From positions 124,001 through 188,000 of the forward strand of contig NZ_JAJHUO010000015.1 in assembly GCF_020859565.1 (NCBI RefSeq): a DNA stretch of 64,000 bases, written 5' to 3'. A program made the translations under genes and the position numbers. The notes below the pieces were generated by a model. That model was not told where the DNA came from, ran no database searches, and saw nothing but the letters and a program-made list of their open reading frames with translations. This document shows, piece by piece, positions 1 to 64,000 of this stretch. The DNA is from Saccharothrix luteola (GTDB lineage: Bacteria > Actinomycetota > Actinomycetes > Mycobacteriales > Pseudonocardiaceae). Position 1 is the first letter of the stretch. Each line of letters begins with the position of its first letter.

Positions 1-174
1 GCCGGCGTCCTGACCCCGCTCGCCCCGCCGGCCGCCGGTGGTCTGGTGCTGATCGGCGGCCCCGAGGAGGACGCCCGCAGGCTGCGTTACGACGACGTCG
101 CCGGCGACAGCGGTTTCGCGCCCGCCCGTGCCCGCCCCGCCGACCGGCGGCGACGCGGCGGCCCGATCCGATGA
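1..174 (+). CDS. C-terminal fragment of a protein encoded upstream (unidentified)
   Basis: An open frame runs from the window edge to a TGA at 172-174 and encodes the last 57 residues of a protein. It contains GGLVLIGGPEED and a basic, Arg-rich tail. In many actinobacterial injection-system loci the gene before the ATPase encodes a Pvc16/Afp16-like cap protein (DUF4255), so that is the positional guess. The fragment shows no diagnostic motif and I cannot confirm it. It is co-directional with the ATPase gene, 88 bp upstream of it. Confidence 0.5.
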   Translation, partial: AGVLTPLAPPAAGGLVLIGGPEEDARRLRYDDVAGDSGFAPARARPADRRRRGGPIR

Positions 175-262
175 CGACGGCGGCTCCCTCACGCGCGCGG
201 ACCGCCGTGATGCCCGGCAGGCCCACAACCCGACGCCGTGACCGACAGGGTGGTGCGAACCG

Positions 263-2341
263 ATGACCGTGACGACCGGGACGGCGACGACGGCCGAGGC
301 GCAGGACCTGGCCTACCTGTGGGCGAGGCTGGGCGCGGTCGAGTGGCGGGTGCGCCGGGCGGTCGCCGTGCGGATGGCGGACGACCCGTCGCCCGACGAC
401 CCGAACCGCGGTCTCTACCTGACCGCCGACGCGGTCGGGCGCATCCTCGACGGGCACCCGGAACCGCTGCCGCCACCGGACGCGGACCCGGACCTCGACG
501 TGCTCGCCCCGCTGGTGCCCGAGCCCGGGCCGCGGCTGCTGACCCTGGCCCGGCGGTTCGGCCTCGAACCGGTGGACGTCGAGTTCCTGCTGGTGGCCCT
601 GGCGCCGGACGTGGACGCCCGGTTCGAACGCCTCTACGGCTACCTCAACGACGACCTCACCCGCCGCCGCGCGACCGTGGGGCTGGCGCTCGAACTGTGC
701 GGGCTGCCCGCGGCCGGCTCGGGACGGTTCCGGTTCGCCGCGTCCGCGCCGCTGGTCGCCGCCGGCCTGGTCGAGGTGCGGGACGAGGGGCTGCCCGCGT
801 TGTCCCGGTCGTTGCGCGTGCCCGACCGGGTGGTCGCCCACCTGCTCGGCGACGACGAGCCCGACCCGGCGATCGGCGGCACGGCCCGCCTGGCGCCCGC
901 GGGCGGCGACCCGGAGCCGTCGGCCGGTCGGCTCGCCGCGGGGCTGCTGGCCGGCATCCGGTCGGTGCACCTGCGTGACACCGACGGTGACGCGGGCCGG
1001 CTCGCGGTGGACGCCCTGGCCGCGGCCGGTCGTGACGCCGTGGTGCTGGACGTCGCGGCGTTGGCCGACCGGCCGCACCCGCCGCTCGCGGAGGTCGTCC
1101 GGGAGGCCCGGTTGCGCGGCGCGGGGCTGGTGCTCGGCCCGCTGGAACCGCTGCTGCCCGAACGCGCCCGGCTGATCCGCGACCTCACCGTGCTGGTCGG
1201 CGACGTGCCGCTGTTCCTGCACAGCAGGCGGCACTGGGACCCGCGCTGGACGGCGCACCCGGTGGTGTCGGTGCCCGTGCCCCCGCCGCCCGCGGACCGC
1301 CGGGCCGAGCGGTGGGCGCGGGCGCTGGCCGACGTCACCGGCACGGCGGCCGATCCCGCGCTGGTCGCGAACCTGGCCGGGTACCGGCTGGGCACCGACG
1401 AGGTGGACCGCGCGGTGACCGTCGCCGCGCGCCTGGCGCTGCTGGAGGACCGGCAGGTCGACCTGGCGCACGTCCGGGCCGGGGTGCGCGCGCAGAACGG
1501 GGCCGGGTTGGAGCGGTTGGCCAGGCGGATCACCCCCGGCGTCGACTGGGACGACCTGGTCCTGCCCGAACCGACCAGGCGACAGCTGGACGAGTTGGTG
1601 CTGCGCGCACGGCACCGGGAACGGGTGCTGGGCCAGTGGCGGATGCGGCCCGGCGGCGGTCGTGGGCGCGGGGTGGTGGCGTTGTTCGCGGGCGAGTCGG
1701 GCACGGGCAAGACGATGTCGGCCGAGGTCGTGGCCGGCGCGGTCGGCATGGACCTCTACGTGGTCGACCTGTCGTCGGTGGTGGACAAGTACGTCGGCGA
1801 GACGGAGAAGAACCTGGAACGGATCTTCACCGAGGCCGCGGGCGTGCACGGCGTGCTGCTGTTCGACGAGGCGGACGCCGTGTTCGGCAAGCGTTCGGAG
1901 GTCAAGGACGCGCACGACAAGCACGCCAACATGGAGTCGGCGTACCTGTTGCAGCGGATGGAGTCCTTCGACGGCATCGCGGTGCTCACCACGAACCTCC
2001 GGTCCAACGTGGACGAGGCGTTCACGCGGCGGATCGACGTGATCGCCGACTTCCCGGTGCCCGGCGCGGCGCAGCGGCTCGCGCTGTGGGACCGCTGCCT
2101 CGGCTCGCGCATGCCCCGGGCGGACGACCTCGACCTGGCGTTCTGCGCCGAGCGGTTCGAGCTGGCGGGCGGGTCGATCCGGGCGTGCGCGGTGACCGCC
2201 GCCTACCTGGCCGCCGCCGCCGAGCGGCCGGTGCGGATGGCCGACGTGCTGGCCGCCGTGCGGCAGGAGTACCGCAAGCTCGGCAGGCTCGTGCTGCCCG
2301 GCGAGTTCGGCTCGTGGCCGGAGACCGACCAGGCGCGGTGA
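263..2341 (+). CDS. AAA+ ATPase of contractile injection system (Afp15/Pvc15-like)
   Basis: This 692-residue protein has a long N-terminal region (about 1-430) and one C-terminal AAA+ domain. Walker A is GESGTGKT at 477-484 and Walker B is LLFDE at 532-536. The sensor region LTTN and an arginine-finger stretch (FTRRIDVIADFPVP) follow. The motif order and the neighbouring sheath gene match the ATPases of eCIS loci, such as Afp15, which are thought to act on the sheath or help assembly. The GRGVVALFAGESGTGKT context is typical of that family. I took the first ATG at 263. The ribosome-binding site is weak. The sheath gene starts 226 bp downstream. Confidence 0.88.
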   Translation: MTVTTGTATTAEAQDLAYLWARLGAVEWRVRRAVAVRMADDPSPDDPNRGLYLTADAVGRILDGHPEPLPPPDADPDLDVLAPLVPEPGPRLLTLARRFGLEPVDVEFLLVALAPDVDARFERLYGYLNDDLTRRRATVGLALELCGLPAAGSGRFRFAASAPLVAAGLVEVRDEGLPALSRSLRVPDRVVAHLLGDDEPDPAIGGTARLAPAGGDPEPSAGRLAAGLLAGIRSVHLRDTDGDAGRLAVDALAAAGRDAVVLDVAALADRPHPPLAEVVREARLRGAGLVLGPLEPLLPERARLIRDLTVLVGDVPLFLHSRRHWDPRWTAHPVVSVPVPPPPADRRAERWARALADVTGTAADPALVANLAGYRLGTDEVDRAVTVAARLALLEDRQVDLAHVRAGVRAQNGAGLERLARRITPGVDWDDLVLPEPTRRQLDELVLRARHRERVLGQWRMRPGGGRGRGVVALFAGESGTGKTMSAEVVAGAVGMDLYVVDLSSVVDKYVGETEKNLERIFTEAAGVHGVLLFDEADAVFGKRSEVKDAHDKHANMESAYLLQRMESFDGIAVLTTNLRSNVDEAFTRRIDVIADFPVPGAAQRLALWDRCLGSRMPRADDLDLAFCAERFELAGGSIRACAVTAAYLAAAAERPVRMADVLAAVRQEYRKLGRLVLPGEFGSWPETDQAR

Positions 2342-2567
2342 CGGCCTCGGACCACTCCCGCCCGCCACGGGCGTTCTTCGGCGTGCCTGCACGGCCGGTG
2401 ATCTTCGGCGCGCGCGATCTGCCGCTGTCCTCCCGCGCGTCCCGGGCGGCCGATTGCCTGTTGGTGCACCGGGAGTGCCCTCGACCGGGGCCCGCCGGTC
2501 CTGCCGCCGCGGTCGTGCGCGGGCGACGCTGGTGGTGCCAGAGCGGAAGAGCAGACAAGGAGCGACC

Positions 2568-4085
2568 ATGCCGCAGTACCTCTCGCCCGGCGTGTACGTG
2601 GAGGAGGTCCAGACCGGTGCCCGCCCGATCGAGGGAGTCGGCACCGCGGTGGCCGCCTTCGTCGGCTTCGCCGAACAAGGCCCCTTCCACCAGCCGACCC
2701 TGGTCACCAACTGGAACCAGTACGTGCGCGACTTCGGCGGCTTCACCGAGGACGCCTACCTCCCGCACGCCGTCTACGGCTACTTCGCCAACGGCGGCGG
2801 CGCGGCGTACGTGGTGCGCGTGGGCGGTGCCGCCGGCAACGGTGAGGACGTGCCTGCCGCACCGGTGCCCGTGACGCTGGGCGGTCTGCGGATCTCCGCC
2901 CTGCCCGCCGCCGGCCCGGACGTCTCCGTCGAGGTCTCCGACGCCGACGGCGAGAGCCCGCCGGAGGACCGCTTCAAGCTGCTGGTCCGCCAGGGCGACA
3001 AGGTCGTGGAGACCTTCGACGTGTCGACCCGCAAGAACCTCAAGAACTACGTGGTGACCCAGGTCGCCGAGCGTTCGAAGCTGATCGAGGTCACCGAGCA
3101 GTCCGGCACGGCGCTGACCAGGCCGGACAAGCAGTCGGTCCCGCTGCCCGCCGCGAAGGCGGCCGCGCCCGTGAAGCTCGACGCGCAGGAGTACGTCGGC
3201 GACGCGGCGGCGCGCACCGGGTTCGGCGGCCTGGAGAACGTCGACGAGGTCACGATGGTGGCGGTGCCCGACCTGATGAGCGCCTACCGGCGCGGCCTGA
3301 TCGACCTGGAGGGCGTGCAGACCGTGCAGGCGGCGGTGATCTCGCACTGCGAGCAGATGGGCGACCGGGTGGCGGTGCTGGACGCGCCGCCCGGGATGTC
3401 GCCGCAGCGGGTGCACAAGTGGCGGATGGAGGAGGCGAACCACGACTCCCGCTACGCGACCGTGTACTACCCGTGGATCAAGGTCTTCGACCCGGCGAGC
3501 GGCCGCAACGCGTTCGTGCCGCCGTCCGGTCACGTCGCCGGCGTGTGGGCGCGCAGCGACGCCGAACGCGGTGTGCACAAGGCGCCGGCCAACGAGGTGA
3601 TCCGCGGCGCGGTCGACCTGGAGGTCTCGCTCAGCAAGGGCGAGCAGGACCTGCTCAACCCGGTCGGCGTGAACTGCGTGCGCACGTTCCCCGGCCGCGG
3701 CATCCGCATCTGGGGTGCCCGCACGCTGTCGTCCGACCCGGCGTGGCGCTACCTGAACGTGCGGCGGCTGTTCAACTACTTGGAGGAGTCCATCCTCCTG
3801 GGCACGCAGTGGGTGGTGTTCGAGCCCAACGACGACCGGCTGTGGGCCGGTATCCGGCGCAACATCACCGCGTTCCTCACCGAGCAGTGGCGGCAGGGCG
3901 CGCTGTTCGGCCGCACGCCGGACGAGGCGTTCTACGTCAAGTGCGACCGCGACAACAACCCGCCGGAGTCGGTCGACCTCGGCCAGGTGGTGTGCGAGAT
4001 CGGCGTGGCGCCGGTCAAGCCCGCCGAGTTCGTGGTCTTCCGCCTCGCCCAGTTCTCCGACAACACCAGCCTCGTCAGCGAATAA
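2568..4085 (+). CDS. Contractile sheath protein (phage tail sheath family)
   Basis: This 505-residue protein begins MPQYLSPGVYVEE, the hallmark N-terminus of phage-tail and eCIS sheath subunits. It ends in a region (DEAFYVKCDRDNNPPESV, then VAPVKPAEFVVFRLAQF) that matches the C-terminal sheath fold forming the core layer around the tube. I chose ATG 2568 because AAGGAG lies at 2557-2562 with ideal spacing. The frame stays open upstream to 2454, but there is no signal there. Only one sheath gene is present, as in Streptomyces systems, whereas Afp/PVC have three. The tube gene follows 33 bp downstream. Confidence 0.95.
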   Translation: MPQYLSPGVYVEEVQTGARPIEGVGTAVAAFVGFAEQGPFHQPTLVTNWNQYVRDFGGFTEDAYLPHAVYGYFANGGGAAYVVRVGGAAGNGEDVPAAPVPVTLGGLRISALPAAGPDVSVEVSDADGESPPEDRFKLLVRQGDKVVETFDVSTRKNLKNYVVTQVAERSKLIEVTEQSGTALTRPDKQSVPLPAAKAAAPVKLDAQEYVGDAAARTGFGGLENVDEVTMVAVPDLMSAYRRGLIDLEGVQTVQAAVISHCEQMGDRVAVLDAPPGMSPQRVHKWRMEEANHDSRYATVYYPWIKVFDPASGRNAFVPPSGHVAGVWARSDAERGVHKAPANEVIRGAVDLEVSLSKGEQDLLNPVGVNCVRTFPGRGIRIWGARTLSSDPAWRYLNVRRLFNYLEESILLGTQWVVFEPNDDRLWAGIRRNITAFLTEQWRQGALFGRTPDEAFYVKCDRDNNPPESVDLGQVVCEIGVAPVKPAEFVVFRLAQFSDNTSLVSE

Positions 4086-4118
4086 CCCCGCGCGGATCCC
4101 CGAAAGGCAGCACCAGTC

Positions 4119-4562
4119 ATGGCAGACGGCGACGCTCTCTCCACCCACATCTTCGGCCTCCAGCTCGGCGCGTACATGGTCGAGTCCTTGCAGGAGGTCA
4201 GCGGGGTGACGATCGAGGAGGACGTGGTCGAGATCTCGCAGGTGACCCCGCAGGGCAAGCCGTTGCTGCGCAAGCAGCCCGGCGCCCGCAAGGGCGGCGA
4301 GATCACGGTCACCAGGGGGATGGACAAGAGCAAGGAGTTCACCAAGTGGCTCAAGGAGACGGTGAACAAGGGTGACGTCGAGACGGCGCGCCAGAACATC
4401 ACCATCGAGATCATGAACAGCAAGGGCGAGACCGAGCGGCGGCTGAACCTGGTCAACGGGTGGGTCAGCCGCTGGGAGGGCCCGTCGCTCAAGGCGGGCG
4501 AGTCCAGTGCCGCGTTGGAGAAGGTGACCATCACCTTCGAGGACATCACCCTGGAGGACTGA
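4119..4562 (+). CDS. Inner tube protein (Afp1/T4 gp19-like)
   Basis: This 147-residue protein matches the tail-tube family (T4 gp19, Hcp-like fold). It contains the pattern FGLQLGAYMVESLQEVSG, a central TRGMDKSKEFTKWLKETV helix, and a C-terminal strand pair ending LEKVTITFEDITLED. It probably polymerises as hexameric rings inside the sheath. It sits between the sheath gene and the coupled chaperone-like gene, with a GAAAGG-like ribosome-binding site about 12 bases before the ATG. A second, shorter tube paralogue is at 7715. Confidence 0.93.
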   Translation: MADGDALSTHIFGLQLGAYMVESLQEVSGVTIEEDVVEISQVTPQGKPLLRKQPGARKGGEITVTRGMDKSKEFTKWLKETVNKGDVETARQNITIEIMNSKGETERRLNLVNGWVSRWEGPSLKAGESSAALEKVTITFEDITLED

Positions 4563-5020
4563 TGAGGCGTCGGGTGATCGGGCTGGACTCGTTGGACGAG
4601 CTGGCCGAGCCCGCGGACGTGGCGCCACCCGCCGTGGCGCGGGAACCCGCGTTGCGCACCGAGTTCGAGTTCGAGCTGCCGCGCGGCTACGTGGACGCGG
4701 AGGGTTCGGTGCACCGCACCGGGCGGATGCGGCTGGCGACGGCGCGCGACGAGCTGCGCCCGCAGATCGACCTGCGGGTCAAGGAGAACCCGGGCTACCT
4801 CAGCGTGCTGCTGCTCAGCATGGTGATCACCGAGCTGGGCACCGTGGACGAGGTGAACGTCGGCGTGGTGGAACGGATGTACGCCACCGACATCGCGTTC
4901 CTCCAGGACTTCTACCGGCGGATCAACAGCGAGGGGCACACGCGCGCCGGGGTGACGTGCCCGTCGTGCGGCAGCGGGTTCGAGGTCGACCTGGCCGGTG
5001 GTCGCCTGGGGGAATCGTGA
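4562..5020 (+). CDS. Small zinc-finger tail protein (assembly-chaperone-like)
   Basis: The ATG at 4562 overlaps the tube stop codon (ATGA), so translation is probably coupled. The product is 152 residues. Its middle (ATARDELRPQIDLRVKENPGYLSVLLLSMVITELG) resembles the small proteins that follow tube genes in phage and eCIS clusters and are compared with T4 baseplate or tail-assembly chaperones. Near the C-terminus a CPSCGSGF motif gives a half zinc-ribbon. The exact role is unproven. Position and size argue for a tail assembly or baseplate factor rather than an effector. Confidence 0.75.
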   Translation: MRRRVIGLDSLDELAEPADVAPPAVAREPALRTEFEFELPRGYVDAEGSVHRTGRMRLATARDELRPQIDLRVKENPGYLSVLLLSMVITELGTVDEVNVGVVERMYATDIAFLQDFYRRINSEGHTRAGVTCPSCGSGFEVDLAGGRLGES

Positions 5021-5175
5021 CGTACGCGGCCGACCGGCTGCACGAGGAGGTCGCGTACGTGGCCTACCACTTCCACTGGGAGCGGGACCGGATCCTCGAC
5101 CTGGAGCACCACGAGCGCAGGCGGTGGGTCCGGGAGATCGCACGGATCAACACGCGGGTGAACGAAGGGGGGTGA
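5017..5175 (+). CDS. DUF6760-like small eCIS protein
   Basis: This 52-residue protein starts at a GTG that overlaps the preceding stop (GTGA). Its sequence core LHEEVAYVAYHFHW followed by ILDLEHHERRRWV and IARIN matches the small conserved protein annotated DUF6760 in actinobacterial injection-system loci. It is rich in His, Glu, Arg and Trp and probably folds as two helices. The constant position between the chaperone-like gene and the large repeat protein suggests a baseplate or assembly role. The function is unknown. Confidence 0.8.
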   Translation: MTYAADRLHEEVAYVAYHFHWERDRILDLEHHERRRWVREIARINTRVNEGG

Positions 5176-5179
5176 CCTG

Positions 5180-7678
5180 ATGGGCTTCTGGGACAGGTTC
5201 CGCCGCAAGGCCGTGGCGCCGGCACCGGCTGCGGTGTCCGCTCCGACTCCTGGGTCCGATTCGGACGGCGGCTGGCGTGCGACCCGGCCGATGGAGGGGG
5301 TGATCCAGCGCAAGGGCATCGCGGTGAGTGACGGACTGCGGTTCCGGGGTGGCCTGGCGGCTTGGCAGGACCACACGTTGAGCGGCGACCTCGGCCACGC
5401 GGTCCTGCCCGGCGCTCCGGTCGGTGTGATGCACGGCCTGGCGCGACCCACCGGCGGGTCCGGCGGCTACGCCGGGAAGGACCAGCTCACAGTCGCTCAG
5501 CCCGACATTCCTGCTGGTCAAACTTCCCGCTCCCCCACCACCGGCACCACCGCCCCGGTCGGCAAACTCGGCCAGGGCGGCAAGGCCGGCAAGGCGGGCC
5601 AGGGCGAACAGACGGGACAGGTCGACCAGAAGCCAACGGTGGCACAGCGGTCACCGGCCACCCCAGTCGCCCGACTCACCCCTCCGCCCCCGGTGCCTCC
5701 GGCGGCTCCGGTGGCTTCGGCGGCTCCGGCGGCTCCGGCGGCAACAGTCGCGCAGCGATCACCCGCTGACTCGCCCGCCCGGGCTACCCAAACCACCCGA
5801 GCCGCTCGGATCGCTCCGGCAGGCCCAGCCGCCCCGGCCGATCGGGTCGGCCCGCCCATTCCAGCCACCCCGATCAACCCGATCGCTCAGGTCAGCCCGG
5901 TCGCTCAGGTCAGCCCGGTCAACCCGATCGCTCGGGTCAGCCCGGTCGCTCAGGTCGAGCCGGTCGAGCCGGTCGGGCCGGAGCCAAGGATCGTGCAGCG
6001 GTCACTCGCCACCCCGAGCGCCCCTGCCACCCCGACCTCTGCCCCTGCCTCCCAGGTCGCACCAACCGCACCCGTCGCCCAAGCTGCCCAGGAGCCGACC
6101 GTCGCGCAGCGGTCACCCATATCGCGCCCCTCCGTCACGCCGGTCGCCCCCATCTCCCCACCGGCGCAAGAGCCGACAATCGCGCAGCGATCACCGGTCA
6201 CCCCGATGTCCCCGGTCACCCGAGTCGCGCCGGAGCCGCCTGTCCCGCAGCAGTCACCCGCAACACCGGTAGTCCCCTCCACACCAGCCACCCCAGCCGG
6301 CCAAGCGGCCCAACCGGTCCGAGCCAGCCAAACCACCCAAACGATCCGGGCCGTCCAGGATGCCCCCGTCGTCCCGGTGGCGCAGCGGCCGACGATTGCG
6401 CAGCGATCATCAGCCGGCCCGGTCCCACTCCGCCCCCTCGGCACCCCGCTGACCCTGGCACGCCGGGACGTGACACCGCTGCGGCCGATCCCGGTCGCCC
6501 GGACGACGAGCACACCGGCGGTGCAGCGCCGGGTCGTCGCCGAAGGAGCACCGACAAGACAAGAGTCGACCACCACACCCCGGGCCGCCGAGTCACCGAT
6601 CGCACCGCCGGGACCGGGCGAGCCGGTCACTCCGGTGGCACACAGCTCGACCACGTCACCACTACCAGCCGGCCCCAGCGCCGGGCCGCAGCGGGCGTCG
6701 CGGACGGCGGCGGTCCTGGGCGAGCCGATTGCCCGGATACCGGCCGATGCCGTCGTGCAGCGCAAGCCGGAAACCGGACCGGCGCACCCACACCGCCCGT
6801 CCGCCCGCAGCAAACCGAGAACGGGACCGGCCCTGGGCGAGCCACTCGCGCGGATACCCGCCGACGCCGTCCTACCTCACGACACCGCTACCAAGCCGAC
6901 CGGCGAACCAGCGCGAACGGCGACCGGAGACGTGGTGCAGCGCCGAGCGACAACCGCAACCACCGCGGACCGGCCGGCCGCACCGCACCGACGAACCGCC
7001 GGCGACCCGGACCACCAAACCGACCGCACCGCACCGACACCACGGCCACCAGACCGGGCACCACTTCCGGTCGTCCCGCTGACCCGCCCGACCGTGCAGC
7101 GCCACATCACCACCACACCCCTGCTCCCGAACCGGCCACTGATCTCCCCCGCCACCCCCGACCTCCCGCGGAACACGGCGAACCGGGCGGTCCCACTGAG
7201 GTGGACGCCCCGGGGTTCGGTGGCCCGCCGGCCCTCGGGCAACGGGAGCACCGGGCCCGATGTCCAACGCGCGCTGATCAAGGGGGACGCGCGTAGGCAT
7301 CCGGCCCCGGCGCCACCCGGCACCAAACGGGCAGAGGACGGCCGGCGCGCCGTGGTCCGCCCGACGCCACCGGCCGATCTACGAGAAGCCGCGCACCAGC
7401 CGGTCAAACACCCGCCCGTCACCACGTCGAAGCCACCGACACCGCCGAAGCCGGTCCAAGCGGCGCCGGCGGTCCGCGTCACCACGACGTCCGCACCCGT
7501 CCAACGCGCCCCCGAACGCACCACCACCCCGAAACCCGCGGCCGAACGGCCCGGACCCACCCACCACGACCTCGACGACCTGGCCCGCCGGCTGCTCGAA
7601 CCGGTCGGCAGGCTCCTGCGCGCCGAGCTGCGCCACGGTCGCGAGCGCGCCGGCCTGCTGCACGACCGCCGCCGCTGA
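5180..7678 (+). CDS. Giant Pro/Ala/Thr-rich protein with QR repeats, in eCIS locus
   Basis: This 832-residue protein falls into three parts. The N-terminal about 100 residues start MGFWDRFRRK and include GWRATRPMEGVIQRKG and LAAWQDHTLSGDLGHAV. A long low-complexity stretch (about 110-790) has roughly a dozen motifs of the form (V/I)xQR(S/R/K)x, most often VAQRSP, separated by Pro/Ala/Thr/Val linkers. It also has two copies of LGEP(I/L)ARIPADAV, at about 512 and 553. The C-terminus (about 793-832) is an amphipathic helix, DLDDLARRLLEPVGRLLRAE, followed by basic residues. It is almost surely disordered in the middle. Similar proteins occur at this point in Streptomyces eCIS loci. The function is unknown; scaffold, tape-measure substitute or cargo adaptor are possibilities. 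Confidence 0.8.
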   Translation: MGFWDRFRRKAVAPAPAAVSAPTPGSDSDGGWRATRPMEGVIQRKGIAVSDGLRFRGGLAAWQDHTLSGDLGHAVLPGAPVGVMHGLARPTGGSGGYAGKDQLTVAQPDIPAGQTSRSPTTGTTAPVGKLGQGGKAGKAGQGEQTGQVDQKPTVAQRSPATPVARLTPPPPVPPAAPVASAAPAAPAATVAQRSPADSPARATQTTRAARIAPAGPAAPADRVGPPIPATPINPIAQVSPVAQVSPVNPIARVSPVAQVEPVEPVGPEPRIVQRSLATPSAPATPTSAPASQVAPTAPVAQAAQEPTVAQRSPISRPSVTPVAPISPPAQEPTIAQRSPVTPMSPVTRVAPEPPVPQQSPATPVVPSTPATPAGQAAQPVRASQTTQTIRAVQDAPVVPVAQRPTIAQRSSAGPVPLRPLGTPLTLARRDVTPLRPIPVARTTSTPAVQRRVVAEGAPTRQESTTTPRAAESPIAPPGPGEPVTPVAHSSTTSPLPAGPSAGPQRASRTAAVLGEPIARIPADAVVQRKPETGPAHPHRPSARSKPRTGPALGEPLARIPADAVLPHDTATKPTGEPARTATGDVVQRRATTATTADRPAAPHRRTAGDPDHQTDRTAPTPRPPDRAPLPVVPLTRPTVQRHITTTPLLPNRPLISPATPDLPRNTANRAVPLRWTPRGSVARRPSGNGSTGPDVQRALIKGDARRHPAPAPPGTKRAEDGRRAVVRPTPPADLREAAHQPVKHPPVTTSKPPTPPKPVQAAPAVRVTTTSAPVQRAPERTTTPKPAAERPGPTHHDLDDLARRLLEPVGRLLRAELRHGRERAGLLHDRRR

Positions 7679-7714
7679 CCAAGCTGAACCGGGTCGACAA
7701 CCAGGAGGCACCCG

Positions 7715-8140
7715 ATGTCCGACACCCTCTTCGCCACGAGCGTCTTCTTCCGGCTCTCCATAGCGGGCAACGACCTCGGCGCCTTCCACACCTGCGACGG
7801 CATGGGCGCGCAGATGGAGGTGGAGCAGTTCGCCGAGGGCGGCAACAACGGCTTCGCCTGGCAGCTGCCCACCCGCATCACCTGGTCCAACATCACCATG
7901 ACCCGCCCGGTCACCTCGGACACCGCCAAGGTCGTCAAGTGGCTCAACGAGGTCATCAAGAAGGTCGAGCGCAAGGACGGCGAGATCGTCGCCCTCACCC
8001 CGGACGGCACCCGGATCGCGGGCTGGCAGGTGCAGGGCATCGTCCCGGTCCGCTGGCAGGGCCCGTCGTTCGACCCGTCGAGCTCCCAGGCCGCCGTGGA
8101 GACCTTGGAGTTCGCCCACGAAGGCATCGACGCGTCCTGA
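7715..8140 (+). CDS. Second tube-type protein (tube initiator, Afp5-like)
   Basis: This 141-residue protein of the T4 gp19 family includes TSVFFRLSIAGNDLGAFHTCDGMGAQMEVEQ and the PVRWQGPSFDPSSSQAAVETLEFAHEG C-terminus. It is clearly related to, but distinct from, the main tube gene at 4119. In Afp and PVC a second, divergent tube protein connects the tube to the spike. Position immediately before the LysM and VgrG genes supports that role. The ribosome-binding site is AGGAGG at 7702-7707. Confidence 0.9.
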   Translation: MSDTLFATSVFFRLSIAGNDLGAFHTCDGMGAQMEVEQFAEGGNNGFAWQLPTRITWSNITMTRPVTSDTAKVVKWLNEVIKKVERKDGEIVALTPDGTRIAGWQVQGIVPVRWQGPSFDPSSSQAAVETLEFAHEGIDAS

Positions 8141-8149
8141 GAGGTTGAC

Positions 8150-8857
8150 ATGGCAGGCAAACCGGGAGCGAGCCTCACCCGCGCCCAGCTCGTGATCATG
8201 GAACCGCCCGTGCGGGCCGGCGCGAAGCCGGGCGCCAAGCTGGCCACGGTGAAGTTCCAGTTCAACCCGAACACGCTGGCGCTGAGCAAGAACACCGAGT
8301 GGCGCCGCAACCCGTCCCGGCTGGCGGACGAGACGTCGATGCCGGAGTTCGTCGGCAGCGGACCGCGGAACCTGTCGGTCGACGTCTTCCTCGACGCCAC
8401 CGCCACGCACGACAACTCGGTGGAGACCAGGGTGGAGCAGCTGCTCACCGCCTGCGTGCCGACCAAGAAGAGCCTGGCCACGAAGAAGCCCGCGAGCCCG
8501 TGGGTCCGCTTCGAGTGGGGCACGTCCAAGACCACGTCGTTCGACGGCGTGCTGTCGAACCTGTCGGTGGACTACTCGCTGTTCGACGTCGACGGCCGGC
8601 CGCTGCGCGCGAAGTGCTCGCTGTCGATCGAGGAAGCCGGCAGCGACACGCCCGGCCAGAACCCGACGTCCGGGTCGCGCGAGGCCCGCCGCACGCACCG
8701 CGTGGTGGCCGGCGACAGCCTGCCGCAGCTCGCCTGGCGCGAGTACGGCGACGCCACCGCCTGGCGGGTCATCGCCGAGGCGAACGACGTCGACGACCCG
8801 ATGCTGCTCGTGCCGGGCGCGGAACTGCTGGTGCCCGCGATGGAGGAGGCCCGATGA
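8150..8857 (+). CDS. LysM-containing baseplate hub protein (Afp7-like)
   Basis: This 235-residue protein has an N-terminal domain (about 12-160; KLATVKFQFNPNTLALSKN then a TSFDGVLSNLSVDYSLF core) found in contractile-tail proteins related to T4 gp53 and P2 gpX. A C-terminal LysM-type segment lies at about 183-232 (THRVVAGDSLPQLAWREYGDATAWRVIAEAN). Family knowledge places it at the hub, joining the tube to the spike. GTTGACATG gives only a weak Shine-Dalgarno, but the preceding gene ends 10 bp upstream. The stop overlaps the next start. Confidence 0.9.
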   Translation: MAGKPGASLTRAQLVIMEPPVRAGAKPGAKLATVKFQFNPNTLALSKNTEWRRNPSRLADETSMPEFVGSGPRNLSVDVFLDATATHDNSVETRVEQLLTACVPTKKSLATKKPASPWVRFEWGTSKTTSFDGVLSNLSVDYSLFDVDGRPLRAKCSLSIEEAGSDTPGQNPTSGSREARRTHRVVAGDSLPQLAWREYGDATAWRVIAEANDVDDPMLLVPGAELLVPAMEEAR

Positions 8858-10629
8858 CACCGCCCGCGGGCAAGTCGTTCCGCTCGTTCGCCGCCGACCC
8901 GATCGTGACGGCGGCCTCGCTGTCGAGCACGTGGGACAAGAGGCTGGTCAGCTGCGTGGTCGACGAGAACGTCGGCCTGCCGGACCTCGCCGTCCTGACC
9001 TACCGCGACGGCAACCACGAGCTGCTGACCGACAGCAAGATCAAGATCGGCACGCCGTTGACGGTGTCGGTGATGACGGTCGAGAGCAAGGCGCAGGTGC
9101 AGCTGTTCGGCGGCGAGGTCACCGGGCTGGAGACTGACGGCGACTCGACCGGCTCGTTCACCGTCATCCGCGCGATGAGCAAGGCGCACCGGCTGTTCCG
9201 GGGTCGCCGGGTGGAGGCGTTCCACAACGTCCCGGCCACCACCGTGGTGCGCCAGGTCGCCCGCAACGCCGGGCTCACCGTCGGCCGCGTCGAGCTCTCC
9301 CCCGTCCGGTACGCGCAGCTCAGCCAGGCGAACGTGTCGGACTGGGAGTTCCTCCAGCAGCTAGCCCACGAGCACGGCGTGACCGTCCAGGTGGACGACA
9401 AGGGCACGTTGGAGCTGCTCAAGCCCAAGCCCGCGTCCGGCGCGCCCGCGCTCACCGACAACAGCCCGCTGGTGCTGCGGCACGGCGACCTGCTGTCCCT
9501 GCGCGCCTCGCTGACCGCCGCCGACCAGGTGGAGAAGGTCGAGGTGCGCGCCTGGGACGTGGCCACGAAGAAGGCGTTCGTGTCGGTCGAGCCGGCTATC
9601 CGGAGCAAGACCGTGCTGCCCGGTTTCGGCGAGTCCGTGGCCGGCAGGCGGACCACCACGCTGGTGGCGGACACGCCGTACAGCACGCAGGCCGAGACGG
9701 ACACCGCGGCGCGGTCGCTCGCCGAGTCGGTCAGCGCCGGGCACGCGGAGATCGAGGCGGTCGCCAAGGGCCATCCGCGGCTGCGCGCGGGCGTGCCGAT
9801 CGCGTTGGCCGACGCGGGGCCTGCGTTCAGCGGGCGCTACACCGCCACGTCGGTGCGGCACGTGCTGGAGCCCCAGCACGGCTACCGCAGCATCGTCACG
9901 GTGAGCAGCTCGCCGGACCGGTCGCTGGCCGGGTTGGCGCTGGGCGGCAACGCGCCCGGCCGCTCGCCGCGGATGCCGGGCCTGGCCACCGGGATCGTCA
10001 CCGATATCAAGGAGGTCGGCCGCGACCAGCGGGGCTGGGTGCGGCTGAAGTTCCCCTGGCTGGACGACAACTACGTCACCGACTGGGTCCGCACCGTGCA
10101 GTGGGGCGGTGTCCGCGGCGGCGGCGTGTTCAGCCCCGAGGTCAACGACGAGGTGCTGGTCGGCTTCGAGCAGGGCAGCCTGGACCGCCCGTACGTGCTC
10201 GGCGGGCTCTACAACGGCGTCGACCAGCCCTCGCCGCACGACGTGCCGCTGGTGGACCGCACGAGCGGCCGGGTGAACCGGCGGTCCCTGGTGTCCCGCA
10301 CGGGCAACCGGCTGGAGCTGCTGGACGGCCTCACCGCCGCCGGCGTCCGGCTCCAGACCGGCGACAAGCGGTTGGACATCACGCTGGACGAGAAGACCGG
10401 CGGCATCGACATCCGGGTGAGCACGCCGCGCGGTCGTCGGGTGCTCGGCTCGATCAGCCTGGACGCCCGCGGGATCACCGTGGACGCGGGGCTCGGCGAC
10501 CTGGTGCTGAAGGGCAGGACGGTGTCCGTCGAGGCGACCACCTCGGCGTCCGTGCGGGGCGGCACCGACGCCTCCGTCGAAGGACGCGCCCAGGCCGTGC
10601 TCAAGGGCGCGATCGTCCGGATCAACTGA
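8854..10629 (+). CDS. VgrG-like central spike protein (Afp8-like)
   Basis: This 591-residue protein matches the eCIS spike. The N-terminal two-thirds is gp27-like (VSDWEFLQQLAHEHGVTVQVDDKGTLEL). An OB-fold follows (TGIVTDIKEVGRDQRGWVRLKFPWLDD, then GVFSPEVNDEVLVGFEQGSLDRPYVLGGLYNG). The C-terminal half-helix region is beta-repeat (GSISLDARGITVDAGLGDLVLKG). It would trimerise and carry the PAAR tip encoded next. The ATG at 8854 sits in an ATGA overlap with the LysM gene. The frame is open further upstream, but only as a shadow of that gene. Confidence 0.93.
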   Translation: MTPPAGKSFRSFAADPIVTAASLSSTWDKRLVSCVVDENVGLPDLAVLTYRDGNHELLTDSKIKIGTPLTVSVMTVESKAQVQLFGGEVTGLETDGDSTGSFTVIRAMSKAHRLFRGRRVEAFHNVPATTVVRQVARNAGLTVGRVELSPVRYAQLSQANVSDWEFLQQLAHEHGVTVQVDDKGTLELLKPKPASGAPALTDNSPLVLRHGDLLSLRASLTAADQVEKVEVRAWDVATKKAFVSVEPAIRSKTVLPGFGESVAGRRTTTLVADTPYSTQAETDTAARSLAESVSAGHAEIEAVAKGHPRLRAGVPIALADAGPAFSGRYTATSVRHVLEPQHGYRSIVTVSSSPDRSLAGLALGGNAPGRSPRMPGLATGIVTDIKEVGRDQRGWVRLKFPWLDDNYVTDWVRTVQWGGVRGGGVFSPEVNDEVLVGFEQGSLDRPYVLGGLYNGVDQPSPHDVPLVDRTSGRVNRRSLVSRTGNRLELLDGLTAAGVRLQTGDKRLDITLDEKTGGIDIRVSTPRGRRVLGSISLDARGITVDAGLGDLVLKGRTVSVEATTSASVRGGTDASVEGRAQAVLKGAIVRIN

Positions 10630-10648
10630 CCCGAAGGAGATCACCATC

Positions 10649-10954
10649 ATGTTCCCCGCCGCCCGGCTGGGCGACAAGACGTCGCACGGCGGCGCCGTCG
10701 GCACCCCGCCGCCCGCGGTGGCCGCCAAGGTCGCCACCGTCCTGATCGAGGGCAAGCCCGCCGCCGTCGGCGGCAGCCTGCACGTGTGCGTCATCCCGAA
10801 GGACGCCGTCCTGGGGCCCGCCAACGTCGTCAAACCCCGCATCGGCGGCCAGGTGCTCATCGGCGGCGTGGTCGCGGCACGGGTCGGCGACAGCACCACC
10901 TGCCAGGCGAACGTCCTCACCGGCGCGCCGACCGTGCTCATCGGGGGCCGGTGA
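10649..10954 (+). CDS. PAAR-type spike tip protein (Afp10-like)
   Basis: This 101-residue protein is built of short Gly/Pro-turn beta repeats: MFPAARLGDKTSHGG, ATVLIEGKPAAVGGSLHVC, GGQVLIGGVVAARVGDSTTC, GAPTVLIGGR. That is the PAAR pattern of a small conical tip placed on the VgrG trimer. His and Cys residues at the expected places could hold the metal ion. It is a bare PAAR with no effector extension. The ribosome-binding site is GAAGGAG at 10632-10638. The stop overlaps the next start. Confidence 0.93.
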   Translation: MFPAARLGDKTSHGGAVGTPPPAVAAKVATVLIEGKPAAVGGSLHVCVIPKDAVLGPANVVKPRIGGQVLIGGVVAARVGDSTTCQANVLTGAPTVLIGGR

Positions 10955-11361
10955 TGAGCGAGAGCTTCATCGGACGCGGCTGGGGTTTCCCGCTGCGGAC
11001 CGGGCCGACCGGCGGCATCGGGATGGTCGAGCGCGAGCAGGAGATCACCGAGGCCATCCGGCTCGTGCTCGGCACCGCGCCGGGCGAGCGGCCGATGCGC
11101 CCGGAGTTCGGCTGCGGCATCCACGAGCACGTGTTCGCCTCGGCGGACGGCGCCACGGCCGGCCACGTCGCCCGCGAGGTGCGCGCCGCGCTGGACCGCT
11201 GGGAGCCGCGCATCGAGGTCGACGACGTCGTGGTCGCGTTCGACGCCGTCGAGGTCGGCACGCTCTACATCGACGTGCGCTACACCATCCGGTCCACCAA
11301 CGACCAGCGCAACCTGGTCTTCCCCTTCTACACCATCCCGGCCGAAGGGAGCGCGGAGTAG
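10954..11361 (+). CDS. Baseplate wedge protein, gp25/GPW-like
   Basis: This 135-residue protein contains the gp25 family signature EITEAIRLVLGTAPGERPMRPEFGCG followed by VREVRAALDRWEPRIEVDDV. The family forms the baseplate core that first contacts the sheath. The EPR-type motif (WEPR) is present. The start is ATG in an ATGA overlap with the PAAR gene. The stop directly abuts the ATG of the gpJ gene. Confidence 0.93.
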   Translation: MSESFIGRGWGFPLRTGPTGGIGMVEREQEITEAIRLVLGTAPGERPMRPEFGCGIHEHVFASADGATAGHVAREVRAALDRWEPRIEVDDVVVAFDAVEVGTLYIDVRYTIRSTNDQRNLVFPFYTIPAEGSAE

Positions 11362-13296
11362 ATGGCGCTGCCCGCACCCAACCTGGACGACCGGCGCTTC
11401 CAGCAGCTCGTGGACGAGGCCAAGCGGTACGTCCAGCAGAGCTGTCCGGAGTGGACGGACCACAACGTGTCCGACCCCGGCGTCACCCTCATCGAGACCT
11501 TCGCGCAGATGGTCGACCAGCTCGTCTACCGGCTCAACCGGGTGCCCGAGCGCAACCACCTGGCGTTCCTGGACCTGCTCGGCGTCACGCTGTTCCCGCC
11601 GACCGCCGCGCGCGCCGACGTCACGTTCCGGCTGTCCGCGCCGCAGCCGCAACCCGTCGTGCTGCCGGTCGGCACGGAGGTCGCCACGGCGCGCTCGGAG
11701 AGCTCCGAGGCGGTCGTGTTCGCCACCACCGACGAGCTGGCCGTGGTGCCGTGCTCGGTCCGGCGGCTGGTGACCAGGGCGGCGTCGGGTGAGCACACCG
11801 ACCGGACCAAGGACCTGGAGGCGGGCCACGACGTGCGGTGCTTCCAGGCCACGCCGACGCCCGGCGACGCGACGCTGTTCGGGCTGTCGGCCGCCGTGCC
11901 GCGCTGCGTGGTGGTGCTGCGGCTGGACAGCCGGGTCGAGGGCATCGGCGTCGACCCGCGGCAGCCGCCCCTGGTGTGGGAGGCGTGGAACGGGCAGGAC
12001 TGGCAGCCGTGCGAGGTGGACGAGGACAGCACCGGCGGCCTGAACCGGCCCGGCGAGGTCGTGCTGCACGTGCCCGCCGGGCACACCGAGTCCGCGGTGG
12101 CGGGCCATCGCGCGGGGTGGCTGCGCTGCCGCGTCACCGAGCCGGTGCGGGAGCAGCCGTTCTACTCGGAGTCGCCGACCGTGCGGGAGGCCGAGGCGTT
12201 CACCATCGGCGGCACCACCGCGGCCGAGCACGCCGAGACGGAGACCGACGTGCTGCTGGGCGAGACGGCGGGCGTGCCGGGGCAGCGGTTCACCGTGCCG
12301 CGCGCGCCCGTGCTGCTGGACGGCGACCCGGTGGTGGTGCGGGTGTCGGCGGGCGACGGCTGGCAGGACTGGACCGTGGTGGACCACTTCGGCGAGTCGA
12401 CGCCGCAGGACCGGCACGTGGTACTGGACGCCGTGCGCGGCGAGTTCCGGTTTCCGCCGGCGGTCCGCGAGGCGGACGGGACGCTGCGCCGCTACGGGGC
12501 CGTGCCGCCGAAGGGTTCGGTGGTGCAGGTGCCCCGCTACCGCACGGGCGGGGGACGGGCGGGCAACGTGGCGCGGGGCGCGATCTCCGCGCTGCGCAGC
12601 TCGGTGCCGTACGTGGCGGCGGTGGAGAACCGCGAGGCCGCGCGTGGCGGCGTCGACGGTGAGACCGTGGCCGAGGCGAAGGTGCGCGCGCCGCACCAGC
12701 TCCGGGTGCAGGAACGCGCGGTGACGGCCGCCGACCACGAGCACATCGCCAAGCTGGCCGCGCCGTCGCTGGCCAGGGTGCGGTGCCTGCCCGACGGTCC
12801 GGGCGCGGCGCGGGTGCTGGTGGTGCCCGACGCCGTGGCCGACGAGGGCGACCGGCTGCGGTTCGAGCAGCTGGTTCCGACCGAGGACGTGGTGTCGGCG
12901 GTGGCGCGGCGGTTGGACGAACGGCGGCTGCTCGGCACCCGGCTGGTCGTGGAACCACCGCGCTACCAGGGCATCACGGTGGTCGCGCGGGTGGTGGCGC
13001 CGGCCGCGGAGGGCAACCGGGTGCGTGAGGACGCGCTGGACGCGCTCTACCGCCACCTCAACCCGCTGCGCGGCGGCACGGAGGGCGCCGGGTGGGAGTT
13101 CGGCCGGCCGGTGCAGTACGGCGAGGTCTTCGCGGTGCTCCAAGGCGTCGGCGGGGTGCGGCTGGTGGAGGAGATCCGGCTGTTCCCGGCCGATCCGATC
13201 ACCGGGGCGCGTGGCGCGCCGGTGGACCGGGTCGAGGTCGCGCCGAACGCGCTGGTGTTCTCCTTCCAGCACCAGATCGTGGTGGTGGGGTCGTGA
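11362..13296 (+). CDS. Baseplate J-like wedge protein (Afp11-like)
   Basis: This 644-residue protein begins with ALPAPNLDDRRFQQLVDEAKRYVQQSCPEWTDHNVSDPGVTLIE, a typical opening of gpJ-type baseplate wedge proteins of eCIS. The C-terminal part (RVQERAVTAADHEHIAKLA through VRLVEEIRLFPAD) is also diagnostic. In the particle, the protein would pair with the gpI-like product next door to form the wedges around the hub. The start abuts the previous stop and the stop overlaps the next GTG, so wedge proteins are translated as a coupled block. Confidence 0.92.
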   Translation: MALPAPNLDDRRFQQLVDEAKRYVQQSCPEWTDHNVSDPGVTLIETFAQMVDQLVYRLNRVPERNHLAFLDLLGVTLFPPTAARADVTFRLSAPQPQPVVLPVGTEVATARSESSEAVVFATTDELAVVPCSVRRLVTRAASGEHTDRTKDLEAGHDVRCFQATPTPGDATLFGLSAAVPRCVVVLRLDSRVEGIGVDPRQPPLVWEAWNGQDWQPCEVDEDSTGGLNRPGEVVLHVPAGHTESAVAGHRAGWLRCRVTEPVREQPFYSESPTVREAEAFTIGGTTAAEHAETETDVLLGETAGVPGQRFTVPRAPVLLDGDPVVVRVSAGDGWQDWTVVDHFGESTPQDRHVVLDAVRGEFRFPPAVREADGTLRRYGAVPPKGSVVQVPRYRTGGGRAGNVARGAISALRSSVPYVAAVENREAARGGVDGETVAEAKVRAPHQLRVQERAVTAADHEHIAKLAAPSLARVRCLPDGPGAARVLVVPDAVADEGDRLRFEQLVPTEDVVSAVARRLDERRLLGTRLVVEPPRYQGITVVARVVAPAAEGNRVREDALDALYRHLNPLRGGTEGAGWEFGRPVQYGEVFAVLQGVGGVRLVEEIRLFPADPITGARGAPVDRVEVAPNALVFSFQHQIVVVGS

Positions 13297-13841
13297 GCCG
13301 CGCCGCGCTCCCGGAACTGCCCAGCCGGTACCCGCTGGGCGCGATGCTGCCCTCGCTGTACGCGGCCGACGACTTCGCCCAGCGGTTCACCTCGGGCCTG
13401 GACGCCGTGCTGTCCGCGATCCTGTCGACCCTCGACAACCTGGCGGAGCACTTCGACCCGGACCTCGCGCCCGCGGACTTCGTGACCTGGCTGTCGTCCT
13501 GGGTGGCGGCGGACCTCGACCCGGCGTGGCCGGAGCCGCTGCGCCGGGAGGCGGTGCGCCGCGCCGTCGAACTGCACCGCCTGCGCGGCACCGCACGTGG
13601 TCTCGTCGCGCGGTTGGAGCTGTGCCTCGGCGTGCGGGCGGAGGTGGTCGACGGTCCCGGCGCGACGTGGTCCACCCGGCCCGACACCGCCCTGCCCCGC
13701 GCGTCGGACGTCGTGCTGGTGCGGGTGCGGCCGGGCCGGTCCGGCGCGGTCGACCGGGAGCGGGTGGTGGCGCTGGTCGACGCGGTGTGCCCGCTTCACG
13801 TGACCTGCGCCGTCGAAGTGCTCAGCGGGAACGGGGACTGA
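13293..13841 (+). CDS. Phage tail protein I-like wedge protein (Afp12-like)
   Basis: This 182-residue protein starts at GTG 13293 in a GTGA overlap. The stretch SRYPLGAMLPSLYAADDFAQRFTSGLDAVLSAILSTLDNLAEHFDP, then FVTWLSSWVAADLDPAWPE and HRLRGTARGLVARLELCLG, matches the phage tail protein I family (wedge partner of gpJ). It ends 1 bp before the membrane-protein gene. No tail-fibre gene follows, which differs from Afp/PVC, where receptor-binding fibres come after the wedge. Confidence 0.9.
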   Translation: MSRAALPELPSRYPLGAMLPSLYAADDFAQRFTSGLDAVLSAILSTLDNLAEHFDPDLAPADFVTWLSSWVAADLDPAWPEPLRREAVRRAVELHRLRGTARGLVARLELCLGVRAEVVDGPGATWSTRPDTALPRASDVVLVRVRPGRSGAVDRERVVALVDAVCPLHVTCAVEVLSGNGD

Positions 13842-13842
13842 C

Positions 13843-14733
13843 ATGCGCCTGTGCACGCAGTGCGGCGCGCCCGTGCGCGACGCGGACGACTTCTGCGGCA
13901 ACTGCGGCACCTACCTCGGGTGGGCCGCGGAACCGCCGGCACCGCAGGCGTCGGCGGACGCGGCCGAGGAGCGGCCCGGGCCGGTGCTGCCGGGTCGGCC
14001 GGAGGCGCGACGTCCGCTGCCCAGCGCGCTGGACGACGAGGTGGTCGTCGGGCCGCCGTGCCCGGCGTGCGGGGTCGCGAACCCGCCGGGACGCCGGTTC
14101 TGCCGCCGGTGCGCCACGCCGTTGCGGCCCGGCGTGAGCGAGGCGCGGGGTCGGCAGGCACGACGGCGGTGGCGGTGGCGCGGCGACACCTCGCGGTGGT
14201 TGCGCCGGCTCGTCGCGTTCGCCGCGGGCGCGGTGCTGCTCCTGGCCGCGATCGCGTTCTACCCGACGGCGTTGGCGCTGGTCGAGGACGTGCGCGACAA
14301 GACGTCCACCCCGGTCGCCGTCGGGCCGACCAGCACCACCGCCACCGCCGAGGTGCCCGGTCACCCCGCGGCGGCGGCCGTGGACGGCCTGTCGAACCGG
14401 TACTGGGGCGCGACGGCCGTGGGCGACGCGGTGGAGTTCGGCTTCGCGACCCCGTACCGGCTGCTGTCGGTGGTCGTGCACACGGGCGCCGGCGTGGAGG
14501 AACGCGCGTTCACCGGGCAGGCGAGGGTCGCCGCGATGGACATGGTGGTCATCACGGCGGACGGGGGCAGCCGCACCGTCCCGCTGCCGTTGGCCGACCG
14601 GGTCGGTCCGCAGCGGGTCGACACGGCGGTGAGCGGCGTCGTGCGGATCCGGCTGGTGGTGCGGGCCGCGGCAGGGCAGGCGCAGGGGCGGCACATCGCG
14701 TTGGGCGAGGTGGAGTTCTTCCGCCGGCCCTGA
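13843..14733 (+). CDS. Bitopic zinc-ribbon membrane protein, CisA-like candidate
   Basis: This 296-residue protein has two zinc ribbons (C4, C7, C18, C21 and C73, C76, C87, C90), a Pro/Arg-rich linker, one transmembrane segment at about 123-147 (LVAFAAGAVLLLAAIAF), and a C-terminal discoidin-like beta domain (about 170-296; AAAVDGLSNRYWGA to IALGEVEFF). Predicted topology has the ribbons inside and the beta domain outside. Streptomyces injection systems use a membrane protein, CisA, of this general architecture and position to dock the particle and trigger firing at the membrane. Assignment is by architecture and synteny. It is coupled to the wedge gene with a 1-bp gap. Confidence 0.72.
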   Translation: MRLCTQCGAPVRDADDFCGNCGTYLGWAAEPPAPQASADAAEERPGPVLPGRPEARRPLPSALDDEVVVGPPCPACGVANPPGRRFCRRCATPLRPGVSEARGRQARRRWRWRGDTSRWLRRLVAFAAGAVLLLAAIAFYPTALALVEDVRDKTSTPVAVGPTSTTATAEVPGHPAAAAVDGLSNRYWGATAVGDAVEFGFATPYRLLSVVVHTGAGVEERAFTGQARVAAMDMVVITADGGSRTVPLPLADRVGPQRVDTAVSGVVRIRLVVRAAAGQAQGRHIALGEVEFFRRP

Positions 14734-14774
14734 GTGTCCATTGCAGACTCGAGGACTTCAGGAAGGAGCGGCAC

Positions 14775-15863
14775 GTGGACGTGGTAGTGGTCACCGGATC
14801 GGCGGGCCTGGTCGGTGGTGAGGCCGTGCGGGCGCTCGCGTCGAGGTTCGACCTGGTCGTGGGCGTGGACAACGGGATGCGGCGGCAGCTGTTCGGCCCG
14901 GCCGGCTCCGTCGCGGACAACCTGGCCGACGTCGAGCGCATCCCGAACTACCGGCACCACCGGGTGGACGTGCGCGACGGGAGCGCGCTCGGCACGTTGT
15001 TCGGCGAGTACGGCACGGACGTGCGGCTGGTCGTGCACACGGCCGGGCAGCCGAGCGGCGTGTGGGCGGCCGACCGGCCCGTGGCGGACCTGGAGGTCAA
15101 CGCGGTCGGCACGATGACCGTGCTGGAGGCGGTGCGGCGGCACAGCCCCTCGGCGGTGGTCGTGCTGACGTCCACCACGAAGGTGTACGGCGACCTGTCG
15201 GACTCCCTGCCGTTGGTGGAGACCGACACGAGGTGGGAGATCGACCCGGCGCACCCCTACCACGAGCACGGCGTCGACGAGTCGGTCCGGCTGGGCGGGA
15301 ACCGGACGTTCTCCGCGGTGTCGAAGCTGGCCGCCGACCTCGCCGCGCAGTCGTACGCGGGCCTGCTGGGGCTGCGGGTCGGCGTGTTCCGGTGCGGCAG
15401 CGTGACCGGGGCCCGGCAGGCGGGGGTCGAGCAGAGCGGCTTCCTGTCGCACCTGGTGCGCAGCGCCGTGCGCGGTGCGACGTTCCCGGTGATCGGGCAC
15501 GGCGGCAAGCAGGTGCGCGACGTGCTGGACGCGCGTGACCTGGTGGAGATGTTCTGGCACTTCTACCTGGACCCCCGTCCCGGCGAGGTCTACCACGCGG
15601 GTGGCGGGCGGGAGCGGAGCACGTCGATCCTGGAGCTGATCGCCCGGTACGAGTACCTGACAGGGCAGGAGGTGCGGTTCGAGTACGTGCCCGAGCACCG
15701 GTTCGCGGACGTGCGGTGCTGGATCACCGATACCCGCAAGTTCCGGCGCGACTACCCGGGTTGGCGGCCGGCGCACGACCTGGGCGACGTCCTGCGGTCG
15801 GTGCACGAGCACTGGGTCGAGGTCGACCCGATCGGGCTGAGCGGTTCACCGGTCACCTCTTGA
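14775..15863 (+). CDS. NAD-dependent epimerase/dehydratase (CDP-sugar 2-epimerase-like)
   Basis: This 362-residue short-chain dehydrogenase-fold protein has a Rossmann motif at residues 6-15 (VTGSAGLVGG). It resembles CDP-paratose/tyvelose 2-epimerases in the STTKVYGDL segment and the GVFRCGSVTGARQAGVEQSGFLSHLVR stretch. The usual catalytic YxxxK reads SAVSK here, so the lysine is kept but the tyrosine position is Ser. GTG 14775 is preferred because AAGGAG lies at 14763-14768. It is the first gene after the eCIS, 41 bp away, and may belong to the same transcription unit. It could modify a surface sugar. The substrate is unknown. Confidence 0.75.
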   Translation: MDVVVVTGSAGLVGGEAVRALASRFDLVVGVDNGMRRQLFGPAGSVADNLADVERIPNYRHHRVDVRDGSALGTLFGEYGTDVRLVVHTAGQPSGVWAADRPVADLEVNAVGTMTVLEAVRRHSPSAVVVLTSTTKVYGDLSDSLPLVETDTRWEIDPAHPYHEHGVDESVRLGGNRTFSAVSKLAADLAAQSYAGLLGLRVGVFRCGSVTGARQAGVEQSGFLSHLVRSAVRGATFPVIGHGGKQVRDVLDARDLVEMFWHFYLDPRPGEVYHAGGGRERSTSILELIARYEYLTGQEVRFEYVPEHRFADVRCWITDTRKFRRDYPGWRPAHDLGDVLRSVHEHWVEVDPIGLSGSPVTS

Positions 15864-15902
15864 CCGGCGGCTGTTCCCCGGTGTTGAGTTCGGAGCGCGT
15901 CT

Positions 15903-15969
15903 CTTCACGTCTTCACGTCATCCAGCGGGCGTGAAGAATCCTTTTAGACGCCCTTGAGACCGCGTGAAG
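15903..15969. promoter_or_regulatory. Cluster of CTTCACG/CGTGAAG sites before LuxR gene
   Basis: The 155-bp gap before the LuxR-type gene holds four copies of one heptamer. CTTCACG is at 15903-15909 and 15911-15917. Its complement CGTGAAG is at 15930-15936 and 15963-15969. An A/T-rich TTTTAGAC lies between the last two. The spacing (12 bp between the inner pair) suits a dimeric regulator, perhaps autoregulation by the LuxR protein. No protein has been shown to bind here. Confidence 0.4.
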
Positions 15970-16018
15970 CCGCGGCTCGCAGACTCGGTGGTGCAATCCG
16001 AGACTGCGGGAGGCAGCG

Positions 16019-16639
16019 GTGGAGCGAATCCGGGTCGTCGTCCAAGCGGCGGATCACCTGAGCATGACGGGCCTGATCACCTACCTCGGTTCGAGGCCCG
16101 ACGTGGAAGTGCTGGACGGCGGCGTCCACGTGAAGCCGGACGTGGTCGTCATGGCGGTCGACCGGTTGGGGGCCGAGGTGGTGGGGCGGCTGCGCCGGGC
16201 CGCCGCGCACGTCGGCGCGCCGGTGGTGCTGATCCTCGACGAGGTCGGTGAGTCCGACGTGCTCACGGCCGTGGAGTGCCGGATCGTGGCGATCCTGCCG
16301 CGGGCCGCGGTGACCGACCAGCTGGTGCTGCGCAGCGTCCTGACCGCGGCGGCGGGTGGCGGTGCGATGCCGCCGAACATGGTGGCCGAGCTGCTGCGGC
16401 ACGTGCAGCGGTTGCAGCGGCAGGTGCTGGAGCCGGATGGGGGACGCGACCGGCTGTCCGCGCGGGAGACGGACGTGCTGCGGTTGATGGCCGACGGGTT
16501 GGACACGGCCGAGATCGCGGGCCGGCTGTCGTACTCGGAGCGGACCATCAAGAACGTGTTCTACGGAATCACCACTCGGCTCAATCTGCGCAACCGGCCG
16601 CACGCGGTCGCTTATGCCCTTCGGAAGGGGATGATCTGA
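16019..16639 (+). CDS. LuxR/NarL-family transcriptional regulator
   Basis: This 206-residue protein has an N-terminal receiver-like region (about 1-110) that lacks a clear acidic triad and phospho-acceptor context, so it is probably not phosphorylated. A C-terminal LuxR HTH lies at about 142-203 (RLSARETDVLRLMADGLDTAEIAGRLSYSERTIKNVFYGI). GTG 16019 is preceded by GGGAGG at 16008-16013. LuxR-type regulators lie beside many actinobacterial eCIS loci, so local control of the injection system is plausible but not shown. Confidence 0.85.
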   Translation: MERIRVVVQAADHLSMTGLITYLGSRPDVEVLDGGVHVKPDVVVMAVDRLGAEVVGRLRRAAAHVGAPVVLILDEVGESDVLTAVECRIVAILPRAAVTDQLVLRSVLTAAAGGGAMPPNMVAELLRHVQRLQRQVLEPDGGRDRLSARETDVLRLMADGLDTAEIAGRLSYSERTIKNVFYGITTRLNLRNRPHAVAYALRKGMI

Positions 16640-16640
16640 C

Positions 16641-16853
16641 ATGTCGGAGGCTCAGCCCGTGGCGAGGAAGGACGTGACGCGGAAGGACCCGGCCGCGCTT
16701 CGGCACGTGGTGGACCTGGCGCTGCGGGGCATTCGGGCCAAGGCCCGCACCCCCCACCCGGTGCGCCCTCATGGCGAGGCCAGGTGGGTGATGTCGTCGG
16801 ACGGCGTCATCAACGCCCCCTCGCACGACGAGCCCACCACCACCGAGGCCTGA
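16641..16853 (+). CDS. Small uncharacterised protein downstream of LuxR gene
   Basis: This 70-residue ORF begins 2 bp after the LuxR stop, with GAAGGGG at 16623-16629. The sequence is basic in the first half (VARKDVTRKDPAALRHVVDLALRGIRAKART) and acidic and Thr-rich at the end. No domain is recognised. Tight spacing to the regulator suggests co-translation. It could be a regulator partner or simply a short conserved hypothetical. Confidence 0.55.
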   Translation: MSEAQPVARKDVTRKDPAALRHVVDLALRGIRAKARTPHPVRPHGEARWVMSSDGVINAPSHDEPTTTEA

Positions 16854-17426
16854 CCCAACCCATTCGCCACCCACCTCACTCGCTTCGGAGATCACCCAAA
16901 CGTGGCACAGGCGTCGGGGATGAATGGAAACGGTAAATTTGTTGCCGGGAAAAGAAGGTGTGGCACGACGGCCCGGAACGATCTGCCCAGCCCACCACCG
17001 CGCCTCCTCAACCCAACCCCGCGACCGACCAACCCTCACCCAACGACCCACCAGCCCACGTCCGCCACCCACCAGTCCCCGCCGCGGTCCACGAGACCTC
17101 GCCCAACGACCCACACCCAGCCACTGCCCCAGCGCCCGACGACCCGCCCGACGACCGGTGCCCAGCCGACCGTCCGCCAGGCCCAGCGACTCGCCGCCAG
17201 CGCTGCCCTGCGAGCCGCCAGCCCAACCCGACCCGCCGCTCAGCCCGAGCCGACTCAGCCCGACCCGCCTGGACCACTCGCCAGCCTGCTCGCAGTCCGC
17301 ACGCTGGCTCAGCCCGAGCCGCCAGCCCGCAAACCAACTCGGTCCGACCCGCCGACCTCGCAAGCCCGCACGCCCGCTCAGCCCGACCCGCCCGACCCGC
17401 ACGCCGGCTCAGCCCGACCCGCCGGC
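16854..17426. repeat. 573-bp gene-poor stretch with degenerate CTCAGCCCGACCCGCC repeats
   Basis: No convincing gene was found here. An A/T-richer patch lies at about 16921-16950. From about 17236 to the SARP stop there are five or more imperfect copies of a unit close to CTCAGCCCGACCCGCC (clear at about 17236, 17256, 17309, 17379 and 17409, then CTCAGCCC at the SARP stop). The bases are almost all C-rich on this strand, so both strands stay open by chance over long distances. The repeats run right up to the SARP stop codon at 17427. They may have expanded by slippage. Confidence 0.5.
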
Positions 17427-20400
17427 TCAGCCCGCCTCCGCGACCCGTGCGGCGGCCCGCCTCACGTCCCACCGCGCGCCGAAACCGCGGTAGAGGTCGA
17501 TCGCCTCGCCGACGACGCCGGCGGCCTCCGCCGCCTCACCGCGACGGGCGAGCAGCACGGCCTGGTCCTCGAGGGTCTGCGCCAGCTCGAACGTCCGGCC
17601 CACCGCGCGGTAGTGGCCGATGACGGGCACCAAGCCCTCCGGGTCGGACGCCAGCACGCTCCGGCACCGCCGCGCCGCCGCAGCGGCACGGGCCGCCTTG
17701 GTCTCCCGAGCGGCCTCGGCCTCGCAGGCCTCGACGGCCGCTCGGGCCGTCGCCTGATCACCGCACGCCAACGCCTGGCGCACCAGCTCGGGCAGCCACT
17801 GGTGCCGCAGCATCATGTCCGCGTACCGGGTGTCGAGGATCGTGCCGAGCACCGCGACGGCACCCGCGTGATCACCCTCGCGGGCCGCCGCCATCGCCTG
17901 CGCAGCGACGAGGAAGTCGCAGTTCTCCCGATACGCCTCCGTCACCAGCGGCAACGTCAGTCCGGTGGTCAGGTGGGTGTCGAGCCGCTCGCCGTCGTCC
18001 CGGTGCGCGGCGATCAGCGCGACCACGCCGTGCAGCAGCACGGGCCCACCCTCGCGCAGGCCGAAACCGGTGAACTCGGGATCACCTACGACCGCCTCCA
18101 GCCGCCCCACCGCCTCGTCCCAACCACCGAGCCAGAACTGGTGCACGGCGGCGGCCAGGTGCAGGCCCGCCACCGGCGTCCCGCGCCCGGCCAGCTCGAA
18201 CGCCGCCCGCAAGCTCGACGTCGCCTCCTCCAACCGGTCCAGGCACTGGAGCGTGAAGATCCGGTTGTCCAGCAACAACAGCCGCAGGTCGGTGAGGCTG
18301 ACGTCGGTGCCGACCACGTCCAGCGCCTGGTCCAGGTACGCGACGGCCCGGGGGTAGTCCCGGCGCACGGCCTCGACCTGCCACAACACCTCCAGCGCCT
18401 GACCGATGGCGAACGGGTCGGCCGCACGCTCACCCGCCTCGATGGCCGCCCGCGCGCTGGTCTCGGCCCCGTCCAACTCTCCGACGCCCGCCCGCTGCAC
18501 CAACGCCAGCAACGACAACAGCCGCGCACGCCACATGTCCGACAGCACGGGATCGGCCAACGCCTCCCGCGACGCCGTCACCGCCTCCTCCGCCCGCGCA
18601 CCCCGGTAGGGCATGTACGCCAACGTCCAGCGCACCTCCGCGATCAGGTCCGGCGACCGCAACCTCGGCAACGCCCGGCGCGCGTGCTCCTCGGCCTCCG
18701 CGTCCCGCCCGATCCGGAACAACGCGCTGCTGAGGTGCGCCATCAACGTCGCGTCACGCTCGTCCCGCGCGACCGACGACCCCAGGCAGCGCTGCAACAG
18801 CTCGACCGCCACCAACGGCGCCCGGTAGACCAGGGCGGGCGCCTGCGCGACCAGCCAGTCCACCACCCACGAACCGACGTCGCCGGACGCGGCCAGCAGC
18901 TGCTCGGCCACGTGGTCCACGGGCGCACCGGACGCCGCGAGCGCTTGCGCGGCCTGCTGGTGCAACGCGGTGCGCAGGGCGGCGGGCGTCCCCTCGTACA
19001 GGGCCTGCCGGATGAGCGGGTGCCGGAACGCCATCCGCGGACCGGCGTCACGCAGCACTCCAGCCGCGACGGCCTCCTCCAGCCGTCCGGCGAGGTCGAA
19101 CACGGGCGTGCCGAGCACCACCGACAGGTCGCCGACCGCGAACTCGCCGCCGAGCAGGGCCGACCACCGCAGCACCTCCCGGGTCGGGTCGGACAGGAAG
19201 TCGAGCCGGCCGGTCACCGCGGACACCAGCGACACCGGCACCCGGTCCAACGCGTGCGCGGCGACGTCCGCCACCCCGGTGTCGACCTCGACGACCCGTT
19301 CGCGGACGAGCGCGTCGGCGACCTCGCGCAGGTACAGCGGGTTGCCGCCGGCGCGGGCGGCGATCCGCCGCAGTCCCGGTCCGGGCGACGCGCCGACCAG
19401 CCGTCCGACGAGACCGGCCACCTCGGTGTCGGCCAACGGCGCCAGGTCGAGCACCGCGCCACCGCCCGACTCGACGTCCCGGCGCAGTCGCGCGACCTCG
19501 GCCCGGTACGGCACCGGCCTGGCCGCGCCGACGAGCAGCAGCGGCAGCCGGCGGGCCACGGTCGTCAGCCGGTGCCACACCTGGGTGCTGGTCTCGTCCG
19601 ACCACTGGAGGTCGTCGAGCGCGAACACCAGCGGACCGTCCGCGCACAGCTGTTCCACCAGGGCCACCAGCCGGTCGACCGCGCCGAACACCGGGTCGGA
19701 GTCGGCGAAGATCGACCCGGCGGGCCGTTCCTGGCGCAACGCCCTCGCGGTCGCCGCCCGCCTCGGGTCGGGCGAACGCGTCTCGACGCGCAGGCAGTCC
19801 AGCGCGAGCCGCAGCGGGAACCGGCTGCCGAGCTCGTCGGCCACGGCGTGGGCGACCTGGTGCCCGGACCGGGTGGCCTGCGCCAGCACCGCGCCCAGCA
19901 GCGCCGACTTGCCGATGCCCATCTCGCCTTCGATCCACAGCAGCCGGCCCGCGCCGGTGGTGACGTCGTCGACCACCCGGCGCACCGCCGCCAGCTCCAC
20001 GTCCCGGCCCACGAGCCCCGCGTCGGACGGCGGGTCGACGGGCTCTACGAGGGACGGTCGTCGCACGGCGGTCACCGGCTCCGGGTCCGTGCCGCTGAGG
20101 ATCTGCTCGTGCGCGGCGCGCAGCCGCCGTCCCGGCTCGACCTCCAGCTCCGCCACCAGGACCCGGCGCGCGTCGCGGAACACCTCGAGCGCTTCCGCGC
20201 TGCGCCCGGACCGGTGCAGGGCGAGCATCAGCAGCTCACGCGCCCGTTCCCGCAGCGGTTCCTCGGCCACGAGGTCGACCAGCTCGGCGACGACCTCGGC
20301 GTGCGCGCCGGAGGCGAGCGCGGCCTCGGCGCGCAGTTCCCGCGCGGTGGTCCGCGCTTCGCCGAGCCTGCGCCGCTGCGCCTCGGCGAACGGACCGGTC

Positions 20401-20840
20401 AGCCCCGCCAGCGCCTCGCCGCGCCACAACGCCAACGCCTCGTCCAGCGAGCGCCGGGCGGCGCCGGGGTCGCCGTCGGCGAGCTGCCGCCGGGCCTGGT
20501 CCCGCGACGACTCGAACGCCGCCACGTCCAGCCCGCCGTCCACCAGCAGCCGGTAGCCGGAGCCGACCGACAGCAGCGACCGCGCCGGGACGCCACGCGG
20601 CCGGTCCGGTTCCAGCGCCTTGCGCAGCGTCGACACGTAGGTGTGGACGCTGCCTTCGGCCGTCGGCGGCGCGTCGGCACCCCAGACGCCCGCCACCAGC
20701 TCGTCACGCCCCACGCCTCCGGAGCGCAGCGCCAACATCGCGAACAGCGCACGTGGCCGCGAGGAGCCGAGGTCGACCTCCCGCTCACCCCACCAGGCGC
20801 GCACCGTACCCAGCAGTTCGACCCGCAACGCGCCCGTCAT
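17427..20840 (-). CDS. Large SARP-family regulator with ATPase and TPR domains (paralogue A)
   Basis: This 1137-residue protein has an OmpR-type winged helix (about 1-97; VELLGTVRAWWGEREVDLG), a BTAD domain (about 105-250), an AAA/STAND ATPase with Walker A GEMGIGKS at 305-312, and a long TPR-like helical C-terminus. This is the AfsR/SARP-with-ATPase architecture that activates secondary-metabolite genes. I chose ATG 20840 over the upstream GTG/ATG at 20879 because the domain starts at once. It lies 90 bp downstream of a paralogue on the same strand, probably from gene duplication. Related proteins respond to nucleotide state, but no ligand can be inferred. Confidence 0.87.
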   Translation of the reverse strand: MTGALRVELLGTVRAWWGEREVDLGSSRPRALFAMLALRSGGVGRDELVAGVWGADAPPTAEGSVHTYVSTLRKALEPDRPRGVPARSLLSVGSGYRLLVDGGLDVAAFESSRDQARRQLADGDPGAARRSLDEALALWRGEALAGLTGPFAEAQRRRLGEARTTARELRAEAALASGAHAEVVAELVDLVAEEPLRERARELLMLALHRSGRSAEALEVFRDARRVLVAELEVEPGRRLRAAHEQILSGTDPEPVTAVRRPSLVEPVDPPSDAGLVGRDVELAAVRRVVDDVTTGAGRLLWIEGEMGIGKSALLGAVLAQATRSGHQVAHAVADELGSRFPLRLALDCLRVETRSPDPRRAATARALRQERPAGSIFADSDPVFGAVDRLVALVEQLCADGPLVFALDDLQWSDETSTQVWHRLTTVARRLPLLLVGAARPVPYRAEVARLRRDVESGGGAVLDLAPLADTEVAGLVGRLVGASPGPGLRRIAARAGGNPLYLREVADALVRERVVEVDTGVADVAAHALDRVPVSLVSAVTGRLDFLSDPTREVLRWSALLGGEFAVGDLSVVLGTPVFDLAGRLEEAVAAGVLRDAGPRMAFRHPLIRQALYEGTPAALRTALHQQAAQALAASGAPVDHVAEQLLAASGDVGSWVVDWLVAQAPALVYRAPLVAVELLQRCLGSSVARDERDATLMAHLSSALFRIGRDAEAEEHARRALPRLRSPDLIAEVRWTLAYMPYRGARAEEAVTASREALADPVLSDMWRARLLSLLALVQRAGVGELDGAETSARAAIEAGERAADPFAIGQALEVLWQVEAVRRDYPRAVAYLDQALDVVGTDVSLTDLRLLLLDNRIFTLQCLDRLEEATSSLRAAFELAGRGTPVAGLHLAAAVHQFWLGGWDEAVGRLEAVVGDPEFTGFGLREGGPVLLHGVVALIAAHRDDGERLDTHLTTGLTLPLVTEAYRENCDFLVAAQAMAAAREGDHAGAVAVLGTILDTRYADMMLRHQWLPELVRQALACGDQATARAAVEACEAEAARETKAARAAAAARRCRSVLASDPEGLVPVIGHYRAVGRTFELAQTLEDQAVLLARRGEAAEAAGVVGEAIDLYRGFGARWDVRRAAARVAEAG

Positions 20841-20930
20841 CCCGCAGACCACCTCTCGTCCGACACCCTGCCCGCGCACCGCGGCACCTCGACCCTCACC
20901 CCACCGACCGCCCCGCCCGACCGCGGTCCC

Positions 20931-23900
20931 TCAGCCGGCACCGACCCATCCGGACTCCTGCCCACGCATCCGGACCCGCGCCCGTCGCACGTCGTGCACC
21001 GCGCCCAGCCTTTCGTAGCCCGCCAACGCCTCGCGGAACGCCGCCTCGGCCGCCGCGCGGTCACCCCGTGCCGCGAGCAGCACCGCCGCGTCCTCCAACG
21101 CCTCCGCCAGCTCCACCGGCCGTCCCACGGCCCGGTACCGCGCCGCCGCAGCGAGCACCGGTTCCGGGTCTCCCTCCACCAGTCCTCGGCAGCGGGCTTC
21201 GGCGGTGGACGCCCGGCCGGGAACCCGTTCCAGCGCGGCCTCTTCGACGGACGCGGCCAACGCGCGCTCGGCGATGTCCGACCGCCCGGTCCGGATGGCG
21301 AGCCGCGCCACGTCGGGCAGCCACTGGTGCCGCCGGGGCAGGTGCGCGGGGTTGGAGGTCAGCAGTGGCTCCACGGCGGCGAAGGCCTCGTCGAGCCGGT
21401 CCGCGCGCTCGGCCAGCACCGCCCGTGCGACCAGCAGGAAGTCGCCGTTCTCCCGGTCGGACGGGGTGGCGGGTGGCAGGTCGGCGGCGACGCCGAGGTG
21501 GTTCTCCGCCACCAGGGTCCGGCCGCGTCGGGCGGCGATCAGCGCGGCGACACCGTGCACGAGCAGGAGCGGCCCGCGTTCACCGAGCCCGCCGGCCGTG
21601 CTGCCCGGGTCGTCGCGCAGCGCGTCCGCCTCGGCCAGCGCCCGGTCCCACCGACCGCGCCAGTAGTCCTGCACGGCGGTGGTGACGTGCGGGCCCATCC
21701 CGCCGGACCGGGCCAGGTCACGGGCCGCGCGCAGCACCTCGTCGGCCTCGTCGAGCCGGTCCAGGCTCTGCAGCGTGAAGGCCTTGTCGTCCAGCAAGCC
21801 GAGCCGCAGCGTGCCGAGGTCCCGGTGACCGTCGGTCAGGGCCAGCGCGCGGTCGACCCGCTCCAGCGCCTGCACGTGGTCGCGGCGGACCGTGCTGACC
21901 TGCCACAGCCCTTGCAGCGCGTGGGCCACGGCCAGGTCGTCACCCACGTCCTCGCCGCGCCGCAACGCGCGGTTCGCCGTCTCCTCGGCGGCGGCGACGT
22001 CGTTGAGGCCTTCCCGCTGCACGACCGCCAGCAACGACTCCAGCCGCGCGCGCCACAACGGCGGCACGGCGTCGTCCGCCACCGCCGCCCGCAACGCGTC
22101 GACGGCCTCCGCCACCTGCCCGTCCCGGTACCGGGTGTAGGCGAGGATCCAGCGCATCCCGGCGGCCCGGTCGGCGTCCCTGGTGCGGGCCAGCACGTAC
22201 CGCGCCGCCGCCTGGGGCGAGCGGCCCAGCCAGAACATCAAGGTGGCCAACAGGGCGGCCAGCCGCTCCCGGCGTTCGCCGTCCACAGTGGACTCGGCGA
22301 TCACCGCGCGGAGCAACTCGACGGCCGGGTCCGGCGCCCTGCTCACGAGCACGACCGCGTGCGCGACCAGCCAGTCCGCGGCCCACTCGTCCACGGTGCC
22401 CGGCGCGGCGGCCAACTGCCCGACGACCAGTTCGACGGGGGCGCCCGCCTCGGCCAGCGCGTCGGCGGCCTGGCGGTGCAGCGCGGCCCGGACGCCGGCG
22501 GGCACGGAGAGGTAGAGCGCCTGGCGGACCAGCCGGTGGCGGAACGCCAGCTTCGACCCGCCGTCGTCCAGCACGCCGGCGGCCGTCGCCTCTTCCACCG
22601 CGGCGACGAGGCTCCCCAGCCCGCGGCCCGTCACGGTCGCGACGTCGCCGAGGGCGAACTCGTCGCCCAACAACGCCGCCGAGCGCAGCACGTCCGTCGT
22701 GGCGGCGGACAGGAAGCCGAGCCGGCGGGCCATCACCGACACCAGCGGGCGGGGTAACTCCTGGTCGGCGTCCGCCGCCGTCTCGGCCAGGCCGCCGACC
22801 ACCCGCACCGCGCGTTCGCGCAGCAGCACGTCGACGAGATCCTTGGTGTAGAGCGGGTTCCCGGCGGCCAGGTCGGTGAGCGCGCGCAAGCTCCGGCCGG
22901 GAGGAGCGCCGAAGCGCGCGGTGAGCAACGCGGTGACCGACTCGTCCGACAGCCTGCCGAGTTCGACTACCCGGCCGCCGGAGCCGACGACCGCGCGGCG
23001 CACCTGGTCCACGTCGGCGCGGCGGGGCACGGGCCGACCGGCGGCGACCAGCAGCAGGGGCCACTGGCGCGCCACCCGCAGGAGGCGGTGCCACAGCAGG
23101 ACGCTGGCCTCGTCCACCCACTGGAGGTCGTCGACCACGATCACCAGCGGCGCCTCGTCGCACAGCTCGTCGACCAGGCCGATCATCCGCTCGATCACCA
23201 GCGGCACCGGGTCGTCGGACGCGTCGGCGGGGCGGCGCAGCGCCTGCGCCAACGCGGCCCGGCGCGGATCGCCGGAGGACTCGGTGACGTCGAGGCAGTC
23301 GAGCAGCACCCGCAGCGGGGTGCGCGGCCCGAACTCGTCGCCCGCCGCCCACGCCACCCGGCACCCGGCCTCGGCCGCCCGGGACAGGCCGGTGGCCAGC
23401 AGGGCGGACTTGCCGATGCCCGGTTCGCCGCCGACCCACACCGCGCCGCCCCGACCGGCGGTCAGGGCGGAGACGGCCGCGCGCAGCACGTCCGCCTCCT
23501 CCTCCCGCCCGACGAACACCGCGGGCTCGATCATGGGCGAGGCGCCGACCCGTGGCGCGGGGACGTCGTCGGCCTTGTCCTCCAACACGACCCGGTGCGC
23601 CTGCCGCAGCGCGGAGCCGGGCTCGATGCCCAGTTCCTCCACGAGCACCCGCCGTGCGTCGTGGTAGACCTCCAGCGCCTCCGCCTGCCGCCCGGCCCGG
23701 TGCAGCGCGGTCATGAGCAGGGCGCGCAGGCCCTCCCGCACCGGGTGCTCGCGGGTCAGCGCCGCGAGGTCCGCGATCACGTCCTCGTGCCGCCCGACGA
23801 CCAGCGCCAGTTCGGCCCGCCGTTCCGCGGTGGCCAACCGCAGCTCGTGCAGTCGCGACCGCTGCGACTCCGCGAACGGGCCGGGCACCCCGGACAGCGC

Positions 23901-24338
23901 CTCACCCCGCCACAACGCGTGCGCCTGCTCCAACTCGGCCAACGCCAAGGCTGGTTCGCGGTCGGCCAGCTCCCTGGCCCGTTCGCGGTGGCGTTCGAAC
24001 CGGTGCACGTCCACGCCGTCCACCGGCACGCGCAGGCAGTACCCGGACCCGGCGGAGGTGAGCACCACCCCGGCGGACCGCTTGGGCCGCTCCGGCTCCA
24101 ACGCCCGGCGCAGGCCGGAGATGTAGGTGTAGAGGCCGGCGCCGGCCGTCGCGGGCGGCGAGTCGCCCCACACGCCGTCGATCAGTTCGTCCTTGGACAC
24201 GGCCTGCCCGGCCCGGAGGGCGAGCAGGGCGAACACCGCGCGCTGCCGGGCGGTGCCCAGGTCGACCTCGATTCCGTTGCGCCAGGCCCGGACCACGCCC
24301 AGCAGTTCCACCCGGACGGGCACGGGCGCAGCCGTCAC
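20931..24338 (-). CDS. Large SARP-family regulator with ATPase and TPR domains (paralogue B)
   Basis: This 1135-residue protein has the same layout as its neighbour: a winged helix at about 8-105, BTAD at about 112-255, Walker A GEPGIGKS at 304-311, and TPR-like repeats after about 650. The two are alike from end to end (for example LWRGEALxGxxGPFAExQRxRL and ALEVxxDARRVLVxELxxEPG). The start is uncertain. GTG 24338 gives the normal N-terminus, while the frame is open to 24470 with a non-conserved basic leader. It is transcribed away from the ABC transporter genes across a 508-bp control region. Confidence 0.87.
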   Translation of the reverse strand: MTAAPVPVRVELLGVVRAWRNGIEVDLGTARQRAVFALLALRAGQAVSKDELIDGVWGDSPPATAGAGLYTYISGLRRALEPERPKRSAGVVLTSAGSGYCLRVPVDGVDVHRFERHRERARELADREPALALAELEQAHALWRGEALSGVPGPFAESQRSRLHELRLATAERRAELALVVGRHEDVIADLAALTREHPVREGLRALLMTALHRAGRQAEALEVYHDARRVLVEELGIEPGSALRQAHRVVLEDKADDVPAPRVGASPMIEPAVFVGREEEADVLRAAVSALTAGRGGAVWVGGEPGIGKSALLATGLSRAAEAGCRVAWAAGDEFGPRTPLRVLLDCLDVTESSGDPRRAALAQALRRPADASDDPVPLVIERMIGLVDELCDEAPLVIVVDDLQWVDEASVLLWHRLLRVARQWPLLLVAAGRPVPRRADVDQVRRAVVGSGGRVVELGRLSDESVTALLTARFGAPPGRSLRALTDLAAGNPLYTKDLVDVLLRERAVRVVGGLAETAADADQELPRPLVSVMARRLGFLSAATTDVLRSAALLGDEFALGDVATVTGRGLGSLVAAVEEATAAGVLDDGGSKLAFRHRLVRQALYLSVPAGVRAALHRQAADALAEAGAPVELVVGQLAAAPGTVDEWAADWLVAHAVVLVSRAPDPAVELLRAVIAESTVDGERRERLAALLATLMFWLGRSPQAAARYVLARTRDADRAAGMRWILAYTRYRDGQVAEAVDALRAAVADDAVPPLWRARLESLLAVVQREGLNDVAAAEETANRALRRGEDVGDDLAVAHALQGLWQVSTVRRDHVQALERVDRALALTDGHRDLGTLRLGLLDDKAFTLQSLDRLDEADEVLRAARDLARSGGMGPHVTTAVQDYWRGRWDRALAEADALRDDPGSTAGGLGERGPLLLVHGVAALIAARRGRTLVAENHLGVAADLPPATPSDRENGDFLLVARAVLAERADRLDEAFAAVEPLLTSNPAHLPRRHQWLPDVARLAIRTGRSDIAERALAASVEEAALERVPGRASTAEARCRGLVEGDPEPVLAAAARYRAVGRPVELAEALEDAAVLLAARGDRAAAEAAFREALAGYERLGAVHDVRRARVRMRGQESGWVGAG

Positions 24339-24658
24339 CGCGTCCGCCCGCCGCGGCCGGCGGGCCAGGCCACAAACAGGATTGCGCGTTGTCGCGGATT
24401 CCGATCGCACTCGCGGCGCCCACGTCGACCGCGCCATTCCACCGGACGGGGAATGGCGTCCGCCGCGCATTCGACCGCCGACATCGGATCACCACACCCC
24501 TCGTCCTCCGACCTGCGGCAATCGGCCCGCTCGCGGAGCGGTGCACGATCACACTCCACCATAACCACAGGGAGCCACTCCTGGTCGCCAACCGTAGCGG
24601 TAAACACTGCCGCGACCGGAGGTGTGAAACACGGGGTTAACGGACTTCCGCGAGTCGC

Positions 24659-24674
24659 CACATCGGCCGATGTG
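24659..24674. promoter_or_regulatory. 16-bp perfect palindrome CACATCGGCCGATGTG
   Basis: The palindrome CACATCGG/CCGATGTG has no mismatch and is followed at once by a further CCGATGTCGG. It lies in the middle of the divergent region between SARP B and the ABC transporter. It would suit a TetR- or GntR-type dimer. The binding protein is unknown and no small dimeric regulator gene is adjacent. Confidence 0.45.
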
Positions 24675-24795
24675 CCGATGTCGGAGCAGCCGGATCCGCC
24701 GCATGGTCGATGGGGAGTCGACGACGTCCCATTTCGCTCCACGAAACTGTTGCGACCTCGATTCCGGGTGAATACGACGACTGCTCGGAAGGTGC

Positions 24796-24824
24796 TGAAA
24801 CCGCGGTGAAACCGCCGTGATCCG
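24796..24824 (+). promoter_or_regulatory. Three 11-bp phased heptamers, likely SARP binding site
   Basis: TGAAACC occurs at 24796-24802 and 24807-24813, and TGATCCG at 24818-24824. The spacing is exactly one helical turn (11 bp) each time. SARP proteins (DnrI, ActII-ORF4, RedD) bind direct heptamer repeats with this phasing just upstream of the -10. Here the repeats end 22 bp before the ABC ATPase ATG, so the -10 would lie at about 24833-24838 and the message would be nearly leaderless. Confidence 0.55.
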
Positions 24825-24846
24825 ATGCGGCGGCACTGTCCTCCGC

Positions 24847-25806
24847 ATGACGAACAACCCCGCGATCGCGGTGACCGGTCTGCGCCGGTCGTACGGCAGG
24901 CAGGTGGTGCTCGACGGCATCGACCTGCACGTGCCCGAGGGCACCGTCTTCTCGTTGCTCGGCCCCAACGGCGCGGGCAAGACGACCGTTGTCCAGGTCT
25001 TGTCGACCCTGATCCGCGCCGACGCGGGCGAGGTCCGCGTCGCCGGGCACGACGTGCTCCGCGAACCCGACCTCGTGCGGGCCGCGATCGGCGTCACCGG
25101 TCAGTTCTCCGCGGTCGACGACTTCCTCACCGGCGAGGAGAACCTGCTGCTCATGGCCGACCTGCACCACCTGGGCCGGGCCGAGGGCCGACGACGCGTG
25201 GCGGACCTGCTCGACCGGTTCGACCTCGGCGACGCGGCGAGGAAGGCGGGCGTGACCTACTCCGGCGGCATGCGGCGTCGGCTCGACCTCGCCATGGGCC
25301 TCATCGGCGACCCGGAGGTGGTCTTCCTCGACGAGCCGACCACCGGGCTCGACCCGCGCGGCCGGCGGGACATGTGGCAGATCGTCCGCGACCTGGTCGC
25401 CCGGGGCGTGACGATCTTCCTCACCACGCAGTACCTGGAGGAGGCCGACCAGCTCGCCGACCGGATCGCGCTGCTCGACCGCGGCGGGCTCGTCGCCGAG
25501 GGCACCCCGGCCGAGCTGAAGCGGCTGGCGCCGGGCGGGCACGTCGAGCTGCGGTTCGCCGACGACCGCGCCCTGGTCGAGGCCGCCGCCGCCCTGGGCG
25601 TCGCGCCGGACCCGGCCGACGAGCCGCTGGTCCTGCGGGTGCCCGGCGACGGCGGCGTCCGCTCGCTCAAAGCCCTGCTCGACCGCCTCGACGACGCCTC
25701 GGTCGACGTGGACGGGTTGGCCGTGCGCACACCCGACCTCGACGACGTGTTTTTCGCCGTGACGGGCCGTCCCGTCACCCCCTCCCAGGAAGTGACCACC
25801 CGATGA
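24847..25806 (+). CDS. ABC transporter ATP-binding protein (DrrA-type)
   Basis: This 319-residue ATPase carries Walker A GPNGAGKT, signature TYSGGMRRRLDLA, Walker B EVVFLDEPTTGLD and the H-loop equivalent TTQYLEEAD. The C-terminal about 80 residues fit the drug-export (DrrA) subfamily. No Shine-Dalgarno precedes ATG 24847, in line with a leaderless message driven by the phased repeats just upstream. An in-frame GTG at 24817 would overlap those repeats. The stop overlaps the permease start (ATGA). Substrate is unknown; export of a natural product or self-resistance is typical. Confidence 0.92.
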   Translation: MTNNPAIAVTGLRRSYGRQVVLDGIDLHVPEGTVFSLLGPNGAGKTTVVQVLSTLIRADAGEVRVAGHDVLREPDLVRAAIGVTGQFSAVDDFLTGEENLLLMADLHHLGRAEGRRRVADLLDRFDLGDAARKAGVTYSGGMRRRLDLAMGLIGDPEVVFLDEPTTGLDPRGRRDMWQIVRDLVARGVTIFLTTQYLEEADQLADRIALLDRGGLVAEGTPAELKRLAPGGHVELRFADDRALVEAAAALGVAPDPADEPLVLRVPGDGGVRSLKALLDRLDDASVDVDGLAVRTPDLDDVFFAVTGRPVTPSQEVTTR

Positions 25807-26594
25807 CCGCGATCTCCTTGGCCGTGCGCGACTCGACCACGATGCTGCGCCGCCAGTTGCGGCACATGTCCCGCGCCTGGTCCATGACGCTGATGCTGCT
25901 CGCCGTGCCGATCGTCTTGCTGCTGCTGTTCGTCTACGTGCTCGGCGGCATGCTCGGCGACGGCCTCGGCGGCGGGTCGGGCGGTCGCGGCGCCTACGTC
26001 GGCTACGTCACGCCCGGCATCCTGATCGTCACCATCACCGGCGCGGTGCAGGGCACCGCGATCTCGGTGGCGATCGACATGACCGCGGGCATCATCGCCC
26101 GGTTCCGGACCATGGCCATCGCACGGGTGTCCGTCCTGACCGGGCACGTGCTCGGCAGCGTGCTGCACACCCTGGTCAGCCTCGCCGTCGTGCTCGGCGT
26201 GGCCGTGCTCGTCGGGTTCCGGCCGAACGCGACCGCGGTCGAGTGGCTGGCGGTCACCGGCGTGCTCGCCGCGACGACGTTCGCGCTCGTGTGGCTGGCC
26301 GTCGCCATGGGGTTGGTGACGAAGACCGTCGCGGCGGCGAGCAACCTGTCCATGCCGCTGACGCTGCTGCCGCTGTTCGGCAGCGGGTTCGTGCCGACCG
26401 ACTCGATGCCGGCCGGGTTGCGGTGGTTCGCCGAGCACCAGCCGTTCACGCCGGTCATGGAAACGCTGCGGGGCCTGCTGCTCGGCACGCCGATCGGGAC
26501 CAGCGCCGTGCTCGCGCTCGGCTGGTGCGCCGTGATCGCACTGGCCGGGTACGCGTGGGCGAAGCGGCTCTACAACCGGGACCGCACGCGCTGA
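25803..26594 (+). CDS. ABC-2 type transporter permease (DrrB-type)
   Basis: This 263-residue membrane protein has about six transmembrane segments (first at about 28-50, MTLMLLAVPIVLLLLFVYVLGG). It includes the ABC-2 motif region ARVSVLTGHVLGSVLHTLVSLAVVL and the conserved FVPTDSMPAGLRWFAEHQPFTPVMETLRGLL near the end, all typical of DrrB-like drug exporters. It is translationally coupled to the ATPase. It converges with the third SARP gene only 10 bp away. Confidence 0.92.
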   Translation: MTAISLAVRDSTTMLRRQLRHMSRAWSMTLMLLAVPIVLLLLFVYVLGGMLGDGLGGGSGGRGAYVGYVTPGILIVTITGAVQGTAISVAIDMTAGIIARFRTMAIARVSVLTGHVLGSVLHTLVSLAVVLGVAVLVGFRPNATAVEWLAVTGVLAATTFALVWLAVAMGLVTKTVAAASNLSMPLTLLPLFGSGFVPTDSMPAGLRWFAEHQPFTPVMETLRGLLLGTPIGTSAVLALGWCAVIALAGYAWAKRLYNRDRTR

Positions 26595-26610
26595 GCCGTC
26601 CCGCTCAGCG
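26589..26610. terminator. Hairpin spanning both stop codons of convergent genes
   Basis: CGCTGAGC at 26589-26596 and GCTCAGCG at 26603-26610 form an 8-bp stem with a 6-nt loop. The TGA of the permease lies inside the left arm and the stop of the minus-strand SARP inside the right arm. It could act as a two-way terminator, although no T-run follows. Confidence 0.45.
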
Positions 26611-29600
26611 GCCGACCGGACGTTCCCGCACCAGGTCGAGCGCCGCCGCGCGGAGACCGGCCCGGTCCAGGGCGGCGTACGACGACACGGCTTCGTCGTA
26701 CGCCGCCCGGTCGGCCCGCTCGGCGTCCGCCCGGATCGTGGCCGGGGACATCGTCGGCTGGAAGTCGCACCAGAACCGGAACCGCTCGGCCAGCGCGAAC
26801 ATCCGGGCCGCGGACCGCGCGAGGCACGGGTCGCCGGCCTGTCGGGCGCGGGCGAGGTCCGCCGTGGCGACGGCCACCAGCAGCGTGCCGCACAGCGACT
26901 GCTCCGCCGGCGGCGGCGGGTCGGCCAACGGCCGGGCCACCAGGTCGGCCAGCGGTCCGGGCAGCGCGTCGGCGACGTCGGCCACGAGGTCGAGCCGGCC
27001 GTGCCGGGCGTGCGCGACGACGGCCGCCGACCGCGCCTGCACCGCCCACGGGTCCAGGCCGGCGTCGCCGACCCGGTCCACGGCCCGCCGCCACAGCCGC
27101 AGGCCGGCCTCCACCTCGCCGCGGGCGAACCGCACCTCGGCCCGGATGCCGAGGTCGTAGCCGACCGAGTCGGTCTCCTCTTCGTCAAGCGCGACCTGCG
27201 TAAGACCGTCCAGCCACCGCTCGGCCTCCGCCGTGTCGCCGAGCTGGAGGTTGGCCAGCACGAGCCACGCCCGGACACCGACCGCGTCGACCCGCGCGCC
27301 GAGTCGCTGGAGCAGCGGCAGCGCCGCGAGCAGGTGGTCGCGGGCCTGCGCGCCACGCCCGGAGCGCAGGCAGATCTCGGCGACCCGGCCGTGCCCGAAC
27401 GAGCGCGGCCACGGCAGGTCGTGCCCGGTGAACACGTCGAGTGCCAGCCGGGCCGCCTCCAGCGCCGCGTCCACGTCACCGACGGCTTCCCGGTAGTAGC
27501 CGACGAAGGCGTTCGCGACGCCGGCCAGCAGCGGCTCGGCGCTGTCGCACAGCCGGCGCAGCTCCACCCGGTCGCCCAGCGCGGCGACCACCCGGCCGAA
27601 CGCCCGGACCACCGTGTCCGGCTCCGCCACCCCGAGCCGGCGCAGCGCGACGACCGACCGCGACGACCTCGGACCACCGGAGCCGAACGCGTACGCCACG
27701 GCCACGGTGAGGGCGGTCCGGGTCACCTCGACGAACGCGGGCTCCGGCCGGTAGTGCGACAGCGGCCACGAGGTCTGCCGGATCAACGCCGTGAGCCGCG
27801 GGTAGTTCGATTCCAGGCTCCACATGCCGCCGAGGATCGCGGTGATCGCCGCGACGGTGGGCCGGTCGTCGCGGCGCAGCGCCGACCGGAGCGCCTGGAG
27901 CAGGTTCTCCTGCTCCGCCTTGACCGCGGCGGCCGTGTCGTAGGGGTCGGAGTCGAACAGGTTCGCGTGCTCGGCCACCCCGAACGCCCGCGCCCACCCC
28001 AGGAAAGCGGTCGTCACGTCGTCGGCCTCACCCGCCGCCTCCAGCCGCGCGGCGCTGAACTCCCGGACCGTCTCCAGCATCCGCAGCCGGGTGCCCGACG
28101 GCGTGTCGGACACCTTGAGCAACGAGTGGTCGACCAGGTGCTCCAGCACCACGTCCACGTCAGGCGTCGTCGTAGGCAGCCCACCGAGCAGCACGCGCGC
28201 CGCGTCGGCGGTGAACCCGTCGGTGAACACCGACAGCGCGCGCATCGCCACCCGACCGGCCGGGTCCAGCAGGTTCCAGCTCCAGTCCACGACCGCGTGC
28301 AGCGTGTGGTGGCGTCGCGGCGAGTCCCGGGCACCGCCGCGCAACAAGGCGAACCGGTCGTCGAGCCGTCGGGCGATCTCCGCCACGGACATGGTCCGCA
28401 CGCGGGCGGCGGCCAGCTCGACCGCGAGCGGTAGCCCGTCGAGGTGGCGGCACAGCTCCGCCACGGCCGTCGCGGGCAGGTCGACGCCGGGCCGCGCCGC
28501 CCGCGCCCGGTGCCCGAACAGCTCCACGCTCGTCGCCAGGCACAGCTCCGGCAACTGGTGGACCGACTCCGACGACAGGCCGAGCGGTGTCCGGCTGGTG
28601 GTGAGGACCCGAGGCTCGGCGGTCAGCGACACCAGGGCGCGGACCAGGTCGGCGACGCCGGCGACGACGTGCTCGCAGTTGTCCAGCACCAGCAGGTACG
28701 GGCCGGCGAGCTTGGCGGCGATGGCGGCGACGACGTCACCGCCCGTGACGTGCCCGCCCGGCGTCCGCTGCCCACCCACGCCGAGGGCCATCGCCACCTC
28801 GTGGACCACGTCGTCGTCGGTGGTGACGGCGGCCAGCGGCACGACGGTCACCACCGACGCCTCCGCGCGGCGGGCGACGGCGTGGGCGAGCCGGGTCTTG
28901 CCGAGGCCGCCCGGACCGACGATCGACGTCACGCGGGAGGTGCGCAGCAACGCCTGCACGGCGGCGATGTCCTCGTCCCGACCCAGCAACGTGTTCGGCT
29001 CGTGCGCGACACCGTGCCGGACCGCGGGCGCCACGCCTTGGAGCAGCCGCCGGTGCTCGGCCCGCAGCGACGGGCCGGGGTCCGTGCCGAGTTCCTCGCG
29101 CAGCGCCCGCCGGTAGGCGTCGTAGCGGTCGAGCGCCGTGGCCGGGCCCACTGTCGCCGCCTCGCACCGCAGCAGCTCGACCAGCACCTCCTCGTCACGC
29201 GGGCGTGCCGCGACCAACTCCGCCAACGGGCCCGCCGCTTCCGCGGGCCGGCCCAGCCGGGCCAGGGCGAGCGCGCGAGCCCGGACCAGCGCGCGATGGG
29301 CGGCGGCCCGCTCGGCCCGCAACGCGGTGACGGGATCGGCGTCGTCGCCGGGGTCGCCGTTCCACAGGGCCAGGCCCGCGGCGGCGTGCGAGAGCGCGGC
29401 GGCGTGGTCACCGGCCCGCGAGCACCGGGCGGAGTCCTCGGCCCGGAGCAGCAGCGCCGAGCTGTCCACCTGGTCCTCGGTCAGCGCCAACCGGTAGCCG
29501 GTCGGGGTCCGCACGATCACGTCGGCCCCGAGCCGGGACCGTGCCCGGGAAACGAGGATCTGCACGGCCTTGGGCGGGTTCTCCGGCCGCTCGTCCGGCC

Positions 29601-29742
29601 ACAGCCCGTCGACCAGCCGCCCGGCGCCGCAGCCGGCGCGCAGGTCGGCGGCGAGCAGGGCGAGGAGACCGCGCAGTCGCGGACCCGCGACCTCGTGGCC
29701 GCGGAAGGACACCCCGGACAGCAGGACGAGATCGGGGGTCAC
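26605..29742 (-). CDS. SARP/BTAD regulator with NB-ARC-type ATPase
   Basis: This 1045-residue protein has a winged helix (about 1-88), a BTAD domain (about 92-236), a STAND/NB-ARC ATPase with Walker A GPGGLGKT at 276-283 and VLDNCEHVVAG as Walker B, then a helical TPR-like C-terminus. The ATPase subtype (LDNCEH, TSRTPLGLSSE, LPLAVELAAARVR) is that of the LuxR/AfsR-like large regulators and differs from the two SARPs at 17-24 kb. The start is GTG 29742. It stands alone and converges with the ABC permease. Control of the transporter or the P450 is possible. Confidence 0.88.
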   Translation of the reverse strand: MTPDLVLLSGVSFRGHEVAGPRLRGLLALLAADLRAGCGAGRLVDGLWPDERPENPPKAVQILVSRARSRLGADVIVRTPTGYRLALTEDQVDSSALLLRAEDSARCSRAGDHAAALSHAAAGLALWNGDPGDDADPVTALRAERAAAHRALVRARALALARLGRPAEAAGPLAELVAARPRDEEVLVELLRCEAATVGPATALDRYDAYRRALREELGTDPGPSLRAEHRRLLQGVAPAVRHGVAHEPNTLLGRDEDIAAVQALLRTSRVTSIVGPGGLGKTRLAHAVARRAEASVVTVVPLAAVTTDDDVVHEVAMALGVGGQRTPGGHVTGGDVVAAIAAKLAGPYLLVLDNCEHVVAGVADLVRALVSLTAEPRVLTTSRTPLGLSSESVHQLPELCLATSVELFGHRARAARPGVDLPATAVAELCRHLDGLPLAVELAAARVRTMSVAEIARRLDDRFALLRGGARDSPRRHHTLHAVVDWSWNLLDPAGRVAMRALSVFTDGFTADAARVLLGGLPTTTPDVDVVLEHLVDHSLLKVSDTPSGTRLRMLETVREFSAARLEAAGEADDVTTAFLGWARAFGVAEHANLFDSDPYDTAAAVKAEQENLLQALRSALRRDDRPTVAAITAILGGMWSLESNYPRLTALIRQTSWPLSHYRPEPAFVEVTRTALTVAVAYAFGSGGPRSSRSVVALRRLGVAEPDTVVRAFGRVVAALGDRVELRRLCDSAEPLLAGVANAFVGYYREAVGDVDAALEAARLALDVFTGHDLPWPRSFGHGRVAEICLRSGRGAQARDHLLAALPLLQRLGARVDAVGVRAWLVLANLQLGDTAEAERWLDGLTQVALDEEETDSVGYDLGIRAEVRFARGEVEAGLRLWRRAVDRVGDAGLDPWAVQARSAAVVAHARHGRLDLVADVADALPGPLADLVARPLADPPPPAEQSLCGTLLVAVATADLARARQAGDPCLARSAARMFALAERFRFWCDFQPTMSPATIRADAERADRAAYDEAVSSYAALDRAGLRAAALDLVRERPVGR

Positions 29743-29799
29743 GGCGCCAGCGTATCGACCCGGACCGGGCGGCTGGTGCGCCGGCCGCCGGTCACGGCA

Positions 29800-31146
29800 C
29801 TAGGACACGCGACTCGTCGCACGCATCCGCAGCCGACGCGGCCGGATCACCGCCGCCGCGGCGGGTCGGACGTCCACGCCGCCGGGCACGTGCCGCAGTC
29901 GCCACCGGGCGACGATGGACGCCAGCGCCAACGTCGCCTCCATCAGGCTGAACTTGTCGCCGATGCACTTGCGCGCGCCGTTCGCGAACGGCACGAACGC
30001 GTGGCGCGCGGGCTTGCGGGCCGGGTCCCAGCGGTCGGGGTCGAAGCGCTGCGGGTCCGGGTGCAGGTCGGCGTTGTGGTGGATGGGGTACGGGCTGTAC
30101 GCCAGCACCGTGCCCGCCGGCAGCGGGTGCCCACCGAGCTCGGTGTCGGCGGTGACCTCGCGGGTGAGGACGTACACCGGCGACCGCAGGCGCAGCGTCT
30201 CGGTGATCACGCGCCCGGTCAGCTCCAACGCGGCCAGGTCACCGGGCCCCGCGGTCCGCCCGGCCAGCACGGCGTCCACCTCGGCGTGCAGGCGGCGTTC
30301 GACGTCGGGGTGGCGTGCGATCAGGTGCAGCGCCCACGCGAGCGTGACGGCGGTCGTCTCGCTGCCGGCGAGGTGGAAGGTGAGCATCTGGTTGACCACT
30401 TCGTGGTCGGACAAGGTCCGGTCCGCGCCGGTGGACTCCTCGTCGTACCCGGCCAGGAGCGCGGACAGCAGGTCGCCCCGGTCGCCGCCCTCCTCGCGCC
30501 GGGCGCGGACGATCGCCTCGATCATCGCCCTGAGCCGGGTGTGCGCGCGTTCGAACCTCATGTTGACCGGCAGCGGCAGCCTGGTGAGCGCCTTGGGCAT
30601 CATCATGCGCGGCAGGACGTCGGTGGCGAGCACGTCCGCGTCTTCCTGCGACCGCTTGAGCTGCGCGGGCGACAGCGTGTCGGAGAACATGGTGGCGGTG
30701 AGCACGTTCGTGGCGAGCATCCCCATCTCCGCGGGCACGTCGAGCACCTGGCCGTCGCGCCACGCGTCGACGCGGTCGGCGATCTGCGCGGACATCGTGC
30801 GCCCGTAGGCGTCGAACCTGCCGACGTGGAACGCGGGCTGCAGCAGCCGCCGCTGCCTGCGGTGCTCGTGGTGCGGGCAGGTGGACAGGTTGTTGCCGAC
30901 CACGTCGCGCACCCGGTCGGCGAACGGGCCGCCCTTGTCGAACGTGCGGTCGTCGCGGAACATCTGCTGCGCCAGCTCGGCGTCGCAGACGACGATCGCC
31001 TTGACCGGCCCGAACGCGATGCGGACCAGGGGTCCCTGGCGGGCGAGGGAACCGAGGAAGCCGAGCGGGTCGCGCATCATCGGCCAGGCGTGCCCGACGA
31101 CCGGCAACCGACCTCGTGCCATGGGAATCCGCGTTGCCGGGTCCAC
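29800..31146 (-). CDS. Cytochrome P450
   Basis: This 448-residue P450 has all classical motifs: I-helix LAGSETTAV, ExxR as ETLR, and heme loop FANGARKCIGDKF with the thiolate at about C394. The FxRW-type segment DPDRWDPARKPARHAFVPF and the HHEHRRQRRLLQPAFH region recall bacterial P450s of the pentalenene/fatty-acid oxidising type (CYP102/183-like). There is no membrane anchor, so it is probably soluble and needs ferredoxin partners, which are not encoded here. I prefer GTG 31146, eight bases after GGGAGG, over GTG 31155, which overlaps that site. The substrate is unknown. Confidence 0.92.
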   Translation of the reverse strand: MDPATRIPMARGRLPVVGHAWPMMRDPLGFLGSLARQGPLVRIAFGPVKAIVVCDAELAQQMFRDDRTFDKGGPFADRVRDVVGNNLSTCPHHEHRRQRRLLQPAFHVGRFDAYGRTMSAQIADRVDAWRDGQVLDVPAEMGMLATNVLTATMFSDTLSPAQLKRSQEDADVLATDVLPRMMMPKALTRLPLPVNMRFERAHTRLRAMIEAIVRARREEGGDRGDLLSALLAGYDEESTGADRTLSDHEVVNQMLTFHLAGSETTAVTLAWALHLIARHPDVERRLHAEVDAVLAGRTAGPGDLAALELTGRVITETLRLRSPVYVLTREVTADTELGGHPLPAGTVLAYSPYPIHHNADLHPDPQRFDPDRWDPARKPARHAFVPFANGARKCIGDKFSLMEATLALASIVARWRLRHVPGGVDVRPAAAAVIRPRRLRMRATSRVS

Positions 31147-31179
31147 TGGCCGCACCTCCCGCGCTTTCCCCCCATCGTG

Positions 31180-31197
31180 GCGGTGCGGTCGCGGTGC
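31180..31197. promoter_or_regulatory. Two GCGGTGC heptamers 11 bp apart upstream of P450
   Basis: GCGGTGC at 31180-31186 and 31191-31197 (GCACCGC on the gene's strand) are direct repeats with 11-bp phasing, 34 bp or more before the P450 start. This is the geometry of a SARP site, but the heptamer differs from the one before the ABC genes and GC-rich DNA makes chance matches more likely. Confidence 0.25.
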
Positions 31198-31257
31198 GTC
31201 GACTACGGTTTGCCGATCGAGCCGTTCACACAGTGCGGTACCAGGGCGAGGTCGCCG

Positions 31258-31899
31258 TCAGCGCAGTCGGACGAGGTAGTCGTGCTCCAGCAACCACGCC
31301 ACGTTCAGCCGCTCCGGCGCGTCCGGCACGTACGCGCCCCGCAGCTGGTACTGCCTGCCGCCGCCGGACTGGGCGAACCACGGCGCGATCGGGCCCGCGT
31401 CGACGTCGAAGTCCCTGGTGACGAGGTAGACGTGGTAGTTGCAGTTCTCCGCCGGCGTGCCGACGAGGTTCTGCGGCGGGATGGAGCGGCTGGTGTAGGG
31501 CAGGCCCTCGGGCGCGAGGAACGCGCCGTACTCGCTGCCGTAGCGGTCGATCCACTCGCCCTCGTTCAGGGTCTCCTGCTGCTTGATCGGGTTGCCGTCC
31601 TGGTCGACCTCGTAGCCGTCCGCCGGCGGGTAGCGCCACGAGTTCGCGGCGCTGTCGTAGTAGGTGTCGAAGAACTCCTCCTCGGACAGGCCGCCGGTGC
31701 GGTCGTACCCGACCAGCTGACGGCCGACCGGGCCCGCCACGGGCAGGCGCTCGGGTCCGAGCCTGCGGTCGTCCTGGTACAGCGCCGCGGAGCACTCGGT
31801 GGGATCGTTCTGGACCGCGTGGGCGGTGGGGGCGGCGGCCAGGGCCGATGCCAGCAGGACTGACGACACGGCGGCGGCGAACTTGGCGAACCCTCGCAT
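31258..31899 (-). CDS. Secreted TNT-domain protein (NAD+ glycohydrolase-type toxin)
   Basis: This 213-residue protein has a signal peptide (about 1-28, cut near AHA-VQ) followed by a TNT domain. Family hallmarks are IDRYGSEYGAFLAPEGLPYTSRSIPP (R119 in the RYG motif), YHVYLVTRDFDV (H156) and PIAPWFAQSGGGRQYQL (Q183/Q185). These correspond to the Arg, His and Gln residues used by the tuberculosis necrotizing toxin to cleave NAD+. Start ATG 31899 has GAGGAGG just upstream. It is a free secreted domain with no delivery module. It could target competitors or fungi, or cut extracellular NAD+. No known immunity protein is adjacent. Confidence 0.85.
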   Translation of the reverse strand: MRGFAKFAAAVSSVLLASALAAAPTAHAVQNDPTECSAALYQDDRRLGPERLPVAGPVGRQLVGYDRTGGLSEEEFFDTYYDSAANSWRYPPADGYEVDQDGNPIKQQETLNEGEWIDRYGSEYGAFLAPEGLPYTSRSIPPQNLVGTPAENCNYHVYLVTRDFDVDAGPIAPWFAQSGGGRQYQLRGAYVPDAPERLNVAWLLEHDYLVRLR

Positions 31900-32142
31900 C
31901 CGACGACCTCCTCGTGCTCGACGGCCGGACGCGGGGAACGCTAGCGCCGTTGCACTCCCGGTTGGAGGCGTCGAAGGTGGGTTCACCCGATCCATCACGG
32001 CACGTGAGCCGGTCGAGTGCACGGTTCCGCTGCGTAGCCGCCGACGGCGCACTGCCATGGGGCGCGGCCAATTCGCTGGTCGTCGGTGGGCGCCGATGCC
32101 TACAGTGTCGCCGTCGATCGACACCGGGGAGAGGGTGGACAC

Positions 32143-32820
32143 GTGCGGCTGGCCGGACGGGAGTGGCGGACGCTCGTCAGCGCCGTGCGGTTGGGTGGCG
32201 ACGGCTACCGGGTGATCCGTCCCTCGCGACCGATCTCCCACGCGTCACTGCGCGAAACCTCGCGCGGCGCGCAGATGTCGGTGGACAAGGCCGCGACCGT
32301 GGACCTCGCGTTCGCCTGGTGGCTGGCCGCGCGTTCACCCCGCAGCCTCGTGTACCTGCCGCTGCGGTCGAGCCCGGTCCGCTGCGGTGAGGAGTACGGC
32401 GGCGGCCGGAAGCTGGACCTCGTGCTGCTGCACCACAGCCTCCAGTTCCCCGTGTCGCGGTGGAAGCGGGTCCGCGCCGGCCTGTCACCGGCCGCCGTCC
32501 ACAAGGTGGCGCTGCCGACCGACGCGTTCCGCGCGATCGGGCGCGAGGAGCACGATCGGCGCCACCACCGCGAGTTCCGCGACCACCTCCGCTGGACCAT
32601 CGCCGCCGACACCCTCTTCGTCGTCGGCAGCCGGCAGGCCTACGAGCTCCAAGGCGACCAGGTGCGCGGTCTCGCCGAGGACTGCCCGGCCCACATCGCC
32701 ACCCTGCCCGACACGCACTGCTGCGCGGAGATCGGGCTGGGACGCCACCGGTGGTCCAACCCGGACGCCCGCAACCCCTTCGTCGAGCTGCACGTCGAGT
32801 GCTGCAACCGCCACTGGTGA
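32143..32820 (+). CDS. Uncharacterised protein divergent from the TNT gene
   Basis: This 225-residue protein has no recognised domain. It is rich in Arg, His and Trp (WKRVRAGLSPAAVHK, EEHDRRHHREFRDHLRW). It has Cys residues near the end (HCCAEIGLGRHRW, LHVECCNRHW) that could bind metal. No signal peptide or membrane segment is seen. GTG 32143 is chosen because GGGGAGAGGG lies at 32127-32136. Its start lies 243 bp from that of the TNT gene. An immunity role cannot be excluded but nothing in the sequence supports it. Confidence 0.6.
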   Translation: MRLAGREWRTLVSAVRLGGDGYRVIRPSRPISHASLRETSRGAQMSVDKAATVDLAFAWWLAARSPRSLVYLPLRSSPVRCGEEYGGGRKLDLVLLHHSLQFPVSRWKRVRAGLSPAAVHKVALPTDAFRAIGREEHDRRHHREFRDHLRWTIAADTLFVVGSRQAYELQGDQVRGLAEDCPAHIATLPDTHCCAEIGLGRHRWSNPDARNPFVELHVECCNRHW

Positions 32821-32932
32821 ACCACGCGAGCCGAGGCACGATCACCGCCGGTTCCACCGCGTGACGTCACCGCTCCCGCCGCGCCCGCCCGAGGGTTGAC
32901 GCCGGCACGGCGCACTGCGAGCATTGGTCCCG

Positions 32933-32948
32933 ATGTTTGCGTAAACAT
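32933..32948. promoter_or_regulatory. Operator-like palindrome ATGTTTGCGTAAACAT before GH43-CBM13 gene
   Basis: Arms ATGTTT and AAACAT flank GCGT. The site matches 14 of 16 bases with the reverse complement of 61744-61759, upstream of the other GH43 gene in this window. A TTGACG hexamer, a possible -35, lies at 32896-32901, so a repressor here would cover the transcription start. The size and symmetry suit a LacI- or GntR-type repressor responding to a sugar. Confidence 0.6.
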
Positions 32949-33040
32949 TGCGTGGGACGGCGCCGCCGCCAGCGCACGGAGTCGCCCACGCCGGGCGCTG
33001 GCCGTTCGATCCCCGTGGTGGGCCGGACAAAGGAGTCCAG

Positions 33041-34483
33041 ATGTCCCGCTTGTCCCCGAGGCGGTGGCGTGCGGCGTTGACCGCCGCGGCCGTCGGCCTG
33101 GCCACCCTGCTGCTACCCGGCGGCACGGCGCACGCCGCTCCCGTCACCGTTGACGTGGGCGTGCAGTTCACCGACACCGGCGGCAACCTCGTCCAGGCGC
33201 ACGGCGGTGGCGTGATCAAGGTCGGCAGCTACTACTACTGGTTCGGCGAGAACCGGCACCCGGACAACCTGTTCCGCGCCGTCTCCGTCTACCGGTCGAC
33301 CGACCTGAAGACCTGGGAGTTCCGCAACAACGTCCTCACCCAGAACAGCCACTCGGAACTGCGCACCTCCTGGGTGGAACGGCCGAAGGTCGTCTACAAC
33401 GCGTCCACGGGCCAGTACGTCATGTGGATGCACTGGGAGAACGGCCAGCACTACGGCGAGGCGCGGGCCGCCGTGGCGTACTCGTCCACTGTGGACGGCA
33501 ACTACACCTACCAGGGCAGTTTCCGGCCGCTCGGGCACATGTCGCGTGACATCACCCTGTACAAGGACGACGACGGCACCGCGTACATGATCTCGGCCGC
33601 GCGGGAGAACTACGACCTGCACATCTACCGCCTCAACGCCGACTACCGCGGTATCGCGCAGCTGGTCGGCAACCCGTGGCCGGGTGGGCACCGCGAGGCG
33701 CCGGCGTTGTTCAAGCGCAACGGCGTGTACTTCATGCTCACGTCCGGCGCCACGGGGTGGTCGCCGAACCAGGCGAAGTACGCCACCGCCACCAGCGTGT
33801 CCGGTCCGTGGAGCGAGATGCGCAACGTGGGCGACTCCACCACGTACCGCTCGCAACCCGCCTACGTGCTGCCGATCCAGGGCACCCAGGCGACGTCGTA
33901 CCTCTACATGGGCGACCGCTGGGCGGGAGCCTGGAACGGACCCGTGAGCGACTCCAGCTACGTCTGGCTCCCGATCACGTTCTCCAACAACACCACCATG
34001 AGCCTGTCGAACGCCGGCCAGATCGTCATCGACACGGCGACCGGCACGATCAGCCCCGTGGCCCTGACCTACAACCGGATCAGCGTGCGGCACTCCGGCA
34101 AGTGCCTCGACGTCGCCAACGCCAGCGGCGCGGACGGCGCGGCGTTGATGCAGTACCCGTGCGGCAGCGGCACGAACCAGCAGTTCCGCTTGCAGTCCGC
34201 GGGCGGCAACCACTACCAGGTGATCGCCCGGCACTCCGGCAAGTGCCTCGACGTGAGCGACGGCAGCACGGCCGACGGCGCGGCCGTCGTGCAGTGGAGC
34301 TGCAACTCCGGGCAGAACCAGCAGTGGTCGCTGGTGGATGCCGGGTCGGGCTACTCCAGGCTGGTCGCGCGGCACTCCGGCAAGTGCCTGGACCTGCCGT
34401 CCAGCTCGCAGGACAACCTGCAGTTCAAGCAGTACCCGTGCAGCTCCGGGCAGAACCAGCAGTTCCAGCTGACGCGCGTCTGA
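33041..34483 (+). CDS. Secreted GH43 exo-beta-1,3-galactanase-like enzyme with CBM13
   Basis: This 480-residue protein has a Sec/Tat-like signal peptide (about 1-32, ending GTAHAAP), a GH43 five-blade propeller (about 33-345) and a ricin-type CBM13 (about 347-480). The catalytic part (VQAHGGGVIKVGSYYYWFGEN, MSRDITLYKDDDGTAYMISAARENYDLHIYRL) is typical of subfamily 24, which includes exo-beta-1,3-galactanases acting on arabinogalactan side chains. The CBM13 shows three repeats of the form RHSGKCLD...NQQ(F/W). ATG 33041 follows AAAGGAG at 33029-33035. It would degrade plant arabinogalactan outside the cell. Confidence 0.88.
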   Translation: MSRLSPRRWRAALTAAAVGLATLLLPGGTAHAAPVTVDVGVQFTDTGGNLVQAHGGGVIKVGSYYYWFGENRHPDNLFRAVSVYRSTDLKTWEFRNNVLTQNSHSELRTSWVERPKVVYNASTGQYVMWMHWENGQHYGEARAAVAYSSTVDGNYTYQGSFRPLGHMSRDITLYKDDDGTAYMISAARENYDLHIYRLNADYRGIAQLVGNPWPGGHREAPALFKRNGVYFMLTSGATGWSPNQAKYATATSVSGPWSEMRNVGDSTTYRSQPAYVLPIQGTQATSYLYMGDRWAGAWNGPVSDSSYVWLPITFSNNTTMSLSNAGQIVIDTATGTISPVALTYNRISVRHSGKCLDVANASGADGAALMQYPCGSGTNQQFRLQSAGGNHYQVIARHSGKCLDVSDGSTADGAAVVQWSCNSGQNQQWSLVDAGSGYSRLVARHSGKCLDLPSSSQDNLQFKQYPCSSGQNQQFQLTRV

Positions 34484-34500
34484 GCGCGGCCTTCACCGGC

Positions 34501-34540
34501 GCCCGCCTCCGACCGGGACGATCCCCGGTCGGGGGCGGGC
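34501..34540. terminator. Two-way terminator hairpin between GH43 and LysR genes
   Basis: Inverted repeat 34501-34517 (GCCCGCCTCCGACCGGG) with 34524-34540 (CCCGGTCGGGGGCGGGC), loop of 6 nt, contains one internal mismatch. It sits between the stop of the GH43 gene and that of the convergent LysR gene. Confidence 0.6.
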
Positions 34541-34556
34541 GCTCGGGCGCCCGTCG

Positions 34557-35468
34557 TCAGGCGAGGTGCTGGAACCTGGTCGCCGCCGCCGTCAGGGCGT
34601 CCACGCAGGCCCTGATCGCACCCCGGTCGTCGTCCTCGGCGCGGTTGATCGCGTAGATGGTGCGGTTCAGCGCCGGGCGGGTGGTGAGGAGCCGCACGCC
34701 CTCGGGCACGGAGTCGCGGCCCAGGCGCGGGATCGCGGCCGCGCCCACGTTGCCCGCGACCAGGGCCAGCTGGGTCGGGTAGCTGCCGACGGTGCAGGTG
34801 ATCCGCGCGCCCAGGCCCTGCTGCCGCAGCACGTGCACGAGCCAGTCGTGGCAGCTCGAGCCCGCGCTCCAGGCGATCCACGGCAGGTCGTCCACCTCGG
34901 CCAGGTCGACGGCCTTGCGGTGCGCCAGGCGGTGGCTCGCGGGCACGGCGAGGTCCGCCACGTCGGACAGCAGCGTGGTCCGCGAGGTCGACGGCGGCAC
35001 GGTGACGGGTCGGTGCTCCCAGCTCTCCAGGACCGCCACGTCCAGCCTGCCGTCGACCACCAGCGGCATGGTCTCCTCGGCCTCGCCCTCGTGCAGGGTC
35101 ACCTCCAGGCCGGGGTGTTGCGCGCGCAACGCCGCCAGCACGGGCGGCAGCAGGGCGTGCACGGTGGTGGGGATGGCCCCGATGCGCAGGGGGCCGGTGA
35201 TGTCCTCGCGCAGCAGCTCCAGGTCCGACCGCGCCTTGTCGACCTGGGCCAGGATGGTGGCCGCGTGGCCCGCGAGCACGTGCCCGGCGGTGGTGAGGCG
35301 GACGGTGCGGCCGTGCGGCTCCAGCAGCCGTTGCCCGGCTTCCCGTTCCAGCTTCGCCAGTTGCTGGGACACGCCGGACGGGGTGACGTGCAGCGCCGTG
35401 GCCGCCGCCGCGACCGTCCCGTGGGTCGCCACGGCGTGCAGCGCACGCATCCGCTCCAAACCGAACAC
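34557..35468 (-). CDS. LysR-family transcriptional regulator
   Basis: This 303-residue protein starts at GTG 35468 (VFGLERMRALHAVATHGTVAAAATALHVTPSGVSQQLAKLE), giving a standard LysR HTH (about 5-62). A periplasmic-binding-like effector domain lies at about 90-300. A longer start at 35501 would add eleven residues and run through the inverted repeat next to the start, so I prefer the shorter form. It diverges from an EamA transporter gene, the classic arrangement of a LysR regulator with its target. The effector is unknown. Confidence 0.88.
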   Translation of the reverse strand: MFGLERMRALHAVATHGTVAAAATALHVTPSGVSQQLAKLEREAGQRLLEPHGRTVRLTTAGHVLAGHAATILAQVDKARSDLELLREDITGPLRIGAIPTTVHALLPPVLAALRAQHPGLEVTLHEGEAEETMPLVVDGRLDVAVLESWEHRPVTVPPSTSRTTLLSDVADLAVPASHRLAHRKAVDLAEVDDLPWIAWSAGSSCHDWLVHVLRQQGLGARITCTVGSYPTQLALVAGNVGAAAIPRLGRDSVPEGVRLLTTRPALNRTIYAINRAEDDDRGAIRACVDALTAAATRFQHLA

Positions 35469-35484
35469 GGTAGAGATGCTACCG
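35468..35484. promoter_or_regulatory. Inverted repeat CGGTAG-N5-CTACCG at the LysR start
   Basis: Perfect 6-bp arms separated by 5 bp touch the LysR start codon and lie in the LysR-EamA divergent region. LysR proteins usually bind T-N11-A inverted repeats, and this 17-bp site fits in size. It could mediate autoregulation. Confidence 0.45.
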
Positions 35485-35542
35485 AATTCCGCTGACGACA
35501 ATTCGCTTGTCCTTGATGGTCGGTGGACCTCAGGGTGGACGG

Positions 35543-36445
35543 GTGACCACGACCGAAGCCCGACCGGCGCCCGTGTTGCCCGGCACGCGGGTGAACCCGG
35601 CGCTGCTCGCGATGGCGGGCAGTCTCTGCATCGCGCTGTCGTCGGTGTTCATCAAGGTGTCCGGCGCCAGTGGCAGCACCAGCGCGTTCTGGCGCTGCCT
35701 GTTCTCGCTGCCGGTGCTGGGCGTGCTGGTGTGGTGGGAACGGCGGCGGGGCACGGCGCGGCGGCGGTTGCTGCTGCCGGTGCTGGCCGGTGTCGGGCTC
35801 GGCGTGGACTTCGTGCTGTGGGGTGACGCGATCGCCCTGGTCGGCGCGGGCATCGCGACCGTGCTGCTGTCCGTGCAGGTGGTGATCGTGCCCGCGGTGG
35901 CGTACCTGCTGTTCCGGGAACGGCCGTCGAACCGCTTCGTGTGGGCCGCGCCCGTGCTGCTGGGCGGGATCGTGCTGGCGGGCGGCCTGGCGGGCACGCC
36001 CGCGTTCGGCCCCGACCCGGTCCTGGGCGCGGTGCTGGCGTTGGGCGCGGGGGTGGGGTTCGCGGCCTACCTGGTGCTGATGCGCCGCAGCACCGGTCCC
36101 GGCGCCCGCGACCACACGTTGTTCCTGGCCACCGTGTCGGCCGGGGTGACGGCGGTGGCGATCGGCGTGCCGACGGACCGGCTCGACCTGTCGCCGAGGT
36201 GGTCCGTGCTCGGCTGGCTGGTCGCGTTGGCGCTGATCGGGCAGATCGCGGGCTGGCTGCTGATCTCCACGGCGCTGCCGCGGCTGTCGAGTGCGACGGG
36301 CGCGACGATGATGCTGTTGCAGCCGGTGGGCGCGATCCTCATGGGTGTCGTGCTGCTGCACGAGCGGCCGAGCGCGCCGCAGCTCGTCGGGTGCCTGGTG
36401 GTGCTCGGCGTGGTCGCCTTCGTCAGCGCCGGGTCGCGCCGCTGA
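35543..36445 (+). CDS. EamA/DMT-family transporter
   Basis: This 300-residue protein has about ten hydrophobic helices in two EamA repeats (about 20-140 and 165-298). The segment ATGATMMLLQPVGAILMGVVLLHERPS, near the end, is the typical EamA signature. The start at GTG 35543 is the best fit to the first helix, although the frame extends to 35507. It is probably an exporter of metabolites or amino acids, regulated by the divergent LysR. Confidence 0.87.
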   Translation: MTTTEARPAPVLPGTRVNPALLAMAGSLCIALSSVFIKVSGASGSTSAFWRCLFSLPVLGVLVWWERRRGTARRRLLLPVLAGVGLGVDFVLWGDAIALVGAGIATVLLSVQVVIVPAVAYLLFRERPSNRFVWAAPVLLGGIVLAGGLAGTPAFGPDPVLGAVLALGAGVGFAAYLVLMRRSTGPGARDHTLFLATVSAGVTAVAIGVPTDRLDLSPRWSVLGWLVALALIGQIAGWLLISTALPRLSSATGATMMLLQPVGAILMGVVLLHERPSAPQLVGCLVVLGVVAFVSAGSRR

Positions 36446-36467
36446 CCGCGCTTCCGGCACGTGGGCG

Positions 36468-37595
36468 TCAGCGCGGCGTGGTGTTCGTGAGGCGGACGAG
36501 GAACTCGGCGTTGTCGCCGGTCTTGCGCAGGCCGTCGAGGAGCACGTCGACCGCGTCGTCCTTGCCCGCGAGGACACGGCGCAGCAGGCGGGTCGCCGTC
36601 GCTTCGCGGGGTGTGAGCAGCAGGTCGTCGCGGCGCGTGCCGGACTGGGTGACGTCCACGGCGGGGAACACGCGCCGGGCGGCGGCCTTGCGGTCCAGCC
36701 GCAGTTCGGCGTTGCCGGTGCCCTTGTACTCCTCGAAGAGCAGCGCGTCGCCCGCCGAGCCGGTGTCGACCAGCGCGGTGGCGATGATCGTCAGCGAACC
36801 GCCGCCCTCGACGTTGCGGGCGGCGCCCAGGAACCGCTTGGGGCCGGTAAGGGAGCCGGCGTCCACGCCGCCGGACAGGGTCCGGCCGGAGACCGGTGCG
36901 GCGAGGTTGTAGGCCCGGCCCAGTCGGGTCGCGGAGTCCAGCAGCACCACGACGTCGCGACCCAGCTCGACCAGGCGTTTCGCCCGTTCGACGGCGAGCT
37001 CGGCGAGCGCGGTGTGGTCGCGGGGCGGGTGGTCGAAGGTGGCGGCGACGACCTCGGCGGGCACGGCTCGGGCGAGGTCGGTGACCTCCTCCGGCCGTTC
37101 GCCGACCAGGACCAGCATCAGGTGGCACTCCGGGTGGTTCTTGGCGAGGCCGTGCGCGACGGACCGCAGGACGGTGGTCTTGCCGGCCTTGGGCGGTGCG
37201 ACGATCAACGCGCGCTGCCCCTTGCCGATGGGCATCACCAGGTCGACCACGCGCGTGGTCAGCTCGTGCGCCTCCGTCTCCAACCGCAGCCGTTCGTCCG
37301 GGTGGGCGGGCAGGAGGTCGGCGAAGGACGGCCGGGACCGGGAGTGGCGCGGGTGCGCGCCGTTGACGGCCTCGACCGTGACCAGCGAAGGCGGTTTGCC
37401 TTCCCCGGGCGCGGGCGCCACGCGGCCGTGCACCTCGTCACCTCGCCGCAGGCCGTGTTCGGTCACGAGGTGCTGCGGGACGGTGACGTCGAGCGGTCCG
37501 GGCAGGTAGCCGTCGGTGCGCAGGACGGCACGGCGGTCGACGACGTCGAGGACGCCGGAGGTGAGCCGGGTGTCGGAAGGATCGTTGTGGTTCAA
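36468..37595 (-). CDS. Compact paralogue of transcription termination factor Rho
   Basis: This 375-residue protein starts at TTG 37595, with AGGGAG 7 bases upstream. It contains a Rho RNA-binding cold-shock domain (about 12-75) and the full Rho motor: APPKAGKT at 133-140, VVVLLDSATRLGRAYN (Walker B), the Q/R-loop region, and the signature PKRFLGAARNVEGGGSLTIIATALVDTGS. It lacks the long N-terminal insertion typical of actinobacterial housekeeping Rho, so it is likely a second copy. Compared with E. coli Rho, D210 reads G165 and M219 reads L174, while E211, S266 and G337 are kept. It could change termination of local genes or resist Rho inhibitors. Confidence 0.88.
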   Translation of the reverse strand: MNHNDPSDTRLTSGVLDVVDRRAVLRTDGYLPGPLDVTVPQHLVTEHGLRRGDEVHGRVAPAPGEGKPPSLVTVEAVNGAHPRHSRSRPSFADLLPAHPDERLRLETEAHELTTRVVDLVMPIGKGQRALIVAPPKAGKTTVLRSVAHGLAKNHPECHLMLVLVGERPEEVTDLARAVPAEVVAATFDHPPRDHTALAELAVERAKRLVELGRDVVVLLDSATRLGRAYNLAAPVSGRTLSGGVDAGSLTGPKRFLGAARNVEGGGSLTIIATALVDTGSAGDALLFEEYKGTGNAELRLDRKAAARRVFPAVDVTQSGTRRDDLLLTPREATATRLLRRVLAGKDDAVDVLLDGLRKTGDNAEFLVRLTNTTPR

Positions 37596-38085
37596 GGGTT
37601 TCTCCCTGATCGCGGGAACGGGTGGAGTGCGCGGCGACGCCGCGACGGGACCCGGGGACACGTCGGGAAAGGCTCGACGAGCCACGTCCGACCGGTACCG
37701 GGGATTTCGCGAGATTTCGCGGGAGGGGCCAGGGCCACCTACGTCCGCGAGAACGAGATGACACACAGCATAGCCGTCTACCAGGACATCGCGCAACCAC
37801 CGTCCGCGAACCTGTCGAGAGAGATCGCCCGTGGTCGCCGACCGGCGGCGTCGAGCGGGAGATCCACAATGGACTCCCGGCCGACTCGTCCGACCGTGGT
37901 TGTCCACAGAGGACAGTGAGTCGGGAGCAGCTCGCCCGCCGGCGTGGTTCATGAGGAACGCTCGACTTCGGAGACCGGCCCGGCTCGCGTCACCGCGTCC
38001 GATCCACGCCCCGACCGCCTCCGCGCGGAATTGTCGGTGTGGCTCGATAGCGTGCCCTCAGATCACGTGAAGAAGGAGCGAACGC
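37596..38085. promoter_or_regulatory. 490-bp divergent region between Rho paralogue and WGR gene
   Basis: No gene is supported here. The Rho frame stays open to 37952, but those codons are low-conservation and basic. Promoters for both genes should lie here. An inverted repeat TGTCC-N5-GGACA lies at about 37900. AAGGAG at 38072-38077 serves the downstream WGR gene. Confidence 0.45.
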
Positions 38086-39510
38086 ATGTCTGCCACGACG
38101 TACCTGGAGCTGTCCGAGGCCGACGGCGGCGCGCACAAGTTCTACGAAGTGCGGGTCGACGGCACCGAAGTCACCATCACCTACGGGCGGATCGGGGAGC
38201 AGGGGCAGGTCAGGAGCGCGACCTTCGCCGACCACACCAAGGCGCTCAAGGCCGCCGAGAAGAAGATCGGCGAGAAGGTGCGCAAGGGCTACGCGCCGGC
38301 GGTCAAGGGCGTGCGCCAACGCCGGTCGGTGAGCAGGCGGCAGATCGTCAGCACCCGCTCCACCGCCACCCAGGCGCCGGTGCTGTGGCGGTTCGCCTCC
38401 GGCGCTCCGGCGTTCGGGATCTTCATCGGCGAGGACCACGCGTGGGTCGGCAACGAGAACGGCGACGTCTACACCCTCACCCACGACGGCCGGGTCACCG
38501 GGCGGTTCGGGCTGCCCGACGCGGTGAAGTGCATCGTGGCCGACGACTTCTGGATCTACGCGGGGTGCGACGACGGCCAGGTGTACGACCTCGGCGCCAA
38601 GGTGCCCCGGGTGGCCTACGAGATCGCCGACGACGTCGACATCTACTGGCTCGACATCCACGACGGCGTGCTCGGCGTGTCCGACCGCCAGGGTCGGGTG
38701 ACCGTGGTGGACCACGAGGACGAGTTCCAGTGGTCGGTGCCGGCCACCGGTGACAGCGCCTGGATGGTCCGCTGCTCGCCGGAAGGCGTCTTCCACGGCC
38801 ACTCCCGCGGCGTCACCCACTACACCGGCCGCGGGCACCGGGCGTGGCACGCCGACACCGTCGGCCAGGTGCTGTTCGGCTGGCAGGAGCGCGACGACGT
38901 CTTCGCGGGCACCAGTCGCGGCCGGGTGCACCGGTTCGCCAAGTCGGACGGGCGCATGACCGGCGACTACCGCTGCGACGCGGCCGTGTTCTCCTGCGCC
39001 ACGTCGCCCGACGGCGAGTTCGTCTTCGCGGGCGACAACCAGTCCTCGGTGTACTGCTTCGCCGCCGACGGGACCCGGCTGTGGAAGCTCGCCACGGGGT
39101 GCGGTTCGGCGTTCTCCATGCAGTACCGCGACGAGCGGCTCTACCTGGTGACCACGGACGGCTCGCTCGCGTGCCTCGACGCGAGCCCGGCCGCCGTGCG
39201 CGCGGCCGAGCAGGGGCAGCTGCCGCAGCGCCAGGACATCAAGGCGGGCGCCATCGACCGGGTCGAGGCGACCGCGGAGGTCGAGGTCGTGTCGGACGTC
39301 GCGCCGGGTGACGGCGTCGTGGTCGAGTGCGTGCAGGTCGGGGGCCGGGTCAGGGTGCACGTCGTCTCGGAGGGCTACGACCGGACGTGGGGCGTGCAGT
39401 TCCCCAAGAACATCCGCGTGCCCGGCGCGCGGTACCTGGTCACCGAGGTGCTCACGTCGGCCAGCGGATCGTTCTACCGCACCCGCGGCGAGATCAAGCG
39501 CCTGCGCTGA
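38086..39510 (+). CDS. WGR-domain protein with C-terminal beta-propeller
   Basis: This 474-residue protein begins with a WGR domain (about 3-75; KFYEVRVDGTEVTITYGRIGEQGQ), a fold that binds DNA or proteins in PARPs and in bacterial stress proteins. After a basic linker (about 76-100) comes a PQQ/WD-like beta-propeller (about 105-370; repeats such as AWVGNENGDVYTLTHDGRV and FVFAGDNQSSVYCFAADGTRLWKL). The last about 80 residues form an extra small domain. ATG 38086 has AAGGAG in good position. The domain mix suggests a scaffold. The function is unknown. Confidence 0.85.
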   Translation: MSATTYLELSEADGGAHKFYEVRVDGTEVTITYGRIGEQGQVRSATFADHTKALKAAEKKIGEKVRKGYAPAVKGVRQRRSVSRRQIVSTRSTATQAPVLWRFASGAPAFGIFIGEDHAWVGNENGDVYTLTHDGRVTGRFGLPDAVKCIVADDFWIYAGCDDGQVYDLGAKVPRVAYEIADDVDIYWLDIHDGVLGVSDRQGRVTVVDHEDEFQWSVPATGDSAWMVRCSPEGVFHGHSRGVTHYTGRGHRAWHADTVGQVLFGWQERDDVFAGTSRGRVHRFAKSDGRMTGDYRCDAAVFSCATSPDGEFVFAGDNQSSVYCFAADGTRLWKLATGCGSAFSMQYRDERLYLVTTDGSLACLDASPAAVRAAEQGQLPQRQDIKAGAIDRVEATAEVEVVSDVAPGDGVVVECVQVGGRVRVHVVSEGYDRTWGVQFPKNIRVPGARYLVTEVLTSASGSFYRTRGEIKRLR

Positions 39511-39516
39511 GCACCG

Positions 39517-39556
39517 GCGCCGGCGGCGACCTGTCGACGGGGGTCGCCGCCGGCGC
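39517..39556 (+). terminator. Strong terminator hairpin after WGR gene
   Basis: A perfect 15-bp stem (GCGCCGGCGGCGACC at 39517-39531 with its complement at 39542-39556) and 10-nt loop begin 7 bp after the stop codon. No T-run follows, as is common in high-GC actinomycetes. Confidence 0.7.
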
Positions 39557-39774
39557 GCCGCGTCGCGCCGACCGGACCGGTGGCCGGCCGCCTCGTCGTG
39601 CTCCGGCCGGCGAACCGCGCCCGCCCGGGTTCGGCACGCCCCTCACCTGATCGCCGAGGTCGGACGTCGCGGGTTGCGCCACGGCACCCCCGCGCAGGTC
39701 TGCACCGGCCCCGCACGGGGACCGGTCAGGAATCGAGAAGCGCGGGCAGTGGGGCCGGACCTAGCGTTCTCCCC

Positions 39775-40404
39775 ATGGCAAACATCGCATCCGTCACCCT
39801 CGACGTGGCCGACACCACGGCCGCCCACCGCTTCTACGCCGACGCGTTCGGCCTGGACGGGCAGCTCCGCCTGCGGGCCTCCGAGGCGCCGACGACCGGC
39901 TTCCGCGGGTTCACGCTGGCGCTCACGGTCTCCCAGCCGTCCACCGTGGACAGCCTCGTCGCGACCGCCCTCGACGCCGGCGCCACCACGCTCAAGCCCG
40001 CCTCGAAGTCCCTGTGGGGCTACGGCGCCGTCGTGCAGGCCCCGGACGGCGCGATCTGGAAGATCGCGACCTCGGCCAAGAAGGACACCGGTCCCGCGAC
40101 CCGGCGGATCGACGAGGTCGTGCTCCTGCTGGGCGTCGCGGACGTGGCCGCGAGCAAGCGGTTCTACACCGGACGAGGGCTCGCCGTCGGCAAGAGCTTC
40201 GGCCGCGTGTACGTCGAGTTCGCCGCCGGGCCGGGCCCCGTCAAGCTGGCGCTGTACCGGCGTCGCGCGCTGGCCAAGGACGTCGGCGTCGCGCCCGAGG
40301 GCACCGGGTCGCACCGGCTCACGATCGGCGGCGACGCCGGGGACTTCACCGACCCGGACGGGTTCGCCTGGGAGGCGTCGGCCCGGCTGGCGACGAACGC
40401 ATGA
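39775..40404 (+). CDS. Glyoxalase/bleomycin-resistance-type VOC protein
   Basis: This 209-residue protein has two VOC domain halves (about 1-112 and 119-205). The first has the pattern VTLDVADTTAAHRFYADAFGL and the second VVLLLGVADVAASKRFYTGRGL. The metal-ligand set is incomplete, as in many VOC proteins of unknown substrate. The start at ATG 39775 (MANIASVTLDVAD) gives the standard N-terminus. It is coupled (ATGA overlap) to a PPOX-like flavoprotein gene. Confidence 0.85.
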   Translation: MANIASVTLDVADTTAAHRFYADAFGLDGQLRLRASEAPTTGFRGFTLALTVSQPSTVDSLVATALDAGATTLKPASKSLWGYGAVVQAPDGAIWKIATSAKKDTGPATRRIDEVVLLLGVADVAASKRFYTGRGLAVGKSFGRVYVEFAAGPGPVKLALYRRRALAKDVGVAPEGTGSHRLTIGGDAGDFTDPDGFAWEASARLATNA

Positions 40405-40847
40405 CGGCCGCACCGCCGCGCGGCCTCGACGAGAGGCTGCGGGACACCCGGGCGAGGTTGGCGGCCGACGTCGACCTCTGGCTCGCGACGGGCGGACCGG
40501 CCGGCGTCCACCTCGTGCCGCTCTCGTACCTCTGGGACGGTGCGGCGTTCCTCATCTCGACGCCGCGGTCCTCCGTCACCGGCCGCAACCTGCCGGCGGA
40601 CGGCCGCGTGCGGCTCAGCCTCGGGCCGACGCGGGACGTCGTCATGGTCGACGGGACCGCCGAGCCGGTGGACGATCTCGCCCCTGAGGCGGGCGACGCG
40701 TTCGCGACCAGGACCGGCTTCGACCCGCGCGAGGAGGACGAGCCCTACCAGTACTTCCTGATCCGGCCGCGACGGATCCAAGCCTGGCGCGAGGCCGACG
40801 AGCTCCGGGGGCGCACCCTCATGCGCGACGGCCGGTGGCTCGGCTGA
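40401..40847 (+). CDS. Pyridoxamine-5'-phosphate oxidase-like flavin/F420-binding protein
   Basis: This 148-residue protein has the split-barrel fold of the PNPOx-like family (WLATGGPAGVHLVPLSYLWDGAAFLISTPRSS, GRVRLSLGPTRDVVMVDGTAE, RIQAWRE). Such small proteins bind FMN or F420 and can reduce or degrade aromatic compounds. It is translationally coupled to the VOC gene, suggesting that the two act on the same compound. The specific function is unknown. Confidence 0.82.
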   Translation: MTAAPPRGLDERLRDTRARLAADVDLWLATGGPAGVHLVPLSYLWDGAAFLISTPRSSVTGRNLPADGRVRLSLGPTRDVVMVDGTAEPVDDLAPEAGDAFATRTGFDPREEDEPYQYFLIRPRRIQAWREADELRGRTLMRDGRWLG

Positions 40848-40912
40848 CCACCGCGGCGTGACCGGCCACCCGATCGTGGGCGATCACGCGTCCGAACTTG
40901 CCATAGTCTGAT

Positions 40913-40930
40913 GATCGGTATATACCGATC
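40913..40930. promoter_or_regulatory. 18-bp perfect palindrome GATCGGTATATACCGATC at PadR start
   Basis: The palindrome ends 2 bp before the PadR GTG start codon and contains a central TATATA. PadR proteins often repress their own operon through such sites. A transcript beginning near here would be leaderless. Confidence 0.65.
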
Positions 40931-40932
40931 AC

Positions 40933-41271
40933 GTGAAAGACAGTCCGTTGAGGGAGCCGACGTTCCTGATCCTCACGGCGTTGGCCGCGCGGGCGCAGCA
41001 CGGCTACGGCATCCTCCTCGACGTCGAGGAGATCTCCGCCGGCCGGGTCAAGCTGCGCGCGGGCACCCTCTACACCGCGCTGGACCGGTTGTCCGCGGAC
41101 GGCTGGGTGGCGGTCGACCGGGAGCAGGTCGTCGACGGCAGGCTCCGCCGCTACTACCGGCTGACCGACGAGGGGGCAGCCAGGCTGGAGACCGAGGTGC
41201 GGAGGTTGCGGGCGCAGACCCAGGCCGCGGAGCGACGCTTGCGGCTACGACCGGCGGGGGGCACGGCGTGA
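40933..41271 (+). CDS. PadR-family transcriptional regulator
   Basis: This 112-residue winged-helix protein (LREPTFLILTALAARAQHGYGILLDVEEISAGRVKLRAGTLYTALDRLSADGWV) has the short C-terminal dimerisation helix of the PadR subfamily 2. The start is GTG 40933, directly after an 18-bp palindrome. It is coupled (GTGA overlap) to a membrane-protein gene, a common pairing. Confidence 0.9.
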   Translation: MKDSPLREPTFLILTALAARAQHGYGILLDVEEISAGRVKLRAGTLYTALDRLSADGWVAVDREQVVDGRLRRYYRLTDEGAARLETEVRRLRAQTQAAERRLRLRPAGGTA

Positions 41272-42188
41272 GCGAGTTGGAACGGCGCTACCGGCGACTG
41301 CTGGCGCGCTACCCGCGCGACCACCGCGAACGCCACGGCGAGGAGATGCTGGCGGTGCTGATGTCGGGCGCCGGCGAGCGGACCCGACCGAGCCGGCGCG
41401 AGCACGTCGACCTGATGTGGGCCGCGGTGCGGCTGCACCTGCGGCGGGTGGTGGCGGCCGACGGCATCGACGCCCGGGACGTGCTGGCGATCGTCAGCCT
41501 GCTCGGGCCGGTGGCGCTGCTGGCCGGCGCGACGACCGGCGTGCACGAGGTCGCGTGGTTCGTGAAGGCGGGCGCGCTGGCGGACATGCCGTGGTCCACG
41601 CAGTTCCCGGACGCGCCGGCGTGGGTCCTGTGGGGCGTGGTGGCCGTGCTCGTCCTGCTCGGGCGGTCGCGTGCCGCCGCGGTCCTCGCCTGGCCGGCCG
41701 TGGCCTGGTTCGTGGTGGTCGCGACGTTCCTCCCGCACCAGCACTGGTGGACCGGGATGGACGCGGGGTGGGTCCTGGTGGGACTGCTGACCGCCGTCGC
41801 GCTGACGTGGTCGCCGGGACCGGCGCGCGGTCGGGAGCTGGTCGGGCCCCGGGCGGTCCTCGTGCTGGCCGCGACGGTCGGCCTGACCGTGGCGCTGGGT
41901 GTCCTGGCGCACGGCGTGGCGGTGGTCGAGTTGCTCCGGTTCGTCGTGGTGATCGGCGGCACGGTGGTGGCGTGCGGCCACCGGTCGCGCGTCGGCCGCC
42001 GGGCCGCGTTGATCCTGCTGCTGCCGACGGTGACCGCGGTGCTGGGCTTCGCCCAGCTGCTCATCTCGCTGCGCATGCCGACCTCGTTGGAGGTGGCGGT
42101 CTTCTACGGCCTGCCGTTGCTGGCGCTGCTGGCGTTGGGCGGCCTGCCACGCCGCGTGCGCCGGCGTCCCGACCGGCCGGTCACCTGA
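41268..42188 (+). CDS. Multi-pass membrane protein paired with PadR
   Basis: This 306-residue protein has a basic N-terminal head (ELERRYRRLLARYPRDHRERHGEEMLAVLM), a motif usual in the actinobacterial membrane proteins that follow PadR regulators, then about seven transmembrane helices from about 80 onward. No transporter motif is recognised. The PadR operator upstream probably controls both genes. Role is unknown; a stress or envelope function is usual for the family. Confidence 0.75.
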   Translation: MSELERRYRRLLARYPRDHRERHGEEMLAVLMSGAGERTRPSRREHVDLMWAAVRLHLRRVVAADGIDARDVLAIVSLLGPVALLAGATTGVHEVAWFVKAGALADMPWSTQFPDAPAWVLWGVVAVLVLLGRSRAAAVLAWPAVAWFVVVATFLPHQHWWTGMDAGWVLVGLLTAVALTWSPGPARGRELVGPRAVLVLAATVGLTVALGVLAHGVAVVELLRFVVVIGGTVVACGHRSRVGRRAALILLLPTVTAVLGFAQLLISLRMPTSLEVAVFYGLPLLALLALGGLPRRVRRRPDRPVT

Positions 42189-42700
42189 CCAGGCGGTGGA
42201 CGAGGTCGCCCGGCGTCGACCGGGCGACCGTCATTTCCCTCCGTCGGGTGGTCTTCCGCCCGCCGGAACCCCGGCGTGACACCTCTGTGCGAAGCCGGAT
42301 CACCACGCGTCACGAAATCAACTCCACCCTCGTCCGACCACTCATCGCGTGGCAGGACGTACCCCGACGAAGGACTTCGCGCTGACGGGGCGTGACCTGC
42401 GACGTTCCGCTCACCACGAGGACGGGGCGACGTCACCGCCACCGGTGACGAGGGTGTCCGGTCCGGCACGCCGGACGGGCCGATCCCCGACCCGCCCGTC
42501 GACCGCCGGGGCGGTCCCGGACCGCCCCGACCGCGATTGCCGCCCCCGCGACCGGCGCATACGCTCGGCGCACAGCACGGCCCGTGATGCCGCCCGCGAG
42601 GATCGGACGCCCGTACGGACGACACCGGATGGCAGGTCGTGGACCCGATGACAGGTCGGGGTCCACCGCGTCGCGCCGTGACTTCCGCGCAGGAGCGACC
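42189..42700. promoter_or_regulatory. 512-bp gene-free region with candidate promoter at 42537-42565
   Basis: No gene is supported here. A consensus-like promoter is seen: TTGCCG at 42537-42542, a 17-bp spacer, then TACGCT at 42560-42565. It would start a transcript with about a 130-nt leader before the small ORF at 42701. The leader has GC-rich complementarity but no riboswitch I recognise. Confidence 0.4.
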
Positions 42701-42838
42701 ATGCCCGAAGTCCCACTCCAGTCCACCACCCCTCCCCTGACCGGCGACGGCCACCGCGACGGTGACGCGACCGGGCGCCCGGCGTTCCGCGACGACCCCC
42801 GGGTGACGGCGCACGACGCCGTCGCCGGTGCGCCGTGA
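42701..42838 (+). CDS. 45-codon ORF coupled to flavin monooxygenase gene
   Basis: The peptide starts MPEVPLQSTTPPLTGDG and ends AHDAVAGAP. It is acidic to neutral and has no Cys. ATG 42701 follows AGGAG with 5-nt spacing, the best ribosome-binding site of the operon, and the stop overlaps the monooxygenase GTG (GTGA). This makes real translation likely. It could be a regulatory leader, a short carrier or subunit, or (less likely) a precursor peptide. Confidence 0.5.
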   Translation: MPEVPLQSTTPPLTGDGHRDGDATGRPAFRDDPRVTAHDAVAGAP

Positions 42839-44046
42839 GCGCCGAGCACGTGCCGGTCGCCGTGGTCGGCGCGGGGATCGGTGGCCTGGTCACCGCTCTG
42901 GCGTTGCGCCGCGCGGGGGTCCGGGTCGTGGTGTTCGAGCAGGCCGACGCGCTGAGCGAGGAAGGAGCGGGGCTGGCCCTCGGCGCGAACGGCACCCGGC
43001 CCCTGCTGCGGCTCGGCCTGGGCGCGGAGCTGCGGCGGATGGCCTTCCAACCGGGGCGCGTGGTGTTCCACCACTGGCGGACCGGCGCGGTGCGGCAGGC
43101 GCTGCCGCTGGGCCGCGACTACGAGGACCGCTTCGGCGCGCCGTTCTACACCTTCCACCGCGCGGACCTGCAACGGCTGCTGGCCGAGCGGTACCGCGAC
43201 GAGGGCGGCGAGCTGCGCACCGGGCACCGCTGCCTGGGCGTCACCCCGCTGGCCGACCGGGTCGTGGTCGAGTTCGGCGGTGACCGGCGGGTCGAGGCCG
43301 GGGTGGTGGTGGGTGCGGACGGCGTGCACTCCACGGTGCGGACGGACGTCGTGGGAGCCGATCGCGCCGTCTACTCGGGCAGATCGGGCTATCGCGGCCT
43401 GGTCGCGGCCGACCTGGTCGGCGACGCGGTCGACGACGCGCTGTCGTTCCACCTCGGACCTGCGAGGCACCTGGTCGCCTACCCGGTGCACGGCGGCGAC
43501 ACGGTGAACTTCCTCGCCGTGGTGCGCGACCCGAGGTGGACCCGGGAGTCGTGGGTGCGCCGCGGCCGGGTCGCCGACGTGCTGGCCGCGTTCGCCGGGT
43601 GGTCGCCCGCGGTCACCCGGATCGTCGGCGCGGCCGACGAGGTGTCGCACTGGGGCCTGTTCGACCGCGAGCCCGTCGACCGCTGGAGCCTGGACCGGGT
43701 GACGCTGGTCGGCGACGCCGCGCACCCGATGCTCCCGCACCACGGCCAGGGCGGGAACCAGGCGGTCGAGGACGCCGTGGTGCTGGCGGCCTGCCTGCGC
43801 ACGTGGCCGGACCGGCCCGCGCTGGCACTGGACCGCTACGAACGGGCCCGGCGCACCCGGACCCGCATGCTGCAACGGGGTTCGCGGAGCAACGGCGAGT
43901 GCTACCAGCTCCCCGACGGGCCCGCCGCCGACGAGCGGGACGCCAAGCTGAGCCGGCTGCCCGAAGACCTGGCCTGGATCCACGGCTACGACGCGGAGGC
44001 CGCGCTGGCGACCTCGGAGGAATCCCACCATGGCGAACTCGTCTGA
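42835..44046 (+). CDS. Class A FAD-dependent aromatic monooxygenase (salicylate hydroxylase-like)
   Basis: This 403-residue flavoprotein has GAGIGG at 12-17, the DG motif VVVGADGVHSTVR and the GD motif LVGDAAHPMLPHHGQGGNQAVEDA, which together define the para-hydroxybenzoate hydroxylase fold. It would use NAD(P)H and O2 to hydroxylate an aromatic acid or a similar ring. The start is GTG 42835, coupled to the small ORF. It overlaps by 17 nt the following DAHP-synthase-like gene, so the two act together. Substrate is unknown. Confidence 0.9.
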   Translation: MSAEHVPVAVVGAGIGGLVTALALRRAGVRVVVFEQADALSEEGAGLALGANGTRPLLRLGLGAELRRMAFQPGRVVFHHWRTGAVRQALPLGRDYEDRFGAPFYTFHRADLQRLLAERYRDEGGELRTGHRCLGVTPLADRVVVEFGGDRRVEAGVVVGADGVHSTVRTDVVGADRAVYSGRSGYRGLVAADLVGDAVDDALSFHLGPARHLVAYPVHGGDTVNFLAVVRDPRWTRESWVRRGRVADVLAAFAGWSPAVTRIVGAADEVSHWGLFDREPVDRWSLDRVTLVGDAAHPMLPHHGQGGNQAVEDAVVLAACLRTWPDRPALALDRYERARRTRTRMLQRGSRSNGECYQLPDGPAADERDAKLSRLPEDLAWIHGYDAEAALATSEESHHGELV

Positions 44047-45244
44047 GCCCGGCGGCACGGCCCCGACCGTCCACCCCCCGCCGCGGCGGGTCCAGCCGGA
44101 GGGCGCCACTGCTGACGCCACGCCCGAGGTCGTGCTCACGCCGCCGTCGCCGAGACAGGGCGGCACGCGCGAGTCCGACCAGGCCGCACAAGCCGAAGGG
44201 TCCGTCCTGTCCGCACGGTCCGGCTGGGCCGACGAACGGCACGTGCGCCCGGCACCGATCCGCACCCCGGCGCTCGTGCTGCCGCAGCAGTGCGACCGGC
44301 TCACCGCGGAAATCGGCCAGGTCGCCACCGGGCAGGCGCTGCTGCTGCACGGCGGCCCCGGCGCGCAGACCTCCGACGACGTCTCCGGGTACCGGTTCAC
44401 GCGCGAGCTGGCGCTCGTCCTCGGCCACGCCGCGTGCCTGCCCGTGGTCACCGTCGGCCGGGTCGTCACCGCAGGCCCGGACACCCGCCGCCGGTACCGC
44501 AACTCGGCCCGCTACCTGGACGCGCTGCGCGCCCTGGTGTCCGACCCGGCCACCGCCGACGCGGCGCGGGAATCGCTCGACCGACGCCTGGCCACGACGC
44601 CGGCCGCGGCACGCCACGCCGACGTCGTCGCCCTCGTGCGGTCACGGCTGGCGGGCCCGCACCCCGGCCCGCCTGACCTCTTCGTCAGCCACGAGACCGT
44701 CCCGCTGGACTACGAGTTCGCGCTTACCCGGACCGACCCGCGCACCGGACGCCGGTTCGGCACCTCCGGGCACCTGCTGTGGGTGGGCGACCGCAGCCGT
44801 GCGCACGTCGACTTCCTGGCCGGGATCGACAACCCGGTGGCGGTCGCGCTCGGCCCGGGCGCCACCGCCCGGGACGCGGCCGGGCTCGCCCGCAGGCTCA
44901 ACCCCGACCGCGTGCCCGGACGGCTGACGTTCATCACCCGTCTGGGTGCCGGGCAGGTGCGCGGGGTGCTGCCGCGGTTGCTCGACGCCGTCACCGACAC
45001 CGGAGTCCCGGTCGGCTGGGTGTGCGATCCCCTGCACGGCAACACCTTCACCGCCACCACCGGCGACCTCGACGACGTGGTGGCCGAGGTGCTGGCCTTC
45101 CACGACGCGCACCGGGCCGCCGGCACCCACGCCGGGGGCCTGCACGTGGACCTGGTCGACGACGTGTCGACCGACGGCCCGCGCCTCAACCGCGACCAGG
45201 CACTGGAACTGGCGCTGCGGACCGCCGAACGGTGCGCGCGGTGA
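44030..45244 (+). CDS. Divergent class II DAHP synthase homologue
   Basis: This 404-residue protein is clearly homologous to class II 3-deoxy-D-arabino-heptulosonate-7-phosphate synthase: SHETVPLDYE (220-229), HLLWVGDRSR, VCDPLHGNTF (331-340), and PRLNRDQALELALRTAE. It has lost key residues. The CAE motif at the first metal ligand (Cys87 in M. tuberculosis) reads GAQ (G111-Q113), the ligand Glu411 is Asp374, Asp441 is Gly383, and the PEP-binding Lys306 is Ala273. The N-terminal about 75 residues are Pro/Ala-rich, unlike the family. ATG 44030 has GGAGG at 44018-44022. It may catalyse a different aldol-type reaction, or be inactive. Confidence 0.82.
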   Translation: MANSSEPGGTAPTVHPPPRRVQPEGATADATPEVVLTPPSPRQGGTRESDQAAQAEGSVLSARSGWADERHVRPAPIRTPALVLPQQCDRLTAEIGQVATGQALLLHGGPGAQTSDDVSGYRFTRELALVLGHAACLPVVTVGRVVTAGPDTRRRYRNSARYLDALRALVSDPATADAARESLDRRLATTPAAARHADVVALVRSRLAGPHPGPPDLFVSHETVPLDYEFALTRTDPRTGRRFGTSGHLLWVGDRSRAHVDFLAGIDNPVAVALGPGATARDAAGLARRLNPDRVPGRLTFITRLGAGQVRGVLPRLLDAVTDTGVPVGWVCDPLHGNTFTATTGDLDDVVAEVLAFHDAHRAAGTHAGGLHVDLVDDVSTDGPRLNRDQALELALRTAERCAR

Positions 45245-45263
45245 CCCGGCCCGGCGGCACGCG

Positions 45264-46631
45264 TCACAGGTAGCCGAACAGCGGCGGGAAGAGCAGCACG
45301 ACGACCCAGGCCCACACCGCGTACACCGGCAGGTAGGCCGTCTGCCACCGCTCCAGCGCGGTGAACGGCGCACGGCGGCGGATCAGGGACAGCAGCAGCC
45401 ACGCCGTCCACGCCAGGTTGGCCAGCAGGATGACGTTCTCGCCCAGCGCCGCCGCCTTGTTGGGCGTGGTGCCGTACTCCGTGATGCGGCCGGTGATCTC
45501 CAGCAGCACCAGCACGTCGATGAGCAGCGCGCTGACCACGAGGGCGAGTTGCAGCTTGTCGAACACGCCGGGCGGGGCCAGCGGATCGCGCGCCGAGAAC
45601 GAGTAGAGCAGCAGGCCGAGCACCACGACCAGCAGGAGGTCGAACAGGATCAGCGCCTGCCGTTCCAGGTCGATGCCGGCACTGGTGACGCCGAGCGTGA
45701 CCAGGAACGCCAGCAGCACCGCGGTGAACAGCGGGGTGAACAACCGCGTCAGCACCGGGGCGATGTTCTCCACCACGCTCTGCTTGGCCTCGACCAGCCA
45801 CCCGGCCACGACCACCGCCGCCGCGGCGCCGCACGGGAGCACCCACTGCGAGATGGCGGTCTCCGGTGAGATCCCGATCGCCTCGAACGTGCCGAACACG
45901 AACGCGATCAGCACCCCGCCGCCGAGCGCGATGAGGACGTAGTAGATGAACCACTCGCCGGTGAAGCGGACGAAGTCCATCCGCCGCCGGGACGACCGCA
46001 CGTCGTCGGACACGTACGCCAGACCGACCACGAACCACAGCGCGATCGGCAGGTGGATGCTGGTCAGCACCACCGACTGGGAGTCCTCCGCGAGCGGGTA
46101 GGCGTTGGCGGCCACCGCGCCGAGCGCGAACAACGCCACCAGCACGCCGATCACCCCGGCCGTCGCCCGACGGCGCCAGGCCAGGAAGCCCGCCAGCCAC
46201 GGCAACGCGAACAGGGCGACGTTGGGCGCGTAGAACGCGGCGTCGTCCTCCAGGCTCAGGCCGAACAGCTCCGGCGCCTTGATCGACACCGCCGCGCCCG
46301 CCGCGCAGCCCACCATCACCAGCAGGTCGCGCCGCGACCGCCCGCCCGCCGCCGGGCCGTCGGACCCGCCGGTCAGCACCAGCTGCTTCCACAGCCGTTC
46401 CGAGTGCTCCCGGGCGAACTCGCGCGACAGCTCGTCCAGGCTGCCCATGCGCTTGACCGCGACCAGGAACGCCTCGTCGGCGTGCAGGCCCGCGGCCAGG
46501 AGGTCGTCGACCGAACCCCGCAGGTGGTCTTCGAGCTCGTCGACGTCGGTCTGCCGCAGCTCCCGTCGCCGTTGCACGTAGTGCCGCCACTGGGCGAACT
46601 GCGCGTCCAGGTCGCCCTGATCGTCGGTCAT
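45264..46631 (-). CDS. Permease-prefix-domain membrane protein
   Basis: This 455-residue protein has a permease prefix domain (about 1-95; FAQWRHYVQRRRELRQTDVDELEDHLRGSVDDLLAAGLHADEAFLVAVKRMGSLDELSREFAREHSERLWKQ) and about nine or ten transmembrane helices. These proteins are typically encoded after PadR regulators, as here (overlap of 4 bp with the PadR stop). ATG 46631 is preferred. The function is unknown. Confidence 0.82.
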   Translation of the reverse strand: MTDDQGDLDAQFAQWRHYVQRRRELRQTDVDELEDHLRGSVDDLLAAGLHADEAFLVAVKRMGSLDELSREFAREHSERLWKQLVLTGGSDGPAAGGRSRRDLLVMVGCAAGAAVSIKAPELFGLSLEDDAAFYAPNVALFALPWLAGFLAWRRRATAGVIGVLVALFALGAVAANAYPLAEDSQSVVLTSIHLPIALWFVVGLAYVSDDVRSSRRRMDFVRFTGEWFIYYVLIALGGGVLIAFVFGTFEAIGISPETAISQWVLPCGAAAAVVVAGWLVEAKQSVVENIAPVLTRLFTPLFTAVLLAFLVTLGVTSAGIDLERQALILFDLLLVVVLGLLLYSFSARDPLAPPGVFDKLQLALVVSALLIDVLVLLEITGRITEYGTTPNKAAALGENVILLANLAWTAWLLLSLIRRRAPFTALERWQTAYLPVYAVWAWVVVLLFPPLFGYL

Positions 46632-47002
46632 GCGAACCCTCCCAGCGGCAACGTCCTCAACGGCCGCGAATCGTCCGGACGGGGCCAGATCTCCTTGAGC
46701 GCGTCCACCACCGCGTCCCACTGCCTGCGCTGCTCGGCGAGTTCGGCCAGGCCGCTGCGCGTGATCCGGTAGTACTTGCGCCGCCGCTCGCCGGCCACCG
46801 ACTGCCAGGTCGACTCCACGTGCCCGAGGCGCTCCAGCCGGTGCAGCAACGGGTAGAGCAGCCCTTCGGTCCAGTCCAGCTTCCCGTCGGACAGCTCGTT
46901 GATCCGCCTGAGGATGGCGTACCCGTAGCTGTCCTCCTCGGCCAGGATGCCCAGCACCATCGGCGTCGCCGAGGCGGCCACGAGGTCCTTGGCGACCTTC
47001 AC
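46628..47002 (-). CDS. PadR-family transcriptional regulator
   Basis: This 124-residue protein has a winged helix (about 10-80; TPMVLGILAEEDSYGYAILRRINELSDGKLDWTEGLLYPLLHRLERLGHVES) and a C-terminal helix. GTG 47002 is the likely start, with GGGAGG five bases upstream. The frame is open further but unlikely. It would repress itself and the membrane protein through sites upstream. Confidence 0.88.
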   Translation of the reverse strand: MKVAKDLVAASATPMVLGILAEEDSYGYAILRRINELSDGKLDWTEGLLYPLLHRLERLGHVESTWQSVAGERRRKYYRITRSGLAELAEQRRQWDAVVDALKEIWPRPDDSRPLRTLPLGGFA

Positions 47003-47020
47003 CCTGCCCTCCCGAAGACG

Positions 47021-47055
47021 TACCCTAGATGTGCAAGGCATAGTACTTCTAGGTA
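47021..47055. promoter_or_regulatory. Inverted repeat upstream of PadR/permease operon
   Basis: TACCCTAGA at 47021-47029 and TCTAGGTA at 47048-47055 are complementary except for one extra base, with an 18-bp less GC-rich spacer containing TAGTAC. It precedes the PadR gene on the minus strand and may hold its promoter and operator. Confidence 0.45.
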
Positions 47056-47169
47056 TCGCGTCGTAGCAAGCAGCGCGGAATGGACCATTCGGGACGCGGG
47101 GCGGCGGAACCCCGATGGTCGGCCCTCTCATCACGTTGACCGAACACCCGGAAGTGGGATTCTGGTGGC

Positions 47170-47859
47170 GTGCAGGGCAACTCCAGATCCTGGCCGGCCA
47201 ACTGCTTCCGGTTGCTGCTGGTGGAGGACGACCGCGAGCTCGTGGAGTTGCTCGCCGCCGCGTTGCGCGACGAGGGGTACACCGTGGACGTTGCCCTGGA
47301 CGGGCAGCGCGGGCTGCACCTCGGCCTCACCCGCCCGTACGACGTGGTGGTGATCGACCGCGGCCTGCCCGCCCTCGACGGGCTCGACCTCCTCGTGCGG
47401 CTGAGGTCGAGGTCGGTGCGGACGCGGGCGTTGATCCTCACCGCCATGGGCACCGTCCACGACCGGATCGACGGTCTCGACGCGGGCGCGGACGACTACC
47501 TGGTGAAGCCGTTCGACCTGGACGAGTTGAGCGCGCGGCTGCGGGCGCTGTGCCGGCGGGCGCTGGAACTGGCCGACGTGCTGCGGATCGGCGGCGGGCA
47601 CCTCGACGTCGGACAGCGGGAGGCGGTGCTGCCCGACGGTGCGCGGGTGCCGCTCACCACCAGGGAATTCACCCTGCTGCGCGTGCTCGCCACCTATCCG
47701 GACACCGTGCACACGCGGGCGTCGTTGCGGCGCGTGGTGTTCCCGGACGCTTCGGCAACATCCATTGTGGACACCTACGTGTACTACCTGCGGTCCAAGA
47801 TCGACCGTTCGGTGGTGCACACGGTGCAAGGACTCGGGTATCGCTTGGGGGCGTTGTGA
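47170..47859 (+). CDS. OmpR-family response regulator
   Basis: This 229-residue protein has a receiver domain (about 12-128; acidic pair E19-D20-D21, phospho-acceptor D63 in DVVVIDRGLP, T91, K113 in DYLVKPFDL) and an OmpR/PhoB winged helix (about 140-226; LTTREFTLLRVLATYP, YYLRSKIDR, HTVQGLGYRL). It is coupled to the kinase (GTGA overlap). The start at GTG 47170 is uncertain within about 12 residues. The target genes are not clear. The tyrosine/phenylalanine-type ammonia-lyase gene lies at its operon's end. Confidence 0.9.
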   Translation: MQGNSRSWPANCFRLLLVEDDRELVELLAAALRDEGYTVDVALDGQRGLHLGLTRPYDVVVIDRGLPALDGLDLLVRLRSRSVRTRALILTAMGTVHDRIDGLDAGADDYLVKPFDLDELSARLRALCRRALELADVLRIGGGHLDVGQREAVLPDGARVPLTTREFTLLRVLATYPDTVHTRASLRRVVFPDASATSIVDTYVYYLRSKIDRSVVHTVQGLGYRLGAL

Positions 47860-49160
47860 GCCGTTCGTGGGCCGAGGCGGAGCGCGCGGTGATCCGGCGG
47901 GCTCGTCTGCGGATCAGCGTGCTGGTCGCGCTGGCGATCACCGTGCTGGTGGCGTTCGTCGGCGGTCTCGCGTACGCCATGATGGTGCACGCCCAGGATT
48001 CGCAGGTGACGCGCGAGCTGCGGTACAACGCCCGGTTCGGCGTGCCTTCGACGCCACCGGGGTGCACGTGGCTGTTCATCCTGGACGACGGCGTGCTCGA
48101 CGACGGCCTGCTGAAGGTGCCGCCGGGCTTCCCGCTGCGCGGGGACCTCGACGCGGTCGCGGCGTCCGGCGGGACCATCGAGCGCGAACTGGAGCTCAAC
48201 GGCACCGAGTACCTGACGCTGACCCAGCGCGGCGCCGACGGCAGCACGGTGCAGGCGGTCTTCGACACGCGCTACCAGCTCGCCGACCGGCGGCACCTGC
48301 TGGTGGCGCTGGCGATCGCGGAGATCGGCGGCCTGGTCGCGGCGGCGTTGCTGGGGCTGTGCGTCGGCCGCGGCACGGTCGCGCCGTTGGCGGAGGCGCT
48401 GGCCAGGCAACGGCGGTTCGTCACGGACGCCAGCCACGAGCTGCGGACGCCGATCGCGCGGGCGTACACGCGGGCGCAGCTGCTCGCCCGCTGGGCGAAG
48501 GCCGCCGACCTGCCCGACGACCACCGCGACGGCCTCGACAAGCTCGCCAGCTCGATCCGCGGGCTCGGCGACGTGGTGGACGACCTGCTGCTGTCGGCCA
48601 GGCTGACCCGCCGGCCCGAGGGCCTCGGCGGCCGGGCGGTCGACCTGGCGGCGCTGGCGGAGTCCGCGGTGGAGACCGAGAGCGACCGGGCGGGCGAACG
48701 GCGGATCACGCTGACCGTCGAACGCCCCACCGGCCCGCTGATCGTCATCGGGGTCGAGACCGCGCTGCGGCGCGCGGTGGACGAGCTGCTGGCGAACGCC
48801 GTCCGCCACACGCCGGAGGGTGGTCGGATCGACGTGCGCCTGGGGGTGCGGGGCGGGCAGGTCGAGCTGACGGTCGCGGACACCGGCGAGGGTTTCGACC
48901 CGGTGGAGGCGGACCGGCTGTTCGACCGGTTCCACCGCGGACCGGGCGAGCCGGAGCGGCGGTTCGGGCTGGGGCTGGCGCTGCTGCGCGAGGTGGTGAC
49001 CGGCCACGGCGGCACGGTGGAGGCCGTCGGCCACCCGGGCGAGGGCGCGCGGTTCACCCTGCGCTTACCCGTCGCCGACCCGACCGCCAGTGCCACCGCT
49101 GCCGCGACTGCGACTGCCGACGCCGTGACGGGCAAGGCGATCAGTACCGGCCCGCGGTGA
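47856..49160 (+). CDS. Two-component sensor histidine kinase
   Basis: This 434-residue protein has two transmembrane helices (about 20-44 and 149-170) around an about 100-residue sensor loop, then the H-box DASHELRTPIA (His194) without a clear HAMP, and a HATPase domain (DELLANAVRHTPEGG, DTGEGFDP, FGLGLALLREVVTGHGG). The 3' end overlaps the convergent ammonia-lyase gene by 20 nt. The last about 27 residues are Ala/Thr-rich. The signal is unknown. Confidence 0.9.
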   Translation: MSRSWAEAERAVIRRARLRISVLVALAITVLVAFVGGLAYAMMVHAQDSQVTRELRYNARFGVPSTPPGCTWLFILDDGVLDDGLLKVPPGFPLRGDLDAVAASGGTIERELELNGTEYLTLTQRGADGSTVQAVFDTRYQLADRRHLLVALAIAEIGGLVAAALLGLCVGRGTVAPLAEALARQRRFVTDASHELRTPIARAYTRAQLLARWAKAADLPDDHRDGLDKLASSIRGLGDVVDDLLLSARLTRRPEGLGGRAVDLAALAESAVETESDRAGERRITLTVERPTGPLIVIGVETALRRAVDELLANAVRHTPEGGRIDVRLGVRGGQVELTVADTGEGFDPVEADRLFDRFHRGPGEPERRFGLGLALLREVVTGHGGTVEAVGHPGEGARFTLRLPVADPTASATAAATATADAVTGKAISTGPR

Positions 49161-50637
49161 CGAGGTCGGCCGCCGCACGCACGTCCGCGTCGAGCGGTCG
49201 GTCGGGGTCCACCGGGGCGATCACGTCGCAGAGGGCGTCGAGCAGCGCGGCGCAGCGGGGCGCGGTCGGGCGGCGGCCGCCCACGTGCACCGCCTGCCGC
49301 AGGCCGAGCGCCAGTGAACCGCACAGCAGCCGGAGCAGTTCGGCGACGTCGTAGGAGCGCAGCGCGGCCTGGGTGCCGAACGGCACGACGTCCTGGTTGT
49401 GCAGGTTCGTCGGCAGGCTCTGCGTGCTCGCCGGCAAGACCGCGCGGCGGATCTCCGCGATGAACGCCGTCGTGGCCAGCTGCACGCCCTGCAACCCGTG
49501 CTGGCGTCCCGGCCCGGCGGCCAGCATCGGCGGCAGGCCCGTGTTGCGGACCGGGTCGACCAGCAGGTCCAGCTGCCGCTCCGCGAGGTTGCCCAACGAC
49601 GCCGTGACCATGGCGAGGACGTCGGCGGCGAACGCGGCCGGCTGGCCGAAGAAGTTGCCGCCGTGCGCGACGAGGTCGTCACCGGGGAAGAACAGCGGGT
49701 TGTCGCTGACACCGCCCAGGTCGGCCGCCACCACGCCGTCGACGTAGCGCAACGCGTCCTCGGCCGCGCCGAGCAGCTGCGGCGAGCACCGGAGGCTGTA
49801 AGGCTCCTGGAGGGCACGCTTGCCGCTCGGGATCGTGCCGACCAGGGTGGCCCGCATCCGCTCGGCGACGGTGGCCGCGCCGGGGTGCCCGTAGGCGGAG
49901 ATGAGGCGTGGGTCGAGGAAACCCGGGTCGGCGCCGAGGACGTCCACGAGCAGGCACGTCAGGTCCTGGATCGCCCGGTGCGAGGCACGCACGCTGTCCA
50001 ACGCGAGCGCGGCGGCCGCGGTGGTGACCGACGTGCCGTTGACGAGCGCCAGCGCGTCACGCCCGTCGAGGGTGAGCGAGGTCAGCCCGGCACGTCGCAG
50101 GGCGTCGTCGGCGGGCATCCGCTCACCGTCGAAGTAGGCGTGGCCACGGCCGCGCAACGCCTGGGTCGCGTAGGCGAGCGGGATGAGGTCGCCGCTCGCG
50201 CCGACCGAGCCGTAGCGCGGGATCGCCGGGGCGAACGTGGTCGCGAACATCGCCGCGAGCCCGTCCACGACGTGCGCGGAGACCCCCGAGAGGCCCTGGG
50301 CGAGCGACCACGCCCGCACGAGCAGCGCGGCGCGGGCGATGTCGGCCGGCAGGTCCGGCCCCTGGCCCGCGCCGAGGTGTGCCAGGGTGTTGTCGCACTG
50401 GTCCGCTTCGTCCTCACGGCCCGCGAAGCCGACCAGGGCGCCGAACCCGGTCTTGGCGCCGTAGACGGGCCGCTCGTCGTCGGCGAGCACGGTGCGCAGG
50501 TACTCGCGGCCCCGGTCGACCCGCTCCCGGACGGGCGGGCTGACGAGCACGGGCAACGGCGCTGCCGCACGGTGGAGGTGGTCGCTCGTCAGCGGTGCGC
50601 CGAGGTCCACGGGTGCGTCGGTCACGGTCGTGGTCAC
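49141..50637 (-). CDS. MIO-type aromatic amino acid ammonia-lyase
   Basis: This 498-residue protein belongs to the HAL/PAL/TAL family. The MIO-forming triad Ala147-Ser148-Gly149 lies in RYGSVGASGDLIPLAY, and the catalytic Tyr59 in VYGAKTGFG. At the substrate-selectivity pair (His89-Leu90 in Rhodobacter TAL) it has His87-Leu88 in NTLAHLGAGQG, favouring tyrosine over phenylalanine, so the product may be 4-coumarate. Some relatives are aminomutases that make beta-tyrosine, and this cannot be excluded. It diverges from the flavoprotein operon across a 32-bp palindrome, so the two sets are probably co-regulated. Confidence 0.88.
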   Translation of the reverse strand: MTTTVTDAPVDLGAPLTSDHLHRAAAPLPVLVSPPVRERVDRGREYLRTVLADDERPVYGAKTGFGALVGFAGREDEADQCDNTLAHLGAGQGPDLPADIARAALLVRAWSLAQGLSGVSAHVVDGLAAMFATTFAPAIPRYGSVGASGDLIPLAYATQALRGRGHAYFDGERMPADDALRRAGLTSLTLDGRDALALVNGTSVTTAAAALALDSVRASHRAIQDLTCLLVDVLGADPGFLDPRLISAYGHPGAATVAERMRATLVGTIPSGKRALQEPYSLRCSPQLLGAAEDALRYVDGVVAADLGGVSDNPLFFPGDDLVAHGGNFFGQPAAFAADVLAMVTASLGNLAERQLDLLVDPVRNTGLPPMLAAGPGRQHGLQGVQLATTAFIAEIRRAVLPASTQSLPTNLHNQDVVPFGTQAALRSYDVAELLRLLCGSLALGLRQAVHVGGRRPTAPRCAALLDALCDVIAPVDPDRPLDADVRAAADLVTAGRY

Positions 50638-50652
50638 CGCACCGACGGTAGG

Positions 50653-50684
50653 CAGTCGATCTCAGAGAGTTCTGAGATCGACTG
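50653..50684. promoter_or_regulatory. Perfect 32-bp inverted repeat between ammonia-lyase and flavoprotein operon
   Basis: Arms of 14 bp (CAGTCGATCTCAGA at 50653-50666 and its exact complement at 50671-50684) flank GAGT. It occupies half of the 63-bp gap between the two divergent start codons, so a bound dimer would block both promoters. The ATG of the flavoprotein is 16 bp away, hence leaderless or short-leader messages. MarR- or TetR-like proteins bind sites like this. No such gene is adjacent. Confidence 0.75.
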
Positions 50685-50700
50685 CGTAGCTTCCTGGCTC

Positions 50701-52251
50701 ATGGCGCACGACTACCTGATCATCGGGGCGGGACCGGCCGGTGTGCAGCTCGCCGCCCTGCTGGAGCGCGACGGTCGCGACTACGCCGTCCTCGAACGCG
50801 GCACCGCACCGGGCACCTTCTTCACCCGCTACCCGCGGCACCGGACCCTGATCTCCATCAACAAGGTGCACACCGGGTACTCCGACCCGGAGCAGCGGCT
50901 GCGGATGGACTGGAACTCGCTGCTGACCGACGATCCCGAGCTGCTGTTCACCCGCTACAGCCGCCGCTACTTCCCCGACGCCGACGACCTGGTCCGCTAC
51001 CTGGCCGACTTCGCCGCGGCCACCGGCGTCCGGGTCCACTACGACACCGAGGTCGTGCGGATCTCCCGTGACGACGAGGGCTTCACCGTGCTCGACCGCG
51101 GTGGGCGGACGTGGCGCGCCGCGCGGGTCGTGGTGGCGACCGGTGTTTCGCAACTCCACGTGCCGCCGATCCCGGGCATCGAGCACGCCGAGCGCTACGA
51201 CACGTTCGACACCGACCCGGAGTCGTTCACCGACCAGCGGGTGCTGGTGATCGGCAAGGGCAACTCCGGGTTCGAGACCGCGGACGCTCTGGTGGAGCAC
51301 GCGGCGGTCATCCACGTGGCCGGCCCGCACTCGGTGCGGCTCGCGTGGCAGACGCACTACGTCGGCCACTTGCGCGCGGTGAACAACAACTTCCTCGACA
51401 CCTACCAGCTCAAGTCGGAGAACGCGGTCATCGACGGCACGGTGGAGCTCATCGAGCCGCGGGCCGGCGGCGGTTTCCGCGTCCGGTTCCGCTACGCCCG
51501 CGCGGCGGAGTCGTCGCGGGAGGTGGAGTACGACCGGATCGTGGCGTGCACCGGGTTCCGGTTCGACGCCTCGGTGTTCGACGACAGCTGCCGCCCGGCG
51601 CTGGTGATCGACGACCGGTTCCCCGAGCAGACACCCGCGTTCGAGTCGACCACGGTGCCGGGCCTGTACTTCGCGGGCACCATCACGCAGTCCAGGGACT
51701 TCAAGAAGTCCACCAGCGGGTTCATCCACGGCTTCCGGTACGGGGTCCGCGCCCTGCACCGCGTCCTCGCCGCCCGCCACCACGACACGCCGTGGCCGTC
51801 GACGGAGCTGGAGCCGTCGCCGGAGGCGATCAGCGACGCGGTGGTGGCCAGGGTGAACCGGTCGTCCGCGCTGTGGCAGCAGTTCGCGGTGATCGGCGAC
51901 GTCGTCACGGTCTCCGACGGCGCCGCGCGGTACCAGGAAGAGGTGCCGGTGGCCTACGTCGCCGACGGCGGCCTGGGCCCGGCCGAGCACCGGTTCGTCG
52001 CGACGCTGGAGTACGGGCCCGACCACGACAAGGTGGACCCGTTCGACATCACCGTCCCGCGCGTGGTGGAGAACGACGCGGCCAACGCGCACGACGCGAG
52101 CTACCTGCACCCGGTGGTGCGCCACTACCGCGACGGCACGCTCGACGCGACCCACCACCTGGCCGAGAACCTCGAGAACCAGTGGGACCTGCCCGCGGTG
52201 CACCAGCAGCCGCTGGTCGCGTTCGTGAAGGAATGCCTTGCCGGCGCGTGA
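50701..52251 (+). CDS. FAD/NAD(P)-dependent flavoprotein (paralogue 1; FOXRED2-like family)
   Basis: This 516-residue protein has two Rossmann motifs: GAGPAG at 9-14 for FAD and VLVIGKGNSGFETADAL at about 181-197 for NAD(P). The conserved block FFTRYPRHRTLISINKVHTG follows the FAD site, and CTGFRFDASVF plus YFAGTITQSRDFKKSTSGFIHGFRYG lies near the C-terminal half. It resembles group B flavin monooxygenases and the FOXRED2 family. Reaction is unknown: N- or C-hydroxylation of an amino acid or amine is plausible. It is the first gene of a six-gene operon. The ligase start overlaps its 3' end by 14 nt. Confidence 0.85.
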   Translation: MAHDYLIIGAGPAGVQLAALLERDGRDYAVLERGTAPGTFFTRYPRHRTLISINKVHTGYSDPEQRLRMDWNSLLTDDPELLFTRYSRRYFPDADDLVRYLADFAAATGVRVHYDTEVVRISRDDEGFTVLDRGGRTWRAARVVVATGVSQLHVPPIPGIEHAERYDTFDTDPESFTDQRVLVIGKGNSGFETADALVEHAAVIHVAGPHSVRLAWQTHYVGHLRAVNNNFLDTYQLKSENAVIDGTVELIEPRAGGGFRVRFRYARAAESSREVEYDRIVACTGFRFDASVFDDSCRPALVIDDRFPEQTPAFESTTVPGLYFAGTITQSRDFKKSTSGFIHGFRYGVRALHRVLAARHHDTPWPSTELEPSPEAISDAVVARVNRSSALWQQFAVIGDVVTVSDGAARYQEEVPVAYVADGGLGPAEHRFVATLEYGPDHDKVDPFDITVPRVVENDAANAHDASYLHPVVRHYRDGTLDATHHLAENLENQWDLPAVHQQPLVAFVKECLAGA

Positions 52252-53707
52252 GGCCGAGCCGTTCCCGCGCGCGGTGCTCGACGTGCTCGAGACCGCCGGG
52301 GGCCGGCCGGTGTTCGAACACGGCACGCGCGTGGTGACCGGCGCGGAGATGCTCGACCTCGTCTCGCGGATCGCCGCCGGTTTGCGCGGGCGAGGTCTGG
52401 GTCCGGGTGACGGCGTCGCGCTCCTGCTCGGCGTCAACCCGGAGGCGTTCGCCACGATCCTCGCCGCGCACGCGGTGGGCGCGAGGGTGCTGGGCGTGCG
52501 GCCGGGCCTGCCCGACGACCAGGTGCGCCACCTGCTCGGCCTCGACGTCGCCGCGGTGATCACCGACTCGGACGACACGATCGCGCCCGAATCGGGGACC
52601 CCCGTGCTGACCGTCGACTCGTTGCGCGAGACCCGTGCCGACGGTCGGCTCCGGTGCGCCGGCCGGCCCTCGGACGTCGCCCGGCTGATCCACACCAGCG
52701 GCAGCACGGGCGCGCCCAAGGCCTGCGCGCAGACCTACGCCGCGATGACCTCCGCGTGGACCGCCCGACCGGACGCGTGGCCGCCCGCGATCCGCGAGCT
52801 GGCCTCCCGGCTGGACCGCTTCCTGGTGTTCGGGTCGCTGTCGAGCCAGGTGATGTTCGAGTACGCGGTCGTGGCGATCACCGCCGGCGGCACGGCGGTC
52901 GTCGCCGACCGGCCCGTGTTCCCCGAGGCGATCACCCGCCACCGGGCTTCGGCGAGCGTGTTCACCGTGCCGCGGTTGACGAAGCTCGTCGCCGCGCAGC
53001 GCCGCGCACCGGCCGACCTGTCGTCGTTGCGGGCGCTGATGGTGTCCGGATCGCCGCTGACGGCCGACCGGCACCGCGAGGCGCTGGACGTGCTCGGGCC
53101 GGTCGTGTTCCAGGGCTACGGCCAGACCGAGACGGGCATGATCTCGATGGCGACCCCGGCCGACCCGCCCGGCACGGTGGGGATACCGCCCGCCGCCGTG
53201 CACGTCGAGGTCCGTGACGCGGACGGCGCACCCGTGCCGCCAGAGGTCGACGGGGAGCTGTTCGTCCGCACGCCGGCGCAGGCCGGCGCGTACTGGGCGG
53301 ACCCGGAGCGGTCGGCCGAGGTGTTCGCCGACGGCCTGGTGCGCACCCGCGACCTCGGCCACCTCGACGCCGACGGCCACCTGCACCTGACCGGCCGGAC
53401 CAGGGACGTGGTGATCGTCAACGCGAACCTGCACTACGTGGGCCCGATCGAGCGGGTCGTCGCCGAGCACCCGGACGTCGCCGAGGCGTACGTGGTCGCC
53501 GTGCCGGACGAGGACACCGGCGAGGCGGTGCACGCGTTCGTCGTGCCGACCGCAGACCGCGCGCCCGACCTCGCGGCCCTGCGCGCGCTGGTGACCGACC
53601 GGCTGGGCGCCGCGTGCGCGCCGGTGGCCGTGACCGTGATCGAAGAACCGCCGCTCGCACCGAGCGGCAAGCCGGACAAGCGCCTGCTGTCCCCCACCCG
53701 GACGTGA
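52238..53707 (+). CDS. ANL-superfamily acyl-adenylating ligase
   Basis: This 489-residue AMP-forming ligase has P-loop LIHTSGSTGAPKA (about 150-162), the A5 motif GYGQTETGM, A7 RTRDLG, A8 GRTRDVVIVNANLHYVGPIERV and the catalytic Lys region PLAPSGKPDKRLL (A10). It starts at TTG 52238 with AAGGA upstream, overlapping the preceding flavoprotein gene. It would activate an acid as an acyl-AMP for CoA, amine or amino-acid transfer. No carrier protein is encoded nearby. A cinnamate-type acid from the neighbouring lyase is a reasonable, unproven substrate. Confidence 0.87.
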   Translation: MPAREAEPFPRAVLDVLETAGGRPVFEHGTRVVTGAEMLDLVSRIAAGLRGRGLGPGDGVALLLGVNPEAFATILAAHAVGARVLGVRPGLPDDQVRHLLGLDVAAVITDSDDTIAPESGTPVLTVDSLRETRADGRLRCAGRPSDVARLIHTSGSTGAPKACAQTYAAMTSAWTARPDAWPPAIRELASRLDRFLVFGSLSSQVMFEYAVVAITAGGTAVVADRPVFPEAITRHRASASVFTVPRLTKLVAAQRRAPADLSSLRALMVSGSPLTADRHREALDVLGPVVFQGYGQTETGMISMATPADPPGTVGIPPAAVHVEVRDADGAPVPPEVDGELFVRTPAQAGAYWADPERSAEVFADGLVRTRDLGHLDADGHLHLTGRTRDVVIVNANLHYVGPIERVVAEHPDVAEAYVVAVPDEDTGEAVHAFVVPTADRAPDLAALRALVTDRLGAACAPVAVTVIEEPPLAPSGKPDKRLLSPTRT

Positions 53708-53717
53708 GGAGAAAGAC

Positions 53718-55301
53718 GTGCCCAGCGAGGTTTCCACGGAGTGTCTCGTGATCGGCGCCGGCCCGGCGGGGCTCCAGGCGTCCTACCTGCTGTCCCGCGC
53801 CGGGCGGGACCACCTGGTGCTGGAGGCCGGTGACGCCCCCGGCGCGTTCTTCACCCGCTTCCCCCGCCACCGCACCCTGATCTCGATCAACAAGCCGAAC
53901 ACCGGGTGGGACGACCCCGAGCTCAACCTGCGCACCGACTGGAACTCGCTGCTGTCCGACGACCCGTCGCTGCTGTTCACCGGCTACACGCCGCGCTACT
54001 TCCCGCACGCCGACGACATGGTCCGCTACCTGGCCGACTTCGCCGCCGCGCACGACCTGCCGATCCGCTACGGCGCGTCGGTGGTCGAGGTGACCAGGCC
54101 GGACGACTTCGTGGTGCGCGACCGCAACGGCGACACCTACCGGGCACGTCGGCTCATCGTGGCCACCGGTGTGTCCAAGTCGTACGTGGCGCCGATCGAG
54201 GGGGCGGAGCTCGCCGAGCGGTACGACGAGGTGTCGGTGGACCCCGCCGACTTCACCGGACAGAGGGTGCTGATCGTCGGTCGCGGCAACTCGGCGTTCG
54301 AGACCGCCGACAACCTGATCGAGACCGCGTCGGTCATCCACGTCGCCGGGCCCGGCTCGCTGAAGCTGGCGTGGCAGACGCACTTCGTCGGCCACCTGCG
54401 CGCGGTCAACAACAACTTCCTCGACACCTACCAGCTCAAGTCGCAGAACGCGCTGCTGGACGGCCGGGTGCTGGACATCCGCCGCGACGGCGACGGTTTC
54501 CTGGTGCGGGTCGCCTTCGTGCGGGTCGCCGAGCGGGTCAAGGAGATCCGCTACGACCGGGTGATCATGGCGACCGGGTTCCGGTTCGACGCGTCGATCT
54601 TCGCGCCCGAGTGCCGTCCCCGGCTCACGATCAACGACCGCTTCCCGGACCAGACCGCCGCCTGGGAGTCGGTGAACGTGCCCGACCTGTTCTTCGCCGG
54701 CACCATCACGCAGGCCAGGGACTTCAAGAAGTCGACGAGCGGGTTCATCCACGGCTTCCGGTACGGGGTGCGGGCGCTGCACCACATCATGGAGCACCGC
54801 TACCACGGGGTCGCGTGGCCGAGCCGGGACCTCTCCCCCACCCCCGACGCGGTGGCCGACGCGGTCATCGAGCGGGTGAACCGCACCTCGGCGTTGTGGC
54901 AGCTGTTCGCGTTCATGGCGGACGCGGTGCTGGTCGGGTCGGACGGCGCGCTGCGCTACGCCGAGGAGGTGCCGCTGGCCCACCTGCACGAGGCGGTCGG
55001 CCGCGGCGACTTCGGCGACGTCGAGTCCTACCTGGCGGTGACGCTGGAGTACGGCGCGGACCACGACCAGGTCAACCCGTTCGACGTCACGGCGGGCCGG
55101 GTGTCCCAAGAGGACACCAGCGGGCTCGACGGCCGCTACCTGCACCCGGTGGTCCGGCACTTCCGCGGTGGGACGTTGCTCGACGAGCACCACCTCACCG
55201 AGAACCTCGAGAACGAGTGGGACAGCGAGGACGTGCACCGGGCGCCGCTGCTGGCGTTCCTGCACGCCCGGCTGGACCGGACCGCCGTGGGTTCACCGTG
55301 A
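53718..55301 (+). CDS. FAD/NAD(P)-dependent flavoprotein (paralogue 2; FOXRED2-like family)
   Basis: This 527-residue protein is closely similar to the paralogue at 50701 along its full length (for example FFTRFPRHRTLISINKPNTGW and DWNSLLSDDPSLLFT, against FFTRYPRHRTLISINKVHTGY and DWNSLLTDDPELLFT). It keeps both nucleotide-binding motifs (GAGPAG, VLIVGRGNSAFETADNL). GTG 53718 has GAGGAG at 53706-53711. The pair flanking the ligase suggests duplication followed by a split of function, e.g. two oxidations on one scaffold or a heterodimer. Confidence 0.85.
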   Translation: MPSEVSTECLVIGAGPAGLQASYLLSRAGRDHLVLEAGDAPGAFFTRFPRHRTLISINKPNTGWDDPELNLRTDWNSLLSDDPSLLFTGYTPRYFPHADDMVRYLADFAAAHDLPIRYGASVVEVTRPDDFVVRDRNGDTYRARRLIVATGVSKSYVAPIEGAELAERYDEVSVDPADFTGQRVLIVGRGNSAFETADNLIETASVIHVAGPGSLKLAWQTHFVGHLRAVNNNFLDTYQLKSQNALLDGRVLDIRRDGDGFLVRVAFVRVAERVKEIRYDRVIMATGFRFDASIFAPECRPRLTINDRFPDQTAAWESVNVPDLFFAGTITQARDFKKSTSGFIHGFRYGVRALHHIMEHRYHGVAWPSRDLSPTPDAVADAVIERVNRTSALWQLFAFMADAVLVGSDGALRYAEEVPLAHLHEAVGRGDFGDVESYLAVTLEYGADHDQVNPFDVTAGRVSQEDTSGLDGRYLHPVVRHFRGGTLLDEHHLTENLENEWDSEDVHRAPLLAFLHARLDRTAVGSP

Positions 55302-56389
55302 GCAGCGGGCTCGCGCGGTTGCACGAGCAGGCCCGCGCGGTGCTCGACCCCGTGCACTACGACTACTACGCGGGCGGGGTCGGCGACGAGGTGGTGCTCG
55401 GGGAGAACGAGGCGGCGTTCGGCCGCCTGGCCCTGCTGCCGAGGGTGCTGCGCGGGCGGGCGACCCGGGACCTCGGGGTCGACCTGCCCGGCGGTCGCCT
55501 CGCCCTGCCGGTGCTGATCGCGCCGACCGCGTTCCACCGGCTCGCGCACCCGGACGGTGAGCTGGCGACCGCGCGGGCCGCGGCGGCGGCGCGGACGGTG
55601 CTGGTGTCCGGGATGGCCTCGACGGTGGCGATCGGCGAGGTGGCGGCGGCGGCGCGGTCGGTCGACGCGGACGCGTCCGTCTGGTTCCAGCTCTACCTGC
55701 AACCCGACGACGACGTGACGGACTGCCTGGTGCACCGGGCGGAACGGGCCGGCTGCACGGCGCTGGTGGTGACCGCCGACTCCCCGGTGTTCGGCCGGCA
55801 CCGCCGCGACGCCGAGCACGGCTTCCACGACCTGCCCGCCGGGCTGGCGGCGGAGAACATGCGCGACCTGCCCGGTGGCCCGCCGGGCGGCGTGCGGGAC
55901 ATCGAGATGTCGCCGTCGGTGTCGTGGGCGCACCTGGACCGGCTGCGGGAGCTGACGTCGTTGCCGTTGTGGCTCAAGGGCGTGCTCCACCCGCGCGACG
56001 CGGTGCTCGCGGTCGAGCACGGGGTGGCCGGGATCGTGGTGTCCAACCACGGTGGCCGCCAGTCCGACCTCGCGCCGGCGGCGGTCGAGGCGTTGCCCGC
56101 GGTGGTCGACGCGGTGGCGGGCCGGGTGCCGGTGGTGCTGGACGGCGGTGTCCGGCGCGGCGGTGACGTGGCCGTGGCGCTCGCGCTGGGCGCGTCGGCG
56201 GTGGGTGTCGGCAGGCCGGTGCTGTGGGGTCTGGCCGCGGCCGGCGAGGCCGGCGTGTCCCGGGTGCTCGACGTGCTGCGCGACGAGTTCGACCACGTCC
56301 TCGCGCTGTGCGGCGGGCGTGACCTGACCGACCTGACCCGGGACCTGGTGGTCGCGCGCGGGACGGGGGTGTCCGCGCGGTGTGGGTGA
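55298..56389 (+). CDS. FMN-dependent alpha-hydroxy acid oxidase/dehydrogenase
   Basis: This 363-residue TIM-barrel flavoenzyme starts at GTG 55298 in a GTGA overlap. Catalytic residues fit the glycolate/lactate/mandelate oxidase family: Tyr24 in YDYYAGG, WFQLYLQ, the Lys of LKGVL, His251 and Arg254 in SNHGGRQ, and the FMN phosphate site VVLDGGVRRGGDVAVALALGASAVGVGRPVLWG. It oxidises an L-2-hydroxy acid to a 2-oxo acid. Within this operon it may act on an aryl hydroxy acid such as a mandelate- or phenyllactate-type intermediate. Confidence 0.9.
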   Translation: MSSGLARLHEQARAVLDPVHYDYYAGGVGDEVVLGENEAAFGRLALLPRVLRGRATRDLGVDLPGGRLALPVLIAPTAFHRLAHPDGELATARAAAAARTVLVSGMASTVAIGEVAAAARSVDADASVWFQLYLQPDDDVTDCLVHRAERAGCTALVVTADSPVFGRHRRDAEHGFHDLPAGLAAENMRDLPGGPPGGVRDIEMSPSVSWAHLDRLRELTSLPLWLKGVLHPRDAVLAVEHGVAGIVVSNHGGRQSDLAPAAVEALPAVVDAVAGRVPVVLDGGVRRGGDVAVALALGASAVGVGRPVLWGLAAAGEAGVSRVLDVLRDEFDHVLALCGGRDLTDLTRDLVVARGTGVSARCG

Positions 56390-57771
56390 CCGGGCTGCTC
56401 GCCGCCGCGGTCGTGCTGACCGCGCCGCGCTGGCTGCCGGCGCGGGTGGTCGCTCTGCGCGCCAAGGTGTTCGAGAAGGTCAACGGGGACAACGCGGTGA
56501 TGTTCCCCAACGCCGCCGTCGGGCCGGACCGGTTCCAGGAGGTCTACAGCCACCCCGCCGCGAACGGCCGCAGCCGCGGCGCCGGGCTGTCGGACCTGTT
56601 CTGGTACTGGCTCTCCCCCGGACCCGAGGTGCACCAAGAGCACCTGGAGGCCGGCCCGCGCTACGAGGACGTGGCCCGCACCACGCGCGCGCTGCTGGCC
56701 GGGCCGGGTGACGTGCTGTCGGCGACGGCGGCCCGCTGCACCGGCCGGGTGCTCGACGAGGTGCTCACCGGGCGGGTCACGCTGGTGCGGCTGCGCGACC
56801 TGATGATGCCGGTGTGGGCGGAGTACTTCTACGAGCTGGTGTTCGGCGAGCCGTGCCCCCGCGAGGCGCGTGACCTGATCGTGGGGCACGCCGACGACGT
56901 GGTGACGTCGTTGAAGTGCACGGGGCTGCGCCACCCGGCCCGGCGGGCGCGGCTGACCCGCTACCTGGCCCGGCGGGTCGCGGCGGGCGACGTGCGGCGG
57001 CCGTTGCCGGCGAGCCTGTCGCCCACCGAGCAGGTGCACTACCTCCAGGGCACGTTCTTCAACACGGGCGTGGTCCAGATGTCCGAGGCGATGGCGCACC
57101 TGCTGCTCGCGCTGGCGCAGCACCCGCGCGTGGCGGCCCGGCTCGCGGCCGACGAGAGCTACTTCACCCACGTCCTGGACGAGACCATGCGGCTCTACCC
57201 GCTGTTCGGCATCGCGCACCGCGTCACCACCGGGGACATCGAGCTGGACGAGCGCACCACGCTGCCCGCGGGTTCGGTGCTGTGCTTCAGCTATCCCGAC
57301 TACCACGCCACCGGCCACGCGCGCCCGGAGGTGTTCGACCCGGACCGCTGGGAGGAGGTCCGGGTCCGCACGGCGCACCACATCCCGTTCGGCGTCGCCG
57401 CCAACCGGCCGTGCCCGGCGTGGCGGTTGTCCCCGCTGGCGCTGCGCGGCGCGACCGGCGAGGTGCTGCGCCGCGTGACGCCGCACTCGACGGTCAGGCA
57501 CACCCGGTCGTTGCCCAGCCGCGGCCCGTGCCTGCTGGTCCGGGCCGACCAACCGCTGCCGCCGCGCCGCCTCGCCGTGCTCGGCGCGTTCCTGCGGGTG
57601 CGGGACCGGTGGGAGGACGTGTGGCGCAGCGTCGTCCAGCTCGTGCTCGGCACGGTCATGGTCCTGCACGCCCACCGGCTGCGGTTGGCCGGGCGCTACT
57701 TCGACACGCACGACACCCAGGGTCGTCCGCTGCGGCGAGAGCCGCCTTCCACCCAGGAGATCACCGAGTGA
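56380..57771 (+). CDS. Membrane-anchored atypical cytochrome P450
   Basis: This 463-residue protein overlaps the oxidase gene by 10 nt. It has an N-terminal hydrophobic anchor (residues 1-16, VWVTGLLAAAVVLTAP), ExxR as E268-TMR, and a heme loop IPFGVAANRPCPAW with the thiolate at C345. The I-helix motif AGx(D/E)T is replaced by GTFFNTGVVQ (about 224-233), so the usual acid-alcohol pair for O2 activation is missing. About 118 residues follow the Cys, longer than normal. It may use a peroxide or carry out a dehydration or rearrangement. Confidence 0.78.
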   Translation: MWVTGLLAAAVVLTAPRWLPARVVALRAKVFEKVNGDNAVMFPNAAVGPDRFQEVYSHPAANGRSRGAGLSDLFWYWLSPGPEVHQEHLEAGPRYEDVARTTRALLAGPGDVLSATAARCTGRVLDEVLTGRVTLVRLRDLMMPVWAEYFYELVFGEPCPREARDLIVGHADDVVTSLKCTGLRHPARRARLTRYLARRVAAGDVRRPLPASLSPTEQVHYLQGTFFNTGVVQMSEAMAHLLLALAQHPRVAARLAADESYFTHVLDETMRLYPLFGIAHRVTTGDIELDERTTLPAGSVLCFSYPDYHATGHARPEVFDPDRWEEVRVRTAHHIPFGVAANRPCPAWRLSPLALRGATGEVLRRVTPHSTVRHTRSLPSRGPCLLVRADQPLPPRRLAVLGAFLRVRDRWEDVWRSVVQLVLGTVMVLHAHRLRLAGRYFDTHDTQGRPLRREPPSTQEITE

Positions 57772-59054
57772 ACCAGATCCAGTTCGCGTTGAAGGTGTTC
57801 GCCGCGCTCGCGGTCGTGCTCGCCGCGACCACGTTGTGCGGGCGCATCGCCATGGCGGTCAAGCAGCCCAGAGTGGTCGGCGAGATGGTCGCCGGCGTCC
57901 TGCTCGGGCCGGCCCTGCTGGGCGCCGTGGCGCCGGGGGTGCAGGCCCAGCTCTTCCCCACGGACGTCAAGGACACCCTGTACGTGCTGAGCACGATCGG
58001 GTTGACCTTCTACATGTTCCTGGTCGGGTCCTCGCTCGACCACGGCCTGGCCGCCGGGCGGAACATGCGGCGGGCGTCGGCGCTCGCGGTGTCGGGCATC
58101 GTGCCGACGTTCGCGCTGGGCGCGGCCGTGGCGGCGCTGTTCTTCGGCTCGCTGAGCCCGGACGGCACGACCCGGTGGGAGTTCATGCTCTTCGTCGGCG
58201 GCGCGCTGTCGATCACCGCGTTCCCGATGCTGGCGCGGATCCTCCAGGAGCGCGGGATCGCGAACACGCCCATCGGCGGCCTCACGCTGGTCGCGGCGGC
58301 GATCGACGACGCGGCGGCGTGGGTGATCCTGGCGGTGATCATCGCGGTCGCGGCGGCGGGCAGCCCGTTCGACGCGGTGGGCACGGTGGCGGGCGCGGCG
58401 GTGTTCGCGCTGCTGATGCTCACGGTGGGGCGCAACCTGTTCGCCCGGCTGGGCGCGCGGGTGGAGCGCGAGGGCCGGATGAGCCGCGACGTGATGGCGG
58501 TCGTGCTGCTCGTCGTCCTGCTGGCGGGGTGGTTCACCGACTACATCGGCGTGTTCTCCGTGTTCGGCGGGTTCATCACGGGCTTGGCGATGCCGCAGTC
58601 GGCGATCGTGCGCCGGGAGCTGGAGACCCGGCTCACGGACTTGAACTCCATCCTGCTGCTGCCGGTGTTCTTCGCGTTCAGCGGGTTGAACACGCAGGTG
58701 TCCGGCTTCGGCGCGGGCGGCGGCCTGTGGTGGCCGCTCGCGGTGATCATGGCGGTCGCGTTCGCGGGCAAGTACCTCGGCTGCGCGGTGGTGGTGCGCG
58801 CCCAGGGCTTCTCGTGGCGCTACGCGTCGGCGGTCGGCGGGCTGATGAACGCGCGTGGGCTGATGATCCTGATCTTCATCAACATCGGCCTGGCGCACGA
58901 CATGGTGACCCCGGAGTTGTTCGCGATCCTCGTCGCGGTCGCGATCGTGACCACGGCCGCCGCGATGCCGATCTACCGGGCGTCCCTGCCCGAGAGCCTG
59001 GAGCGCGGCGCGACCGACTTCATACCGCCCGCGGTGCCCGCGTCGAACAACTGA
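57768..59054 (+). CDS. CPA2-family cation:proton antiporter (KefB-like membrane domain)
   Basis: This 428-residue membrane protein has about 11-12 transmembrane helices. CPA2 motifs seen are QPRVVGEMVAGVLLGPALLG, FVGGALSITAFPMLARIL and AAIDDAAAWVIL, the last two with the paired ion-binding acidic residues typical of Na+/H+ exchangers. There is no TrkA-N or UspA domain. GTG 57768 overlaps the P450 stop (GTGA), with CAGGAG 11 bases upstream. As the last operon gene it may export the product or protect against pH or ion stress caused by it. Confidence 0.88.
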   Translation: MNQIQFALKVFAALAVVLAATTLCGRIAMAVKQPRVVGEMVAGVLLGPALLGAVAPGVQAQLFPTDVKDTLYVLSTIGLTFYMFLVGSSLDHGLAAGRNMRRASALAVSGIVPTFALGAAVAALFFGSLSPDGTTRWEFMLFVGGALSITAFPMLARILQERGIANTPIGGLTLVAAAIDDAAAWVILAVIIAVAAAGSPFDAVGTVAGAAVFALLMLTVGRNLFARLGARVEREGRMSRDVMAVVLLVVLLAGWFTDYIGVFSVFGGFITGLAMPQSAIVRRELETRLTDLNSILLLPVFFAFSGLNTQVSGFGAGGGLWWPLAVIMAVAFAGKYLGCAVVVRAQGFSWRYASAVGGLMNARGLMILIFINIGLAHDMVTPELFAILVAVAIVTTAAAMPIYRASLPESLERGATDFIPPAVPASNN

Positions 59055-59070
59055 GGCTCACCCCGTGGTG

Positions 59071-59098
59071 GGAGCCGCCGTCGGCGGACGGCGGCTCC
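59071..59098 (+). terminator. Terminator hairpin at end of flavoprotein-P450-antiporter operon
   Basis: GGAGCCGCCGTC at 59071-59082, loop GGCG, and exact complement at 59087-59098 give a perfect 12-bp stem 16 bp after the antiporter stop. This marks the operon end. Confidence 0.7.
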
Positions 59099-59276
59099 TC
59101 GCCCTCCCGGTCGAGCCCTGCACCGGTCGTACCGCGCGGTCCACGCTCCCCGTGCCGATCCGGACCGGACCACCCCGTCGGGAAGCGACGTGCCGCGATC
59201 GTGGGCCGACCGGTGATCAGACGCGACAGGACGTCTGCGGCCGGCCCTCTGAGCCGGGCCGGCCGCGCGCGAACCG

Positions 59277-61478
59277 CTACGCCGACCGCCGACCGCCGGC
59301 ACCCGCCGGCGTCCCGGTCTCCGCGAGACCGGCCAAGACCTGCGGCAACGGGCCCTGGTGCAGGACGCCGAGGCGCTGGGTGGCGCGGGTGAGCGCGACG
59401 TACAACTCGGCCGCGCCGCGCGGGCCCTCGGCGAGGATCCGCTCCGGCTCGACGACCAGGACGGCGTCGTACTCCAGGCCCTTCGTCTCCGACGCGGGCA
59501 CGGTGCCCGCCATGCCCACGGGCCCGATCACGACGCTGGTGCCCTCGCGACCGGCTTCGTCCCGGACGAACTCCTCGATGGCGGCCGGCAGCCCGTCCTC
59601 CGCGACCCGCCTCGACCACGGCCGCACGCCGCACGCGCGCACCGATTCCGGCGGCTGCACCGACGGCGCGAACTCGGCGAGCACGGCGGCGGCGACGGAC
59701 ATGATCTCCGCCGGCGTGCGGTAGTTCACCGTCAAGGCCCGGTAGACCCACCGGCCCGGCACGTACGGCTCCAGCATCGCGTCCCACGACGTCGCACCGG
59801 CCTCGGACCGGCGTTGCGCGAGGTCGCCGACCACCGTGAACGACCGGCCGGGGCAGCGCCGCATCAGCACCCGCCAGTCCATCTCGGACAGTTCCTGCGC
59901 CTCGTCGACCACGACGTGCCGGTAGGTCCAGTCCCGGTCGGCGGCGGCGCGCTCGACGAGTTCGCGCGTGTCGCGTTCGAGGACCCGGTCCGCCAGGTCC
60001 TCGGCGTACAGCAGGTCCGTGGCGTACAGGTGGTCCTCGTCGTCCATCGAGTCCTGGCGGCCGTGCAGGCTGTCGAGCACGCCCTCGGCGAACTCGGCCT
60101 CGGCCTTGCGCTGCCGCTCGGCGGTCCGGTCGGCCGCCTGGTCCCGGCCGAGCAGGTCGACCAGCTCGTCGAGCAACGGCACGTCCGACACCGTCCAGGC
60201 CTCGCCGTCGGCACGCCACAACGCCTGGTCGGCGCCGGCCGCCCGCAGCCGCTCGGGTGAGGTGTACAGCGACGCCAGGAGAGCGGCCGGCGTCAGGACC
60301 GGCCAGAGCTCGTCGAGCACGGCGACGAACCCGTCGTCCTCCGCGAGCTCCTTGACCAGGTCCGCCCGCATGCGTTCCCAGGCTTCCTTGTTGTCCCTGG
60401 TCAGCCAGTCCTTGCCGAGCCTGCCGATCGCCCGTTCGGTGAGCACGTAGGTGATGATCTCGCTGAACACCGCGCGGGCCTCGTTGTGCGGCAAGCCGCT
60501 CGCGCGCGCCTCGTCCCTGGCCCACTCCGCGGTGGCGGCGTCGATCCGCGCCCTGCCGCCGCCCAGTTCGAGCGTCACCGGCTCCTCCGGCAGCCGCTGC
60601 CGGTCGGCGACCGCCGCCTTCAGCACGTCCAGGATCTTCAGCGAGCCCTTGAGCCGGGCGGCCTCGGGCGTGTCGTCGGCCGTGACGCGCAGACCGGGCA
60701 CCAGGTCGCCCGGCGTCATGAACACCACGTCGGACTCGCCGAGCGACGGCAGCACGCGGCCGATGTGGTTCAGGAACGCCGGGTTGGGCCCGACGACCAG
60801 CACACCGTGCCGCTCCATCCGCTCGCGCTGGGTGTAGAGCAGGTACGCGACGCGGTGCAGCGCGACCACGGTCTTGCCCGTGCCCGGTCCGCCCTCGATC
60901 ACGAGCACGCCGGGGTGGTCGAGCCGGATGATCTCGTCCTGCTCGGCCTGGATCGTCGCCACGATGTCGCGCATGCCCTCGCCGCGCGGCGCGTTGACCG
61001 CCGCGAGCAGCGCCGCGTCACCCCGCTCGGCGCCATCGGGGCGACCGAGCACCTCGTCGGTGAAGTCGGCCACGTGCCGCCCGCGGGTGTGGAACTGGCG
61101 GCGCCGGCGCATGTTCTCCGGGTTCGCGGCGGTGGCGACGTAGAACGGCCGCGCCGCCGGCGCGCGCCAGTCGAGCAGCACCGGCTCGTACTCGTCGTCC
61201 TCGTCGAACAACCCGATCCGCCCGATGTACGAGCGCTCCCCCGTGAGGGTGTCCAACCGGCCGAAGCAGAGCCCGTTGTCGGCCACGTCCAGTCGCTTCG
61301 CCTCCTTGGCCAGCGTGCGCACTTCGACGTCGCGTTCCATGGGCGTGCCACCGGTGCCGCGCAGCGCCGCGTCGTACTCCGCCTTCACCCGCACGCGTTC
61401 GGCGTCCAGCCGTCGGTAGAGCCCGGCCACGTAGCCCCGCTCGGACCGCAGTTCGTCTTCGTACCCCTGAGTTGACAC
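59277..61478 (-). CDS. HelD-like/UvrD-family RNA polymerase-associated ATPase
   Basis: This 733-residue protein has an N-terminal coiled-coil start (about 1-65), GGPGTGKT Walker A at 196-203, and split UvrD-like 1A/2A motor segments (VVVDEAQELSEMDWRVLM, VNYRTPAEI, SETKGLEYDAVLVVEPE, LYVALTRATQRLGVL). This layout matches actinobacterial HelD proteins, which release stalled or rifamycin-bound RNA polymerase. ATG 61478 is preferred. A TTGACA and a GGGGCTT half-site lie on its strand at 61569-61578, but no full rifamycin-associated element was found. Confidence 0.87.
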   Translation of the reverse strand: MSTQGYEDELRSERGYVAGLYRRLDAERVRVKAEYDAALRGTGGTPMERDVEVRTLAKEAKRLDVADNGLCFGRLDTLTGERSYIGRIGLFDEDDEYEPVLLDWRAPAARPFYVATAANPENMRRRRQFHTRGRHVADFTDEVLGRPDGAERGDAALLAAVNAPRGEGMRDIVATIQAEQDEIIRLDHPGVLVIEGGPGTGKTVVALHRVAYLLYTQRERMERHGVLVVGPNPAFLNHIGRVLPSLGESDVVFMTPGDLVPGLRVTADDTPEAARLKGSLKILDVLKAAVADRQRLPEEPVTLELGGGRARIDAATAEWARDEARASGLPHNEARAVFSEIITYVLTERAIGRLGKDWLTRDNKEAWERMRADLVKELAEDDGFVAVLDELWPVLTPAALLASLYTSPERLRAAGADQALWRADGEAWTVSDVPLLDELVDLLGRDQAADRTAERQRKAEAEFAEGVLDSLHGRQDSMDDEDHLYATDLLYAEDLADRVLERDTRELVERAAADRDWTYRHVVVDEAQELSEMDWRVLMRRCPGRSFTVVGDLAQRRSEAGATSWDAMLEPYVPGRWVYRALTVNYRTPAEIMSVAAAVLAEFAPSVQPPESVRACGVRPWSRRVAEDGLPAAIEEFVRDEAGREGTSVVIGPVGMAGTVPASETKGLEYDAVLVVEPERILAEGPRGAAELYVALTRATQRLGVLHQGPLPQVLAGLAETGTPAGAGGRRSA

Positions 61479-61898
61479 ATGCCCCTCACAGCGCTAACGT
61501 GGTCTTAGGTTCGGCGGGTACTCCAGTCCACATCGGAGCGCACGCCGATTTTCTATTGTCCGGCCCCTGTCAAGCCCCCTGGCCCATCGCGCAGGTGCGG
61601 GCGTCTCACCGGACCAGGCGTCGGGGGTTGTCGACCACCCGCCCGACCTCACGCGCACGAGTCGCCGTCGACGGTGCCGCAGCGCGCCCGCGTCCCCACA
61701 GCGCCCGCCCCGCCCGTGGCGCGAAGCCCCACGCCACCCCTTGATGTTAACGCGAACATCGAACATACTCGCCGCTGAAGCGTGAGGGCGCTCACAGCTA
61801 CTCCGTGGCACCCGACACGTGTTGTTAGCGCTCACCAATGCCGCCGAACACCACACCGCTCCGATCGTGAACCACCCCGTGATCAAGGGAGATCACCC
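61479..61898. promoter_or_regulatory. 420-bp divergent region with operators for the GH43-CBM42 gene
   Basis: No gene is seen. ATGTTAACGCGAACAT at 61744-61759 is the near twin of the site at 32933-32948. TTGTTAGCGCTCACCAA at 61822-61838 has the AGCGCT centre of LacI-family operators, and CACAGCGCTAACG at 61487-61499 shares AGCGCTAAC with its complement. The last lies within the HelD start region. TTGACA of the HelD promoter lies at 61569-61574 on the minus strand. Confidence 0.55.
61744..61759. promoter_or_regulatory. Operator-like palindrome ATGTTAACGCGAACAT
   Basis: Arms ATGTT/AACAT flank AACGCG. Its reverse complement matches 14 of 16 bases with 32933-32948, upstream of the GH43-CBM13 gene 29 kb away. 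CGAACAT recurs immediately after (61761-61767). Confidence 0.6.
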
Positions 61899-63350
61899 GT
61901 GCCACGAACACTGACGAGGATCGGCGCGCTGGTCGCCGCCGTCGCCCTGCTGTTCACCTCCTGGTCGGTGACGACCGACCGGCGCGCCGAGGCGCTGGAG
62001 CCGTTCACCGGCTACCTGATGGCGCACTTCACCGGCGAGCACTCGACCGGTGAGCAGATCTACCTCGCGCACAGCCGCGACGGCCTGCGCTGGACCGACC
62101 TGAACAACGGCGCGCCCGTGCTGCTGTCCACCGTCGGCACGCGCGGCGTGCGCGATCCCGCGCTCGTCCGCTCCCCCGCCGGCGACCGGTACTGGATCAT
62201 CGCCACCGACCTGCGCATCGCGAGCGGCACGTCGTGGTCCGACGCCGCCAACCGCGGCAGCAAGTCCCTGGTCGTGTGGGAGTCGACCGACCTGGTCACC
62301 TGGTCCGCGCCACGGCTGCTGAACGTCGCGTCCGGCATCTCGGGCGCGGGCAACGCCTGGGCGCCCGAGGCCATCTACGACCCGACGTCCGGCGAGTACG
62401 TCGTCTACTGGGCGACCAACGCGCCGCTCAACGGCGTCACCAAGCACCGCATCTACTACGTGCGCACCAGGGACTTCCGGACCGTCACCTCGCCGGTGCT
62501 CTACATCGACCGCGGCGCGGGCCAGGGCATCATCGACACCCAGATCGTCGAATCGCCCGGCAGCGTCGGCGGCTACCGCTACTACCGGGCCTCCGCCGAC
62601 GGCCACATCACCGTCGAGGGCAGCAACTCGATCCTCGGCTCGTGGACCACCATCGGCAACCTCTCGCACATGGGCATCTCCAACGGCACCGGCGGCGGCA
62701 ACGTGGTCGAAGGTCCGATGTGGATGCAGTTCAACGGGCGCAACGAGTGGGCGCTGTGGCTGGACCAGTACGCCACCGGCCGCGGGTACATGCCGATCAC
62801 GTCGACCAACCTGGGCAGCACCCGCAACTTCACCACCCGCACGGACTACAACCTGGGCGCCACCCGCAAGCGGCACGGCTCGATCCTCAACCTCACCGCC
62901 GCCGAGGAGAGCCGCGTCCTGGCCAAGTGGGGCGCGACCACCCCGGTCAACCGCATCCAGTCCTACAACTTCCAGGACCGGTACGTGCGCCACGCCGACT
63001 TCGACGTGCGCATCGACCCGAACGTGAGCCCGGCCCAGGACGCCCAGTTCCGGGTGATGCCCGGTCTGGCGGGCTCCGGGACCGTGTCGTTCCAGTCGGT
63101 CAACTACCCCGGCTACTACCTGCGGCACAACAACTACGACTTCGTGCTGGCGGCGGACGACGGCAGCGCGACGTTCAAGGCCGACGCCACGTTCCGCCAG
63201 GTGGCCGGGCTCGCCTCGTCGTCCTGGTCGTCGTTCCAGTCCTACAACCACCCGGACCGGTACCTCCGGCACTACGCCTACCAGCTCCGGCTCGACCAGA
63301 TCACCGACGCGACGGGTCGCGCGGACGCCACGTTCCGGCTGACCAGCTGA
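61899..63350 (+). CDS. Secreted GH43 arabinan-active enzyme with CBM42
   Basis: This 483-residue protein has a signal peptide (about 1-32), a GH43 propeller (about 35-350; YLMAHFTGEHSTGEQIYLAHSRDGLRW, GTRGVRDPALVRSPAGDRYWIIATDL, NAWAPEAIYDP), and an arabinofuranose-binding CBM42/AbfB domain (about 352-483) in three repeats, each with RY(V/L)RH or YYLRH. The catalytic module resembles arabinanases or arabinofuranosidases. GTG 61899 follows AGGGAG. It removes or binds arabinose side chains of plant arabinogalactan/arabinan. Confidence 0.88.
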   Translation: MPRTLTRIGALVAAVALLFTSWSVTTDRRAEALEPFTGYLMAHFTGEHSTGEQIYLAHSRDGLRWTDLNNGAPVLLSTVGTRGVRDPALVRSPAGDRYWIIATDLRIASGTSWSDAANRGSKSLVVWESTDLVTWSAPRLLNVASGISGAGNAWAPEAIYDPTSGEYVVYWATNAPLNGVTKHRIYYVRTRDFRTVTSPVLYIDRGAGQGIIDTQIVESPGSVGGYRYYRASADGHITVEGSNSILGSWTTIGNLSHMGISNGTGGGNVVEGPMWMQFNGRNEWALWLDQYATGRGYMPITSTNLGSTRNFTTRTDYNLGATRKRHGSILNLTAAEESRVLAKWGATTPVNRIQSYNFQDRYVRHADFDVRIDPNVSPAQDAQFRVMPGLAGSGTVSFQSVNYPGYYLRHNNYDFVLAADDGSATFKADATFRQVAGLASSSWSSFQSYNHPDRYLRHYAYQLRLDQITDATGRADATFRLTS

Positions 63351-63356
63351 CGTAGT

Positions 63357-63385
63357 GGGGGTGGGCGTTCGACACGCCCACCCCC
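63357..63385. terminator. Two-way terminator hairpin between convergent GH43 and GH88-like genes
   Basis: GGGGGTGGGCGT at 63357-63368, loop TCGAC, and exact complement at 63374-63385, seven bases from each stop codon. Confidence 0.75.
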
Positions 63386-63391
63386 GTCCCG

Positions 63392-64000
63392 TCACCAGTA
63401 GCTGCGCCAGTCGGGCCGCAGCCGCCGGCTCAGGGCTTCCAGGTAGAAGTAGTCGCCCCAGAGGCTGCCCTCGTCCACCCCGACGTCCTTGGGCTTGTCG
63501 TAGACGCCGTGCAGGAGCAGCGCGGTGGCGCCGGGGTCGTGCGCGGTCGAGTACGCGGTGGCCAGGCTGTCCAGGATGGCGTCGGCCTCGACGCGGTAGC
63601 GCAGGGCGGCGTCCCGGTCGTCCAGGTGGTCCGCGAGCTCGTACAGGCCGCACACCGCGATGGCGGCGGCCGAGGAGTCGCGTTCCTCCCCGCTGCCGTC
63701 GTCGAACACCAGGTCCCAGTAGGCGATGCGGTCCTCCGGCAGGCGGGTGAGGAAGTAGTCCGCGCAGCGCCTGGCCGCGTCGAGGAACGACTCCCGCCGC
63801 GCGTGCCGGTAGCCGAGGGCGAACCCGTAGATGCCCCACGCCTGCCCGCGTGCCCAGCAGGAACCGTCCTGGTGGCCCTGCTCGGTGCCGCCGCGCAGCG
63901 GCTCGCCGGTCTCCGGGTCCCAGTAGTAGGTGTGGAACGTGGTGCCGTCCGGGCGGATGACGTGCTGTCGCAGCTGCTCGGTGTGGCGGATGGCGGCGTC
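63392..64000 (-). CDS. GH88-like unsaturated uronyl hydrolase, C-terminal part
   Basis: Reading continues without stop from the window edge to the TGA at 63392, giving the last 202 residues. RPDGTTFHTYYWDPETGEPL, GTEQGHQDGSCWARGQAWGIYGFALGYRHARRESFLDAARRCADYFL and DWRSYW at the end match GH88 unsaturated glucuronyl hydrolases. These cut unsaturated uronic acid from the ends of oligosaccharides made by polysaccharide lyases. The gene is truncated by the window, so the catalytic Asp region near the start is not seen. It may serve polysaccharide use with the adjacent GH43. Confidence 0.85.
   Translation of the reverse strand, partial: DAAIRHTEQLRQHVIRPDGTTFHTYYWDPETGEPLRGGTEQGHQDGSCWARGQAWGIYGFALGYRHARRESFLDAARRCADYFLTRLPEDRIAYWDLVFDDGSGEERDSSAAAIAVCGLYELADHLDDRDAALRYRVEADAILDSLATAYSTAHDPGATALLLHGVYDKPKDVGVDEGSLWGDYFYLEALSRRLRPDWRSYW

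Follow-up and report, generated by a model that had tools for sequence, protein, structure and literature searches.

Bacterial tyrosine ammonia-lyases, among them the enzyme of structure 2o6y (which we take to be RsTAL) and BagA/FevW of bagremycin/ferroverdin, are built on the MIO fold and carry an Ala–Ser–Gly motif, a carboxylate-binding Arg and a His–Leu pair that acts as the substrate-selectivity pair. Aminomutases have the same Tyr-binding His. 4-Hydroxymandelate oxidase (Hmo, 5zzp) is an FMN-dependent L-2-hydroxyacid oxidase, and glycolate oxidase has two active-site Tyr residues. In CYP152 peroxygenases, Arg–Pro stands in place of the acid–alcohol pair. Flavin-dependent N-hydroxylases, FMOs and YpdA have two Rossmann motifs and a FAD/NAD(P)H fold. 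The amide bond synthetases McbA and ShABS adenylate as stand-alone enzymes without a carrier protein, and E400 and Y402 lie in the amine tunnel of McbA (PMC10804368). An engineered cascade of a P450 peroxygenase and an alpha-hydroxyacid oxidase has also been described (PMC7814890).

We compared these systems with a locus in a window of 64,000 nucleotides (contig NZ_JAJHUO010000015.1, positions 124,001 to 188,000). The source, Saccharothrix luteola, is a soil actinobacterium. Our preferred reading, held with moderate confidence, is a specialised-metabolite cluster of two modules governed by its own two-component system. The cluster, which many relatives carry in a rearranged form, probably turns tyrosine into a small molecule via an unusual set of oxidising enzymes.

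Results

Gene content of the locus

Open reading frames and codon usage gave a MIO ammonia-lyase gene (MIO, 49141..50637, minus strand, GTG start at 50637; PF00221, 430 bits) divergent from a six-gene operon on the plus strand. The operon encodes a FAD/NAD(P)-binding flavoprotein (FOXa, 50701..52251, ATG start; PF13738), an ANL adenylating ligase (LIG, 52238..53707, TTG start; PF00501/PF13193), a second FAD/NAD(P)-binding flavoprotein, also assigned by Pfam (FOXb, 53718 or 53748..55301), an FMN-dependent L-2-hydroxyacid oxidase (FMN, 55298..56389; PF01070, 385 bits), an atypical cytochrome P450 (56380..57771; PF00067) and a CPA2-type cation/proton antiporter (CPA2, 57768..59054; PF00999 above its cut-off, TIGR00932 below its cut-off). 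These seven genes and their Pfam families agree with the first-pass annotation, as do its operon overlaps of 14, 4, 10 and 4 nt, the 14 nt holding if LIG uses the said TTG. LIG and FOXb are separated by a 10-nt gap.

That annotation had overlooked an OmpR-type response regulator gene (RR, 47170..47859, plus strand; PF00072 and PF00486) and a sensor histidine kinase gene (HK, 47889..49160, plus strand; PF00512 and PF02518). The RR/HK pair (47170–49160) is part of the cluster: the last 20 nt of HK are shared with the 3' end of MIO in a tail-to-tail overlap, and the pair recurs in relatives. Equally overlooked were the paralogy of FOXa and FOXb (62% identity) and the 63-nt spacer between MIO and FOXa, which is palindromic and probably a regulatory region. 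A DAHP synthase and FAD_binding_3 pair (42835–45244) was rejected as a cluster member, having no match in the 16 kb beside the cluster of genome G290; the other compared loci end short of that distance.

Conservation and modular structure

P450 homologues were found in 35 of 397 genomes of the order; the GTDB contigs gave 335 further places, of which 80 were kept for analysis. In locus counts, which here and below ignore kinship and enter some genomes twice, FMN lay immediately upstream of P450 in 97 of 100 called loci. Among these 97, FOX directly preceded FMN in 91, and FMN and P450 overlapped by 4–10 nt in 73. Genes in relatives were called by a simple codon-usage script, which left P450 uncalled in loci L082 and L129 and called zero genes in L183. 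The gene order recurs in Pseudonocardiaceae, Streptomycetaceae, Nocardiaceae, Streptosporangiaceae and further families of the order and phylum, and this recurrence exceeds chance. The first-pass annotation had named an order kept in no other genome as grounds for giving up its proposal; since the order is kept in several families, that objection falls away.

The loci resolve into two modules, A (RR–HK–MIO–FOXa–LIG) and B (FOXb–FMN–P450–CPA2). Two members of the genus have A and B about 380 kb apart, module A occurs by itself, with a perfect palindrome site, in two genomes of the genus, and Streptomyces has a rearranged cluster with a relocated FOXa–LIG pair. MIO was called in 59 of 102 loci, some of the others being cut by contig ends. 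It is not a member of an invariant core but goes with FOXa, LIG and the two-component system as a module that can be separated from the rest, and FOXb–FMN–P450 often occurs without it. The earlier idea of a tyrosine-derived product oxidised several times is, for this reason, no more than an inference for the combined cluster.

FOXa formed one clade (54 rows, SH-aLRT 100); 22 order genomes have MIO at ≥70% identity, and 21 of them also have FOXa at ≥70%. A single FOX was called in 8 of the 59 MIO loci; FOXa seems to be absent from L122, L128 and L132, and in the other one-FOX loci it may have been missed at contig ends or in gene calling. An RR homologue with 80–96% identity was found beside the cluster in five loci of the genus, and HK is kept together with RR and MIO in relatives. 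Because gene families were grouped by single-linkage BLAST, the RR and HK groups may include paralogues.

Modules A and B could also make two separate products and be merely co-regulated neighbours, a possibility to which we give limited weight. Module B without A is common, and since FOXb–FMN–P450 exists without MIO or LIG in mapped loci, the modules need not yield one product; G150/G083 have separate A and B loci with separate LIG copies. However, more than one LIG was never called in a MIO locus (one in 55/59, none in 4/59). The LIG copies from loci without MIO formed a clade of 28, apart from the LIG of MIO loci and of lone module A, and no MIO-locus LIG fell within it. In the Streptomyces rearrangements, moreover, the palindrome is retained at both the FOXb operon and the split FOXa–LIG operon. 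Under the preferred reading of one cluster, FOXb, FMN, P450 and the transporter would oxidise the module A skeleton further.

A palindrome between divergent predicted promoters

The palindrome between MIO and FOXa spans 34 bp (50652..50685), with an operator-like core ATCTCAGA-N4-TCTGAGAT at 50659–50678. On the plus strand, a predicted −10 element, TAGCTT (50687..50692), lies 8 nt before the FOXa ATG at 50701; on the minus strand, another, TACCGT (50645..50650), lies 7 nt before the MIO GTG at 50637. Both promoters are predicted to be leaderless. The spacing half-site–N8–TANNNT–N6..8–start recurred at 80 of 85 sites on the FOX side and at 56 of 57 on the MIO side, and its constancy suggests divergent leaderless promoters.

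In its own 10.3-Mb genome the core occurs once at ≤2 mismatches, and the reversed-pattern control gave 0. The palindrome was present in 55 of 63 loci with the two-component system, as against 0 of 24 without. Loci L048 and L049 have MIO and RR/HK and no palindrome at ≤2 mismatches; a variant with a 5-nt spacer is present in L049. Off-cluster palindromes with one mismatch in G111, G223, G239, G240 and a second G358 contig were set aside, as no MIO, FOX, FMN or P450 was called beside them. The cluster is apparently controlled from one common DNA site. On sensing a signal, HK would cause RR to bind the palindrome and to regulate the two divergent promoters.

The ammonia-lyase

MIO is most likely a tyrosine ammonia-lyase. 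The MIO-forming Ala–Ser–Gly at 147–149 was present in 59/59 cluster homologues. The MIO fold and the carboxylate-binding Arg of bacterial tyrosine ammonia-lyases are likewise present. Tyrosine, the substrate proposed initially, is supported by His87–Leu88, which aligns with the His–Leu of 2o6y in all 59, and by a MIO paralogue gene (64% identical to a cluster MIO) that overlaps a phenolic acid decarboxylase gene. Other MIO paralogue genes adjoin O-methyltransferase and AMP-ligase genes. By score the cluster enzyme falls outside the BagA/FevW family (NF041222, 235.5 bits vs a cut-off of 1000), and here it stands alongside FOXa and a two-component system. The histidine ammonia-lyase model HutH (TIGR01225) gave 347 bits vs a cut-off of 539.

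An aminomutase making beta-tyrosine, to be N-oxidised by FOXa, is an improbable alternative. Tyrosine 2,3-aminomutase (TIGR03832) is among the NCBIfam matches of MIO, though far under its cut-off (267 vs 501 bits), and the Tyr-binding His common to both enzyme types fits this assignment as well. Against it, 2o6y outscores the aminomutases (235 vs 207 bits), and the decarboxylase overlapping the paralogue gene would be a coumarate user. As a tyrosine ammonia-lyase, MIO would, with good reason, be expected to deaminate L-tyrosine to p-coumarate.

The ligase and the flavoproteins

LIG resembles the amide-bond synthetases and may form amides. It has the ANL adenylating fold, the catalytic Lys478 was present in 88/88, and the best solved-structure matches, 6sq8 and 6h1b (presumably McbA), were 37–41 bits ahead of the next. 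It lacks the Glu and Tyr of the McbA amine tunnel, having Asn395 and Asn397 at those positions, and its A8 motif reads IVNAN.. vs IVEAY.. in McbA/ShABS. Like these enzymes (PMC10804368), LIG would work without a carrier protein, adenylating an aromatic acid, probably coumarate, and transferring it to a nucleophile such as an amine.

FOX has the two Rossmann motifs and the FAD/NAD(P)H fold of class B flavin monooxygenases and N-hydroxylases, in common with FMOs and YpdA. The top VIA matches of the FOX model (85 of 517 residues at pLDDT <50) were YpdA and FMOs, followed by N-hydroxylases; these matches cover residues 1–408, and the C-terminal part is barely covered. FOX may also resemble eukaryotic FOXRED2. 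As its structural neighbours are reductases as well as monooxygenases, N-oxygenation is a tentative assignment. FOXa might oxygenate a nitrogen-containing partner, and FOXb might perform similar chemistry within module B, oxidising the skeleton further.

There is some room, though we doubt it, for LIG as an ordinary aryl/acyl-CoA ligase, whose product would be an ester, an amide or a degradation intermediate derived from CoA, and for FOXa and FOXb as reductases (e.g., for the P450) rather than monooxygenases. LIG does match 8wev (a feruloyl-CoA synthetase by name) and benzoate-CoA ligases, and FOX folds like YpdA, thioredoxin reductase and ferredoxin-NADP reductases. The lead of 6sq8/6h1b among the LIG matches speaks against this reading, and no acyltransferase or beta-oxidation family was found among the recurrent gene families, part of which were run against Pfam.

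The FMN oxidase and the P450

The catalytic Asp161, Lys227, His251 and Arg254 of FMN were intact in 97/97, and PF01070 matched above its cut-off. Residue 133, which aligns with an active-site Tyr of glycolate oxidase, was Tyr in 90/97 and another residue in 7/97; residue 23 was Tyr in 59/97 and Phe in 37/97, and the window protein has Tyr23 and Tyr133. A link between residue 23 and MIO was rejected (36 Tyr/22 Phe with MIO, 23 Tyr/15 Phe without). Although it belongs to the family of Hmo, the cluster enzyme is nearer plant glycolate oxidase by score (284 vs 223 bits); the 381 bits of its top entry, 7f22, are the sum of two fused lactate-oxidase domains (191 bits). FMN would convert an alpha-hydroxyacid into an alpha-ketoacid and H2O2.

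In the P450, Glu268 and Arg271 (ExxR) and the heme-ligand Cys345 were present in 98/98. The I-helix acid–alcohol pair was replaced by Val232–Gln233 in all 98, in a register taken from one alignment to CYP3A4, which bears out the early description of this P450 as atypical. The predicted model has an N-terminal helix. Membership in CYP152 was rejected, as the pair is Val–Gln and not Arg–Pro and the CYP152 structures tied with steroid and bacterial P450s. The P450 would oxidise or rearrange its substrate.

A sharper form of the preferred reading, which we advance tentatively, makes module B an H2O2-recycling couple. The P450, as a peroxygenase, would alpha-hydroxylate an acid, and FMN would make the ketoacid and return H2O2, so that a redox partner is unneeded. 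The missing acid–alcohol pair, the intact FMN residues and the overlapping position of FMN directly before P450 are consistent with such a couple. So is a crude motif scan for a ferredoxin partner among short ORFs ≤8 kb from P450 in 100 loci, which gave one match that looks spurious. Many actinobacterial P450s, however, use ferredoxins encoded elsewhere, and loss of the acid–alcohol pair can also occur in P450s whose substrates are N–O compounds or peroxides. Furthermore, the Val–Gln pair is not that of CYP152, and the P450 model is generic, with CYP152 entries sharing their rank with many others. The engineered cascade (PMC7814890) unites the same two enzyme classes, which in the cluster are encoded by overlapping neighbour genes; it is artificial and uses fatty-acid substrates and other P450s, whereas peroxygenase activity of the cluster P450 is only putative.

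The antiporter

The CPA2 antiporter likely serves efflux or tolerance. In 12 loci an MFS transporter (PF07690) follows P450 in its place, and the exporter role suggested at the outset gains support from this replacement. The antiporter, or the MFS pump elsewhere, would move or help to tolerate the product. An antiporter, a sensor kinase and oxidative enzymes would also suit an operon that breaks down or detoxifies phenolics from plants. We consider this very improbable: the lyase works on an amino acid, and Pfam searches with conserved cluster genes revealed no ring-cleavage family.

Discussion

The cluster proposed at the start, which has no PKS, NRPS or carrier-protein genes, looks real and uncharacterised, and cluster-finding tools might miss it, as was suggested then. 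The sequences establish the gene set, its conservation and modular build, a common control-site pattern and the catalytic residues. No characterised cluster with this gene set was found in the open-licence PMC literature among the matches listed, and the pathway is widespread and conserved in actinobacteria and apparently undescribed.

In its most far-reaching and quite speculative form, module B would be a natural, translationally coupled H2O2-recycling couple, in which a new non-CYP152 lineage of peroxygenase-type P450 is fed by the FMN oxidase. Together with a tyrosine ammonia-lyase and amide-synthetase module, and with a single two-component system dedicated to both, it would define a new class of carrier-protein-free actinobacterial phenylpropanoids.

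The pathway centres on three strongly conserved enzymes, a flavoprotein, an oxidase and a P450 in which the oxygen-activating pair is missing. The palindrome with its fixed promoter spacing offers a sequence handle on the timing of expression and makes the cluster simple to locate and to switch on. To our knowledge, the peroxygenase/alpha-hydroxyacid oxidase cascade is known only in engineered form; if the oxidase does feed peroxide to the P450, nature would be using a cascade that has otherwise been engineered.

Gene content of the cluster

The seven genes named in the first-pass annotation were real and correctly placed, a result backed by codon-usage gene calling and by GC content at the codon positions. 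The MIO ammonia-lyase (MIO, 49141–50637) lies on the minus strand. The plus strand carries two FAD/NAD(P)-binding flavoproteins, FOXa (50701–52251) and FOXb (53718/53748–55301), the ANL adenylating ligase LIG (52238–53707), the FMN-dependent L-2-hydroxyacid oxidase (FMN, 55298–56389), the P450 (56380–57771), and the CPA2 antiporter (57768–59054). FOXa and FOXb are paralogues with 62% identity. A response regulator (RR) and a histidine kinase (HK) stand directly before MIO (47170–49160) and belong to the same unit. The genome carrying the window comprises 59 contigs and 10.3 Mb.

The window also holds an AAA ATPase (263–2341) together with contractile injection-system genes (2568–13296: phage tail sheath, baseplate hub/VgrG-like OB domain, baseplate J), and two large SARP-like BTAD-domain regulators of 1130 and 1045 aa (20931–29742). 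At 42835–45244, a class-II DAHP synthase gene is overlapped by an FAD_binding_3 monooxygenase gene. This pair is possibly a small aromatic precursor unit; we looked for it beside the cluster of one genome of the order (G290), where it was not found.

Spread and conservation

Within the order, 35 of the 397 genomes had the P450; a phylum-wide sample of 396 genomes contained six with it, two of which lie outside the class. Scanning GTDB contigs turned up 335 places that encode the P450, and we retained the best 80; among these, the nearest named loci were from Saccharothrix. The 102 loci that we mapped were the window, 20 loci of other genomes, a Nonomuraea record, and the GTDB set of 80; some genomes occur twice and contig ends truncate some of the loci, which means that the counts are not independent. 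The P450 gene was called in 100 loci; in 97 of them, the gene just before it on the same strand is FMN (overlapping by 4–10 nt in 73 of the 97). A FOX gene directly preceded FMN in 91 of these 97. LIG was called in 89 of the 102 loci and MIO in 59. In 12 loci, an MFS transporter (family f12) replaces CPA2 after the P450.

In four Nonomuraea loci (L054, L126, L133, L134), a gene of the sulfotransferase family (PF17784; Pfam on L133 only) diverges from LIG, which suggests a sulfated product variant. In L131 and L043, the FOX–FMN–P450 core occurs with neither LIG nor MIO, and after it come genes for an aldehyde dehydrogenase and a DUF6282 protein (Pfam on L131 only). L131 retains the two-component genes and a control site at two mismatches.

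Two-module structure

The window cluster consists of two modules, as shown by the FOX and LIG trees, the split loci of two genomes, and the co-occurrence of MIO, FOXa, and the P450. Module A comprises RR, HK, MIO, FOXa, and LIG; module B comprises FOXb, FMN, the P450, and CPA2. In the FOX tree, FOXa formed a single clade of 54 rows (SH-aLRT 100), all from MIO loci except L107 and L123, whose contigs start beside the cluster. Two FOX genes were called in 51 of 59 MIO loci and one in the other 8; FOXa seems to be truly absent from L122, L128, and L132. In the LIG tree, 28 rows of MIO-less loci formed a clade separate from the MIO-locus rows, and four rows labelled MIO-less fell outside it. In two genomes from the same genus as the window (G150 and G083), RR–HK–MIO–FOXa–LIG stands alone at ~5.12 Mb, and LIG–FOXb–FMN–P450–CPA2, with a separate LIG copy, lies at ~4.74 Mb. 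MIO at ≥70% identity occurred in 22 of the 397 genomes of the order; all 22 also had the P450, and 21 had FOXa at ≥70% identity (exception, G248).

Putative control site

The 63-nt spacer between MIO and FOXa contains a 34-bp palindrome (50652–50685) with the core ATCTCAGA-N4-TCTGAGAT (50659–50678). In the relatives, 8 nt separate each half-site from a TANNNT hexamer, which in turn lies 6–8 nt before ATG/GTG. Counting sites with ≤3 mismatches, this spacing was seen at 80 of the 85 sites on the FOX side and 56 of the 57 on the MIO side (exceptions: L044, L045, L046, L050, L131, and L118). Such a layout would be expected of a divergent pair of leaderless promoters whose −35 regions both lie under an activator site. 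Where FOXa–LIG has been moved or turned in Streptomyces loci, the pair has its own site with an identical layout.

At ≤2 mismatches, the core was found once in the genome carrying the window, and the reversed control was found 0 times. At ≤1 mismatch, the site occurred in 17 of the 397 order genomes, where perfect sites lay at cluster or module A genes in 8 of 8 cases and one-mismatch sites in 5 of 10. The site (≤2 mismatches) was present in 55 of 63 loci with a two-component gene versus 0 of the 24 that lack one (Fisher p = 6e-15, a value that ignores relatedness and duplicate genomes). This test covered 87 loci whose flanks were complete; of the other 15, 13 had short flanks (including the window on its right side) and 2 had no P450 call. 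The eight two-component loci without the site were L044–L049, L054, and L133; MIO was present in L048 and in L049, the latter showing a form of the site with a 5-nt spacer. We infer that RR would bind the palindrome.

Enzyme features

In MIO, Ala147-Ser148-Gly149 and His87-Leu88 were conserved in 59 of 59 sequences. The His-Leu pair aligned with that of 2o6y, which we take to be RsTAL; in such lyases, the pair sets Tyr selectivity. MIO scored below the curated cut-offs for HutH, BagA/FevW, and aminomutases. We fetched ten remoter homologues of the order (56–63% identity); in the regions with called genes, O-methyltransferase and AMP-ligase families recurred beside them. In L172 (7984–10061), an MIO paralogue overlaps a phenolic acid decarboxylase gene, which points to p-coumarate; the pair is possibly a 4-vinylphenol unit. 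A homologue of this decarboxylase lies near MIO in L173 (12820–13326).

The top PDB matches of LIG were 6sq8 (208 bits) and 6h1b (204 bits), presumably both amide bond synthetase McbA; the next matches were 37–41 bits lower. However, the Glu and the Tyr assigned to the amide bond synthetase amine tunnel in PMC10804368 are missing from LIG.

The FOX model (pLDDT 75.6) matched YpdA and FMOs best, followed by N-hydroxylases and thioredoxin reductases, so the predicted fold does not decide between an oxygenase and a reductase. Remoter FOX homologues (44–48%) were found at 21 places; six were fetched and genes were called in five. In all five (L178, 8575–13242, and L179–L182), FOX is accompanied by genes of three shared families, which Pfam, run on L178 only, identified as nitroreductase, GCS2 carboxylate-amine ligase, and M20 peptidase. 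This is a second, different conserved FOX cluster.

FMN retained the Asp, Lys, His, and Arg of hydroxyacid oxidases in 97 of 97 sequences; at two additional positions of the active site, Tyr133 was conserved in 90 and Tyr23 in 59 of the 97. As a single domain, it is nearer to glycolate oxidase than to Hmo. The P450 (model pLDDT 82.9, generic P450 fold) conserves the heme Cys and ExxR, but Val232-Gln233 replaces the acid–alcohol pair in 98 of 98 sequences. A crude scan within 8 kb of the P450 in 100 loci revealed no convincing ferredoxin. Our boldest reading is that FMN feeds H2O2 to a peroxygenase-type P450, given their adjacency, the missing oxygen-activating pair, and the lack of a convincing ferredoxin nearby. 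An engineered cascade that combines these two enzyme classes is described in PMC7814890.

Proposed pathway

Our mechanistic reading draws on which genes are present, how they are conserved and split into modules, the pattern of the control site, and the residues observed. RR would act at both divergent promoters. MIO would convert Tyr into p-coumarate, and LIG would activate the acid and then couple it. FOXa and FOXb may oxygenate a partner, FMN and the P450 would oxidize the skeleton, and the transporter may serve export or tolerance. No described cluster with the same gene set was found among the matches listed from open-licence papers; a characterized match may exist elsewhere, for example in MIBiG. 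We rate the cluster as belonging to the already-known carrier-protein-free kind of specialized-metabolite cluster, in a form that is new.
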